38,708 nucleotides of DNA. Origin: a virus. Shown here piece after piece: positions 1-38,708 of the stretch (positions are counted from its first letter, which is position 1; every line of letters starts with the position of its first letter). The notes under the pieces were generated by a model. That model did not search any database and had not been told where the DNA came from. It saw only the letters and a list, made by a program, of their open reading frames with translations. The stretch is taken from positions 1 through 38,708 of IMG/VR virus record IMGVR_UViG_3300006128_000024; one strand, written 5' to 3'. The position numbers and the translations under genes are program-made.

Positions 1-1325
1 GAAAACAAACTATTACTTCCATAAAAAATAAAGAAAAGAAAATTTTAGAACTACAAAAACAATTAACAATTTGTGAATCCAAGAAAAAATACAAAATCAT
101 AAACAAAATTTCTGAAATAAAAAGAAGTATAAAACATGAAATTGTATTTGGAGGGAAAGATTTGTTAAGAAAAATTTCCAAAGAAAAAGATTTAGGAAAG
201 AAAGAGAATTTAATTAAAGAATTTAAAGAAAAAAGATTATTGCCTATTTGTAGTATAGGCGAAGCTCCTAAAAATTCTAATAGAAAATTTAGTTTTAAAT
301 TAAATGAAAACAAAATAATTTTTAAACCTAATGTTAAAATAAAAATAAATTTAGAATTTCATTCAGGTAAAAACCAAGTAAAAATTTTAAATAAATTACA
401 AAATTTCATAGGAGAAATCCCTATTACTTGTTCTTTAGATAACAAATTTGTTTATATTTCTTATGATGAAGAAAAATTAAATAATTTTGAATTTAATGAG
501 AAAGATTATAAAAAAGAATTAAACAATGAATTTTCTAAATTAAATTATTCAAAGGAAGAAAAAAGTTTTATAGCTAAAAAAATAAAACAAAAGTGGTATA
601 AAGAACAAAAACAAAGAAAATTAGAAAATAAAATTTCTAATAGATATGCAAGTGTAGATTTAAATCCTCAATATATAGGATTTTGTATTAAAGAAGAAAA
701 TAAAGTAATTTACAAAAATGCTTTTGATTTGTCTAAATTATCCAATAAATTAGGTAAAAAATCTAGTGATAAAAAACAAAAACATCAAAATAATAAACGA
801 AAATATGAATTAACAATTGTTTGGAAAGAAATTTTTAAATTGTGTAAACATTATAAAGTAGCTAATTTCGTTTTAGAAGATTTAGAATTCAAACAAAAAG
901 GAATCAATGAAAATTCTTCTGAAGTTAATAGAAAATGTAAAAATATTTGGCATAGGACATTAACTACTAATCTTATTTCTAAGTATTGTAATAGTTTAGG
1001 AATAAACAAAATAGAAGTTAATCCTTGTTATTCAAGTTTTATGGGGAATTTAACATACAATGATTTTGACCCCATTGCAAGTTCGTTAGAACTTTGCAGA
1101 AGGGGTCAAACAAAATATATCAAAAATAATAAAAAACAATTTGGAGATTTAGAATCAATTAATCAAGAAAAGCTGAATTATTTCTTAGGTGAGAATGTTT
1201 CTAATTTTACTTCGGTAAAAGAATTATTCAAAATGTTTTCGGGAATAAAATACCGTAACGTTAGAAAGTCTAACGAAGAAATAAAGTTAAAAAGTTATAA
1301 ATCTAAATTATATTGTATTATTTAG
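1..1325 (+). CDS. TnpB-like RuvC nuclease (IS605 OrfB family), 5' end outside window
   Basis: The reading frame is open to the left edge (first full codon at base 3), so the TTG at 162 is not a credible start and the gene continues off the window. The N-terminal part is Lys-rich and ends in IVFGGKDLL, a signature I associate with long TnpB-like proteins. The RuvC triad is visible: D in YASVDLNPQYIGF (about base 655), E in FVLEDLEF (about 875) and D in NDFDPIASSLELCRRG (about 1065). The four-cysteine zinc finger usually found between RuvC II and III is absent; the segment VNPCYSSFMGNLTY replaces it, as in a known subgroup of TnpB-related proteins. Family knowledge: TnpB is an RNA-guided DNA endonuclease encoded by IS605-type transposons. 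No TnpA gene or obvious element ends are seen here, so it may be a domesticated or homing-type nuclease. The stop is TAG, which shows that amber is a normal stop in this genome. Confidence 0.8.
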   Translation, partial: KQTITSIKNKEKKILELQKQLTICESKKKYKIINKISEIKRSIKHEIVFGGKDLLRKISKEKDLGKKENLIKEFKEKRLLPICSIGEAPKNSNRKFSFKLNENKIIFKPNVKIKINLEFHSGKNQVKILNKLQNFIGEIPITCSLDNKFVYISYDEEKLNNFEFNEKDYKKELNNEFSKLNYSKEEKSFIAKKIKQKWYKEQKQRKLENKISNRYASVDLNPQYIGFCIKEENKVIYKNAFDLSKLSNKLGKKSSDKKQKHQNNKRKYELTIVWKEIFKLCKHYKVANFVLEDLEFKQKGINENSSEVNRKCKNIWHRTLTTNLISKYCNSLGINKIEVNPCYSSFMGNLTYNDFDPIASSLELCRRGQTKYIKNNKKQFGDLESINQEKLNYFLGENVSNFTSVKELFKMFSGIKYRNVRKSNEEIKLKSYKSKLYCII

Positions 1326-1339
1326 ATAACTTTTTATGA

Positions 1340-1558
1340 TTATTTTATTTTACTACAAAATTTTCTATAACCATTGTTTGAATTTAAAAATTTTAAATTT
1401 TTTCCACAATAGCATTTTGGTAATTCTAAAATATTATTGATAAAGCAAAAAAGTTTTTCCTTAAAAGTATTTCCAAAATTAATTTTATTTATAATTTCAA
1501 ATTCTTCAGGGAAATCTTTTTTTATTTTTAAAGTAGTTATTTTTAAAAATTTTTCCAT
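1340..1558 (-). pseudogene. N-terminal remnant of a zinc-ribbon homing endonuclease
   Basis: A 72-residue frame whose C-terminal part, with KCYCG followed by NGYRKFCS, matches the Cys-x-Cys ... GY(K/R)(E/K)(F/Y)CS zinc-ribbon pattern near the N-terminus of the neighbouring endonuclease on the other strand. It stops right after FCSKIK, where that family normally continues with a second cysteine pair, KYG repeats and a nuclease domain. The likely reading is that this is the N-terminal stub of a deleted endonuclease gene, converging on the TnpB-like gene. A functional small zinc protein cannot be excluded, but the last zinc ligand is missing. Confidence 0.5.
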
Positions 1559-1632
1559 TTATATAAATATATAGTTAATTTGGAACATAAACAAATAATA
1601 TGTATATTTATAAAAAAATAGTAATAATATGA

Positions 1633-2961
1633 ATGGCAATAAGTTTAGAAAACAAGTATAGAAATAGAGAAGAATATGAGGATATAGTTTTATGTTATGG
1701 TAAGTCTTTTATTGAAAAATTATTTAATTATGAAAATAACCATCCAAATGGTATTGATTGTAAAAAATGTTTATTAGTTAAAACAACTTTTCAAGGATAT
1801 AAAAAAGGTTATAAAGAATATTGTAGTAAATGTGGCCATTCAGCACCTGGGGTAAATGAAAGAAGGAAGAATACTTGTTTAGAAAAATATGGTAGTGACA
1901 ATGTTTTTAAAACTGGTTTTATGCAAGAAAAATCAAAAGAAACTTGTTTAAAAAAATATGGAGTTACCAATGCGAATAAAACCAAAGAAACAAGAGAAAA
2001 AATAAGAAAAACTATAAAAGAAAAAATAGGCGTTGATTCTTATTTTAAAATCCCTGAATTTAAAAGAAAAGTTTTGGATATTATTAAAGAAAAACATGGT
2101 GCTGAGTACTCAATGCAAACAGAAAAAGGTAAAGAAAAATTTTTGGAAACTTGCATTGAAAGATATGGAATGAGCTATGTTGCCTCAGAACAAAACAGGG
2201 ATAAACTAAGAGAAAAGGAAGTTCAAGATAAAGCTAATATTGGAAGAGAAAATACTTGTCAAGAAAAATACGGGGTTGATCATATTAGTCAAATACCAGA
2301 AGTACGAAAAAAAGTTAAAACTACATTAATAGAAAAATATGGAGTAGATTGTAACATGAATATTCCTTTTATAGTTGAAAAAACAAAATTAAAAATCAAG
2401 GAAAAATATGGAGTTGAATGGGGTTGTTTGATTAAAACAAATTATAAAACTTCGAAATATGAAAGAGCATTACGAGAATATTTTCAATTAGACCCTTTTA
2501 AATTAGGAACTAAACAATTTGATTTATGTTTTATCGAAGATAAAATTTTAGTTGAAATTGATGGTGAATTTTGGCATAAAGAAGATATAAGGAAAATTAA
2601 TAATCAACAATTTACAAATTTTATTAATGATTATAAAAAAGAAATTTTAGCTAAAGAAAATGGATATAATTTAAAAAGAATAAGAGTTAATGATTTGTCT
2701 AAAATTATAAAATCAAAAATTATAACAAAAGAAATTATTTTTAATAATTGTTATATTAAGGAATATAATTTTAATATTCCATTAAATGAAATTATTTTAA
2801 AAGAATATTTAGAAATGTTAATTTTAAGTAACAATAAACAAAGATTAAAATTATTGTTTAAAAATATGAAAGAATACATTTTTATTTCTACAGGCAAGCA
2901 AAAAACAATTAATGAAATTTTAAAAGAAAATTATGAGTTATATAACACCACTAACAATTAA
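1633..2961 (+). CDS. KYG-repeat endonuclease, Vsr/EDxHD-like (homing-type)
   Basis: A 442-residue protein in three parts. Residues 43-67 hold a zinc ribbon (C43, C46, C64, C67, with GYKKGYKEYC between). Residues 79-265 hold about eight degenerate repeats of 24-26 residues centred on EKYGVD, a repeat common in phage homing endonucleases and presumed to bind DNA. Residues 295-350 look like a PD-(D/E)xK or Vsr-type nuclease core, with VEIDGEFWH (308-315) and then DYKKEILAKENGYNLKRI. A role as a free-standing homing endonuclease is inferred from this architecture. The last 29 bases overlap the next gene, so the two may be translated together or the endonuclease may have inserted against it. An ATG start at 1633 is the only reasonable one; the leader is A-rich without a Shine-Dalgarno site. 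Confidence 0.75.
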   Translation: MAISLENKYRNREEYEDIVLCYGKSFIEKLFNYENNHPNGIDCKKCLLVKTTFQGYKKGYKEYCSKCGHSAPGVNERRKNTCLEKYGSDNVFKTGFMQEKSKETCLKKYGVTNANKTKETREKIRKTIKEKIGVDSYFKIPEFKRKVLDIIKEKHGAEYSMQTEKGKEKFLETCIERYGMSYVASEQNRDKLREKEVQDKANIGRENTCQEKYGVDHISQIPEVRKKVKTTLIEKYGVDCNMNIPFIVEKTKLKIKEKYGVEWGCLIKTNYKTSKYERALREYFQLDPFKLGTKQFDLCFIEDKILVEIDGEFWHKEDIRKINNQQFTNFINDYKKEILAKENGYNLKRIRVNDLSKIIKSKIITKEIIFNNCYIKEYNFNIPLNEIILKEYLEMLILSNNKQRLKLLFKNMKEYIFISTGKQKTINEILKENYELYNTTNN

Positions 2962-3682
2962 TGGTATGTTATCTTCAAGATATAAGTTAATAAAAGGGGG
3001 ATATAAAAAAAACAGTAAACAAGTAAATATTTTTAATAATATTGAATTAATAAATGAATATATTAAAGATTATAATGTTTCTTTATCTTATTTAACAGAA
3101 GAACAAAAAAATAAAATTTTAATAGAATTCCCACAACAAAATTTTTCTAAGTCAAATGAAATTATTTCTATTATAAATGAGAATTTTTTAAATCGTACAG
3201 GGAAAAAATTCAAGGAATTTAGAGAAGCATACAATCATTGGAATTCTAAAATTATAATTAAAAATAAATTAAATGATTTTGACGAAATACAAAATTTAAT
3301 TGATAATTGGAAAAAAGAGAGTGGTGAAAAATATGGTTGGATAGAACATAGTGGTTATGACTTAAATTTTTTTAAAAATATTTATCCAATTGAAAAAGAA
3401 AAATATTACTGTTTATTTTTTTATTTAGGCGTTGAATTAGTTGGGTATTCAATAGTAGAAAAATCACAAACTAATATTTTCAATTATGTTATAAGAAAAA
3501 CTCGAAAATATATAGACTTATGTCTTTATATTGATTACATAACAATTAAAAATCTTAATATAAATAAAGAATATTTTATTAATTGGGGTTGTTCTTCCGG
3601 AAATTTAAAAAAATATAAGAGTAAATTTCCTATTGCTTCACAAGAAAAAAGATTTTCATGCAAATTAAAAAAACTCCTTTAG
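2933..3682 (+). CDS. GNAT-fold acyltransferase-like protein, partner of the downstream methyltransferase
   Basis: A 249-residue protein. The C-terminal half (about 105-245) reads like a GNAT/DUF2156-type acyltransferase: CLFFYLGVELVGYSIV resembles the central strands and INWGCSSGNLKKYKSKF resembles the final conserved block (compare the W-G-x-S-x-G-x-K-x-Y/F-K pattern). The N-terminal 100 residues are unassigned. Its end overlaps the start of the DNA methyltransferase gene by 25 bases, so the two products are very probably made together. Phage Mu Mom, which converts adenine to a carbamoylmethyl derivative, is also a GNAT-fold enzyme, so a role in DNA base modification is a reasonable but unproven idea. 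The start overlaps the upstream endonuclease gene. A plain GNAT acting on a small molecule or protein is the alternative. Confidence 0.5.
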   Translation: MSYITPLTINGMLSSRYKLIKGGYKKNSKQVNIFNNIELINEYIKDYNVSLSYLTEEQKNKILIEFPQQNFSKSNEIISIINENFLNRTGKKFKEFREAYNHWNSKIIIKNKLNDFDEIQNLIDNWKKESGEKYGWIEHSGYDLNFFKNIYPIEKEKYYCLFFYLGVELVGYSIVEKSQTNIFNYVIRKTRKYIDLCLYIDYITIKNLNINKEYFINWGCSSGNLKKYKSKFPIASQEKRFSCKLKKLL

Positions 3683-4788
3683 ACAATAGTAATTCAAATA
3701 ATCCTTGGTTAATTACAACAAACAGAAATGAATTAATCGAAAAGGATGGTATTCCTCTTTCTGCTGAATATATTTGGTCTTTACAAGGAAATGATAGAAA
3801 TGATTTAGTTAAATGGGTTTTTAATTATTATCAAAATAAAGAATTACCTATTGAAAGAATAAATGAAAATGATTTAATTTCTTCTTATCAAAATTTAATT
3901 AAAAAGGATGCCAGTGAAGTATTTGAAAATGGTTTTATAAAAAACTCTAATACAATTTTATTGAATGAAATAAGAAGTGTTTTTAATGAAGAATTTTATT
4001 CTAGTAAAAGAGAAAAAGCTAAAAGCATAAATGAAGCATTTAAAAATCCTGAATATTTTATTCAAGTATTACAAAATAGAATGGGTTATGTTTCTTCAAA
4101 AGAAGATGGAACTGATAGACCTATGGTATTTGGTATTACAGATAAAATGATAATTCAAGGAATTAAAAGTAGTGGGAAAGGTAGTATAATTTCGCAATTT
4201 AAGCCTTTAGTAGCAAAATATATATATGAAAATTATTGCCCTAAAAATGGTAAGGTATTTGATTATTCTTGTGGATGGGGAGCAAGAATGTTAGCATCGA
4301 ATTCTTTAGGGTTAGAGTATTATGGTATAGATCCTTTAACATCAAATAAATGTAATTACATTTTAAATTTAATAAAAGGTAAAGGTAAAATATTTAATGG
4401 TTGTAGTGAAGATGAGAATTTATATAAAGAAATTCCTAAAGTAGATTTAATATTTTCTTCACCACCATATTTTAATATGGAAGTTTATTCAAACGAAATT
4501 TCTCAATCATATAATAAATTTAAAAATTATAATGATTGGTTAGAAAAATATTGGCATAAAACTGTAAAAAATTGCAAATCTATTTTAAAAGAAAAAGGAA
4601 TATTTGGGATTGTTATGGTTGAAAAATATGGCAATTATAATCTTGCAAAAGATATGAACCAAATTATTTTAAATGAAGGAATGAATTTGATAAAAGAACT
4701 ACCTATGAAAACAGGTAGTTCACATCTTACAAATAAAAAATTAAATGGAAATCAAAAAATAAATGATGTGATTTATTTATTTCAATAA
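3658..4788 (+). CDS. SAM-dependent DNA methyltransferase (N4/N6-amino type)
   Basis: A 376-residue protein. The SAM-binding motif is FDYSCGWGARMLAS (201-214), followed by GIDP (223-226), and the catalytic motif is SPPYF (268-272) in the typical place after it. The (D/S)PPY motif marks methyltransferases that act on exocyclic amino groups of adenine or cytosine. Residues 1-190 are an extra N-terminal region with no recognised domain and may recognise DNA. The gene starts inside the GNAT-like gene (25-base overlap), forming a two-gene unit. Likely roles are protection from host restriction or one step in making a hypermodified base. Its end is three bases from the stop of a convergent minus-strand gene, with no terminator hairpin visible between them. 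Confidence 0.8.
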   Translation: MQIKKTPLDNSNSNNPWLITTNRNELIEKDGIPLSAEYIWSLQGNDRNDLVKWVFNYYQNKELPIERINENDLISSYQNLIKKDASEVFENGFIKNSNTILLNEIRSVFNEEFYSSKREKAKSINEAFKNPEYFIQVLQNRMGYVSSKEDGTDRPMVFGITDKMIIQGIKSSGKGSIISQFKPLVAKYIYENYCPKNGKVFDYSCGWGARMLASNSLGLEYYGIDPLTSNKCNYILNLIKGKGKIFNGCSEDENLYKEIPKVDLIFSSPPYFNMEVYSNEISQSYNKFKNYNDWLEKYWHKTVKNCKSILKEKGIFGIVMVEKYGNYNLAKDMNQIILNEGMNLIKELPMKTGSSHLTNKKLNGNQKINDVIYLFQ

Positions 4789-4791
4789 AAA

Positions 4792-5280
4792 TTAGATAAC
4801 TAGGAAGAAATTATCAAACAAAAAATATTTTAAATTATCAATTATATGAAATTCTTCTTTAGTAAAACTAGGTTGTAGATTATATTGATAATTTAAAAGT
4901 AATTGTAAATTCTTCTTATTATTAATTTGAGTTAATTGATTAATTGGCATTGCATCTGCATGCTTTGAGAATGGTTCTGGATGATCCATATTATTTCTTT
5001 CTGGATTAATTTTTTCAGAAATATCTATTGCCTGTTTATAATTATCCAATGTAAAATTATTTCCAATAGAATTAAATATAGAATGATTTTTTGATAAATC
5101 TTGGCCAATAGAAATTTTTATAATTCTAACGCCAAATCTAGATTCAATTATACAATGGCCTTTATATTCATTTAATATTTCATGAAAGGTAATTTTCATA
5201 CCATTATTTCCATTTCTTATAAATAAATGTGTGCCATTTATTACTAACTCAATTTTTTCTTTAATGCTTAATTTTTTCAT
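4792..5280 (-). CDS. hypothetical protein, 162 aa
   Basis: I do not recognise this protein. It is soluble, with no membrane segment, no cysteine cluster and no nucleotide-binding motif. It is a lone minus-strand gene between the methyltransferase and vWA genes and is preceded by a clear TAGATAAA-N8-TAATTTTG promoter. That promoter ends only four bases upstream of the ATG, so the transcript would be leaderless or nearly so if this start is right; the next in-frame Met (in GMKITFHE) is an alternative. Confidence 0.6.
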   Translation of the reverse strand: MKKLSIKEKIELVINGTHLFIRNGNNGMKITFHEILNEYKGHCIIESRFGVRIIKISIGQDLSKNHSIFNSIGNNFTLDNYKQAIDISEKINPERNNMDHPEPFSKHADAMPINQLTQINNKKNLQLLLNYQYNLQPSFTKEEFHIIDNLKYFLFDNFFLVI

Positions 5281-5284
5281 AATA

Positions 5285-5308
5285 CAAAATTAATTTATTT
5301 TTTATCTA
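5285..5308 (-). promoter_or_regulatory. bipartite phage promoter (TAGATAAA-N8-TAATTTTG)
   Basis: On the minus strand TAGATAAA is followed, after exactly 8 bases, by TAATTTTG, a perfect TANNTTTG. The same arrangement occurs in front of seven other minus-strand genes in this window. It lies directly upstream of the 162-aa gene. Confidence 0.65.
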
Positions 5309-5317
5309 TTTTTTATT

Positions 5318-5325
5318 TATATTTG
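5318..5325 (+). promoter_or_regulatory. possible Bacteroidota-type -7 element (TATATTTG) for the vWA gene
   Basis: TATATTTG fits TANNTTTG and lies 15 bases upstream of the vWA ATG. No TAGATAAA box is present on this strand and no convincing -33 TTTG is seen, so this is weak evidence in a very AT-rich stretch. Confidence 0.3.
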
Positions 5326-5340
5326 TAAAAATATTAAATA

Positions 5341-6012
5341 ATGAAAAAAGGTTACGTTCACATTTCGATTTTACTTGATAAAAGTGGCAGTATTGAATTA
5401 ATTAAAAATGATATAATGGGGTCAGTAAATAATTTTATTGAAACCCAAATGTTAATACCAGGTGATTTAACTATTTCACTTTCTACTTTTTCTGCTAAAA
5501 TTCAAGCTATTAAAACTTTTACAGGGACTTTCCCTATTGATGATTTTGATTACCAAAGAATATTATTTTTTGATAAGCCCGAAAAATTTAATAAATTAAC
5601 TCATTTTAATTTCCAACCTTCTGGTGGGACTGCATTATTTGATAATTGTAAAAGAATGATTGATGAAACAGGAACGTTCTTAGCTAATTTACCAATAGAA
5701 AATAGACCTGAAAAAGTTTTATTTGTTATAATTACTGATGGTGAAGAAAATTCTTCTTATTTAGTTAGTAAGGAACAATTAGATGAGTCAATTAATTTAC
5801 AAAAAAATGTTTACAATTGGCAATTTATTTATCTTGGTGCTAATCAAGACGCTTTTGCAGTAGGAAAAGATTTAGGAATTAAAGCGATGAATTATTCAAC
5901 AACTGAAAGAGGAATAAAATCAATGATTTCCGTTTTAAATTCTTCTACAAAAAATTATAGAACAGAAGCTTGTATGGATTTTATGATAAACCAAAATGAT
6001 ATTGAATTATAA
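5341..6012 (+). CDS. von Willebrand factor A (vWA) domain protein
   Basis: A 223-residue, essentially single-domain vWA protein. The metal-ion-dependent adhesion site is complete: DKSGS (13-17, D-x-S-x-S), T97 in PSGGTALF, and D133 in FVIITDGEENSS. The family binds partner proteins through a divalent metal. It has no signal peptide or membrane anchor, so it presumably acts in the cytoplasm or in virion assembly. It is the first plus-strand gene of the virion module, upstream of the tail sheath, with a hairpin terminator 45 bases after its stop. The exact partner is unknown. Confidence 0.85.
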   Translation: MKKGYVHISILLDKSGSIELIKNDIMGSVNNFIETQMLIPGDLTISLSTFSAKIQAIKTFTGTFPIDDFDYQRILFFDKPEKFNKLTHFNFQPSGGTALFDNCKRMIDETGTFLANLPIENRPEKVLFVIITDGEENSSYLVSKEQLDESINLQKNVYNWQFIYLGANQDAFAVGKDLGIKAMNYSTTERGIKSMISVLNSSTKNYRTEACMDFMINQNDIEL

Positions 6013-6021
6013 AAATTTTTC

Positions 6022-6036
6022 TACAATAATTAAAAA
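6022..6036 (+). promoter_or_regulatory. orphan copy of the late-promoter-like motif (TACAATAATTAAAAA)
   Basis: The 15-base core TACAATAATTAAAAA is identical to the block upstream of the sheath, tube and neck genes, but here it lies 9 bases after the vWA stop and only about 20 bases before a terminator hairpin. If active, it would make only a very short RNA. It may be a relic of the promoter that once faced the sheath gene before a reverse cassette was inserted. Confidence 0.45.
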
Positions 6037-6057
6037 GTACATTCATAATTTTTAATT

Positions 6058-6082
6058 GGGCTTGTTTCTACAAGCCCTTTTT
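6058..6082 (+). terminator. intrinsic terminator after the vWA gene
   Basis: GGGCTTG and CAAGCCC form a perfect 7-bp stem around a 6-base loop (TTTCTA), followed by five T on the plus strand. The convergent minus-strand membrane protein gene ends inside the hairpin (stop at 6068). Confidence 0.85.
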
Positions 6083-6388
6083 CATGAGTAAATATAAAGA
6101 AACACTCTCATATATAAAAAAGATTATGTACGATACTCTATCTTTTTTATATGCAAAAGCTAATCGAATAGCGGTTAATGCTAAATATAATTGTATTAAA
6201 ATTATCATTTGATAAAGAAAAGAATCTTGAGCAAAATAATAAATACAATGTATCATTACAATAGCAAAATTAAATATTTTAGTAAGATCGCTATAATTAT
6301 TTCTAAAATTTAACATTGCTATCGTGAATAGCAATATATTTGGTATTATACAAAAGTAAATCATATTGCTATATTTTAAAAAATCCAA
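6068..6388 (-). CDS. small integral membrane protein, 106 aa
   Basis: The protein is strongly hydrophobic, with three to four likely membrane helices (residues about 9-27, 37-52, 56-77 and 83-100) separated by short charged loops. No family is recognised. It overlaps the end of the upstream 70-aa gene by 13 bases, so both are expressed from the promoter at 6612-6635. Its stop codon lies in the loop of the shared terminator hairpin. A phage membrane protein on a small reverse cassette inside the structural module suggests a moron-type accessory function such as superinfection exclusion; this is inference only. Confidence 0.6.
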   Translation of the reverse strand: MDFLKYSNMIYFCIIPNILLFTIAMLNFRNNYSDLTKIFNFAIVMIHCIYYFAQDSFLYQMIILIQLYLALTAIRLAFAYKKDRVSYIIFFIYESVSLYLLMKKGL

Positions 6389-6588
6389 TTAAATTCTGTT
6401 CTTTCAATTCCTGCAATATCTAACATATTTAAATGTCCGATTTGTTTATCACGTTCAAAAGAATAATTTTTATTTTTTGAAATTTGATCATGTGATTTAC
6501 CTTGTAACCTTAATGCCTCAACTAATTTAAGAAGATAATTATTTTGTTCTTTCGCTTTATTATAAAGTCTCTTTTTTAATTCCTCCAT
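6376..6588 (-). CDS. hypothetical protein, 70 aa
   Basis: A small charged, probably helical protein with no recognised domain. It is the first gene of a two-gene reverse cassette, 23 bases downstream of a strong match to the TAGATAAA-N8-TANNTTTG promoter, and it overlaps the membrane protein gene. The promoter placement supports the ATG at 6588. Confidence 0.6.
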   Translation of the reverse strand: MEELKKRLYNKAKEQNNYLLKLVEALRLQGKSHDQISKNKNYSFERDKQIGHLNMLDIAGIERTEFNWIF

Positions 6589-6611
6589 TTTATTTATTTT
6601 TGTTTACTCTA

Positions 6612-6635
6612 CAAAGTTAGTAATTTTTTTATCTA
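6612..6635 (-). promoter_or_regulatory. bipartite phage promoter (TAGATAAA-N8-TAACTTTG)
   Basis: TAGATAAA and TAACTTTG on the minus strand with exactly 8 bases between them, 23 bases upstream of the 70-aa gene. The downstream context GTAGAGTAAACAAA is nearly identical to that of the PARP-gene promoter at 25869-25892. Confidence 0.75.
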
Positions 6636-6645
6636 CTTTTTTGTT

Positions 6646-6667
6646 TTTACAATAATTAAAAATAAAA
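6646..6667 (+). promoter_or_regulatory. candidate late promoter of the tail sheath gene
   Basis: A 22-base block (TTT followed by ACAATAATTAAAAATAAAA) lies just upstream of the sheath ATG at 6675. The same 22 bases occur upstream of the tube gene (11459-11480) and the 398-aa neck-like gene (13205-13226), which is far beyond chance even in AT-rich DNA. It could be a late promoter giving a very short leader, or a shared leader/translation element. Confidence 0.6.
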
Positions 6668-6674
6668 GAAATAA

Positions 6675-9600
6675 ATGGCAACTAAAATAACAAATGTTAA
6701 TAATCAAATTTCATCAGGAATTACTTTTTCTGAGAATGATTTAACAGTGGTACAACAACAAGCAGCAGGGTTTAGTGCTGCTGCTATTGTATTAACAGAA
6801 AAAGGACCAGCTTTTGAAATAACTAAAACCGCAACATTCCCTGAAAGAAAATTAAGATTAGGTGATTTAAATCCTAAATATCTTAGTTCGTATTATGCTA
6901 GACAATTTTTAGAACAATCAAATAATTATAAAGAAGTAAGATTGCTTGGTTTAGAAGGGTATAGTAATGATAATGGTTATGTGATTAGTTATGCTGCTCC
7001 AGCAGATACAAAAAACAATTATCCTGCTAATAGTGGGAAAGTGGAAATAGCTGCATACGTTCAACCAGGAAGTGTTTATGCGATTTTAAAATCTAGAAAT
7101 CTAGTTGATTTAGGCTTTAATCCTGCAATTTCAATTGCATCTGTTTTTATTGAAAATAATGCAAACGATTCATCTTTTCAATTAACAATTAATTATATAA
7201 GTTCTAATGATGTTCCTGCACCAGCAAGTCAAAAGATTACATTATCTTTAAGGCCTTCTAGCAAAGATTATATTGTTAAAAAAATGTGGGATGTACCTTT
7301 TAAGTTAGATGCTAATGAAAATATAATTTTCCCAACAATTAATGGAAAAATTTTCCCTTTATGGGTTGATTTTATAGTTCCTTCAACAGTTTCTAGACCT
7401 AATCTTTCATTAGATTTAGGTTATTATTTACCTGGTACAAAAACTATTGCACCTAATTCATTAATTCCATTAACTCAAGGAGACATTACTTTTGCAGCAA
7501 GTGAATTAGAATTTACTAAAACTTTAACGATTTATACGGAAACTGATATTTTACCAAGCGATCCTTCTGCATCATCACATTTAGATGAATTACATCAAAT
7601 GAAAGGAGCTACTTATACACCTAGTTCTTTTGACTTACAAGATGGTGGTACAGGTTATTATGATTATACTTTAACTGATTCCGCAATGCAACAAATTAAT
7701 TCAAACCCATTTTCACAACAAAATATTTTTTCTGGAGATGAAAAAACACCTTTAGCTTTCAATTATATAATTAAAAGCACTGACAATAATTCAACTGCAT
7801 TTTTAGATAAAAATTCATTTGTTGAAGGTGCTGATGTTTCATTACTTTTTGCTTTATCATTAGATAATACAGATCCAGGCCCTTTTGGAAGTGAAACAAG
7901 ATCTGGAACTGTAACTGGAAGTGGTTATACTTTAACAGGTACAAATGGTTTAGGTTCTACTAATCTAAAAGGTATGTATGTTAGAGGAAATCATATTAGA
8001 CCTGGTTCAAAAGTTGTTGGTGCTTTAGGTGATACTGTTACGCTTGATTTATCACTTTTATCATCATTTGACTCAAGTGAAACAGTTTATTTTTCAGTAT
8101 ATCCTTATTTTCAAAATTATTTTAATAGTACAAAATTAAAAATTAAAAATTTAGCTACAACTACAATTAATAATTTTACAAATGTATTACAACCAAGAAT
8201 AATTGAAACAATTTATCATAAAGATACAGAAGGTGTTGATACAAATACTACTAATGATAATGGAGACGAACTTTTTAGATTTACTGATTTTTACGAAACT
8301 TTTTGGAATGGAGTAAGTCAAGGTACAACTAATTTAGACCCTTATGTTGATACAACTGCTACAAGCTTACCAACACCTGATGATGTTACAACTGTATATC
8401 CTGAGACAACTACTGTTATTAAATATTCATTTAATTTAGCTTACGAAAATGATTTAGGAAATTTAGTTTCTGTTGCACCTATTGATCTTGGAATTGATAG
8501 CGAAACTGTTGCAAATTTTAAAAATATTTCTGTTAATATAAATTCAAGTCAAGGAGGTCAAAATTATTTTACAATTCCTCAAAATGCTGGAACATTATAT
8601 TTTTATACCCCAATTGCTTCAAGTATTGAAAAAACATTTGATACACATTGGAAAAATCAAACAACGCAATTAAACACACAATATCAAACACCATTAACAC
8701 CTTGGTTTGTTTCTGATTTTAACTCAGATGGTGATTATAAAAGATTATTTAAATTTCAAAGTATAAGTGATGGTAATTCAGCTAATTTTGAAATAAAAAT
8801 TGAGATAGCAAATATTAATCCTTTAGGAAATCAAGAGAATGGAACTTTTGATGTAAATATTAGGTTATTTAATGATACTGAAGATACGCAAAAACAATTA
8901 GTTGAGTCATTCACTAATTGTACTATGGATAAAACTTCTTCAAATTATATTTTAAGAAAAATAGGTAATGGTGAAGATTTTCCAAATCAAAGTAAATGGA
9001 TAGTTTTAGTATTAAATACTGAGCAAGAATTTGATGGTAATGAATTGCCTTATGGAGTTGAAGGATATAATACATTATATAGCAATGAATTATTAAATAT
9101 AAATTTCACAACAGAATATGATTTGTCTAGAAGTATTGCTAATCAAACTTTAGGTTTAGCAAATAATTCAATTAATGCAAATGGTCAATTACCAAGTAGT
9201 CAATTAAGTTATTTTAAACCTAATTCTGGTGAAACAATTAAAGGGAAAGGGTTTCACTTAAACCCTGAGAATATTATTTTAAATAATATTAATAAAGAAT
9301 TTAATTTAGTAAATCAAAGTATTTATCAAAAAAGCAATATTGATACAAATAGAGCAACACCTGTTCAGATAAAACAACGTTCAAAATTTGTTGTTGCTTT
9401 TCAAGGTGGTTTTGATGGTTGGAATGTTTATAAACAAAGAACATTTGGTGTTTATAATTCTCCAGATTATAATTCATTATTATTAGCAGTTAATTTATTA
9501 TCTGATAATGAAACTTTACAATCTGATTTTTCTGTATTAGTAACTCCAGATTTTTATTTAGATACTGATTCAGCAGCTAATGAATTGGTTTTACAAATGT

Positions 9601-10322
9601 GTGAAAATAGAGGTGATTGTTTATATATTCCTGATTTTATGTATGATTTAATTTCTTTACCACAAACATTTGCTGATGCTATTAATGCTTCAAATTTATT
9701 GAGCTCTTATGCAGCAGTTTATACTCCATGGTTACAAATTGAAGATACTATAAATCAAATAAATGTTTGGAACCCAGCATCAATATTAGCTTTAGGTACT
9801 ATTGCTTATGTTGCACAAAATCAAAATGTATGGCAACCACCTGGAGGTTCTATTAAGACTGTTACAAATCACTTAGTTCAAAGTAGAAGAAGGATGACTT
9901 TACCTGATAGGGAGATTTTAAAAGCAGCAAATATTAATCCTATTACTTATTTTGCAGGAAGTGGTTATGAGATAACTGAAGTTAGAACTACACAACCAGT
10001 ATTTTCTGCATTATCTTTTATTCATAATAGATTATTATTAGGATACGCTAAAAAAGCATTAAATCAAGTATTAAGGCCATTATTATTACAACTTAATGGA
10101 GCTATTGGTGCTGACGCTTTTAAAACAGCAGTTGAACCAATTTTTAATAGAATTAAAAAATTAAATGGTTTAGAACAATATCAAATAACTGTTAATGATA
10201 GTACTGGTGGAACTGATGTCACTAAATTAAGTGGAACAATAACAATGGTGCCTTTATATCCGATTGAACAAATCGAAGTTCAATTTGATCTTGTGAATAA
10301 TTCATTTACGTTCAATCAATAA
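6675..10322 (+). CDS. contractile tail sheath protein (very large, 1215 aa)
   Basis: The C-terminal part (about 880-1215) has the classical sheath order: FVVAFQGGFDGWNVYK, then VWQPPGG, RRRMTLPDREILKAANINPI, a GSGYEI block, the RTTQPVFSALSFIHNRLL segment, and a final domain ending IEQIEVQFDL. The N-terminal 95 residues also resemble sheath proteins (AAIVLTEKGPAFEI, YYARQFLEQS). Between them lies about 780 residues rich in Asn, Ser and Thr, probably surface-exposed insertion domains. At 1215 aa it is nearly twice the size of the T4 sheath (gp18, about 660 aa). The protein polymerises around the tail tube and contracts to drive it through the cell envelope. It sits next to the tube gene, as in most myoviruses, has its own late-type upstream motif and is followed by a 13-bp hairpin. 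Confidence 0.93.
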   Translation: MATKITNVNNQISSGITFSENDLTVVQQQAAGFSAAAIVLTEKGPAFEITKTATFPERKLRLGDLNPKYLSSYYARQFLEQSNNYKEVRLLGLEGYSNDNGYVISYAAPADTKNNYPANSGKVEIAAYVQPGSVYAILKSRNLVDLGFNPAISIASVFIENNANDSSFQLTINYISSNDVPAPASQKITLSLRPSSKDYIVKKMWDVPFKLDANENIIFPTINGKIFPLWVDFIVPSTVSRPNLSLDLGYYLPGTKTIAPNSLIPLTQGDITFAASELEFTKTLTIYTETDILPSDPSASSHLDELHQMKGATYTPSSFDLQDGGTGYYDYTLTDSAMQQINSNPFSQQNIFSGDEKTPLAFNYIIKSTDNNSTAFLDKNSFVEGADVSLLFALSLDNTDPGPFGSETRSGTVTGSGYTLTGTNGLGSTNLKGMYVRGNHIRPGSKVVGALGDTVTLDLSLLSSFDSSETVYFSVYPYFQNYFNSTKLKIKNLATTTINNFTNVLQPRIIETIYHKDTEGVDTNTTNDNGDELFRFTDFYETFWNGVSQGTTNLDPYVDTTATSLPTPDDVTTVYPETTTVIKYSFNLAYENDLGNLVSVAPIDLGIDSETVANFKNISVNINSSQGGQNYFTIPQNAGTLYFYTPIASSIEKTFDTHWKNQTTQLNTQYQTPLTPWFVSDFNSDGDYKRLFKFQSISDGNSANFEIKIEIANINPLGNQENGTFDVNIRLFNDTEDTQKQLVESFTNCTMDKTSSNYILRKIGNGEDFPNQSKWIVLVLNTEQEFDGNELPYGVEGYNTLYSNELLNINFTTEYDLSRSIANQTLGLANNSINANGQLPSSQLSYFKPNSGETIKGKGFHLNPENIILNNINKEFNLVNQSIYQKSNIDTNRATPVQIKQRSKFVVAFQGGFDGWNVYKQRTFGVYNSPDYNSLLLAVNLLSDNETLQSDFSVLVTPDFYLDTDSAANELVLQMCENRGDCLYIPDFMYDLISLPQTFADAINASNLLSSYAAVYTPWLQIEDTINQINVWNPASILALGTIAYVAQNQNVWQPPGGSIKTVTNHLVQSRRRMTLPDREILKAANINPITYFAGSGYEITEVRTTQPVFSALSFIHNRLLLGYAKKALNQVLRPLLLQLNGAIGADAFKTAVEPIFNRIKKLNGLEQYQITVNDSTGGTDVTKLSGTITMVPLYPIEQIEVQFDLVNNSFTFNQ

Positions 10323-10330
10323 TATTTAAA

Positions 10331-10366
10331 AATAAGAAGAAGTTGGAATTAATACTTCTTCTTATT
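10331..10366 (+). terminator. hairpin after the tail sheath gene
   Basis: AATAAGAAGAAGT and ACTTCTTCTTATT form a perfect 13-bp stem with a 10-base loop, 9 bases after the sheath stop. There is no T-run after it, so it may be a transcription attenuator or an mRNA-stabilising hairpin rather than a full terminator. Confidence 0.6.
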
Positions 10367-10394
10367 CTAATAAAGAAAATTAAATTAATTTAAA

Positions 10395-11441
10395 ATGACA
10401 AGAAATAATCAATCAATCAATATTTTAGTTGGACAAACTTTAAAAAAGTTAAATAAACCTAAAATTAACGAAGTTGAATTTTTAGTAAATAAAATATTAA
10501 AGGAATCAAAACAAACTGAACAATTAGGTTTAAGCCTTCTTAAAAAAGCTGGAGTTGATAATCCAGAAGCAATAATTAAAGTTTTTGCACAAAAAGACGA
10601 ATCAAAAAATCAAAAAAATATTCCCATAATGGCATTTATTTTTGCAAATTGGGAGGAAAAAGATGAAAATAATATTGCTAATGTTTTAAATGAGTTTAAT
10701 GATTTAGAAACTAAAAATAGAGTAAAATCTATACAAATTGCTGGATCAGATTTAAAAATTGGGAATAAACCATTTAAAGATTTTATAAATTTTGCTGGCT
10801 TTATACACGCAGAAAAAAACAAATATGCTGATAAAAGTAGTGATGCTAGTGTAGATATTAGTGAATTAGAACCAATGGAAAAACCACTTTGGAGTGGAAA
10901 TGGAATAGATGTATATGAAGCACATGATGTTGGTAAATGTATTAGATATACTCAAGGTGGTTTAACAGGTAAAGGATATAGTTTTTGTATTGGCCAACCT
11001 GGAAGTGGAATGTTTCATTCTTATAGAGCATCAAAAGATTCAACTTTCTTTTATGTAATTGATAAAAATCATATGAAAGAAAACCCTGATGGAACTTTAG
11101 ATATGAGTGACCCATTACATATTGTTGTTTTTGATAGAACAAAATATGGTTTAGAATGTACTGATGCTGATAACCATTGCCCTGCTGAATTAGCAGCACC
11201 TTATGGTAAAGATTTTGATAAATATGAAAGATATTTAGAATCAAAAGGTGTTCCTGTTGATGATCTTATAAATAAACCAAAAACTCCAGAAGAAATAGAA
11301 GAACAAAGAATTTTAGGTAAACAAAATAATAGTTTAGAATGGTTTAAAAATTTATCTTTTGATTATAAATCTAAATATATTGGTAGAGGACATCCTTTAA
11401 CAGATGAACAATTTGATTATTTAATTGGTAGAGAAGATTAA
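10395..11441 (+). CDS. virion-module protein of unknown function, 348 aa
   Basis: It lies between the sheath and tube genes, so a virion or tail-assembly role is likely. Residues 27-37 carry FLVNKILKESK, a short motif shared with two other late proteins (LVEKILQEAK at the start of the gene at 14563, LVEKILKEA inside the gene at 19526). The central region (about 160-270) has Trp/Cys/Tyr-rich blocks (LWSGNGIDVY, YSFCIGQPGSGMFHSYR, STFFYVIDKN, DPLHIVVFDR) of a kind I have seen in uncharacterised large-phage proteins. The C-terminus ends in a helical PLTDEQFDYL element resembling the repeats of the tandem paralogues downstream. No enzymatic motif can be named with confidence. Confidence 0.65.
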   Translation: MTRNNQSINILVGQTLKKLNKPKINEVEFLVNKILKESKQTEQLGLSLLKKAGVDNPEAIIKVFAQKDESKNQKNIPIMAFIFANWEEKDENNIANVLNEFNDLETKNRVKSIQIAGSDLKIGNKPFKDFINFAGFIHAEKNKYADKSSDASVDISELEPMEKPLWSGNGIDVYEAHDVGKCIRYTQGGLTGKGYSFCIGQPGSGMFHSYRASKDSTFFYVIDKNHMKENPDGTLDMSDPLHIVVFDRTKYGLECTDADNHCPAELAAPYGKDFDKYERYLESKGVPVDDLINKPKTPEEIEEQRILGKQNNSLEWFKNLSFDYKSKYIGRGHPLTDEQFDYLIGRED

Positions 11442-11458
11442 ATTAAAAAACATATTTT

Positions 11459-11480
11459 TTTACAATAATTAAAAATAAAA
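11459..11480 (+). promoter_or_regulatory. candidate late promoter of the tail tube gene
   Basis: The same 22-base block as at 6646-6667 (core TACAATAATTAAAAATAAAA), ending 3 bases before the tube ATG at 11484. The spacing to the ATG differs between copies (0, 3 and 7 bases), which fits a promoter with a very short leader better than a ribosome-binding element. Confidence 0.6.
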
Positions 11481-11483
11481 ATA

Positions 11484-11981
11484 ATGGCTAAAAATAGTGT
11501 ATTCAGTGGCGTTCCAGACCAATTTCCACCATTAAAAGTTGACCTTTGGTCATTGATTTTTCCGGTTGATATGGGTATTTCAGAAAAATTTGAAGTGAAA
11601 GCTGCTAGGCCTAAAGTTACAAATGAAGTAAAAGAAGTTAAATATAAAAATTCTATATTCAAATATCGTGGCACTACTAAATTTGGTAGTATGCAAATTG
11701 AATTTAGAGATGTTGTAGGTTACGCTGTAATGTCTAAACTTTGGTTATGGCAAAGACAACATTATGACCCTGCAACAGGTTGTGCTGGTTTACCATCACA
11801 ATATAAAAAAGAATTAATTCTTTATATGGAAGATGATTGTGGTAATCCTGTTCAATGTTGGATTTTACATGGAGCTTTTATTGAAGAGCTTGATGGTGGT
11901 AGTTTAGATATGGATTCAACGAATGAAGTCGCAAAAGTTACAATGACACTTGCTTATGATTGGGCTGAAAATCCTTGGTAA
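11484..11981 (+). CDS. tail tube protein (T4 gp19-like)
   Basis: 165 residues, the usual size for T4-type tube proteins. Recognisable features are the N-terminal FPPLKVDLWSLIFP segment, a central FKYRGTTKFGSMQIEFRD strand pair and the C-terminal WILHGAFIEELDGGSLDM ... VTMTLAYDW block, which matches the conserved end of gp19-like tube proteins (W-x-L-x-G-(A/C)-F-(P)-x-x-(I/L)). It forms the inner tube through which DNA passes during infection. It lies directly after the sheath region, has its own late-type upstream motif and is closed by an intrinsic terminator. Confidence 0.88.
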   Translation: MAKNSVFSGVPDQFPPLKVDLWSLIFPVDMGISEKFEVKAARPKVTNEVKEVKYKNSIFKYRGTTKFGSMQIEFRDVVGYAVMSKLWLWQRQHYDPATGCAGLPSQYKKELILYMEDDCGNPVQCWILHGAFIEELDGGSLDMDSTNEVAKVTMTLAYDWAENPW

Positions 11982-12005
11982 TTTTTAAATTCAATTTTTC
12001 GCATA

Positions 12006-12020
12006 TACAATAATTCAAAA
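12006..12020 (+). promoter_or_regulatory. orphan copy of the late-promoter-like motif (TACAATAATTCAAAA)
   Basis: It differs by one base from the core upstream of the sheath, tube and neck genes. It lies 24 bases after the tube stop and runs directly into a terminator, so it faces no gene on the plus strand until 13227. It mirrors the orphan copy at 6022 on the other side of a reverse cassette. Confidence 0.4.
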
Positions 12021-12045
12021 GAGGAATTTCTATTCCTCTTTTTTT
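12017..12045. terminator. bidirectional intrinsic terminator between tube and AAA genes
   Basis: AAAAGAGGAAT and ATTCCTCTTTT form an 11-bp stem with a 4-base loop, with T-runs on both strands. It serves the tail tube gene (plus) and the convergent ATPase gene (minus, stop at 12030). Confidence 0.85.
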
Positions 12046-12626
12046 ATCTTTAATTGTGATTTAATAAAATTCTTTGATTTCATCCATTTTTTATGCTCTA
12101 AAGAATAAACGTTTTCAAATTCATTTATTATAATACTTGAATGAGTAGCAACAAATATTTGACATTGTTTTTCTGATGCTAATTCTTTTATTTTTCTCGC
12201 AAATCTTAGTTGGTTCCTTATTGATAAACCAGATTCAGGTTCATCAGACAAAAGAATAACTTTTTCAAATGTATTAAGTGCATTTATTGTTACACCAACT
12301 AATGCTTCTCCATGAGAACAAAAATGGCTTGCTACTACAAACATTGAGTTTGCTTCTTTTTGTACTCTTGGATTCATTTTTTCAGAATCGAAATATTGTA
12401 CAGAAACACCATTTTGTATAGCTAATTTGCTTAAATTAATATCTAACCATTCAGTATTTCTTTCGTTAATAGATTTTTTTTGTAAAGTTGACAATAAAGT
12501 AGATTTTCCTACACCTTGGTCACCTACTAAAAGGTTTATACCAGGTACACAATCTAATTTAAAACCTTTTTTAAAACAAAAATGATCTGTATTTACTTCA
12601 ATAGATTCAATATAACTTATTTCCAT
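12030..12626 (-). CDS. small ABC/RecF-type ATPase
   Basis: About 198 residues from the ATG at 12626. A further in-frame start at 12668 would place the start inside a hairpin, so the shorter form is preferred. Motifs in order: Walker A GDQGVGKST; a region lacking the usual coiled-coil insertion; signature-like GEALVG; Walker B VILLSDEPESGLS; H-loop FVATHSS. This is the layout of compact AAA ATPases related to RecF/OLD/ABC heads. Phage homologues are often anti-defence or nuclease-associated, but no nuclease partner is adjacent. It forms the second reverse cassette in the late module, with the 93-aa gene upstream. Confidence 0.8.
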   Translation of the reverse strand: MEISYIESIEVNTDHFCFKKGFKLDCVPGINLLVGDQGVGKSTLLSTLQKKSINERNTEWLDINLSKLAIQNGVSVQYFDSEKMNPRVQKEANSMFVVASHFCSHGEALVGVTINALNTFEKVILLSDEPESGLSIRNQLRFARKIKELASEKQCQIFVATHSSIIINEFENVYSLEHKKWMKSKNFIKSQLKIKKEE

Positions 12627-12641
12627 ATTTTTTAAAATTTT

Positions 12642-12673
12642 AAAAAGTAGGGTATATTTCAACCCCACTTTTT
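12642..12673. terminator. hairpin upstream of the ATPase gene
   Basis: AAAAAGTAGGGT and ACCCCACTTTTT form a 12-bp stem with one A-C mismatch around an 8-base loop, with A/T-runs flanking on both strands. It lies between the 93-aa gene and the ATPase ATG, so it may stop or attenuate transcription before the ATPase gene. Confidence 0.5.
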
Positions 12674-12791
12674 GATTATCACCCGCATAAATTTTGCCAT
12701 ATTTCTATGACCCAAAACAAAAATAATAATTATTCATTATATAATTAATATTATTTTGTAAAATTAAGAAAAATTTTTATATCTTTTTATT

Positions 12792-13073
12792 TTACACATT
12801 ATTTTTTTCAAATTTTTGACAAATTAATTTATCAACTTTATCATAATTATCATCTAAATATTTTTGTATTACGATAATCTCTTCTTGTGTAAATCCTTCG
12901 TTTATCCATTCAATAGTATCACCACAGGTAATATAATAATTATGAGTTGCTAAATATTTAGCACCCCATGCTTCACCACTATCTTCACCAGAATCTTCAT
13001 TAGTTGGTGTACCAAAGAAAGTAACACTTATTTCATCTTCTTTATAAGGAATTTCAATAATTAATTTTTCCAT
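12792..13073 (-). CDS. hypothetical protein, 93 aa
   Basis: A small acidic protein with a strand-rich N-terminus (LIIEIPY, ISVTFFGTP), an acidic EDSGEDSGEAWG loop and a helical C-terminal end (QEEIIVIQKYLDDNYDKVDKLI). Not recognised. It has its own bipartite promoter 20 bases upstream and belongs to the reverse cassette with the ATPase. Confidence 0.6.
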   Translation of the reverse strand: MEKLIIEIPYKEDEISVTFFGTPTNEDSGEDSGEAWGAKYLATHNYYITCGDTIEWINEGFTQEEIIVIQKYLDDNYDKVDKLICQKFEKNNV

Positions 13074-13093
13074 AATTTTTATTTTTTACAATA

Positions 13094-13117
13094 CAAAAAT
13101 AAAGAAAAATTTATCTA
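13094..13117 (-). promoter_or_regulatory. bipartite phage promoter (TAGATAAA-N8-TATTTTTG)
   Basis: Both boxes are perfect with the 8-base spacing, 20 bases upstream of the 93-aa gene. Confidence 0.7.
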
Positions 13118-13204
13118 CTTTTATAGTTTTTTACTAAAATCGTAAAATAAAAAATTTGGTTAAGCATTTTATACGGGTATATGAGTTTTTAGATCCTTTA
13201 GAAA

Positions 13205-13226
13205 TTTACAATAATTAAAAATAAAA
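13205..13226 (+). promoter_or_regulatory. candidate late promoter of the neck-like gene
   Basis: The 22-base late block (core TACAATAATTAAAAATAAAA) ends directly at the ATG at 13227, so if it is a promoter the mRNA is practically leaderless. Confidence 0.6.
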
Positions 13227-14423
13227 ATGTATTTGGATATAACTGAAGATGAATTACAAATTATACTTGAAGAAATTGTAACATTTCTTGGAGGTTATGA
13301 AATTGATGTAGATCTAACGAAACCTGAAGTTGTAGTAGCTTTAAGATATGCTCTTATGAAGTTTGAAAAAGAAACTTCTGTATGGCAATTAAAAAATCAA
13401 TTTATTAATGTATATGGCCAACAAGCAGGGGCAGTAATGAGTAATCAATTAGCAACTATAAATTTTAGTTTTGTAAAACAAATCACAGATTGGTTTGCTA
13501 CTATGACTAGAGTTGGTGGTAAAGTACCTTGGCATAAAGATTATATTATTTTACAAGGTGGAAGACAGGTTTATTATTTAGATAAAGAAAGTTCAAAACC
13601 TTATCAAAGTGGTACAAGAAGAATTCATAGAGTTATGTGGTATATGAAACCTGAATTAATCAATAGTGCTCATTATAATGATTATAATCAAAATGGTGAT
13701 GATATTCTATATAGTAATGCTTGGAACTTTTCTAATAATGGTTTAAATTATGGAAATAATAGATTAGGTTTTCTTGGTTATGCTTTTGATACTATGTTAA
13801 TGATGCAATCTATGGAAACTAGAAATAGATTATTTTTTAGTGAATTTTTTCATAATTTAAGTGGAGATGTTTTAGAAATCACCCCAACACCTGGAAGCAA
13901 TCCTTCTTTAAAAAATGGTGATAAAATATTTTATTATTATTGGGAAGAAGAAGAATTATTAGCAGGAAGGGGTTTAGAAAAATATTTTGATGGTCAAAGT
14001 GTTTTAGAAGATCCTAATAACCCTAATTTAGGAAATGGATTAGATCAATTACCACCCGGACAATATAATTTAATTGCTAATCCATTAGATATGACATTAA
14101 ATATGGTGAATTGGAGTGCTTTATCACCTTGGGCTATAGCATTTGTAAAAGATTTAGCTTTTGCTAAATGTAAATATATACAAGGTTCTAAATGGAGAAA
14201 AATTCAAAAGACAATGGCAGGAGGGGAAATGAATTATGAAATTACTTTTGATTATAATTCTATTTTAAGCGAAGCAAGTACAGAAGAACAAAATATAATT
14301 GAAGCGTTGAAAAAAGATTTAGATGAATTAAATATTTCAACATTAATGGAAAATCAAGCAAAAACAGTTCAATCAACTAGAGAAATAAATAAAAATCAAC
14401 CTAGACTTTGGAAATTTATGTAA
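13227..14423 (+). CDS. virion structural protein, probable neck/connector, 398 aa
   Basis: A 398-residue protein with a helical N-terminus (LQIILEEIVTFLGGYEIDVDL, then ALRYALMKFEKET), a central Trp/Tyr-rich region (VPWHKDYIIL, RIHRVMWYMKPELI, FFYYWEEEELLAGR) and a C-terminal segment with WAIAFVKDLAFAKCKYIQGSKW. The N-terminal helices and the FAKCKYIQGSKW block resemble neck or head-tail adaptor proteins of large myoviruses. Position after the tube gene, its own late-type upstream motif and a related structural gene at 15018 support this. The exact role (neck, adaptor or baseplate) cannot be fixed from sequence alone. Confidence 0.55.
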   Translation: MYLDITEDELQIILEEIVTFLGGYEIDVDLTKPEVVVALRYALMKFEKETSVWQLKNQFINVYGQQAGAVMSNQLATINFSFVKQITDWFATMTRVGGKVPWHKDYIILQGGRQVYYLDKESSKPYQSGTRRIHRVMWYMKPELINSAHYNDYNQNGDDILYSNAWNFSNNGLNYGNNRLGFLGYAFDTMLMMQSMETRNRLFFSEFFHNLSGDVLEITPTPGSNPSLKNGDKIFYYYWEEEELLAGRGLEKYFDGQSVLEDPNNPNLGNGLDQLPPGQYNLIANPLDMTLNMVNWSALSPWAIAFVKDLAFAKCKYIQGSKWRKIQKTMAGGEMNYEITFDYNSILSEASTEEQNIIEALKKDLDELNISTLMENQAKTVQSTREINKNQPRLWKFM

Positions 14424-14424
14424 A

Positions 14425-14533
14425 ATGACAAATAAAGATTTAATTAAGCAATACAATTTTTAATAATAAAGGAAAAATAATTTTAAATAAAAAAACAATT
14501 ATACCTAAAAATTATATATTTCATAATAAATAG
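14425..14533 (+). pseudogene. internally deleted, frameshifted member of the MTNKDLIKQY paralogue family
   Basis: Starting one base after the previous stop, the sequence reads MTNKDLIKQY and then hits a stop at 14461. In another frame the following bases encode FNNKGKIILNKKTIIPKNY before a stop at 14531, which matches the IPDDFVFNNKGIINF / VIFNNKTV type repeats of the intact paralogue at 18125. This is therefore the fused head and tail of a deleted copy, not an intergenic spacer. Confidence 0.75.
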
Positions 14534-14562
14534 GTTGAATATGTTCAAAAAGAATATTGGTA

Positions 14563-15018
14563 ATGACATTAGTAGAAAAAATATTACAGGAGGCAAAACA
14601 AGTTGGAATAATTTATCATTATTCAACTATAATGCGAATTTTAATAATTTTAGAAGATATGAAATTAAAAGATTCGATATACAATAGAGGATATGTTTCT
14701 TTTACACGATATAAAAATGGAATAAAGGGTCAAGGAGCGAATTTTGCTAGGTTAGTAATCGATGGTGATAAATTATCTAATAAATATAAAATTGTACCAG
14801 ATTCAAGAGCAAAAGCAGGAGAAAAATATGGTCCAATTAAACATCATTTAAATTTACAATCTGAAGAAAGGATTTATAAAAAAGAAGTTGATTTAACAGG
14901 TTGTATAATTTCTGTAGATATAATAAAAAGTTATGCACATGATGAAATGAATAAAAATGATGCTGAGTTTATTAAATCAAAATGCAAATTAAATATAATT
15001 GATAAAAAAGATTGGTAA
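14563..15018 (+). CDS. ADP-ribosyltransferase-like late protein, 151 aa
   Basis: Start chosen at the ATG at 14563 (a TTG two codons earlier is less likely). The protein opens with the shared late-protein motif TLVEKILQEAK. The remainder has the order IIYHYSTIMRILIIL, RGYVSFTR, ARLVIDGDKL and SEERIYKK, which resembles the H ... (S-F-T) ... E layout of small ART-fold proteins found in phages. This assignment is tentative. It is followed by the next gene with a TAATG overlap (stop and start share an A), so both are translated together, and both lie among virion genes, so the protein may be packaged and injected. Confidence 0.5.
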   Translation: MTLVEKILQEAKQVGIIYHYSTIMRILIILEDMKLKDSIYNRGYVSFTRYKNGIKGQGANFARLVIDGDKLSNKYKIVPDSRAKAGEKYGPIKHHLNLQSEERIYKKEVDLTGCIISVDIIKSYAHDEMNKNDAEFIKSKCKLNIIDKKDW

Positions 15019-15560
15019 TGAAATTAGCTCATAAAAATACAAAAGATGGTAGGTTATATTTTGGGGATAAAGATGCTGCTTATCTTAAGAAATTATCAAG
15101 AACGGCAGTAGAAGATCATCATGATTCTGAAATACTTTATTTTGAAATTGATTATGTAAATAGTCAAAAAAACTTTTATGGTGAATTATTAATGAAAAAT
15201 TTTAAACATCCTAAAGGGATCCCAATTCTTGGTTCTTATAAAATAGAAGAAGGTTCTGAAACAATGTTTCAAGGAATACCTAGTAAACTTTTGAAATTAA
15301 ATGTTTCAGTTTATATTGATCAATTAAAAGAAAAAGGAATAGACCCACAATTAGGAGATTATTTTTCTATTGGGCAAAGAATGTATTTAATTTGGAATAG
15401 AAGTATAAACGACACAGGTGTAGGAACATTAATGTTTAAAAGAGGAAGAATTAGACAAGATTTTTTTTGTTATGATGATGACTTTGAAGTACTTAACTCT
15501 AATTTGTTTGACCCAAATATTGGTTCAGAACAAGAAATTTATCCACAAAATATAATATAA
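15018..15560 (+). CDS. virion structural protein, possible head-completion/neck protein, 180 aa
   Basis: Start chosen at the ATG at 15018, which overlaps the preceding TAA (TAATG). The protein is strand-rich: YFEIDYVNSQKNFYGELL near residue 40, then a domain with QLGDYFSIGQRMYLIW and a C-terminal MFKRGRIRQDFF segment. The pattern resembles neck or tail-completion proteins of T4-like and jumbo phages, and its place between the neck-like gene and the paralogue array agrees. No enzyme motif is seen. Confidence 0.5.
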   Translation: MKLAHKNTKDGRLYFGDKDAAYLKKLSRTAVEDHHDSEILYFEIDYVNSQKNFYGELLMKNFKHPKGIPILGSYKIEEGSETMFQGIPSKLLKLNVSVYIDQLKEKGIDPQLGDYFSIGQRMYLIWNRSINDTGVGTLMFKRGRIRQDFFCYDDDFEVLNSNLFDPNIGSEQEIYPQNII

Positions 15561-15562
15561 TA

Positions 15563-15864
15563 ATGACGAACAAAGAATTAATTAAACAGTATATTAATAA
15601 TAGACAATTTATTACTGAATATCAATTTAATAAATTGTCTAATTCTGAGAAAAAATCTTATCTTAGAGCTAGAATATTAGGTTTAGTTCGAATAATAATT
15701 TTATAGTACCTATAAAAGTTTGGGAATTTGTAAATCTTTCTGACAAACAAAAAATAGAAATTGCTTCTTTAAGGAAAAAATTACTTGATAATATTTATAA
15801 ACTTCTAAATAAAGAACAGAAGAAAATATATTGGGAAACTTATATGGAAAACAATCTTAATTAA
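15563..15864 (+). pseudogene. frameshifted member of the MTNKDLIKQY paralogue family
   Basis: The first frame reads MTNKELIKQY ... QFNKLSNSEKKSYLRARILG and ends at a TAG at 15704. Shifting frame near 15690 restores an open frame (IVPIKVWEFVNLSDKQKIEI ... LLNKEQKKIYWETYMENN) up to a TAA at 15864 that carries the same repeat signature as the intact copies. One small indel has broken the gene. Confidence 0.8.
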
Positions 15865-15868
15865 ATAA

Positions 15869-16501
15869 ATGACAAATAAAGATTTAATAAAGCAGTATGT
15901 TAATAATGGAATTAGCATTCCAGAATATCAATTCAATAAATTAAATAGACAAGATAAGAAATCTTATCTTAGAGCTAGAATATTACAATTTAATCAAGGT
16001 GGAGTAATTTTACAAGATTATGAATTTAATTTATTAGATGAAAAAGAAAAAGAATTTTATGTAATAAAAAAATACAAAAATGAACGTCTTACATTTTCTG
16101 CGGAAGAAGAAAAATATCTTCCGATGGAAATGCTACAACAATACATTTATAAAAGAATTTTTTATAAAATGAGAATAACTGATTTTGATTATTCTTTAGT
16201 TGAACATACACATTTACAATTGAAATCTTTAGAAAATCTTGTAAATAATAGGGAAAGAATTTCTGTAAATAGATTAGAAAATTCAAATCTTGAGACTTTG
16301 GAATTATTTGTTAATAATTATAGAAATTATAATTTTGATAAAGAACAATTTTTAGCCTTACCTAATGAAATAAAAACAATCATATTAGATAGAAAAATAA
16401 AAAGTAATAATTTATCAATTAAAAGTTTTGAATATGATTTTTTAACTCCAGAACAAAAAGAAATTTATAATAATTTCTTGAATGATAATTTTAAGGGCTA
16501 A
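15869..16501 (+). CDS. tandem paralogue 1 (helical-repeat protein), 210 aa
   Basis: Member of the array whose proteins all begin MTN-K-(D/E)-LIKQY. The first about 45 residues (QFNKLNRQDKKSYLRARIL) are conserved between members; the rest diverges but keeps a unit of roughly 25 residues with the pattern (E/Q)F-x-x-L-(P/S/T)-x-(E/D)-x-K-x-x-(Y/I)-(L/I), for example QFLALPNEIKTIIL and EYDFLTPEQKEIYNNF. This predicts a helix-turn-helix solenoid in which the conserved N-terminus is itself repeat one. No enzyme motifs, membrane segments or cysteine clusters. The location in the late module suggests a virion-associated or late-expressed binding protein; its target is unknown. Confidence 0.7.
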   Translation: MTNKDLIKQYVNNGISIPEYQFNKLNRQDKKSYLRARILQFNQGGVILQDYEFNLLDEKEKEFYVIKKYKNERLTFSAEEEKYLPMEMLQQYIYKRIFYKMRITDFDYSLVEHTHLQLKSLENLVNNRERISVNRLENSNLETLELFVNNYRNYNFDKEQFLALPNEIKTIILDRKIKSNNLSIKSFEYDFLTPEQKEIYNNFLNDNFKG

Positions 16502-16532
16502 AGGAATTCTAAATAATATTTAATAAATACTA

Positions 16533-16625
16533 TTATTTCTAATTTTAAACGATTAAATTTCAATTATAATATAATTTATAAATAAAGTATTTAAAAAATA
16601 AAAATAACGTTTAAAACGTTTTAAA
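16533..16625 (+). repeat. duplicated leader, copy A (upstream of paralogue 2)
   Basis: About 90 bases nearly identical to 17253-17337 (shared stretches include TTATTTCTAATTTTAA and GATTAAATTTCAATTATAAT). It ends in a near-palindrome AACGTTTAAAACGTT (7-bp arms) just before the ATG. It probably carries the regulatory signals of paralogues 2 and 3 and marks a recent tandem duplication. Confidence 0.8.
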
Positions 16626-17249
16626 ATGACAAATAAGGATTTAATAAAACAATATGTCAATACAGGTAGGAGAATTTCAAAGAATCAATTTGATAAACTT
16701 TCTACACAAGATAAAAAATCTTATCTAAGAGTAATTTTAAGAAGTTTTGAAACTGATGAAATTCCTTTAGCTGATTATGAATTTGATTATTTAAGTAAAG
16801 AAGAAAAAGAAAAATATGTAGAAAAAAAATTTAGATTAGACTATACAGTTTTTACTGATAATGAATTAAATTATTTACCAATACAACTTATTTATCAATA
16901 TATTTTTAAAAGAATAAGTTATGGGTACCCTACAACTGATTTTGAATATTCTTTTGTAAAAGATGCAATTATACAACTTGAAATTTTGAATAGTTTAAAA
17001 AATAATAGTTGTATAATTTCTCCGTTTAAAATAAAAAATTCAAATTATGAAACTTTAGAAAAATTTATTTTAAGTATCAATAAAGCTAAAAGTAGGTATA
17101 TTTTCCATGAACAACAATTTTTAGCTTTACCTGATGAATTAAAAAAGGTTTATTTGGAAGGTAGAGTGGAAAATAATAGAGATATTAAAGAATATGAATT
17201 TGAATTTTTAACCCCTGAATTAAAAAAAGTTTATCTAAATTATCATTAA
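16626..17249 (+). CDS. tandem paralogue 2 (helical-repeat protein), 207 aa
   Basis: Begins MTNKDLIKQYVNTGRR, then QFDKLSTQDKKSYLR. It is closest to paralogue 1 along its whole length (both carry L-x-x-Y-I-(Y/F)-KRI, TDF-(D/E)-YS, QFLALP and FLTPE), so the two arose by duplication. Repeat units are visible as YEFDYLSKEEKEKYVEKKF, NELNYLPIQLIYQYIFKRI, QQFLALPDELKKVYLEGRV and YEFEFLTPELKKVYLNYH. No function is recognised. It has its own leader, a copy of which precedes the next gene. Confidence 0.7.
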   Translation: MTNKDLIKQYVNTGRRISKNQFDKLSTQDKKSYLRVILRSFETDEIPLADYEFDYLSKEEKEKYVEKKFRLDYTVFTDNELNYLPIQLIYQYIFKRISYGYPTTDFEYSFVKDAIIQLEILNSLKNNSCIISPFKIKNSNYETLEKFILSINKAKSRYIFHEQQFLALPDELKKVYLEGRVENNRDIKEYEFEFLTPELKKVYLNYH

Positions 17250-17252
17250 AGT

Positions 17253-17337
17253 GTTATTTCTAATTTTAACCGATTAAATTTCAATTATAATACATTTTAC
17301 AAATAAAGTATTTAAAAATAAAAAAATAACTTTTAAA
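17253..17337 (+). repeat. duplicated leader, copy B (upstream of paralogue 3)
   Basis: The second copy of the 16533-16625 leader, with a handful of substitutions and small indels, ending directly at the ATG of paralogue 3. Confidence 0.8.
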
Positions 17338-18135
17338 ATGACGAATAAAGATTTGATAAAACAATATGTTAATACCGGAAGAGAAATTAAACCTAAACAA
17401 TTTGATTTGTTATCTAATTCCGACAAAAAAACTTATTTAAGAGCAAGATATATAAATTTTGAATCAAAAGCTAGAGAAAATGAATATTTTGAATTTGAAG
17501 ATTTTGAATTCATACATTTACCAGATGATAAAAAAAATAAATATATTAAATATGTTTTGGATAACCCTGAACATTGTTTTTTAAATTCAAGATTACAATT
17601 TGAATCTTGTTCAAAAGAAGAACAAATAGAATATGTTACTTATAAAATTTCATATTTTCATAAACCAAGAAATTATGAAATGGCGGTTTTACCTGATGAA
17701 ATAAAAAGGGATTATTTTAATAATCAAATGAAAAACTGGAATTTTTCATTTTTTGAAGATGATTTATTTGTTTTAATGCCTGAAGATATAATGGAAAAAT
17801 ATATTCATTTACAAATTTCAGAAGGTAATTTATTATCAAATTTACAATTTAAATGTTTGAATGAAGAATTACAAAATAAATATTTAGAAAATGTAAAAGG
17901 GCCTATTTCTAAATATCAAATGGATTTAATGTCTGAAAAAGAATTTGATGATTATATTAAAAGAAATTATAGAAACGCATTTACCTTTGGAGAAATTGAA
18001 ATTGATTATTGGAATAAATGTAATGAAGAACAAAAGAAATTCTTAGTTCAAAAATTAGCTTTAGTTATAGGTAAAAATCGTTTAAAAAGTAAAGAATTAA
18101 ATATTTTTAATAAATATCAAATGAATGACGAATAA
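17338..18135 (+). CDS. tandem paralogue 3 (helical-repeat protein), 265 aa
   Basis: The longest and clearest repeat protein of the array, with about nine units including N-terminal QFDLLSNSDKKTYLRARYI, then FEFIHLPDDKKNKYIKYVL, LQFESCSKEEQIEYVTYKI, YEMAVLPDEIKRDYFNNQM, DLFVLMPEDIMEKYIHLQI, LQFKCLNEELQNKYLENV and YQMDLMSEKEFDDYIKRNY. The spacing of aromatic/Leu and Tyr positions fits two short helices per unit. The gene's end overlaps the start of the next paralogue by 11 bases. Function unknown; the family looks like a binding scaffold with variable surface. Confidence 0.75.
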   Translation: MTNKDLIKQYVNTGREIKPKQFDLLSNSDKKTYLRARYINFESKARENEYFEFEDFEFIHLPDDKKNKYIKYVLDNPEHCFLNSRLQFESCSKEEQIEYVTYKISYFHKPRNYEMAVLPDEIKRDYFNNQMKNWNFSFFEDDLFVLMPEDIMEKYIHLQISEGNLLSNLQFKCLNEELQNKYLENVKGPISKYQMDLMSEKEFDDYIKRNYRNAFTFGEIEIDYWNKCNEEQKKFLVQKLALVIGKNRLKSKELNIFNKYQMNDE

Positions 18136-18901
18136 GGAATTAATAAAACAATATTGTAACACAGGTTTAAAAATCTCGGAATATCAGTTTGAAAAATTAT
18201 CTAATCAAGACAAAAAAACTTATCTTAGAGCAAGGGTAATTGGCGTTAGTACAGATGAAAAATATCATAAATTAGATTTATGGGAATTAGATTTGTTACC
18301 TGAGATAAAAGAAAAATTTAAAATTCAACAATTAAAAAGATTTTACGATGTTATAAATTTTAGGGATTATTTTTATAATATGCTACCTAATGGATATACT
18401 GTTTTTAATACTGATGAAAATTTAGATTTTTCTATGTTTAGATTTATTCCTGATAAAATAATATTTAAAAAAAAATGTGATGTATTATTTAATAAATTAA
18501 TTGAATTACCTAAAAATATAGAATTTTATAATGAGGATATACAATTTGGAGAAACAATTATACCGGATGATTTTGTTTTTAATAATAAAGGTATTATAAA
18601 TTTCGATAATGCAAGTAATCTTGGGAAAAATGTGATTTTTAATAATAAAACTGTTTGGTTAAGCGGTTTAAAAACTTTACCTGAAGGAATACAATTTAAT
18701 AATACAGGTAATGTCGGTTTATATGATTTAGAAATTTTACCTGAGAATTTCGTGTTTGATAAAAATATATTGAATGTTATATTATACAATATTAAAGAAA
18801 TTCCAGAAAGTGTAATATTTAATAATCAAAAATGGGTAAAAATTAAAACAACAACTAAATATCCTGAAAATTTAGAGGATAAAATATATTTTATGCAATG
18901 A
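18125..18901 (+). CDS. tandem paralogue 4 with LRR-like C-terminal repeats, 258 aa
   Basis: It shares the N-terminal module (MTNKELIKQYCNTG ... QFEKLSNQDKKTYLRARVI), but after residue about 110 switches to a different, roughly 21-22-residue repeat of the form (L/I)P-(E/D)-x-x-x-F-x-N-x-x-x-(V/I)-x-L-x-x-(L/I): for example IPDDFVFNNKGIINF, VIFNNKTVWLSGLKTLPE, GIQFNNTGNVGLYDLEILPE and NFVFDKNILNVILYNIKEIPE. This is a beta-solenoid or leucine-rich-repeat-like arrangement, so the array mixes a constant head with different tails. The ATG overlaps the previous gene, and the stop overlaps the next ATG (ATGA). Confidence 0.75.
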   Translation: MTNKELIKQYCNTGLKISEYQFEKLSNQDKKTYLRARVIGVSTDEKYHKLDLWELDLLPEIKEKFKIQQLKRFYDVINFRDYFYNMLPNGYTVFNTDENLDFSMFRFIPDKIIFKKKCDVLFNKLIELPKNIEFYNEDIQFGETIIPDDFVFNNKGIINFDNASNLGKNVIFNNKTVWLSGLKTLPEGIQFNNTGNVGLYDLEILPENFVFDKNILNVILYNIKEIPESVIFNNQKWVKIKTTTKYPENLEDKIYFMQ

Positions 18902-19515
18902 CAAACAAAGACTTAATAAAACAGTATTGTAATACAGGAATTAAAATTCCTTATAGCCAATTTGATAAATTATCGACATCTTTACAAAAAACTTATTTAA
19001 GAATGAGGTTTATTGCTTGTAAAGATGATTTAGAAGAATTGGTACCTTATGAATTTAATTTATTACCTCAAGAAAAAATATTAGAAATTTTAAAATTATG
19101 TGCTGATAATAGAATTGATTTAAATTGGTTTATTTTTCAAAATTTAACTTCTGAAAATAGAAAAATTTATTTAGACTTTTGTTTGGAGTCTAGAGGAGCT
19201 TCTAATATGAGCTATTATATTAAATTTATGACTTTAGAACAACAAAAAAAATATATTGATGAATTTATTAGTAATGATATTTTACCTGGAAGTTCATTTT
19301 TTGAAAATTTGGATAAAGATAATTTAAGATATTATTATCAGAAAAAAATGATAATGAATATTGATCAAGATTCTATTTTTGATTTTGATGAAATAAATAA
19401 TCTTAGAAGGTTCCCTGATTTATTAGAAATTTATTTAAAAAGAATTTTGAAGTCAAGGCCTAATGATTTAATTGGGATAGAAAAAGTTTGTGCAAAACAA
19501 TTAAATTTAATTTAA
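18898..19515 (+). CDS. tandem paralogue 5 (helical-repeat protein), 205 aa
   Basis: Begins MTNKDLIKQYCNTG, then QFDKLSTSLQKTYLRMRFI. The tail returns to the helical ~25-residue unit (YEFNLLPQEKILEILKLC, FQNLTSENRKIYLDFCLE, IKFMTLEQQKKYIDEFI, FFENLDKDNLRYYYQKKM). It is translationally coupled to paralogue 4 through an ATGA overlap and is followed 10 bases later by the three-domain protein. No function is recognised. Confidence 0.7.
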   Translation: MTNKDLIKQYCNTGIKIPYSQFDKLSTSLQKTYLRMRFIACKDDLEELVPYEFNLLPQEKILEILKLCADNRIDLNWFIFQNLTSENRKIYLDFCLESRGASNMSYYIKFMTLEQQKKYIDEFISNDILPGSSFFENLDKDNLRYYYQKKMIMNIDQDSIFDFDEINNLRRFPDLLEIYLKRILKSRPNDLIGIEKVCAKQLNLI

Positions 19516-19525
19516 AAATAAAAAA

Positions 19526-20932
19526 ATGTTAGATAAAGATTTTAATTCTTGGAAAAGAAAAAATGTGACATTAAGAGGGATAAAAGATAAATACGCTAGT
19601 GATAATGGTGGAATGGCAAAATATGGTCAAGGCCTTTATACAGCATTTTTAGGCAATAGGAATATGACTAAAGAATATGGTAAAGTTTACTTTGTCGTGA
19701 ATGCAATACCTAAACACCCAAAAATTGTTAATGATGTAAATGCAGCTGAAATGTTTTTACAAAATATAATAAATAATTGGTGTAAAAAACATAATATGAA
19801 ATATAATTCAGATTATTTTTATTCAAAAACAAATATCAAAGATGAAATGTTAAACCTTGGATATGATGGATTAGTTATTAAAGGAAGAGAGATGGTAAAT
19901 TATACTCCTCCTGATAATGTAAAATATTTTGAAAATATAACGCAACTTGAAAGATATTATGATAATTATGTAAAAAATAGTTTGGTTGAAAAAATATTGA
20001 AAGAAGCTAATGAAGTTAATGAAGAAGAATTCCCTAAAACTATTAAGGACGCATTAAAAATGTCTTGTGAAGTATATCCAGAAAATATTGATATTGATGT
20101 AGTAGAAAGAATAAATTGGATTATAAACCATAAATCTTGTGATAATGTAATTACTTCAAAAAGTAGAGATGGAATTAAAAGAGCTTGTTATTATAATAGC
20201 TTAAAATTTGCAAGAAAAAATAATTGCGATTTAGCTTTCGGTTATATAGTTAGAAAAGAAAATTTTAAAGATTATAAAGAATTATGTTATTATTACTCAA
20301 AAGTTTGGAAAAAACCAAATCATTTTCCAACTATGTATGGAGTTTATCATGCTTTTTGTTTTCATAATAACACTATTTATGAAACTACTCCAATAGATGG
20401 AATAGGAGACTTTATTTATTTTTATGAAATTATACCTAAAGAAATATGGAAAAATTTTAATTTTAAAGAAAATGATGAAGAATTTGACGCAACAGATTTT
20501 CACAGATATTGTATGAAATTAAAAAATGAAAAAAGCTATTTAAAAGAAAAGAAAATCCCTACACTTTCAATTTTCCCTTCTGCTTTATTTAATCGTTATG
20601 GATTTATTCAAAGGGATGTAACAAAATTTATTTCCATGAAAGATAAAGAAAACATTATTAATAAATTAGAGAAATTAAGAAAAACATCTGGAGAAGGTTT
20701 ACCTATTAAAAAAGTAAATCCAAGAATGTTAATTGCTACACAACAATCTATTGAATCAGATAATTTACAAGGTGTAAAACAATCTAATAAAAAACCTTTT
20801 GTAGTACAATTGAATAGGTGTCTCCTGCTCATTGATGGTCATCATAGGACTGCGAACGCAATTTTAGATGGATTACAATCAATAGATGTAAATTTTCTTA
20901 ACCTTGATAATTATGAAATCAAAACAATTTGA
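19526..20932 (+). CDS. three-domain late protein: ART-like, papain-like and ParB-like
   Basis: 468 residues. Residues 1-147 resemble phage ADP-ribosyltransferase-type domains (KYGQGLYTAFLGN at 32-44, GKVYFVVNA, then GYDGLVIKGREMVNYTPP at 112-129, ending NVKYFE). Residues 152-161 carry LVEKILKEA, a motif found near the N-terminus of two other late proteins. Residues 200-345 show C221 in ACYYNSLK and H275 in YGVYHAFCFHNNTIYETTP, a Cys ... His ... (D/E)-x-T layout of papain-fold proteins. Residues 395-462 look like a ParB/Srx-type domain with LLIDGHHRTANAILDGLQSI (436-454). The last gene pair of the late module is this protein and PhoH. A packaged multi-activity effector injected with the DNA is a plausible role; none of the activities is demonstrated. 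Confidence 0.6.
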   Translation: MLDKDFNSWKRKNVTLRGIKDKYASDNGGMAKYGQGLYTAFLGNRNMTKEYGKVYFVVNAIPKHPKIVNDVNAAEMFLQNIINNWCKKHNMKYNSDYFYSKTNIKDEMLNLGYDGLVIKGREMVNYTPPDNVKYFENITQLERYYDNYVKNSLVEKILKEANEVNEEEFPKTIKDALKMSCEVYPENIDIDVVERINWIINHKSCDNVITSKSRDGIKRACYYNSLKFARKNNCDLAFGYIVRKENFKDYKELCYYYSKVWKKPNHFPTMYGVYHAFCFHNNTIYETTPIDGIGDFIYFYEIIPKEIWKNFNFKENDEEFDATDFHRYCMKLKNEKSYLKEKKIPTLSIFPSALFNRYGFIQRDVTKFISMKDKENIINKLEKLRKTSGEGLPIKKVNPRMLIATQQSIESDNLQGVKQSNKKPFVVQLNRCLLLIDGHHRTANAILDGLQSIDVNFLNLDNYEIKTI

Positions 20933-20978
20933 CAATACAAATAAAATATAATATATTTAATAAAACAAAAATTAGTAA

Positions 20979-21740
20979 ATGCGAAAAAACAAAGTTTTGA
21001 GTTCTGAAGAAGTTATAGAAAATATAGTTAATAAAAATCCTAAGAATCCAAAAAAGGATTTAAAACAAAAATATAGAATTTTTAAATTAAAGTTAGAAGA
21101 AAATTTTGTTTTAACAGAAAGGCAAAATATTTTATCAAATATAATTCAAGATAATAAAATTACTTTTATACAAGGTGTGGCTGGAACAGGGAAAAGTGCT
21201 ACCGTTTGTTATACACTTTTAAAATTATTATTTGAAGGAAAAATTGAGAAAATTATATTTACAAAGCCTTTAAAAGAAAGTGGAGAAAATTTAGGTTTTA
21301 TACCTGGGGATATAAATGATAAAATTGCACCTTATGTAGAATCTTTTTTATCAATTTGTACAGATTTAATTAGTGCTGATTATTTAAAATTTTTAACTGA
21401 GAATAATATTATTGAATGTAGGCCACTTGCTTATATGCGTGGTATTACTTTTAAAAATGCGGGATTATTTTTAGATGAGATACAAAATTGTACTCCTAAA
21501 CAAATTATTCTTTATATTACAAGATTTGGTAAGGATTCAAAAATGATAATAGCTGGAGATGTTTCTCAAACTGATATTAATCAAAAAGAAAATTATATTA
21601 TTAGTTTTCTAGAAATTTTTTCTAATATTAACGGAATACAATACTTTAAATTTACAAAAGAAGATATTATGAGAGAACCTCTATTGATTGAAATTACAGA
21701 TGCTTATGAAAAATGGAAAGTATTGCAAGAAAAAGAATAA
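20979..21740 (+). CDS. phoH: PhoH-like ATPase
   Basis: 253 residues with all PhoH signatures: LTERQ (45-49) ahead of Walker A GVAGTGKS (66-73), TKPLKESGENLGFIPGD (95-111), the PLAYMRGITFKNA block (149-161), Walker B LFLDEIQN (163-170), and IAGDVSQTDI. PhoH proteins are RNA-helicase-like ATPases common in phages and linked to RNA metabolism or phosphate stress. It is the last plus-strand gene and is followed by a strong bidirectional terminator. The leader at 20935-20978 is AT-only and no late-block copy is present. Confidence 0.92.
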   Translation: MRKNKVLSSEEVIENIVNKNPKNPKKDLKQKYRIFKLKLEENFVLTERQNILSNIIQDNKITFIQGVAGTGKSATVCYTLLKLLFEGKIEKIIFTKPLKESGENLGFIPGDINDKIAPYVESFLSICTDLISADYLKFLTENNIIECRPLAYMRGITFKNAGLFLDEIQNCTPKQIILYITRFGKDSKMIIAGDVSQTDINQKENYIISFLEIFSNINGIQYFKFTKEDIMREPLLIEITDAYEKWKVLQEKE

Positions 21741-21754
21741 AACAAACAAAAAAT

Positions 21755-21781
21755 AAAAGGTAGGAAAATTCCTACCTTTTT
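21755..21781. terminator. bidirectional intrinsic terminator between PhoH and the minus-strand operon
   Basis: AAAAGGTAGGAA and TTCCTACCTTTT form a perfect 12-bp stem with a minimal AA loop, with T-runs on both strands. It separates the plus-strand late module from the convergent minus-strand block. Confidence 0.92.
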
Positions 21782-21786
21782 CTATT

Positions 21787-22041
21787 TTATTCATCGTTAC
21801 TTATAATTTCATCTGGGATATTTTCCATTTCTTTTGTTAATTCTATTTCTTCGCTTTCAATTATTATTTCTTTTTTATCTAATTCAATTAAATTTTCTTT
21901 AAAAGAACTTGAATCATTCATAAGTATTTTAAATGAAAGTTTTACAAAATTTGGTAATTTATAAAATTCATCTTCATTAATTTTTTGGTTAATTTCATAT
22001 TTAAAACCAGAAACGTCAATTTTTTTTGTACAAATAAACAT
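21787..22041 (-). CDS. hypothetical protein, 84 aa
   Basis: The ATG at 22041 is chosen because an in-frame start at 22065 would overlap the small upstream gene. The product is acidic at its C-terminus (ESEEIELTKEMENIPDE), has no recognised domain and is the last gene of the minus-strand block before the terminator. Confidence 0.55.
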   Translation of the reverse strand: MFICTKKIDVSGFKYEINQKINEDEFYKLPNFVKLSFKILMNDSSSFKENLIELDKKEIIIESEEIELTKEMENIPDEIISNDE

Positions 22042-22051
22042 AATTATTTTT

Positions 22052-22141
22052 TTAAAGCAAAACAAACATAAATAAAATATAAACCAGAATTAAAACAATA
22101 CAAATTGTATCCAATTCTGAAAGAATCTCTTTGTCAGTCAT
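22052..22141 (-). CDS. 29-aa single-span membrane peptide
   Basis: A very short frame, MTDKEILSELD followed by one strongly hydrophobic segment rich in Ile, Val and Leu. It fits exactly between two genes (5 bases after one stop, 10 bases before the next ATG), which supports it being real despite its length. Function unknown; a membrane-active micro-protein is possible. Confidence 0.45.
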   Translation of the reverse strand: MTDKEILSELDTICIVLILVYILFMFVLL

Positions 22142-22145
22142 TAAA

Positions 22146-22460
22146 TCATTGTAATTCTAAATTTTCCCTTGAACCATCAACTTTATTTTCTTTTTTGTTA
22201 ATAGTTTCTTTTTTAATTACTACAGCTTTTTTAAGATGTGTTTTTGTTTCACTTGCAGTTTTTTTAATTGGAGTTATAGCATTTAATGAGTCAAGTGTTT
22301 TTTGCATTACTAAACCACTATCAACTGCCATTACAATTGAATCTTTTGTTGTATCAACAACCTGCGACTTTTTTAACTTAGGAGCAATAACAAAATATGC
22401 TACAATCGCAATAATCGCTACTCCAATTACTTTACCTGTGTTCCCTACTTTTACTTTCAT
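22146..22460 (-). CDS. single-span membrane protein, 104 aa
   Basis: Residues 9-27 (KVIGVAIIAIVAYFVIAPK) form an N-terminal membrane anchor with a short positively charged N-terminus. The remainder is a Lys/Thr-rich, probably extended tail. No lipobox and no known domain. Likely cotranscribed with the Nudix gene 30 bases upstream. Confidence 0.6.
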   Translation of the reverse strand: MKVKVGNTGKVIGVAIIAIVAYFVIAPKLKKSQVVDTTKDSIVMAVDSGLVMQKTLDSLNAITPIKKTASETKTHLKKAVVIKKETINKKENKVDGSRENLELQ

Positions 22461-22490
22461 AATATTTATTTTTATGTGAATGAATAGTTT

Positions 22491-23036
22491 TTAAAGCCCT
22501 AAATATTTTACAAATTTATTAAATAAAGGTATATGAAAAGAAATAATATTTTCATTTGGGTTAGAATATATTTCAATATAATCAACCCATTTAACTTCTT
22601 CAATATCATCACCGCCTAAGGCTTGCATTGCTTCCTCTTCTGTAAGAGTGATAGTAAAAATACTGGTTGTAACTTTATGACAACTTTGTTTATATCTTCT
22701 ATCATCAACAAATTGTGAACTAATATATTGAAACCTATTAAGATCATCTATATAGATATTAGTTTCTTCATGTAACTCTCTTGCTGCAGCTTCTTCAGTA
22801 GAATTTGTAGGTTCTACAAAACCACCTATAAATCTCCATTCATTACTGTTATGTTTTCTTCCTAAAAGAATTTTCATTCCAAAATCTTTATAAACAATTG
22901 GAATAATATCAACAGTATGAAAAGCAGTTGGAAATGGAACATAAGGTACTTTTTTTAATTGTTCTAATATCCTTTTTTTTAATTTTCTTCCAGGTGCTAC
23001 ACCAATAATCTTTGCAATTTCTTCTAAAGTTGTCAT
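22491..23036 (-). CDS. Nudix hydrolase
   Basis: 181 residues. The Nudix box runs from G72 to about I94 (GFVEPTNSTEEAAARELHEE), matching G-x5-E-x7-REUxEExGU except that the first Glu is Asn (N78); the catalytic REL-x-EE is intact. Preceding FIGG and the strand-rich N-terminal part fit the fold. Family knowledge: Nudix enzymes cleave nucleoside diphosphates linked to another group (ADP-ribose, NAD derivatives, oxidised dNTPs, RNA caps). The nearby PARP-like gene makes an ADP-ribose-related substrate an attractive guess. It starts immediately at the stop of the upstream gene (23037), so the two are coupled. Confidence 0.88.
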   Translation of the reverse strand: MTTLEEIAKIIGVAPGRKLKKRILEQLKKVPYVPFPTAFHTVDIIPIVYKDFGMKILLGRKHNSNEWRFIGGFVEPTNSTEEAAARELHEETNIYIDDLNRFQYISSQFVDDRRYKQSCHKVTTSIFTITLTEEEAMQALGGDDIEEVKWVDYIEIYSNPNENIISFHIPLFNKFVKYLGL

Positions 23037-23627
23037 TTATATATTTTTTATGTTTGTAATTATTTTAAGGCCTTCATTATAATCTTTATATTTTTGATAA
23101 ATTGAATAATTCACAATTCTTTGATTTAAAGGAATTGTATTGTTCATAAAATCATAAAATAATTCTGGAGTATTAAAATAAATTCCTCCATTCATTTTAT
23201 AATTTGAAACAAAAATATCTAATGGTATTTCAGTTTCTTTTTTTATACAAATAAACGAAATATTTTCAAAATATTCAGTAGTAGGAATAATTTCTTTAAG
23301 AGTCATTTGCTTTGCTACTGACTTTAAAGAAACTGATTTTACATCTTTAGCAATACATTTTGTAAAAAATACAGGATTATAAAGTTCAGAAATTGAAAGT
23401 GAATAGAATTTTAAAATATTTTTAGGTGTTTTGCAAAAATGAAATCCATTAGAACAAATTTTTATTTTATTTTTTATAATATAAGTTTCATTAATTTCCC
23501 AATGAAAATTTCCCCAATTAGAAAAATATAAAATTTTATTTTCCCTTCGATTAAATCTAGTGCATACTGCTTTATAACCATGGATTTCTTGTTTTAAAAT
23601 CCTTTCTTTGATAAAATCAAATATCAT
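23037..23627 (-). CDS. GFHFCK-motif protein A (DUF7666-like), 196 aa
   Basis: Start chosen at the ATG at 23627; a GTG three codons earlier also exists. After a 16-residue leader it shows the order HGYKAV, then ICSNGFHFCKTPKNILKFY (about 80-98), the hallmark of a small domain common in phage proteins (GYKxF ... C-x-x-GFHxC-x-x-P-x-x-(I/V)-x-x-Y), which I tentatively match to DUF7666. The C-terminal half is unassigned. It overlaps the upstream 47-aa frame by 11 bases and abuts the Nudix gene. A paralogue lies at 23993-24591. Biochemical function unknown. Confidence 0.65.
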   Translation of the reverse strand: MIFDFIKERILKQEIHGYKAVCTRFNRRENKILYFSNWGNFHWEINETYIIKNKIKICSNGFHFCKTPKNILKFYSLSISELYNPVFFTKCIAKDVKSVSLKSVAKQMTLKEIIPTTEYFENISFICIKKETEIPLDIFVSNYKMNGGIYFNTPELFYDFMNNTIPLNQRIVNYSIYQKYKDYNEGLKIITNIKNI

Positions 23628-23760
23628 TTTTAACACTTTTAACTAAATAAACACTATTATAAGTAAAACCTGGAACATAATAAATATCAACAGTAAATTT
23701 TGTTTTATACCATGTTACATTGAATTTAAAAATACTTTCCTTAAAAGTTAAAATAAACAT
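23617..23760 (-). CDS. small protein, 47 aa
   Basis: A short open frame with balanced composition (FNVTWYKTKFTVDIYYVPGF in the middle), overlapping the next gene by 11 bases (ATGATATTTGA). The strand-like pattern resembles the C-terminal segment of the frameshifted GFHFCK protein (YEVNLYSYRTKGW), so it may be a detached fragment of such a gene rather than an independent protein. Confidence 0.4.
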   Translation of the reverse strand: MFILTFKESIFKFNVTWYKTKFTVDIYYVPGFTYNSVYLVKSVKNDI

Positions 23761-23815
23761 CTCTTAAGAGTTCTTTAAATTTACTTAGGATTTCTTTAAA
23801 ATCTTCTTTTGTCAT
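23741..23815 (-). CDS. possible 24-aa peptide
   Basis: An amphipathic helix (MTKEDFKEILSKFKELL) with its ATG overlapping the upstream stop (ATGA) and its end overlapping the start of the 47-aa frame by 20 bases. The coupling is suggestive but the length makes this uncertain; it may be part of a decayed gene. Confidence 0.25.
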   Translation of the reverse strand: MTKEDFKEILSKFKELLRDVYFNF

Positions 23816-23982
23816 AATCTGTTTACTATTGTTTTTTTTGATAAAAAAGTTTCTGTTTCAGAATTTATTTCTTTTATAAACACATTCTTACTGCCTTTAC
23901 TGTTTAAAGTAACAATATATTCTTTATTCTCATAAAGGAATTTATTACCTCTTTTTAATTTTTCTATTAGTATTTCTTTCAT
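23812..23982 (-). CDS. small protein, 56 aa
   Basis: An ATG at 23982, 10 bases after the preceding frame ends, opens a frame with ordinary protein composition (KEILIEKLKRGNKFLYENKE, then EYIVTLNSKG ... TIVNRL). The spacing within a run of closely packed minus-strand genes supports it. No domain recognised. Confidence 0.5.
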   Translation of the reverse strand: MKEILIEKLKRGNKFLYENKEYIVTLNSKGSKNVFIKEINSETETFLSKKTIVNRL

Positions 23983-23992
23983 TTTTATAAAG

Positions 23993-24591
23993 TTAAGTGA
24001 TTTTATTTACAATTTTAATAAAATATAAGGTTATTCTTTTAGTCCAACCTTTTGTACGATAGCTATATAAATTTACTTCATATTTCCCAGAAGTTAAAAA
24101 ATCAGGGCATAAAATATTATGAGTAAAATATAAACCGTAATTTTGTGGTTTAAAATGTGGGACGCCATTTTCATTAAGTAAAAAAAATTTTTCAGTAAAC
24201 AAATCGAATTTCCAAAATTATAATGAATAAATATTTTTTTGTTTTTATAAATTCTCTTTGCATTGATAATTTCCAAGACTTCTTCATTACTTAAAATATC
24301 ATCAACATAAAGAGAATTTGTAGAAATATTATCATGTTGATTGTGAAAATGAACATCACCTTTAGAAATAACTCTTGTAAACCTCCGATTTAATCCAATT
24401 CCATAATAAAGAAATACTTTCTTTAAATTTTTGCAAAAATGGAATCCTCTTTCACAAATTTTTGGAGTACAATTTTCTGTTTTAATTTCTCCAGGCATAA
24501 ATATTGTTCGTTGACCACACATTGGATTTGTGAAAAGTACATTATCAATAAAATTAAATCCTTTAAACCCCGCGATTTCTTTTTGTTTCAT
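23993..24591 (-). pseudogene. GFHFCK-motif protein B, frameshifted
   Basis: The first frame (ATG at 24591) reads IAGFKGFN ... ICERGFHFCKNLKKVFLYY, the same domain as in protein A, and continues well to about KIFIHYNFGN. Past about 24205 that frame turns into an unnatural hydrophobic run ending at 24094, while an adjacent frame opens at about 24215 and continues FTEKFFLLNENGVPHFKPQN ... WTKRITLYF to 23993 with normal protein character. The simplest explanation is a single indel near 24205-24220 in an otherwise complete gene of about 195 codons. A sequencing error, programmed frameshift or true inactivation cannot be told apart here. Confidence 0.65.
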
Positions 24592-24594
24592 AAA

Positions 24595-25845
24595 TTAGTT
24601 TTTAAATTCAATTAAATAAGAAATAGTACATTGTTCTGAACGATAAATAATATATTCGTTTCTATAAAGACTAGGCCCTTTTGCGCCCCAGGTTGAATCA
24701 CAACCTTTAGCTTTAATTTTATTATAATTTAAACTGCTATCTGAATTAAAAATTTTATGTTGTTCACCTAAATGTACATTAAATAATGCCATATAAACAA
24801 AAGGTGGACGCCCACCATTTACCCATCTACCTGAATCAGTATAGCCCATTGATTTATCGCTTTCAGAGGCAAAATATATGCCATCGCCGAACATCGACCC
24901 CGTATAAGCAGCCCCTGCGGGTCTAATTAATAAACTACTTTGTAAGATCGAGATCCAATTAGCCGCACGTGAACCGTGCCATAGCAAATCAGTTTTTTTA
25001 TTTTTTGCTTCACTTAAAGATTTATCAAATTTAGCTTGTGCTTTTTTGTTTATAACTTTAAAAACTCTATGTACTTTATGTGAATGTTCTTGTGCTAATT
25101 TTTTTACTTCCGCAATTACTTTTGGGTCAGTGACAATAGACATTTCTAAACCTAATGTTTCAACTAAAGTAACTTCGTTTTTAATTTCTTCTTCAGTTTC
25201 ATTTTCTGTTGCATTGTTTGTAACAACTTGTGACCTCATTGAATCCAATAAGTCTTGTTCCTTTTGTAACATTTCATCAATGGCATTCTTTTTTGCTACA
25301 ACACTTATCATATGGTCTGCTACCTTAACCATTTTTCTTGGAATGATAATAAATAACTTTACTAATTCCTTATTGAAAAAATCCAAATTCCAACTAGCAG
25401 TTCCAAATTTCTTTGTTAAATCAAATAATACGTCAATTTGTTTTTGAGCATCATCAATTTGTGCTTGTGTTACATTTTTTGCTTCAACTTCATAATTGGC
25501 CTTAGTTAAATTATTTGAAACATTCTGTAAATATTGGATTAATTTAACTACTTCTGGTTCTTTTGAAATTAATTGACCTTGTGAATTTCTTTTTACACTT
25601 TCAGTTTTTACAACTGCTTTATAAGCAGTTACATCTGTATATCCTTTTTTGCTTGAAGTCTTTTCTGAATATTTCTTTTCCCACATTGACATTGGATAAG
25701 TTTCAGACTGTGGCTTAGCAGCTCCTTCCCTTCCGTAAGTAACAGTAAATGTTCCATTACTATTAGCTTTCATCTCATAAAATTTATTCGCATTTACTCC
25801 AGGTTCCGTTTTCCTTAAAAATATGTAATTCTGATTGGGTGTCAT
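24595..25845 (-). CDS. poly(ADP-ribose) polymerase-like enzyme (WGR + helical + ART domains)
   Basis: 416 residues with the architecture of eukaryotic DNA-dependent PARPs. Residues 1-75 are a WGR-type domain (NKFYEMKANSNGTFTVTYGREG, ending SKKGYTDVT). Residues 95-215 are a mostly helical segment in the place of the PARP regulatory domain. Residues 255-416 are the catalytic ART domain with the H-Y-E triad: H290 in LLWHGSRAANWISIL, Y324 in MFGDGIYFASESDKSMGY and E397 in LYRNEYIIYRSEQ. The Glu is the residue needed for chain elongation, so real polymerase activity is possible. The substrate is NAD+. PARP homologues are known from some large phages. Expressed from its own bipartite promoter. Possible roles are reprogramming host proteins or nucleic acids, or DNA-break sensing. 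Confidence 0.9.
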   Translation of the reverse strand: MTPNQNYIFLRKTEPGVNANKFYEMKANSNGTFTVTYGREGAAKPQSETYPMSMWEKKYSEKTSSKKGYTDVTAYKAVVKTESVKRNSQGQLISKEPEVVKLIQYLQNVSNNLTKANYEVEAKNVTQAQIDDAQKQIDVLFDLTKKFGTASWNLDFFNKELVKLFIIIPRKMVKVADHMISVVAKKNAIDEMLQKEQDLLDSMRSQVVTNNATENETEEEIKNEVTLVETLGLEMSIVTDPKVIAEVKKLAQEHSHKVHRVFKVINKKAQAKFDKSLSEAKNKKTDLLWHGSRAANWISILQSSLLIRPAGAAYTGSMFGDGIYFASESDKSMGYTDSGRWVNGGRPPFVYMALFNVHLGEQHKIFNSDSSLNYNKIKAKGCDSTWGAKGPSLYRNEYIIYRSEQCTISYLIEFKN

Positions 25846-25868
25846 ATACTTTCTTTTTGTTTACTCTA

Positions 25869-25892
25869 CAAAATTAATGAAAATTTTATCTA
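25869..25892 (-). promoter_or_regulatory. bipartite phage promoter (TAGATAAA-N8-TAATTTTG) of the PARP-like gene
   Basis: Perfect boxes with 8-base spacing, 23 bases upstream of the ATG at 25845. Same downstream context (GTAGAGTAAACAAA) as the promoter at 6612. Confidence 0.75.
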
Positions 25893-25924
25893 CTTTTGAA
25901 ATAAAGTAATAATTTCATTACTAC

Positions 25925-26692
25925 TTAAAAATTATCACCATATTCTCTTCTATAACCTTTAGCCCAACCATGTGTTATAATAGCACCATTTGGACCATAA
26001 GGATATGTATTTTGCCAATTATCATTTGATGAACAATCATCATTTGAAGAATGATTATTTGATGAACAATCATCATTTGAAGAATGATTATTTGATGAAC
26101 AATCATCATTTGATTGGCGGCTATAATTTTTAGAATTTAAATTTTCAGTTATTCTTTTTTCAATTTCTAATTCTTTTTTTCTTACTTCTTTAAAAATTTT
26201 TTCTTGTTCTTCTTTTTCTTTAATTTTTTGAAAATGTTTTTCTGTCATTTCTTTTTCAAAAGAAATAAGTTTAGCAGAATTTTCTAAAGGGAACCCACTT
26301 TTTGTATATGAAACACCATTACAATAATAAGGCCAATTGGTATTTTGGAACCTTGTTCTTTCAGTATATCCAATAGCATCACCTGTTTTTCCCATTGGGC
26401 CGATTATTTGACCACTAACATTTTTATAAAATCCACCAATAATTAATGAAACACCTGGAGGGTTTAAATATCCATTTAATATTTCATCTATTTTTTCAAC
26501 TCCATCAATTTTAATTGATTTAATTAAAACAATTCCTTCTTTGGAAATATTTTCATCAATCCAACATTTTTCAGAGTTTAAAAATCTTTCATATGAAAAA
26601 CATGGTTTAACAGCATTTGGGTAATGTACACTTTTAGAATATAAAAGTGTTTTTGTTTTACCATTTTTAAATTTAATTTGTACTTTAGGCAT
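25925..26692 (-). CDS. hypothetical protein with coiled coil and SNDDCSSNNHS repeats, 255 aa
   Basis: Three regions: a globular N-terminal half (residues 1-155, with GGFYKNVSGQIIGPMGKTGDAIGYT), a charged helical stretch (about 150-190, EKEEQEKIFKEVRKKELEIEKR) that should form a coiled coil, and a low-complexity tail of two and a half copies of an 11-residue Ser/Asn/Asp/Cys unit encoded by 33-base DNA repeats. It ends in YPYGPNGAIITHGWAKGYRR. No family recognised. It has its own bipartite promoter. Confidence 0.6.
   Translation of the reverse strand: MPKVQIKFKNGKTKTLLYSKSVHYPNAVKPCFSYERFLNSEKCWIDENISKEGIVLIKSIKIDGVEKIDEILNGYLNPPGVSLIIGGFYKNVSGQIIGPMGKTGDAIGYTERTRFQNTNWPYYCNGVSYTKSGFPLENSAKLISFEKEMTEKHFQKIKEKEEQEKIFKEVRKKELEIEKRITENLNSKNYSRQSNDDCSSNNHSSNDDCSSNNHSSNDDCSSNDNWQNTYPYGPNGAIITHGWAKGYRREYGDNF
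26028..26113 (-). repeat. 33-base tandem repeat inside the 255-aa gene (2.6 copies)
   Basis: Two identical 33-base units (26028-26060 and 26061-26093) and a partial third. Each encodes SSNDDCSSNNH in frame, so copy number can vary without breaking the gene. It looks like a recent slippage product. Confidence 0.9.
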
Positions 26693-26714
26693 ATCTTTTT
26701 GTTTTGTTACACAA

Positions 26715-26738
26715 CAAAGGTAATAAGAATTTTATCTA
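26715..26738 (-). promoter_or_regulatory. bipartite phage promoter (TAGATAAA-N8-TACCTTTG)
   Basis: Perfect boxes and spacing, 22 bases upstream of the 255-aa gene; the TAGATAAA box overlaps the stop codon of the upstream gene. Confidence 0.7.
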
Positions 26739-27215
26739 ATTTTTATTAATTTTATAAATATAAAAATCTTTCCTTGAATATTTCCTTCCTGGATTTACTT
26801 TATCACATTTTTTTAAAAATTCTTCTATATTGTAATTTGCAAAAAAATCTTCAAAAGAAACTTCAGTAGCTTGATTCATTACTTTTGCAATCCATATTTT
26901 TTTAATTTCCTTTTTAAAATATGCTTTTTGAATTAATTCCGGGATTTCTTTTTTAAGAAAACAAAGGTAAGTTTCACCACTAATACTATAAAGAAATTCT
27001 TTTTCTATCATTGTTAAACATCTTGCAGGATTTTGCCTATGGAATAAACAAAATATAATTGCTTTTTGACGTTGAATAGAAAGCTCTCTAAAAGTTTTAA
27101 TTTCTCCTTCACTTAAGATTTTTATACTTCTTTCCATTGCTTGATTAAAAGTTTTTCTTAAATTGTTTAAAACTTTTGTTGCTACTTCTAATTCAGTAAA
27201 AATATTTGATTCCAT
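26736..27215 (-). CDS. hypothetical protein, 159 aa
   Basis: A basic, mainly helical protein (ELEVATKVLNNLRKTFNQAM, RELSIQRQKAIIFCLFHRQN) with no recognised motif. Its ATG at 27215 follows the 85-aa gene by 47 bases, a gap with a small GACC-GCAA-GGTC hairpin. Probably cotranscribed from the pnkp promoter. Confidence 0.6.
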   Translation of the reverse strand: MESNIFTELEVATKVLNNLRKTFNQAMERSIKILSEGEIKTFRELSIQRQKAIIFCLFHRQNPARCLTMIEKEFLYSISGETYLCFLKKEIPELIQKAYFKKEIKKIWIAKVMNQATEVSFEDFFANYNIEEFLKKCDKVNPGRKYSRKDFYIYKINKN

Positions 27216-27262
27216 AATTTTAGTGTTAATGACCGCAAGGTCCTTTTATTTTAAAAATGTGT

Positions 27263-27520
27263 TTATAACAAATCATTTTCAGAAAAAACATTCAAAGAAA
27301 TTTTAAATTTTTCTTCTAATTCTTCTTTAGTAGCGGTATTTAAACCATTATACCACGGTTCTAATTCATATCCATCTTCAAAGAAATAAGCATAAATATT
27401 TTCCCAGCCTAATTTCACAATATGCAATAATTCTGGGTCATCTCCTAATTGGAAAGTCCAATAATTATTAGGTTTAACTTGTTTCCAAATTCCTTGTTCA
27501 TGCAATGCTTCTGTATTCAT
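27263..27520 (-). CDS. hypothetical protein, 85 aa
   Basis: Acidic, Trp- and Tyr-rich small protein (IWKQVKPNNYWTFQLGDDPE, GWENIYAYFFEDGYELEPWY) of probable alpha/beta fold. Not recognised. It lies 11 bases downstream of pnkp and is likely in the same transcript. Confidence 0.6.
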   Translation of the reverse strand: MNTEALHEQGIWKQVKPNNYWTFQLGDDPELLHIVKLGWENIYAYFFEDGYELEPWYNGLNTATKEELEEKFKISLNVFSENDLL

Positions 27521-27531
27521 TTTTTTATTTT

Positions 27532-30462
27532 TTAAAGTCTTGAATCTAAAATTTTCTCATTTTTTTGTTCATTCATTAATTGATAAGCTAAATAAACCCA
27601 TTCTTTATTCTCAATGGAAATTTGATTATTAGGTATTTCTAACATTTTTTTACCAATTTCCCATTCCTTAATAGAAGTATTAAGTTTATTTTTTATTGAT
27701 TTATTTACAATTAATTCTTTATAACGTTTATCTACATCGTAATTAAAACCATAAACTAATCTTAAATATTCTGGATTTCTTACTTTCATAAAAGGAGCAA
27801 CTCTATCTACATAAGTGAATTCAGGTTTAATTACAATACCTTCCATTTTACAACTTTGAGTGATAAATGCCCAAAAATTTTTAATTCCTAATTCTAAAGG
27901 TAATACATTATTATCTTTATCATCTAATTCTTTTGATATGAAAAACTCAAGTGTATCATTCTCAAAATCAATTATCGCATAAGCATTATTAGAAACTTCT
28001 TTATAAATATCAATATTAGAATGTTTATCAGAAACAAATATTTCTTCTGTTCCGTCTTCCTTAATTGTTTTAAGAATAGAAAATGCTTCATACTTTAATT
28101 CAGACAAACCAACAAATATTTCCAATTGTGTTTTAAATTTTTCATTCTTTTCTTTTTCAATTTCAATAGAAGTATAGTTATTTAAAAAATCAGGTAAACA
28201 TTTCTTTTCAATATCTGTAGCATTACCTATTAGAGTTGAAATTTTACTCTCAATATCTAAATCAATAAGTACATCTAGCTCATTATTAATAGTGTTAAAA
28301 ACATCCCTAAATTCGTGTTCTATTAGGGATTCACCTATTGCACTCCAAGGTAATAATTCACCATCAAATAAAATATATTCGCAGCTATATAATTCAAATA
28401 AATGTTGATGTTTAATGATTAATTCAGTATATAATTCTTCTAATGTTTTTTCGCAACGTAACCAACCTTGTTTTAATAAATATCCATTTCTACTGAAGCC
28501 TTTGCATTTAGTTACATCACTTTTATGAAGCATCATATTTAGACGGCTTCCCATAAATTTAGGTTGAAGAATAACTTTTTTTACTCCCATACTTTTGAAG
28601 TAAGCTAAACCAGATTCCATACTTTCTAATTCAAATTCACTTTTATTTGCCGGACTCATTGTCCCAGAAATAAAATTTAATTTATCATTAGCAGCATATT
28701 TTAAACGAATTTTATCTTCCCTTTCTAAAGTATCAATATTAATTTCTTTTTTAGTTGGAAAGAAAGGTAAAATTTCTTTTTCTCTTTTTTGTTTTGAATT
28801 AACTTTAATAAAAGAAATCCTATTATTTGAAAATTCCAACATAGTTAAAGTTCCACCAGAAACACAACCAGTATCAATTCCAATTTTATTTTTAAATTGA
28901 AATACAATTGGAGTTTCTAAATGTCCAAAAATATGTTTTTTATGAATTGTTGACGCATCTGTTTTAAGAAAGGACAATTCATTAGTTCTATTTTCAATGT
29001 ACTTTTCTTTTGTATCAAATTCAGCAGCTTTAATAGTTCTCAAATTTCTTTGTGAACGTAAAGAAACTCTATCTGTTTTTAACAAATATTTATTTTCACA
29101 AGGTGCATGAGTAATAATACAATCTTCAGTTTCAACTGCATGGAAAGATGTATTAAATAAATATTTAAATTTCCTTAATAATTCTGGGTCATTTCTTAAA
29201 ATATCAACAGTATTAAACCAAGTGTCAATTAACATTTGGTCAGTTTCAGCAGGTAAAAGATTTTTAATATCATTGATGTTTTTTTCAATGCAAGTTAAAA
29301 ATTTAAAAAACGTTTTAACATTTTTTTCTTCTCTCTTTTCTTTTTTTATATTCTTAATTACAATAATATCTTGATAAAATTCTTTTGTTCTGTCAATAAA
29401 ATTTAAAATATTTTCCCTATCAGTGTTTAAATTATAATAAAGTGTATTAATTAATCTAAAAACTTTATGAGAAAAATTATGAAATAATTCTAAATTTTCT
29501 TCAGGAATAAAATCAATAATAGAACTATTTAAATTTAAAATATCTTCTAAATTATTAATAAATTCATTTAAGATAAGTATAAAATTACTAAAATCTTTCA
29601 TTTTATTAGTAACATAATCATGAACCCAATATTCGTGGTTACCAATTACAATTGTAAAGAAGTTAGAATTATTATACAAAAATTCAATTGTTTCCTTAAT
29701 TTGTGGGCCTTTATCAATATAATCTCCTACAAGAATAAAAGGAATATAATCATCAACTTTAGGAGTAATTAATCCATCAACTAAAGAAATAGTTTTGTTT
29801 TTTTGTACAATTTCTAATAATTCATCTAAACATCCATGAATATCTCCGATTACAAAATAATTCTTAGAATTAAATTTACAAATTTCATTATCATTACTTT
29901 CAAAAGCAAATTTAATAACTTCATCATGAGAAGTTATTTTGAAGATTTTGTGAAAATCATCAGTTGTAATAGTTTTTAAAACTTCTTTATTAAATTGGTT
30001 TACATGATTAGCAATAACACTTTTTAACGTACCTTCATCAACATAACGAAAATAATCTTCAAAATTCTTATAAGCAAATACAATTGTATCAAGGGTATAA
30101 TTATTCTTTTTTGCGATGTTAATATAAATTTTTCTACCAAATTCGTCTAGATTAGTAGCATCAACAATAATTACATCAGCATTAACAGGAAATTGAGATA
30201 ATACATCAATTTTCTTTTCCAATAATTGAAATGCTTGAATACTTACATAATCCATTTGTTTATCATGTTTATGTAAATCCATTTGCATCAATTCCCTTCT
30301 TGTATCATCACTTGATAAATAATGACAATTTAAATTTAAATCATTTAAAAATGGCATTAATTTATTTTTACAAAAATAAGTTTTACCTGAATTGGATGGA
30401 CCAATCAGCAAAATTATTGAATGTCTTGTGATAATAATTTCCTTTTTCTTTACTTTACTCAT
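27532..30462 (-). CDS. pnkp: Pnkp: RNA 5'-kinase / phosphatase / ligase
   Basis: 976 residues with the three modules of bacterial Pnkp in order. Kinase (1-190): P-loop GPSNSGKT (21-28), SSDDTRRELM (50-59) and VIIVDATNLD (97-106). Binuclear metallophosphatase (200-550): GDIHG (206-210), GDYIDKG (246-252), GNHE (274-277), a late HA (452-453) and GH (513-514). Ligase (575-976): nucleotidyl motif with K635 in QPKFMGSRLN, GFSRNGY, LFDGELLPW (698-706), then EGIVIKPEF and a FMKVRNPEY block near the end. It heals broken RNA ends (5'-OH phosphorylation, removal of 2',3'-cyclic phosphate) and seals them. About 160 helical residues (280-440) are inserted between GNHE and the rest of the phosphatase, making it longer than the roughly 870-residue Clostridium enzyme. 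Own bipartite promoter upstream; Hen1 partner encoded nearby. Confidence 0.93.
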   Translation of the reverse strand: MSKVKKKEIIITRHSIILLIGPSNSGKTYFCKNKLMPFLNDLNLNCHYLSSDDTRRELMQMDLHKHDKQMDYVSIQAFQLLEKKIDVLSQFPVNADVIIVDATNLDEFGRKIYINIAKKNNYTLDTIVFAYKNFEDYFRYVDEGTLKSVIANHVNQFNKEVLKTITTDDFHKIFKITSHDEVIKFAFESNDNEICKFNSKNYFVIGDIHGCLDELLEIVQKNKTISLVDGLITPKVDDYIPFILVGDYIDKGPQIKETIEFLYNNSNFFTIVIGNHEYWVHDYVTNKMKDFSNFILILNEFINNLEDILNLNSSIIDFIPEENLELFHNFSHKVFRLINTLYYNLNTDRENILNFIDRTKEFYQDIIVIKNIKKEKREEKNVKTFFKFLTCIEKNINDIKNLLPAETDQMLIDTWFNTVDILRNDPELLRKFKYLFNTSFHAVETEDCIITHAPCENKYLLKTDRVSLRSQRNLRTIKAAEFDTKEKYIENRTNELSFLKTDASTIHKKHIFGHLETPIVFQFKNKIGIDTGCVSGGTLTMLEFSNNRISFIKVNSKQKREKEILPFFPTKKEINIDTLEREDKIRLKYAANDKLNFISGTMSPANKSEFELESMESGLAYFKSMGVKKVILQPKFMGSRLNMMLHKSDVTKCKGFSRNGYLLKQGWLRCEKTLEELYTELIIKHQHLFELYSCEYILFDGELLPWSAIGESLIEHEFRDVFNTINNELDVLIDLDIESKISTLIGNATDIEKKCLPDFLNNYTSIEIEKEKNEKFKTQLEIFVGLSELKYEAFSILKTIKEDGTEEIFVSDKHSNIDIYKEVSNNAYAIIDFENDTLEFFISKELDDKDNNVLPLELGIKNFWAFITQSCKMEGIVIKPEFTYVDRVAPFMKVRNPEYLRLVYGFNYDVDKRYKELIVNKSIKNKLNTSIKEWEIGKKMLEIPNNQISIENKEWVYLAYQLMNEQKNEKILDSRL

Positions 30463-30477
30463 CTATTTTATTTTGTA

Positions 30478-30501
30478 CAAATTTACAATAAATTTTATCT
30501 A
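30478..30501 (-). promoter_or_regulatory. bipartite phage promoter (TAGATAAA-N8-TAAATTTG) of pnkp
   Basis: Perfect boxes with 8-base spacing, 15 bases upstream of the pnkp ATG, giving pnkp its own start independent of the hen1/thg1 transcript. Confidence 0.72.
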
Positions 30502-30510
30502 GTCTTTAAA

Positions 30511-31044
30511 TTAATAATTTACAATGATATGTTTTAATTTTCCTAAAAAAGACATTTCTTTCTTTTTGTTGTCATCTGGAAACCAAATATCTACATCAGT
30601 AGGAATAAAAAGATTTTCTTCTACTTCTTTAGTTTTTTTTGGAAACAAAGCATATAGACGATTATCAAAAACGCCTAATTCATAATCGTCAATATTAGTT
30701 ATTTTTTTATGTTCATCACAAATACTGAAATTAGAAAATGAAAAAAGTAAATTATAATTATTATCATAAGGTATGGTTAAATACCAACCTTGTTGTAAAT
30801 ATAATTTAATTAAACGATATAAGTACTTTTCCGTTTTCCAAGCATCTTTTCCAATATCAAAATATTCGTAAATTAAATCATTGACATAGATTTGATATTT
30901 AAATTTCAATAATTCAGAATCTATAAATTTAATAATATGTTCTAATTTTTGTGTTTCTTCTTCAGTAAATGGAGCATTTAAAAATCCTTCTCTTTCTAAT
31001 GTTAATTTTACTGATAAATCTTGTACATCTTGTGGGCTAACCAT
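30511..31044 (-). CDS. hypothetical protein in the RNA repair cluster, 177 aa
   Basis: An acidic mixed alpha/beta protein: helical N-terminal half (FTEEETQKLEHIIKFIDSEL, AWKTEKYLYRLIKLYLQQGW), then strands (YLTIPYDNNYNLLFSF) and a VDIWFPDDNKKKE segment. No known motif. It lies between thg1 (15 bases) and pnkp (48 bases, with a promoter in the gap), so by position it could be an uncharacterised part of the RNA repair set. Confidence 0.6.
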   Translation of the reverse strand: MVSPQDVQDLSVKLTLEREGFLNAPFTEEETQKLEHIIKFIDSELLKFKYQIYVNDLIYEYFDIGKDAWKTEKYLYRLIKLYLQQGWYLTIPYDNNYNLLFSFSNFSICDEHKKITNIDDYELGVFDNRLYALFPKKTKEVEENLFIPTDVDIWFPDDNKKKEMSFLGKLKHIIVNY

Positions 31045-31059
31045 TTTATATTTTTTAGT

Positions 31060-31872
31060 TTAAAATAATTCTATTTCTTCGTTATTAAAAAAGAATCCTA
31101 CTTTGTTTTTAATACTTGAAAGTTTAGGGATATCAATTACTTGAATAATATTTCTTTCAATTACTAAGTCAGGATTATTTTTCGCTTGATGTTTTTCAGG
31201 TAAAGCATCCAATTCTTCTTGTGTAAATTTCCTAGAAGTTTTAATTCTTTTTACATAAGTTCCTTTTTTAAAGAAATCAGGATAATTATTCCAATTTACT
31301 CCTTTTTCAGTAAACATTTTCTCTTGCATTTCATTACCATGTAAACCTTGCAAAACAGAATGAGGGAACATAGATTGTGCTGCCATTGAAATAGAATTTT
31401 TTGTAGCATCTATTTCCCTCCATAATAATTGTTTTACAGCCCATTCTAAAGTAGGTGTTTGATAAACTCTACAATCAAAATCAGCATATTTTTTATATCC
31501 TAAACCATATTTTTCTTTTTCTTGATTAAAAAAGTTTATTAATTTAGAAGTTAGTTTAGAACAAATTTTTTGTTTTTTACCATCTTGATAAATCAAAGAT
31601 TTTAAATCATTTGAATAAAGTATAACCGATAATTCATCTGATTGTTGATATGAAACAATACCATTTGTTTCTTTAATTAAAAATTTTGCACATTCTATCA
31701 TTAGACTAGATAGTCTTTCATCATAAGGGCTTTTTAAATCTTTTGTCCACGAATGGAAATTATTTCCGTCGAGCCTAATGATAACAGGAAGTTCTGGTAT
31801 CATAATATCTGGGGAGAAGTTTTTTTCAAACCATTTACAAATGTCCCCTAAAGTTGTTTCTTCTTTAAACAT
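31060..31872 (-). CDS. thg1: Thg1-like 3'-5' RNA polymerase (tRNA-His guanylyltransferase family)
   Basis: 270 residues with the Thg1 palm motifs: IIRLDGNNFHSWTKDL (31-46; catalytic D35), SYQQSDELSVIL (74-85; second metal ligand D79/E80) and DATKNSISMAAQSMF (155-169), followed by LHGNEMQEKM. Thg1 family enzymes add nucleotides to the 5' end of tRNA in the reverse direction. Bacterial and phage members (Thg1-like proteins) usually repair 5'-truncated tRNAs by template-directed addition rather than adding G-1, so that is the likelier role here. The gene lies 6 bases after hen1 in the same transcript. Confidence 0.93.
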   Translation of the reverse strand: MFKEETTLGDICKWFEKNFSPDIMIPELPVIIRLDGNNFHSWTKDLKSPYDERLSSLMIECAKFLIKETNGIVSYQQSDELSVILYSNDLKSLIYQDGKKQKICSKLTSKLINFFNQEKEKYGLGYKKYADFDCRVYQTPTLEWAVKQLLWREIDATKNSISMAAQSMFPHSVLQGLHGNEMQEKMFTEKGVNWNNYPDFFKKGTYVKRIKTSRKFTQEELDALPEKHQAKNNPDLVIERNIIQVIDIPKLSSIKNKVGFFFNNEEIELF

Positions 31873-31878
31873 AATTTT

Positions 31879-33147
31879 TTATTTTTTGTGAATTAATCCT
31901 GTAGAAACTGCTTGACTGTTTACTTTATCCCCTACACCGCAATAATTATAAGTACCGTTTCCTAATTTGTTTCCAATAAAATTAGTAAAGTCACCCCCAC
32001 TCATTTCCCATTTATGGTCAGGATGCCTAAAATTAGTTTCCATTACATAATTTTTATTAAAATCATAATTTGGAACGGTAATAATTAATTTTTTATAAGG
32101 AAGATTTTTTAATTGATTTAAGATAATATCCACTTCATCTAAAGTATTATGTTCTAATACTTCTGTACAAATAATGTTGAATTTAGTGTTTTTATCAACT
32201 CCAACAATTAAATCTAATTTATATTGTTGTAAAAACTCTTCAAAAGATTCAAAAATAGTTACATTTTCTAATCCTTCATCTTTGATGTAACGATTTATTT
32301 TAAATAAAGCATCTAGGTCTTTTTCAATTCCAATATACCTTCTATCTTTTAAAAATCTTAAATATCTATAATCACTACCAACACCAAAATCAATTACAGT
32401 AGTTAAATCAAAATTAGTTTCTTCTTTAATAAAAGAAATTCTAGCGTCATGTGTATCTCCATAGACTAATTTAAAATCATTTGTAGTTGATTCTTCCAAA
32501 GCAGATACAAAGTTTTTAAACTTCTTTTCACTTGTTAGGAATTTTAATTTGATAATATACCTTATAAAATATGGTGCATCTATTTCTTTTGCAATTTTAA
32601 CATATTTATCAATCAAACCTTCTTCAATAAAAATAAAGTCATCAGAATTTATTGCTGCAATTATTCCAAACAAAGTTATAAATTTTAAGAATTCAAACAT
32701 TGTTTTATTTTGTGTATTGGAAATAATTACATTAAATAATTTATTACCTTTTTTCTCAAAAACAAAATTGTAATCCGGAAAATATTTTTGAAATATCAAC
32801 ATTGTTCTTTCATCAGTAGAAAGTAAATTCATTTCAAAAGTATGTAAAGAAGGAATGTCTCTTTCTTCTACTTTTTGAATAGTACTTTTAAAAAGGTCTT
32901 TGATTACAACGCAAATAATTCTTGCGTTTGTATAAGAAGAAATCCCATTACTTGCTACATCATTTGGATGTGCTTTATAAGAATTTTTATCAATATGGTC
33001 TCTAAAATAAACACAATATCCATTAGGTATAAAAAATCCTACGAAATGTCCATGATTATTTTTTTTGAGAATTACATTCTTTTCTGGATTTTTGTTTATT
33101 ACCCAAGATAAATGAGGATTGTCACTTTTTAATTTTATAATTGCCAT
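31879..33147 (-). CDS. hen1: Hen1: 3'-terminal RNA ribose 2'-O-methyltransferase
   Basis: 422 residues. The C-terminal methyltransferase (about 225-422) has SAM motif I VIDFGVGSDYRYLRFL (251-266), acidic IGIEKD (272-277), the metal-binding CTEVLEH (327-333), ITVPNYDFN (356-364) and RHPDHKWEMSGGDF (374-387). EVxEH plus the RHxDHxxE block is diagnostic for Hen1. The N-terminal 225 residues correspond in size and position to the domain of bacterial Hen1 that activates the Pnkp ligase. Hen1 methylates the 2'-OH at a broken RNA 3' end before Pnkp seals it, so the repaired site cannot be recut by the same ribotoxin. Both pnkp and hen1 being present supports a working complex. Somewhat shorter than typical bacterial Hen1 (about 465). 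Confidence 0.9.
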   Translation of the reverse strand: MAIIKLKSDNPHLSWVINKNPEKNVILKKNNHGHFVGFFIPNGYCVYFRDHIDKNSYKAHPNDVASNGISSYTNARIICVVIKDLFKSTIQKVEERDIPSLHTFEMNLLSTDERTMLIFQKYFPDYNFVFEKKGNKLFNVIISNTQNKTMFEFLKFITLFGIIAAINSDDFIFIEEGLIDKYVKIAKEIDAPYFIRYIIKLKFLTSEKKFKNFVSALEESTTNDFKLVYGDTHDARISFIKEETNFDLTTVIDFGVGSDYRYLRFLKDRRYIGIEKDLDALFKINRYIKDEGLENVTIFESFEEFLQQYKLDLIVGVDKNTKFNIICTEVLEHNTLDEVDIILNQLKNLPYKKLIITVPNYDFNKNYVMETNFRHPDHKWEMSGGDFTNFIGNKLGNGTYNYCGVGDKVNSQAVSTGLIHKK

Positions 33148-33151
33148 TTTC

Positions 33152-33739
33152 TTATTTAGTTAAATATGATTTTAATTCATCAATTTCTGCTTGAATTCTT
33201 TCAATTGTCTTAGTAGTGTTTGTAAATTTCTCAAAAGGATTTACATATTGTGCTAACTCATTTTTCCAATATTCAATTTTCTTTTCTTTTTCTTTTATTT
33301 TTAATTTAAATTCCCAATCAATATCATCAGAAATATCAGGGATAATAGTATTCCATTCCATTTCTTTTTGTAATTCAAGAATTTTCTTAGCAGTTTTTTC
33401 TTTATGAATAGCAACATGATTATTATCAATTAATTCATAATTTTCTTTATAAAGTTTTAAAAACAAAAGACATTGTGCTTTATAATTTGTTGTACTCCAA
33501 ACCTTATTAGAATAATTAAAACATCTTTTATAAACTTCATTTAGATTTTCTAAAGGATTTTCAAACCATTCCGCTTCTTGTGGAGTTCCAGAAAAATGTA
33601 AAATTGCTTTAATCCCATCAACTTCAATTGGTTGTCTTGACTTAAATTCATTTACTAAAGCTAAAGTAAATGTAAAGCTTTCTTCATTGCTTAATAAGTT
33701 GAATCTACCTAATTCTGCTTGAAATAATTTTATGTACAT
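33152..33739 (-). CDS. hypothetical protein with C-terminal coiled coil, 195 aa
   Basis: The N-terminal half is globular (ELGRFNLLSNEESFTFTLAL, then GIKAILHFSGTPQEAEWFEN); residues 105-195 are highly charged and helical (KKILELQKEMEW, KLKIKEKEKKIEYWKNEL, IERIQAEIDELKSYL). Not recognised. It lies 4 bases upstream of hen1 in a tightly packed operon. Confidence 0.6.
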   Translation of the reverse strand: MYIKLFQAELGRFNLLSNEESFTFTLALVNEFKSRQPIEVDGIKAILHFSGTPQEAEWFENPLENLNEVYKRCFNYSNKVWSTTNYKAQCLLFLKLYKENYELIDNNHVAIHKEKTAKKILELQKEMEWNTIIPDISDDIDWEFKLKIKEKEKKIEYWKNELAQYVNPFEKFTNTTKTIERIQAEIDELKSYLTK

Positions 33740-33742
33740 AAT

Positions 33743-34087
33743 TTACTTTTTAATATTTTTTGTATTTTTAATTTCATTTAAACGAAATATATTATAAGAT
33801 TTTAATCTTCTTTTGTATTCTGTATCAAATACATTAAGAAGTAAATTTTTAATATTACCATCTAAACTATTTTTTATTTTTGTTTCATTATCTTTATGAA
33901 TAAGGTTAATTAAATAAAATTTAATTTTTTCTGTTAAAGTTATACCGCCAGCTGTATCTATAGCATTTAATGCTTTCATATATTCAGCATACATTTTATT
34001 AACTTTCTTGTTTAATTTAATATCATTTTTTAAAATTAAAATATCAAAAAGAAATTTACCAGCATTTGATTTTCCAAAACTATTCAT
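33743..34087 (-). CDS. hypothetical protein, 114 aa
   Basis: A basic (Lys/Asn-rich), helical small protein without a recognised motif, ending in KNIKK. Gaps of 3 bases to both neighbours show operon organisation. A nucleic-acid-binding role would fit the charge but is not otherwise supported. Confidence 0.6.
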   Translation of the reverse strand: MNSFGKSNAGKFLFDILILKNDIKLNKKVNKMYAEYMKALNAIDTAGGITLTEKIKFYLINLIHKDNETKIKNSLDGNIKNLLLNVFDTEYKRRLKSYNIFRLNEIKNTKNIKK

Positions 34088-34090
34088 ACA

Positions 34091-34642
34091 TTATTTCTTT
34101 AATTTTTCTAATTGTTTTTCTAATTTAAGAATTTCCCTTTGTTTGATATCTTCTTTATTTAATAATTGATATTTCCTATAAATATCACTAAAATTATTAA
34201 AAATATCTTTAGCATTATTCAAAGAAAAATAAATACAATTATTATGAATATCAGTATAATCTGGATTATAACTCATTAATTCATCCCAGAATTTTTGAAA
34301 GAAAATAGTAGGATAATCATCACCAAAAATATAAGCTCCTGTAGAAAAACTGATTTTTAATAAATATTCTCCTTGAGGTTGTTTTCCAAACTCAGGCCAA
34401 GAAATAGCCCTTTTGTTCCCATCATAAAAACCAATACGAACAAAATCACCAAATTCAATCCATTCTAAATCACGGATATGTGTTGGTTCTATATTTAAAC
34501 CATATTTTTCTTTTAATTCTAATCCAAATAAATGACATTTAGCTTGATATTCTAAAGTACTTATATCTAGATTAATAAATTCCTTATTTTTCTTTAACAA
34601 AGAAAATAGACTTTTGTAAGTTTTTTGTGCTTTTTCTAACAT
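34091..34642 (-). CDS. hypothetical protein, 183 aa
   Basis: An alpha/beta protein with VRIGFYDGNKRAISWPEFG and EYLLKISFSTGAYIFGDDYP segments and a C-terminal helix (EDIKQREILKLEKQLEKLKK). Not recognised. Part of the operon that runs on to hen1 and thg1. Confidence 0.6.
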   Translation of the reverse strand: MLEKAQKTYKSLFSLLKKNKEFINLDISTLEYQAKCHLFGLELKEKYGLNIEPTHIRDLEWIEFGDFVRIGFYDGNKRAISWPEFGKQPQGEYLLKISFSTGAYIFGDDYPTIFFQKFWDELMSYNPDYTDIHNNCIYFSLNNAKDIFNNFSDIYRKYQLLNKEDIKQREILKLEKQLEKLKK

Positions 34643-34647
34643 AATTT

Positions 34648-34884
34648 TTATTTTTTAGGTGTTTTAGGTAATGTTCTCCAATGAGTAATATATTCTTGAT
34701 TTAAAATAGTAGAATCTCTAGTAGAATCACATCCTATCCTTGTGTATCTAAGGTCTAAACTACAACACCATATTCCTTGACTATTAATATAAGCAATAAT
34801 TGGTGTTTCGATATAGTAATTACCGTAAACTAATACTTCTTGATACACTTCAGGTAATTTTTTTTCTACTTTAATCCAAGACAT
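34648..34884 (-). CDS. DUF551-type small protein, 78 aa
   Basis: It matches the short DUF551 pattern: N-terminal WIKVEKKLPEVYQEVLVYG, central GIWCCSLDLRY, and C-terminal YITHWRTLPKTPKK (ITHW-x-x-LP-x-x-P). This family is common in phages and prophages and has no known function. Preceded by the inverted-repeat element at 34902-34992. Confidence 0.8.
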   Translation of the reverse strand: MSWIKVEKKLPEVYQEVLVYGNYYIETPIIAYINSQGIWCCSLDLRYTRIGCDSTRDSTILNQEYITHWRTLPKTPKK

Positions 34885-34901
34885 AATTTTTTATTTTATA
34901 A

Positions 34902-34992
34902 TATTTTTAGCCCGGTTGGATTTAAGGCGTACGATTTACCAACTCCCTCCCCTTTATTGAGAAACTTCTAATTAAATTACGGGCTAAAAATA
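34902..34992 (-). ncRNA. structured intergenic element, possible small RNA or tRNA-like fold
   Basis: The outer arms TATTTTTAGCCCG (34902-34914) and CGGGCTAAAAATA (34980-34992) are a perfect 13-bp inverted repeat. Directly inside one arm, GTTGG (34915-34919) pairs with CCAAC (34939-34943) and would stack on the outer stem. The element fills the only large gap of an otherwise tight operon and is far more GC-rich than its surroundings. On the minus strand, a 7-bp TAGCCCG/CGGGCTA stem enclosing 79 bases with a hairpin abutting its 3' strand is tRNA-sized. However, the hairpin loop is 19 bases and no D-arm or normal anticodon loop can be drawn, so it is not a normal tRNA. Riboswitch-like, decayed tRNA or processing hairpin are open alternatives. 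Confidence 0.4.
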
Positions 34993-35406
34993 CTAATTTA
35001 TTTTTCTATAAATTCCATCTGTTTCTGTATCCAAATGATGTATTGCTAAAAATTTTCTTAATTCTAATTCAAAATTAGGTCCAAGATAAGTTAATCTATC
35101 AACAATATCTTGTATAAGATGTTTATTTACTTCATTTTTACTTTCTGCTACTGCATTTTCTTGTATTTTTTGTAATGTATAAGCATTACCATCCCTTACA
35201 GCTAAAAAAGCGTCAGGTTTAATACTTTGTACATCTAAATGAATTATCTCTTGAATTTGAAGTGTTATTGTTAATCTCACTTCACAATAAGTACCAGGTT
35301 CTAAATCAGTTTTTTCAATTTTAGGGATTTCAATTCCATCTAATAATTGCCCAGGTAAAATGTCAATATAACTTTCTTTGTTTACTATACCGTAGAATCT
35401 TATCAT
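34993..35406 (-). CDS. hypothetical protein, 137 aa
   Basis: A strand-rich N-terminal half (RFYGIVNKESYIDILPGQLL, GTYCEVRLTITLQIQEIIHL) and a helical C-terminus. Not recognised. Its TAG stop lies one base from the outer arm of the inverted-repeat element, so that element begins its 3' untranslated region. Confidence 0.6.
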   Translation of the reverse strand: MIRFYGIVNKESYIDILPGQLLDGIEIPKIEKTDLEPGTYCEVRLTITLQIQEIIHLDVQSIKPDAFLAVRDGNAYTLQKIQENAVAESKNEVNKHLIQDIVDRLTYLGPNFELELRKFLAIHHLDTETDGIYRKIN

Positions 35407-35410
35407 AATT

Positions 35411-35649
35411 TTATTTATTTTTTAATAAATCATCAGCGTAATTTAATCGAATAATTAACTCTTTTGCTTTTGGATTTTTACTTGAATTAAAATTAATATC
35501 CATTATCTCTAAATCTTTAGCATCTGATTCCTTTAATTGTTGAGATAATGGAAAATTTATAGTTCAACAAGATTAGCAGTTTGTTTAATTTCAAATGCTA
35601 TTTCTTTCATTAATTTTGATAAACACAAAATTTTTTCTTGAGTTGTCAT
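35411..35649 (-). pseudogene. frameshifted small gene (about 78 codons)
   Basis: From an ATG at 35649 the frame reads MTTQEKILCLSKLMKEIAFE and stops at 35557. Another frame then continues with normal composition (FPLSQQLKESDAKDLEIMD ... LIIRLNYADDLLKNK) to a TAA at 35411, 4 bases before the next gene's ATG. The exact fit between neighbours argues for one gene broken by a small indel near 35560. Confidence 0.6.
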
Positions 35650-35652
35650 AAA

Positions 35653-35853
35653 TTAATCAATTACTTTCCAATTAAAATCTCTTTCAGTAAGAGTGCCAAA
35701 AATGTTTGAATTAAGATTGTTTAATCCCTTTGCATGATTATCGTTTACAACAGTCAAAACAGTTTGATGGAAGTTACTCCAATATTTGTCGTTAGCACTA
35801 AGAGTTGCTTCAGTATCAACAGTAACATTTTCATTAATAATTTTAATTGCCAT
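35653..35853 (-). CDS. hypothetical protein, 66 aa
   Basis: The ATG at 35853 (MAIKIINENVTVD) is chosen because an upstream TTG in the same frame lies inside the -7 box of the promoter at 35875-35898 and could not be translated. A short protein of mixed character (ATLSANDKYWSNFHQTVL, ERDFNWKVID). Not recognised. First gene of the long operon leading to hen1 and thg1. Confidence 0.6.
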   Translation of the reverse strand: MAIKIINENVTVDTEATLSANDKYWSNFHQTVLTVVNDNHAKGLNNLNSNIFGTLTERDFNWKVID

Positions 35854-35874
35854 ATCTTTTTGTTTTTTGTTACA

Positions 35875-35898
35875 CAAAGTTACGAAATTTTTTATCTA
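35875..35898 (-). promoter_or_regulatory. bipartite phage promoter (TAGATAAA-N8-TAACTTTG), probable start of the hen1-thg1 operon
   Basis: Perfect boxes with 8-base spacing, 21 bases upstream of the 66-aa gene. No other candidate promoter is seen on the minus strand down to 30501, so this may drive all genes from 35853 to 30511. Confidence 0.75.
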
Positions 35899-35901
35899 GT
35901 T

Positions 35902-36324
35902 TTATAAAAACATAAAACTAATATCCTCGGAATTAATTATATCTTCTTTTTTAAAAATAATTTGGAATGGAGATTCAATAAAATCTTTTACTTCTAACAA
36001 TAAAACTTTAAAGTCGAGGTTTTTTAAACAATATTTTAGATCTGTAGTACTTAATGCATCTTTTAATTGGTCTATGTTTTTAAAAGCAAAAAAGTAAGTT
36101 ACAAGTATATCATAAATATTGTTATCATTTTTAAATTTTTCGAAAAATTTTTTCCTTAATTCTTTATCTTCGTAAAATGTAGGAAATTTATTTTTATCGC
36201 AATGCGTTTGATAAATAAAATCATGGTTTGGATGCTTTTCAATTACAGTTTTTCTATTTTCGTTTTCAGCTCTCCATAAACCTTCTCCAAATTTGTGTTC
36301 AATACGAATAATTTTTTGAGACAT
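35902..36324 (-). CDS. conserved phage protein (RIEH family), 140 aa
   Basis: The ATG at 36324 is preferred since the earlier TTG lies inside the promoter. The N-terminus IIRIEHKFGEGLWRAENEN, with HPNHDF and the C-terminal half FAFKNIDQLKDAL ... SPFQIIFKKEDI, follows a pattern I know from many uncharacterised phage proteins (RIEHxxxGxGxYR ... HPxPxxD ... FxSxxQLxxWF ... SxxQVxF). Function unknown. Own bipartite promoter. Confidence 0.65.
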   Translation of the reverse strand: MSQKIIRIEHKFGEGLWRAENENRKTVIEKHPNHDFIYQTHCDKNKFPTFYEDKELRKKFFEKFKNDNNIYDILVTYFFAFKNIDQLKDALSTTDLKYCLKNLDFKVLLLEVKDFIESPFQIIFKKEDIINSEDISFMFL

Positions 36325-36345
36325 AAACTTTGTTTTTTTATACAA

Positions 36346-36369
36346 CAAAGATAAGGAGAAATTTATCTA
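36346..36369 (-). promoter_or_regulatory. bipartite phage promoter (TAGATAAA-N8-TATCTTTG)
   Basis: Perfect boxes with 8-base spacing, 21 bases upstream of the RIEH-family gene. The TAGATAAA box overlaps the stop codon of the upstream gene. Confidence 0.75.
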
Positions 36370-36969
36370 CTTTCCACGAAAAGAAGTTTTTAAATCAAAA
36401 CCATTATTAATAATTTTTTCTTTATTAGTTTGGTTATCAGGAAGGTTTTTTGTTTTGGATAACCAATTTGTAATTTCTAACCAAATATCATGTGGGGATA
36501 ACATATCAATAAAATCATATTCAATTAAAATTGGGTATAAAGAATAATTTTTATCTTTCCAACTTACTTTTCCAAATTTATTTTCTATAATAATTGGGCA
36601 ATTTAAATCATCATTAATTGTATATTTTATTGGTATTTTAGGAATTCTATAAGTTAGATTAACTCTTCCAGATTTTGAAAGATTAGGGTCTGAGATATGA
36701 TAATCTTTTGCTTTTTCTTTATCAGAAATATAATATGGATATTTGGGTAACAATTCAATCACATCATCAATTCTTGTCCCCCAATAAAATTTTTCATTAT
36801 AATAAACTCCTTGATATTCTGTATCACAAACATAAATTTTAATGATAGCAAAATTCCCTAAATTTATTTTATTTGAATATTCAGTTCTGTCTAAAATCAA
36901 TAAGGAGTCTACACCGTAAACTCCTTGTTGAAAATCATAATAGTCTTTATGTTTTGATATAATACGCAT
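36367..36969 (-). CDS. conserved large-phage protein (IISKHKDYYD family), 200 aa
   Basis: The N-terminus MRIISKHKDYYDFQQGVYG is typical of a family of uncharacterised proteins in large phages. The protein is strand-rich with FAIIKIYVCDTEYQGVYYN and GRVNLTYRIPKIPIKY segments; no catalytic motif is visible. It directly follows the amber-interrupted gene and probably shares the rnl2 transcript. Confidence 0.65.
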   Translation of the reverse strand: MRIISKHKDYYDFQQGVYGVDSLLILDRTEYSNKINLGNFAIIKIYVCDTEYQGVYYNEKFYWGTRIDDVIELLPKYPYYISDKEKAKDYHISDPNLSKSGRVNLTYRIPKIPIKYTINDDLNCPIIIENKFGKVSWKDKNYSLYPILIEYDFIDMLSPHDIWLEITNWLSKTKNLPDNQTNKEKIINNGFDLKTSFRGK

Positions 36970-36970
36970 T

Positions 36971-37198
36971 TTACTTTAAATTTAAAACAAACTCTTTGAA
37001 CTTTAAATCTTTTTGCATTAATTCCCGGAATTTATCAATAGCAATATGTTTTGTTGGATGTGGGCTTACTATAGACCTTCCATTTAATTCACACTATTGA
37101 TTAAATAGATTTTTGTAAAGTAAATTATCCTTTCTTTCAGTAACTGTTTGTGTATGTGCTAAAGGATAATTTAAATATTTTTGATATAATTCATCCAT
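36971..37198 (-). pseudogene. 75-codon gene with an in-frame amber codon
   Basis: Between rnl2 (3 bases away) and the 200-aa gene (1 base away) lies one continuous frame from ATG 37198 to TAA 36971, interrupted only by TAG at 37096-37094 (codon 35, context CAA-TAG-TGT). Before it: MDELYQKYLNYPLAHTQTV; after it: HPTKHIAIDKFRELMQKDLK. Both halves look like normal protein. The stop could be a point mutation (for example CAG or AAG to TAG), a readthrough site or a sequencing error. Other genes here end naturally in TAG, so genome-wide amber recoding is unlikely. Confidence 0.65.
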
Positions 37199-37201
37199 TT
37201 T

Positions 37202-38200
37202 TTAAATTTGATTATAAATTTCTTTAAAGAAATATTCCCTTCCTTTATTGCTAATAGGCCCAGAAATTTTCTTTACATCAATATTGTTTTTAAGTATAGT
37301 TTCTTGATGTTCTTTTAAAACATCATTAAAAAGCCAACGTAAATAATCAGCAGTAGAAGACTTATCAACTGGTTTGTTATTTTCTTTTAACCAAGAAATT
37401 CCTTGTTCTAATCTCCATTCAGGTACAGCTAATTCAACAAATTCATTTATAGTTTCCAAAACAGCAGTATCAACTAAATTTATAGCTTTAGTTTTTCCAG
37501 CACCCTGATGCTTTAAACCTTTTGATTTAAATTTGTATTTAAAATCTTCAGATTCCCAAACTATACCTTCACCGATTAATCCTTTTTCTGGAACTGCACC
37601 TAAAGCAATTGCAAATGGACTTGCTTCTTCAACAGTTAATGTCATATCGACAATATCATTTTGTTGCATTTTAGGGTTATTGAAATCGATATTAATTTCC
37701 CATTTTTTAAAATTACGAATATCATAAATTCCTTGTTCTGCGTCGTTTTCATAAACTTTATCAATCCATTGCCCATCTACTTTTACTCTAAAGATAACAA
37801 AGATATTTGGTAATTGATTTAACCCTACACCTTTTTTGATAGAACCACCACACCATTCACCATAAACAGCTATGTATTCTTTAAATTCAATTCCATCAAA
37901 TAAGAAATCTGTATTTTTAATAGAATTTAAAGCAAAGAATCTAGCATTATCAGCAGTTAAAGATAAAATTCTTTCCCTAGATTGATATACTTTTGTTCCA
38001 TCAGCCCAAAGCGTTAAATTCGAATTTGTGCCATGGAGTTTTTCTGTACCTACAAATTTAATAGTAGGATAAGGAGAATCATGTAAATAAATTACATCCC
38101 CATTTTCGTCTTTCCCTTTATAATCGTGATTAACACGAACTTGTCTAATTACTTCATCAAATTGTCCTATTGAAGGATAAGCTATGTGTTTTATTTCCAT
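37202..38200 (-). CDS. rnl2: Rnl2-type RNA ligase
   Basis: 332 residues, essentially the length of T4 RNA ligase 2 (334). Nucleotidyltransferase motifs in order: motif I with adenylated lysine K54 in EKLHGTNSNL; QSRERIL; motif III-like AVYGEWCGG (111-119); motif IV EGIVW (211-215); motif V KFKSKG (223-228). The C-terminal 100 residues match the helical domain of Rnl2 enzymes. The family seals nicks in duplex RNA or RNA:DNA hybrids. Together with Pnkp/Hen1 and Thg1 it gives this phage two RNA ligases. No bipartite promoter is seen in the leader (38201-38363), which holds no gene. Confidence 0.92.
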   Translation of the reverse strand: MEIKHIAYPSIGQFDEVIRQVRVNHDYKGKDENGDVIYLHDSPYPTIKFVGTEKLHGTNSNLTLWADGTKVYQSRERILSLTADNARFFALNSIKNTDFLFDGIEFKEYIAVYGEWCGGSIKKGVGLNQLPNIFVIFRVKVDGQWIDKVYENDAEQGIYDIRNFKKWEINIDFNNPKMQQNDIVDMTLTVEEASPFAIALGAVPEKGLIGEGIVWESEDFKYKFKSKGLKHQGAGKTKAINLVDTAVLETINEFVELAVPEWRLEQGISWLKENNKPVDKSSTADYLRWLFNDVLKEHQETILKNNIDVKKISGPISNKGREYFFKEIYNQI

Positions 38201-38363
38201 TTTTGTTTATTTAAAATTATTTAATTTTTTCCCCCTATTATGTTTACTCATGAAATCTTTTTCTTTTTTTGCCAAAATTTCAGATTATGTATTTAAATAA
38301 AACCTAGTAAAAGTTATAATACTTTATTCGAGATTTTATACTATTTACATAAAAATCCTATTT

Positions 38364-38459
38364 TTAAATTATTGCTCCTAGAGAATCATTATCATCATTA
38401 TCATCATTGGAATTTATCCAAATAACGAAAACAATAAAAGCGATTAAAAATAAACTCAT
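38364..38459 (-). CDS. 31-aa membrane peptide with an Asp/Asn tail
   Basis: The ATG overlaps the upstream stop (ATGA). The product is MSLFLIAFIVFVIWI, one hydrophobic span, followed by SNDDNDDND encoded by ATGATA/ATGATG-like repeats, and ends LGAII. The translational coupling supports it despite its size. Function unknown. Confidence 0.45.
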   Translation of the reverse strand: MSLFLIAFIVFVIWINSNDDNDDNDSLGAII

Positions 38460-38665
38460 TTTTTAATTTTTTCAGTGATTAAATAAGGTGTATGAAGAAA
38501 TTTATCGCCATGTTCAATTGATTCCCATTCAAATCTTAAAATTTTTTCTTTCTTATGTTTAGAATAAAAATTTTCAAAATTTTCAATAAAATCTTTTAAT
38601 TCTTCTAAAGTAATTGTTTTATTAATTTTAGGTTCACTTATTTGAAGCCTCGTCTGATGTTTCAT
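38456..38665 (-). CDS. hypothetical protein, 69 aa
   Basis: A charged helical small protein (TLEELKDFIENFENFYSKHK) with a C-terminal HTPYLITEKIKK segment. Not recognised. Coupled to the 31-aa membrane peptide by a 4-base overlap. The 43 bases upstream to the window edge are AT-rich and show no bipartite promoter. Confidence 0.6.
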   Translation of the reverse strand: MKHQTRLQISEPKINKTITLEELKDFIENFENFYSKHKKEKILRFEWESIEHGDKFLHTPYLITEKIKK

Positions 38666-38708
38666 TATTAAAATATTTATTAACTAATTAAATTTTAACG
38701 CCAAAAGT

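What the first reader, a model, noticed from the sequence alone, without database searches (positions are those of the whole stretch)
14425..19515. Array of seven tandem paralogues with a constant head and variable repeat tails
All begin MTN-K-(D/E)-LIKQY followed by a QF-x-K-L-S-x-x-x-K-(K)-x-YLR block, which is itself the first unit of a roughly 25-residue helical repeat that continues in the tails. One member swaps its tail for an LRR-like 21-22-residue repeat. I know no named family for this. A constant head plus diversifying binding tails inside a virion gene module suggests injected or virion-displayed binders under arms-race selection, for example against several host targets.
Basis: partly seen in the sequence, partly recalled or inferred. 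Interest (0 to 1): 0.72.

Follow-up and report, generated by a model that had tools for sequence, protein, structure and literature searches.

The report
Phage array of interchangeable binding arms
An uncultured virus of bacteria carries a row of gene copies that keep the same front end but end in different spring-shaped, probably target-gripping tails; related viruses link such tails to proteins that look injected into the host, so this may be a toolkit for hitting several host targets, although none of it has been tested in the laboratory.

Summary
The head module MTNK(D/E)LIKQY occurs seven times at 14425-19515. Five copies are intact genes; two are broken (14425, 15563). Two unrelated ORFs sit between the broken copies. 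AlphaFold2 confirms a helical solenoid of about 27-residue units; the head is its cap and first unit. The head matches no Pfam, PHROG or NCBIfam family and no GenBank phage, but occurs in 17 further IMG/VR contigs, usually in tandem. Their tails are the same solenoid, LRR-like, or DUF4116 repeats. Heads are under purifying selection and tails diverge.

New here: the array has a partner gene. A conserved two-cysteine protein, one per contig, precedes an arm gene within 30 nt in 10 of 12 lineages. In the window it lies between the tail sheath and tube genes. Single-chain proteins in three contigs and an array in Salicola phage SCTP-2 join this type of cysteine domain to repeat tails, behind a peptide resembling T4's capsid-targeting sequence. 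One of these carries Pfam ART-PolyVal. The array follows a gene with a late-type leader also found before sheath and tube.

Best reading: interchangeable binding arms of a late, probably injected effector module. Virion location, docking and targets are unproven.

The parts
14425..14530 (+). relic copy: ten head codons joined out of frame to an LRR-like tail remnant
   Evidence: D2, D3
15563..15865 (+). broken copy: full head (about 46 codons), then frame break
15869..16501 (+). arm 1, intact, 210 aa, solenoid tail
   Evidence: tail 44% identical to arm 2
16626..17249 (+). arm 2, intact, 207 aa, solenoid tail
   Evidence: tail matches L068 27-aa repeats, E 3.8e-7
17338..18135 (+). arm 3, intact, 265 aa, solenoid of eight helix-pair units
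   Evidence: AF2 mean pLDDT 84.5; tail matches L068 repeats, E 1.3e-7
18125..18901 (+). arm 4, intact, 258 aa, same head, LRR-like tail
   Evidence: counterpart with the same kind of tail in L008
18898..19515 (+). arm 5, intact, 205 aa, solenoid tail
   Evidence: tail matches L068 repeats, E 4.8e-4
10395..11441 (+). partner: two-cysteine protein, 348 aa, CTS-like LVNKILKESK near the N-terminus, C-terminus ends with a half repeat LTDEQFDYLIG
   Evidence: profile E 1.4e-131; sequence; C-terminus
13205..13226 (+). 22-nt late-type leader immediately before the gene (13227-14423) that heads the array; identical copies at 6646-6667 (sheath) and 11459-11480 (tube)
   Evidence: 3 exact matches, 0.30 expected; also in contigs G001 and G002, reversed control 0
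14563..15018 (+). neighbour inside the interval, not a paralogue: CTS-like MTLVEKILQEA followed by an ART-like domain (motif resemblance only)
   Evidence: its relative L016:2859-3806 has Nudix 1.7e-10 and Tox-ART-HYD1 at a sub-threshold 0.009
15018..15560 (+). neighbour inside the interval, not a paralogue, no family
19526..20932 (+). neighbour: probable multidomain protein, ART-like start, internal CTS-like LVEKILKEA, ParB-like DGHHRTAN end (motif resemblance only)
   Evidence: no Pfam hit; resembles L102:1174-3969, where ART-PolyVal is significant and the ParB-like hit is below cut-off

Best explanation
The array encodes interchangeable binding arms of a late-expressed effector module. Each arm is a helical solenoid (or, in one case, an LRR-like tail) carried on one constant N-terminal cap. 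The arms work with a single two-cysteine protein encoded once per phage. That protein ends in the first half of a repeat unit, and the arm's cap begins with the second half, so the arms probably attach end-to-end to it and give one effector several specificities. The module is probably packaged in the virion and injected, as with T4 Alt and the T4 internal proteins. Duplication, tail exchange and loss by recombination at the conserved head renew the set. Shown: architecture, repeat fold, family spread, linkage to the Cys gene, single-chain fusions, late-type leader, purifying selection on heads. Inferred: docking, packaging, injection, target binding, any enzymatic role of the Cys domain.
For: Arm fold: AF2 solenoid, mean pLDDT 84.5. 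Family in 17 further contigs, mostly tandem. Partner: one full-length Cys protein per contig in 15 of 18 contigs and in the window, directly before an arm gene in 10 of 12 lineages. Single-chain versions: L018:6900-9008 joins a CTS-like start, a Cys-type domain, a head-like segment (E 7e-6 with Z=5) and DUF4116; L101 and L102 have the same order with other helical tails, their head-like segments recognised by eye only; L102 also carries ART-PolyVal, 2.6e-10. Salicola phage SCTP-2 has at least five single-chain paralogues with constant CTS-like plus Cys-type N-part and variable tails (Cys-type profile E 1.8e-9 to 2.2e-5 with Z=100). Virion context: sheath/tube, major head protein, baseplate, portal. 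Late-type leader. Selection. Half-unit: L, Q and F of the LxxxQF end are invariant in the Cys proteins compared; the C-terminal part scores best with the repeat profile in all twelve.
Against: No virion proteomics for any member. The arm heads themselves have no CTS-like peptide. In the window the Cys gene lies 3 kb from the array, and contigs G001, G002 and G005 show no Cys gene (all may be fragments). The Cys domain is predicted at low confidence (pLDDT about 35-60), so no fold or enzyme can be named. The half-unit signal in each Cys protein alone is weak (0-37 of 200 shuffles as good). Docking was modelled only as a read-through chain and the junction has pLDDT below 50. Tail pN/pS above 1 is borderline.
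Confidence: 0.45

Rival explanations
1. The arms act alone. Each is an independent injected or early-acting inhibitor of a host defence protein, like the T4 internal proteins; the shared head is just a solenoid cap or a packaging signal, and the Cys protein is only a neighbour.
For: [quoted passage not shown] The head is under purifying selection. Contigs G001 and G002 have arms without a visible Cys gene.
Against: Tight linkage of arms to one Cys gene in 10 of 12 lineages; single-chain fusions of Cys-type domain and repeat tails; the head is part of the solenoid fold, unlike a short cleaved CTS.
Confidence: 0.25
2. The arms and the Cys protein are structural or assembly factors of the contractile tail or head, for example accessory tail or baseplate proteins; tail variety reflects binding to different virion parts.
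For: The Cys gene lies between sheath and tube in the window and next to baseplate or capsid genes in L024 and L060; the late-type leader is shared with sheath and tube.
Against: The position among virion genes changes from phage to phage; copy number runs from one to at least eight per contig; copies decay in the window; structural parts rarely vary like that. Neighbours and fusions carry ART, Nudix and ParB-like domains.
Confidence: 0.15
3. The arms are late intracellular proteins that are never packaged, for example binders that block superinfection or bind RNA; the best structural resemblance is to Pumilio-type RNA-binding solenoids.
For: Foldseek top PDB hits are PUF domains (3gvo, E 0.033, TM about 0.5); the model with DUF4116 repeats resembles PPR solenoids (E 0.008).
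Against: No Foldseek hit reaches E 0.001; all-helical solenoids resemble one another; the association with CTS-like proteins points to packaging.
Confidence: 0.1

Closest known systems
T4 internal proteins and Alt (packaged, injected; PMC3012670, PMC5512222)
   Same: constant N-terminal part with highly diverse remainder; late virion-gene context; neighbours with CTS-like N-termini, some ART-like
   Different: the arm head is about 38 aa and part of a solenoid, not a short cleaved CTS; no sequence relation found; one separate Cys partner
Polyvalent proteins of phages (Iyer et al. 2017, PMC5512222)
   Same: a single-chain relative (L102) carries Pfam ART-PolyVal above cut-off with other domains in one chain; predicted injection
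   Different: the window arms are single-module proteins in tandem, separate from the Cys protein
DUF4116 repeat proteins (Pfam PF13475; Salicola phage SCTP-2, Agrobacterium phage Atu_ph07)
   Same: several relatives fuse the same head to DUF4116 repeats; SCTP-2 has paralogues with a constant N-part of CTS-like peptide and Cys-type domain and DUF4116 or other tails
   Different: no window arm has DUF4116; SCTP-2 proteins are single-chain, and the MTNK-type head was not seen in the six SCTP-2 proteins read
PUF/Pumilio and PPR solenoids
   Same: all-helical solenoid shape at low score
   Different: no significant structural or sequence match

Membership tests
T4-type internal proteins / capsid-targeted proteins | short N-terminal CTS cleaved by the prohead protease | tested here: not met
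   arm N-termini are the MTNKDLIKQY solenoid cap; CTS-like peptides occur in neighbours and in the Cys protein only. Cleavage itself is not testable here.
T4-type internal proteins / capsid-targeted proteins | present in the virion head and injected | not testable with these tools
   no proteomics for these uncultured phages
Polyvalent proteins | several disparate effector domains in one chain | tested here: not met
   arms have head plus repeats only; related single-chain L102:1174-3969 does combine several domains
DUF4116 (PF13475) | Pfam match above the gathering score | tested here: not met
   no match in window arms; relatives with the same head do match, 1.8e-29 and 3.3e-7
LRR proteins (arm 18125-18901) | LRR consensus and Pfam match | tested here: inconclusive
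   LPE-type units spaced 20-21 aa; no Pfam match; not modelled
PUF RNA-binding proteins | significant structural or sequence match to PUF repeats | tested here: not met
   Foldseek E 0.033, none at 0.001 or better; no Pfam match
Head family found here | 40-column head profile match | tested here: met
   five intact and two broken copies in the window; 17 other contigs

The most novel reading that the evidence does not exclude
A combinatorial injected effector: one packaged Cys-domain protein docks, by completing a split solenoid repeat in trans, with any of several arms from a tandem, recombining gene array, so one effector is aimed at several host targets.
Probability: 0.25. Interest if true: 0.82.

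Novelty: new variant of a known kind. Interest (0 to 1): 0.62.

Why it matters
If right, phages have a modular, rapidly renewed set of binding arms for injected effectors, split from the effector itself. That would give a simple way to find what each arm grips in the host, and possibly new defence proteins. It also gives a family, a partner gene and a context to proteins that are unannotated in large-phage genomes, including DUF4116 arrays in isolated phages such as SCTP-2.

Tried and rejected
Profile searches of arms in Pfam, PHROGs and NCBIfam: no family. GenBank phages by DNA and tblastn: no match for window DNA, arm 2, the head or an L068 arm. GTDB genome scan with the head profile: no confirmed relative (one short peptide pattern only). 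PDB by sequence: nothing convincing. T4-type late promoter TATAAATA before array genes: only one exact site, near 16626, rejected as a general signal. Single 27-aa-unit HMM from L068 against window tails: weak and uneven; whole-tail comparison was clear instead. First alignment for the read-through model misplaced arm rows and was replaced. Stop-codon read-through from Cys gene to arm gene as a mechanism: rejected because the frame relation differs between contigs. A catalytic triad in the Cys protein (C, H, D): not claimed, since the histidine is not kept in the L053/L101 single-chain relative. Positive selection on DUF4116 units: not seen (0.84 and 0.59).

Full report
What is in the window. 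The window is an IMG/VR-type virus record of 38,708 bases, 24% GC, from a contractile-tailed phage. Sheath (6675-10322) and tube (11484-11981) have PHROG matches. The sheath's nearest matches in the phage collection are all below 60% identity, among them phages of Microcystis and Flavobacterium. Five minus-strand genes have a TAnnTTTG motif 23-31 bases upstream, which from general knowledge resembles Bacteroidota promoters; a Bacteroidota host is likely but not proven.

The array. The head occurs seven times. Five copies are intact genes with 205-265 codons. Two are broken: one of ten codons joined out of frame to an LRR-like tail remnant, and one with a frame break after the head. The frame breaks may be real or assembly errors; the LRR-like counterpart in contig L008 is also split over two frames. 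Genes 17338, 18125 and 18898 overlap by 4-11 bases, as in an operon. The DNA before arm 2 and the DNA before arm 3 share an 84-bp segment, 87% identical (D5), so whole units were duplicated.

Fold. AlphaFold2 on arm 3 with 20 relatives gave mean pLDDT 84.5 and pTM 0.71: a cap helix (3-11), then eight pairs of a short helix (4-6 residues) and a long helix, with a period near 27. The head's QFxKLSxxDKKTYLRxR block is the first pair. Foldseek found no match at E 0.001 or better; the best PDB hits are Pumilio-type solenoids.

Relatives. Head-profile scans found the family in 17 further IMG/VR contigs. Several are near duplicates, leaving about a dozen lineages. Tails differ: the same solenoid (contig L068 has at least eight arms in tandem with very regular 27-aa units), DUF4116 repeats (Pfam 1.8e-29), LRR-like, or other helical. 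Copy number varies from one to at least eight. In G001 the four copies are dispersed rather than clustered. No relative was confirmed in the GTDB genome scan or in GenBank phages.

Evolution. Head identity over 38 residues averages 0.82 within contigs and 0.53 between; tails within contigs 0.20-0.71. In the window the heads are 0.68 and the tails 0.27 identical. pN/pS is 0.37 for window heads, 0.24 for L068 heads and 1.54 for L068 tail units, with a bootstrap range of 0.95-3.82 for the last. Variable positions in the L068 unit avoid the F and LL core. DUF4116 units show 0.84 and 0.59, so positive selection is at most suggested in one contig.

The partner. In most contigs an arm gene directly follows a gene for a protein with two invariant cysteines (KCIxYTxGGLTGxxYSFCIGQPG..YxSYRD..FYFIVD). 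One full-length copy was found in each of 15 of 18 contigs and one in the window, at 10395-11441 between sheath and tube, E 1.4e-131. The gap to the arm gene is at most 30 nt, sometimes a TAATG overlap, in 10 of 12 lineages. In L024 a baseplate gene lies between, and in the window the distance is 3 kb. The protein ends in LTDEQFDYLIGK or close variants, a half repeat; the arm begins with the next half. Together they make about 26-27 residues, one period. The C-terminal part is the best-scoring stretch of all twelve Cys proteins with the repeat profile, although each score alone is weak. A read-through model of Cys protein plus arm from L060 shows the same helix order across the junction, but the junction and the Cys core have low confidence.

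Single-chain forms. L018:6900-9008 has a CTS-like start, a related Cys-type domain, a head-like segment and DUF4116 repeats in one chain. L101 and L102 have the same order with other helical tails, though the head profile itself does not reach threshold there; L102 adds ART-PolyVal (2.6e-10), an internal CTS-like peptide and a ParB-like end. Salicola phage SCTP-2 has at least five paralogues of constant CTS-like peptide plus Cys-type domain and variable tails. These support a functional link between Cys-type domain and repeat tails.

Expression and location. A 22-nt sequence occurs exactly three times in the window, directly before sheath, tube and the 13227 gene; 0.30 are expected. It recurs in G001 and G002 with a reversed control of zero. 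The array starts two bases after the 13227 stop, so it probably belongs to that late transcription unit. Elsewhere the module sits after the major head protein (L060), among baseplate genes (L024) or before the portal (L016). Neighbouring proteins in each contig share contig-specific N-termini ending in LxE or IxE, which resemble T4's capsid targeting sequences; the arms do not carry them.

Judgement. The architecture, the fold and the link to the Cys gene are solid. Packaging and injection are inferred from context and from the fusion with ART-PolyVal. Trans-docking is a hypothesis from the split repeat. What the arms bind is unknown.

Noticed in passing
window 6646-6667, 11459-11480, 13205-13226: Exact 22-nt leader TTTACAATAATTAAAAATAAAA before sheath, tube and 13227; also in contigs G001 and G002. 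Candidate late-gene leader of this phage group.
   Followed up: partly
window 6675-10322: Tail sheath protein of 1215 aa whose sheath match covers only residues 881-1213; a very large N-terminal addition of unknown function.
   Followed up: no
L018, L023, L053, L055, L066, L067, L068 and window 14563, 10395, 19526: Contig-specific N-terminal peptides ending in LxE/IxE shared by many unrelated neighbours (LLREGL, LVEKILQEA, LNEQIxRMKSIMGLNE and others), resembling capsid targeting sequences; internal copies in multidomain proteins may be cleavage sites.
   Followed up: partly
L099 (Salicola phage SCTP-2, MF360958.1) 3673-16611: At least five single-chain paralogues with constant CTS-like plus Cys-type N-part and variable repeat tails, annotated as hypothetical.
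   Followed up: partly
window 27532-38200, minus strand: RNA repair/tRNA cluster: RNA ligase (37202-38200), kinase/phosphatase-like 976-aa protein (27532-30462), tRNA-His guanylyltransferase (31060-31872).
   Followed up: no
L016:4770-8888 and L021:1041-2768 (minus): Portal gene interrupted by HNH/intein-like insertions, and a PhoH-like protein with an intein-like insertion, near the arrays.
   Followed up: no
L007:11959-12534 and L009:2123-2521: A second shared head (MTK(I/F)EKRK(I/L)I(F/K)ETISILRKKG) on different tails, one of them LRR-like, in the same contig as four arm genes.
   Followed up: no

Follow-up and report, generated by a model that had tools for sequence, protein, structure and literature searches.

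A phage PARP with WGR, helical and catalytic domains, possibly a sensor of broken nucleic-acid ends

The sequence of the protein encoded at positions 24595-25845 of the window (the whole 38,708-nucleotide stretch of DNA analyzed here, a 38.7-kb virus record that is itself a fragment) supports its assignment as a phage-encoded PARP of the clade-1 type, with all catalytic and NAD+-site residues present. We propose, tentatively, that it is an active ADP-ribosyltransferase of the PARP1/2/3 type, one that senses ends and would act on itself, on nearby proteins or on the ends, early or midway through infection. We favor this reading over, in descending order, modification of host proteins, partnership in RNA repair, depletion of NAD+ and survival as a relic. 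The gene and the parts of its product are as follows:

24595-25845, minus strand: PARP gene (416 aa, start ATG, stop TAA; 36 non-redundant viral homologues)
25633-25827, minus strand: WGR domain (aa 7-71; motif Y37-G38-R39; Pfam WGR, 22.8 bits)
25180-25557, minus strand: helical (regulatory, HD-like) domain, predicted (~aa 97-222; AlphaFold2 helices, alignment with PARP1/PARP2 HD+ART)
24598-25149, minus strand: ART catalytic domain (~aa 233-416; Pfam PARP, PDB sequence matches to PARP1/2/3, fold)
24976-24978, minus strand: codon CAC for H290, first triad residue
24874-24876, minus strand: codon for Y324, second triad residue
24655-24657, minus strand: codon for E397, third triad residue, the catalytic Glu

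The open reading frame is intact on the minus strand and ends exactly at these coordinates; a plus-strand reading of the same interval was rejected, for it has stop codons throughout. The protein matches Pfam PARP (PF00644) at 98 bits (E 7e-28; curated cut-off 26.7) and Pfam WGR (PF05406) at 22.8 bits (E 1e-4), barely above the cut-off of 22. A sequence search of the PDB returns PARP1, 2 and 3 (best E 1e-14). The motif that names the WGR domain reads Y37-G38-R39, Tyr replacing Trp. Between WGR and ART, Pfam PARP_reg has no match at E<=0.1, and it is the predicted fold that supports the presence of a helical domain; in many bacterial PARPs, too, this domain lacks a sequence-profile match (PMC5966428). 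The preliminary description had placed WGR, helical and ART regions in the order of eukaryotic DNA-damage PARPs, and this holds: the order is that of PARP1, 2 and 3, the type with which animal cells signal broken DNA, with Pfam vouching for the first and last and the predicted fold for the second. It had also found the triad complete, and the three residues can indeed be read in their expected motifs (H290 in LLWHGSR, Y324 in GIYFAS and E397 in RNEYIIY). The protein thus has what defines a clade 1 PARP (ARTD): a PARP domain above cut-off, H-Y-E, an N-terminal WGR domain and, by prediction, a helical domain.

The AlphaFold2 model, built with 29 sequences, has a mean pLDDT of 79.5 and a pTM of 0.71. 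Helices are predicted at aa 97-117, 127-144, 154-167 and 186-214, coinciding with the position of the PARP1/2 helical domain, and residues 91-416 align with helical-plus-catalytic fragments of PARP1/2 at Z ~26. The top structural match is human PARP1 bound to a double-strand break (4dqy), with Z 26.6 and an rmsd of 3.6 over 372 residues, in an alignment that spans the whole model (1-416 versus PARP1 548-1007). The top Foldseek match is PARP2 on a bridged break (6x0l; E 2.4e-20). A collapsed active site had been named beforehand as an outcome that would tell against the enzyme. The predicted fold is PARP-like, with pLDDT of 94, 84 and 83 around the H290, Y324 and E397 blocks, but pLDDT falls below 50 in the active-site loop (309-316) and in an insertion (338-345), so the model answers this point in part.

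A single IMG/VR scan, its sequences partly selected with the pattern MFGDGIYF, supplied 36 non-redundant full-length viral relatives; 28 of these were placed in one alignment (A1), where they share 27-41% identity with the window protein. H-Y-E is invariant in all 36 and in five of five annotated-phage relatives, and the triad is kept in 41/41 viral relatives and in almost every one of the 50 bacterial ones. Because of this invariance in the 36, and of the E-values, we exclude a chance origin of the PARP match. The NAD+-site residues K331, S332 and Y335 do not vary among the viral relatives or among the bacterial ones, and N20, K21, G38, R39, K62 and Y69 of the WGR region are invariant throughout alignment A1. 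The WGR motif begins with Tyr in most relatives (39 of 41 viral, 47 of 50 bacterial), in keeping with the literature on bacterial PARPs, where Tyr is usual and most have Y-G-R (PMC5966428). A virus-specific active-site signature, S-x-x-x-D, was seen but is not upheld, the MFGDGIYF search being biased and the signature absent from Klebsiella phage 05F01.

Saprospiraceae, Cytophagales and Clostridia carry relatives on their chromosomes. In the tree, whose long branches caution against fine reading, the copies from Bacteroidota group in a clade with support 100 and most phage copies in another (support 92), while the branch of the window protein is long, solitary and unplaced. We rejected the idea that the gene was captured recently from a host: the best bacterial homologue is 43% identical, and viruses and bacteria fall largely into separate clades. 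The bacterial genes have neighbors of their own. A second WGR-domain protein is encoded just downstream of the PARP in Saprospiraceae and Cytophagales (28/54 loci; e.g. L050:3526-4470), and a macro-domain gene lies nearby in Clostridia and a Microscilla (8/54 loci; e.g. L051:10527-10976). These pairings look like separate two-gene systems.

The gene was said to have its own phage promoter, and this is borne out to the extent that a promoter-like site precedes its ATG and recurs, in exact form, before two other genes:

25869-25892, minus strand: promoter-like site TAGATAAAATT-N5-TAnnTTTG, 23 nt upstream of the PARP ATG
26715-26738, minus strand: the same, before gene 25925-26692
30478-30501, minus strand: the same, before the Pnkp gene 27532-30462

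These three are the only exact copies in the window; all are on the minus strand, 15-23 nt before ATGs, and chance expectation for a looser form of the motif, as searched, is 0.07. Weaker copies with one or two mismatches precede other minus-strand non-structural genes (5285, 6612, 13094, 35875 and 36346), and none was found before the plus-strand structural genes of the window. The pattern suggests a phage-directed promoter class that serves non-structural genes. The TAnnTTTG part is the Bacteroidota -7 element; the upstream element is unlike the usual -33 TTG. These TAnnTTTG-type sites and the nearest cellular PARPs point to a bacterium of the Bacteroidota as the probable host. The tail-sheath gene resembles, in its C-terminal part, those of Flavobacterium and other myoviruses.

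The gene directly after PARP is probably co-transcribed with it:

24094-24591, minus strand: DUF7666 gene, beginning 3 nt past the PARP stop codon

It is one of two DUF7666 genes directly downstream (with 23037-23636, minus strand). DUF7666 was not found in the PARP flanks of the relatives; a functional tie is thus conjectural, and the idea of a conserved partner was rejected; among the other genes of the window, Rnl2 alone recurs in those flanks. After the DUF7666 genes comes a NUDIX hydrolase (22491-23036, minus strand) whose best NCBIfam matches, all weak, include NAD+ diphosphatase and NMN adenylyltransferase/Nudix proteins; a role in ADP-ribose clean-up is conceivable. On the other side of PARP, gene 25925-26692 (minus strand) encodes a short tandem repeat, SSNNHSSNDDC, and has no family match. 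Elsewhere in the window, a TnpB-related, RuvC-like protein lies near the fragment edge (162-1325, plus strand; TIGR01766, 34.4 bits, cut-off 32), and five tandem paralogues (15869-19515, plus strand) begin MTNK(D/E)LIKQY(V/C)N(N/T)G and diverge in their C-terminal parts. In the protein after these (19526-20932, plus strand), visual inspection picks out an ART-like stretch on the N-terminal side (YGQGLYTAF...GYDGLVIKG) and a ParB-like one on the C-terminal side (DGHHRTANAI). The protein matches nothing in Pfam, PHROG or NCBIfam, and is possibly a second phage ADP-ribosyltransferase. Rfam has no structured-RNA match in the window.

How might the enzyme work? In the mechanism that we favor, the WGR domain would bind the end of a broken nucleic acid; the helical domain, which would otherwise block the NAD+ site, would be displaced; and the ART domain would then move ADP-ribose from NAD+ onto the enzyme itself, onto neighboring proteins or onto the phosphorylated end. 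Driven by the phage promoter class of the minus-strand non-structural genes, the protein would most likely serve to mark or shield phage DNA that has breaks (intermediates of replication and recombination, or the products of host nucleases) in the early or middle phase of infection. Our literature search found no activity data and no demonstrated role for any phage PARP, and we infer activity, DNA dependence, target, timing and role from the protein's features and its better-known relatives. Both of the best structural matches, PARP1 (4dqy) and PARP2 (6x0l), are break-bound. The protein has all three WGR stretches (N..Y, YGR.G and K..KGY) that have been linked, in bacterial PARPs, with DNA-dependent activity (PMC5966428). 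We lean toward break sensing because PARP2 and PARP3 require 5'-phosphorylated ends (PMC10789625), because PARP1-3 can ADP-ribosylate DNA ends themselves (PMC8053099), and because two bacterial enzymes, CdPARP and HaPARP, depend on DNA and PARylate themselves (PMC5966428). Against it stand the marginal WGR score and a helical domain that Pfam does not recognize. WGR domains occur also in bacterial transcription factors (PMC7824862), so that DNA binding need not mean break sensing. Erasers of PAR or ADP-ribose, moreover, are unlinked to the phage PARP gene: of 16 phage records that bear PARP, only six encode a macro domain, and they do so apart from PARP. Nor do the domains and triad prove that chains are formed, as the preliminary description had supposed, because human PARP3 has three domains alike yet only mono-ADP-ribosylates (PMC10789625).

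Modification of host proteins is the next reading, possible though on balance unlikely. The enzyme would ADP-ribosylate RNA polymerase, ribosomal or defense proteins, in the manner of T4 Alt, ModA and ModB, and WGR would do no more than position it on DNA or RNA. Such a take-over has been proposed for phage PARPs (PMC7824862) and for viral ARTs generally (PMC9503650), and a promoter class shared with other non-structural genes would suit it. However, the ART clade of the window protein is H-Y-E, versus R-S-E for Alt and Mod; its gene lies away from the head and packaging genes that are the usual context of injected ARTs; and the conserved end-binding residues of WGR would be without obvious use.

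Upstream of PARP, on the same strand and within ~12 kb, are four genes that bring RNA into consideration:

27532-30462, minus strand: Pnkp kinase-phosphatase-ligase (TIGR04075, 189 bits, below the curated cut-off)
31060-31872, minus strand: Thg1
31879-33147, minus strand: Hen1_N methyltransferase (Hen1-like)
37202-38200, minus strand: Rnl2-type RNA ligase

With these partners, PARP could be activated by, or modify, broken tRNA or rRNA ends, countering host defenses that cut tRNA. Pnkp carries the exact promoter motif of PARP. Rnl2 lies within the fetched flanks of PARP in 26 of 41 viral loci, often accompanied by T4-type DNA ligase, RlaP and RnlA, but most of the Rnl2-linked loci belong to one syntenic lineage. 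In Cellulophaga phage phi4:1, a tRNA nucleotidyltransferase gene ends ~1-2 nt before the PARP start, and a DNA ligase follows PARP. PARP10, 11 and 15 can modify RNA 5'-phosphates, but human PARP3, a clade-1 enzyme, does not modify RNA (PMC8053099). Several such genes are usual in large phages, and when distances from PARP to the RNA_ligase, RlaP, RnlA and PNKP_ligase families were compared across 12 whole records (eight roughly independent lineages), Fisher p for nearest neighbors was only 0.06-0.09. Clustering in several lineages is therefore suggestive; linkage to RNA repair as a strong claim was dropped to a rival on this p-value, and we consider it improbable. A broader form, to which we give slightly less credence again, is that the phage PARPs of this group evolved in viruses into a branch of their own, dedicated to sensing broken ends of RNA or DNA as part of a phage set for nucleic-acid repair (in the window Pnkp-Hen1-Thg1-Rnl2; elsewhere Rnl2-RlaP-RnlA or a CCA-adding enzyme). 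If this were true, ADP-ribosylation would be a step of phage RNA repair.

PARP1-type enzymes use up NAD+ once activated, and runaway activity might starve NAD+-dependent defenses, or kill or stall a superinfected cell. The macro-domain genes near some bacterial PARPs are reminiscent of toxin-antitoxin pairs. The phage gene, though, has no macro, NADAR or ARG hydrolase gene beside it, of the kind that marks PARP-macro or DarTG-like pairs, its immediate neighbors being DUF7666 and the unmatched protein; PADLOC finds no match for it; and a lytic phage that needs NAD+ would gain little, all of which makes this reading very unlikely. Least credible of all is a catalytically dead, decaying relic retained as a DNA-binding protein, which the long tree branch and the low pLDDT of the active-site loop would fit; against it, the frame is open, and neither the triad nor the residues of the NAD+ site vary among 36 relatives.

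Phage PARPs have been published and annotated before, and the novelty implied at the outset is accordingly lower. The PARP of phage Aeh1 was reported in 2005 (PMC1266365), and that of phi4:1 in 2014, with triads conserved in most viral PARPs (PMC4245714); jumbo-phage PARPs such as that of XacN1 followed in 2021, with chain transfer suggested (PMC7824862). PHROG 23333 matches residues 6-415 of the window protein, nearly its whole length. The PARPs of phi4:1 (gp031, which also matches Pfam WGR and PARP), XacN1 (ORF414; BBA65562.1) and Klebsiella phage 05F01 (BBK09217.1) share its H-Y-E and Y-G-R; it is ~28-36% identical to them over the matched part, and its gene context differs. XacN1 has two Thg1, Pnkp and Hen1 (PMC5852040), a precedent for the gene set of the window, although in that phage PARP and Pnkp are far apart. 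The same WGR-helical-ART order, usually with Y-G-R, is found in bacterial clade-1 PARPs (Herpetosiphon HaPARP, C. difficile CD160 CdPARP and those of Cytophagales and Saprospiraceae). The chromosomal Bacteroidota enzymes mostly share 35-43% identity with the window protein, and most of them have K-MFGY in place of its S-MFGD; the viral set was picked in part by MFGDGIYF. Human PARP1/2/3 share its domain order, triad and fold (Z ~26) at ~21% identity; it lacks their zinc fingers, BRCT and basic N-terminal tail, has Y for W in the WGR motif, and, in the active-site loop, Ser for Tyr889 and Asp for Lys893 of PARP1. The protein falls outside both the T4 Alt/ModA/ModB type (the R-S-E clade) and KptA/TRPT1 (the H-H-h clade): it is H-Y-E with no Pfam or PHROGs match to the former, and it matches the PARP profile, with no KptA match at E<=0.1. 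Judging by the 36 non-redundant full-length viral sequences that a single IMG/VR scan supplied, large phages commonly carry and conserve the WGR-helical-PARP combination, which makes a role in infection likely; isolated phage-host pairs, such as that of Cellulophaga phage phi4:1, would allow it to be tested. If active, so compact a three-domain enzyme would be a handy model for break-sensing ADP-ribosylation outside eukaryotes. The window PARP is a well-formed, fairly distant relative of the published phage PARPs.
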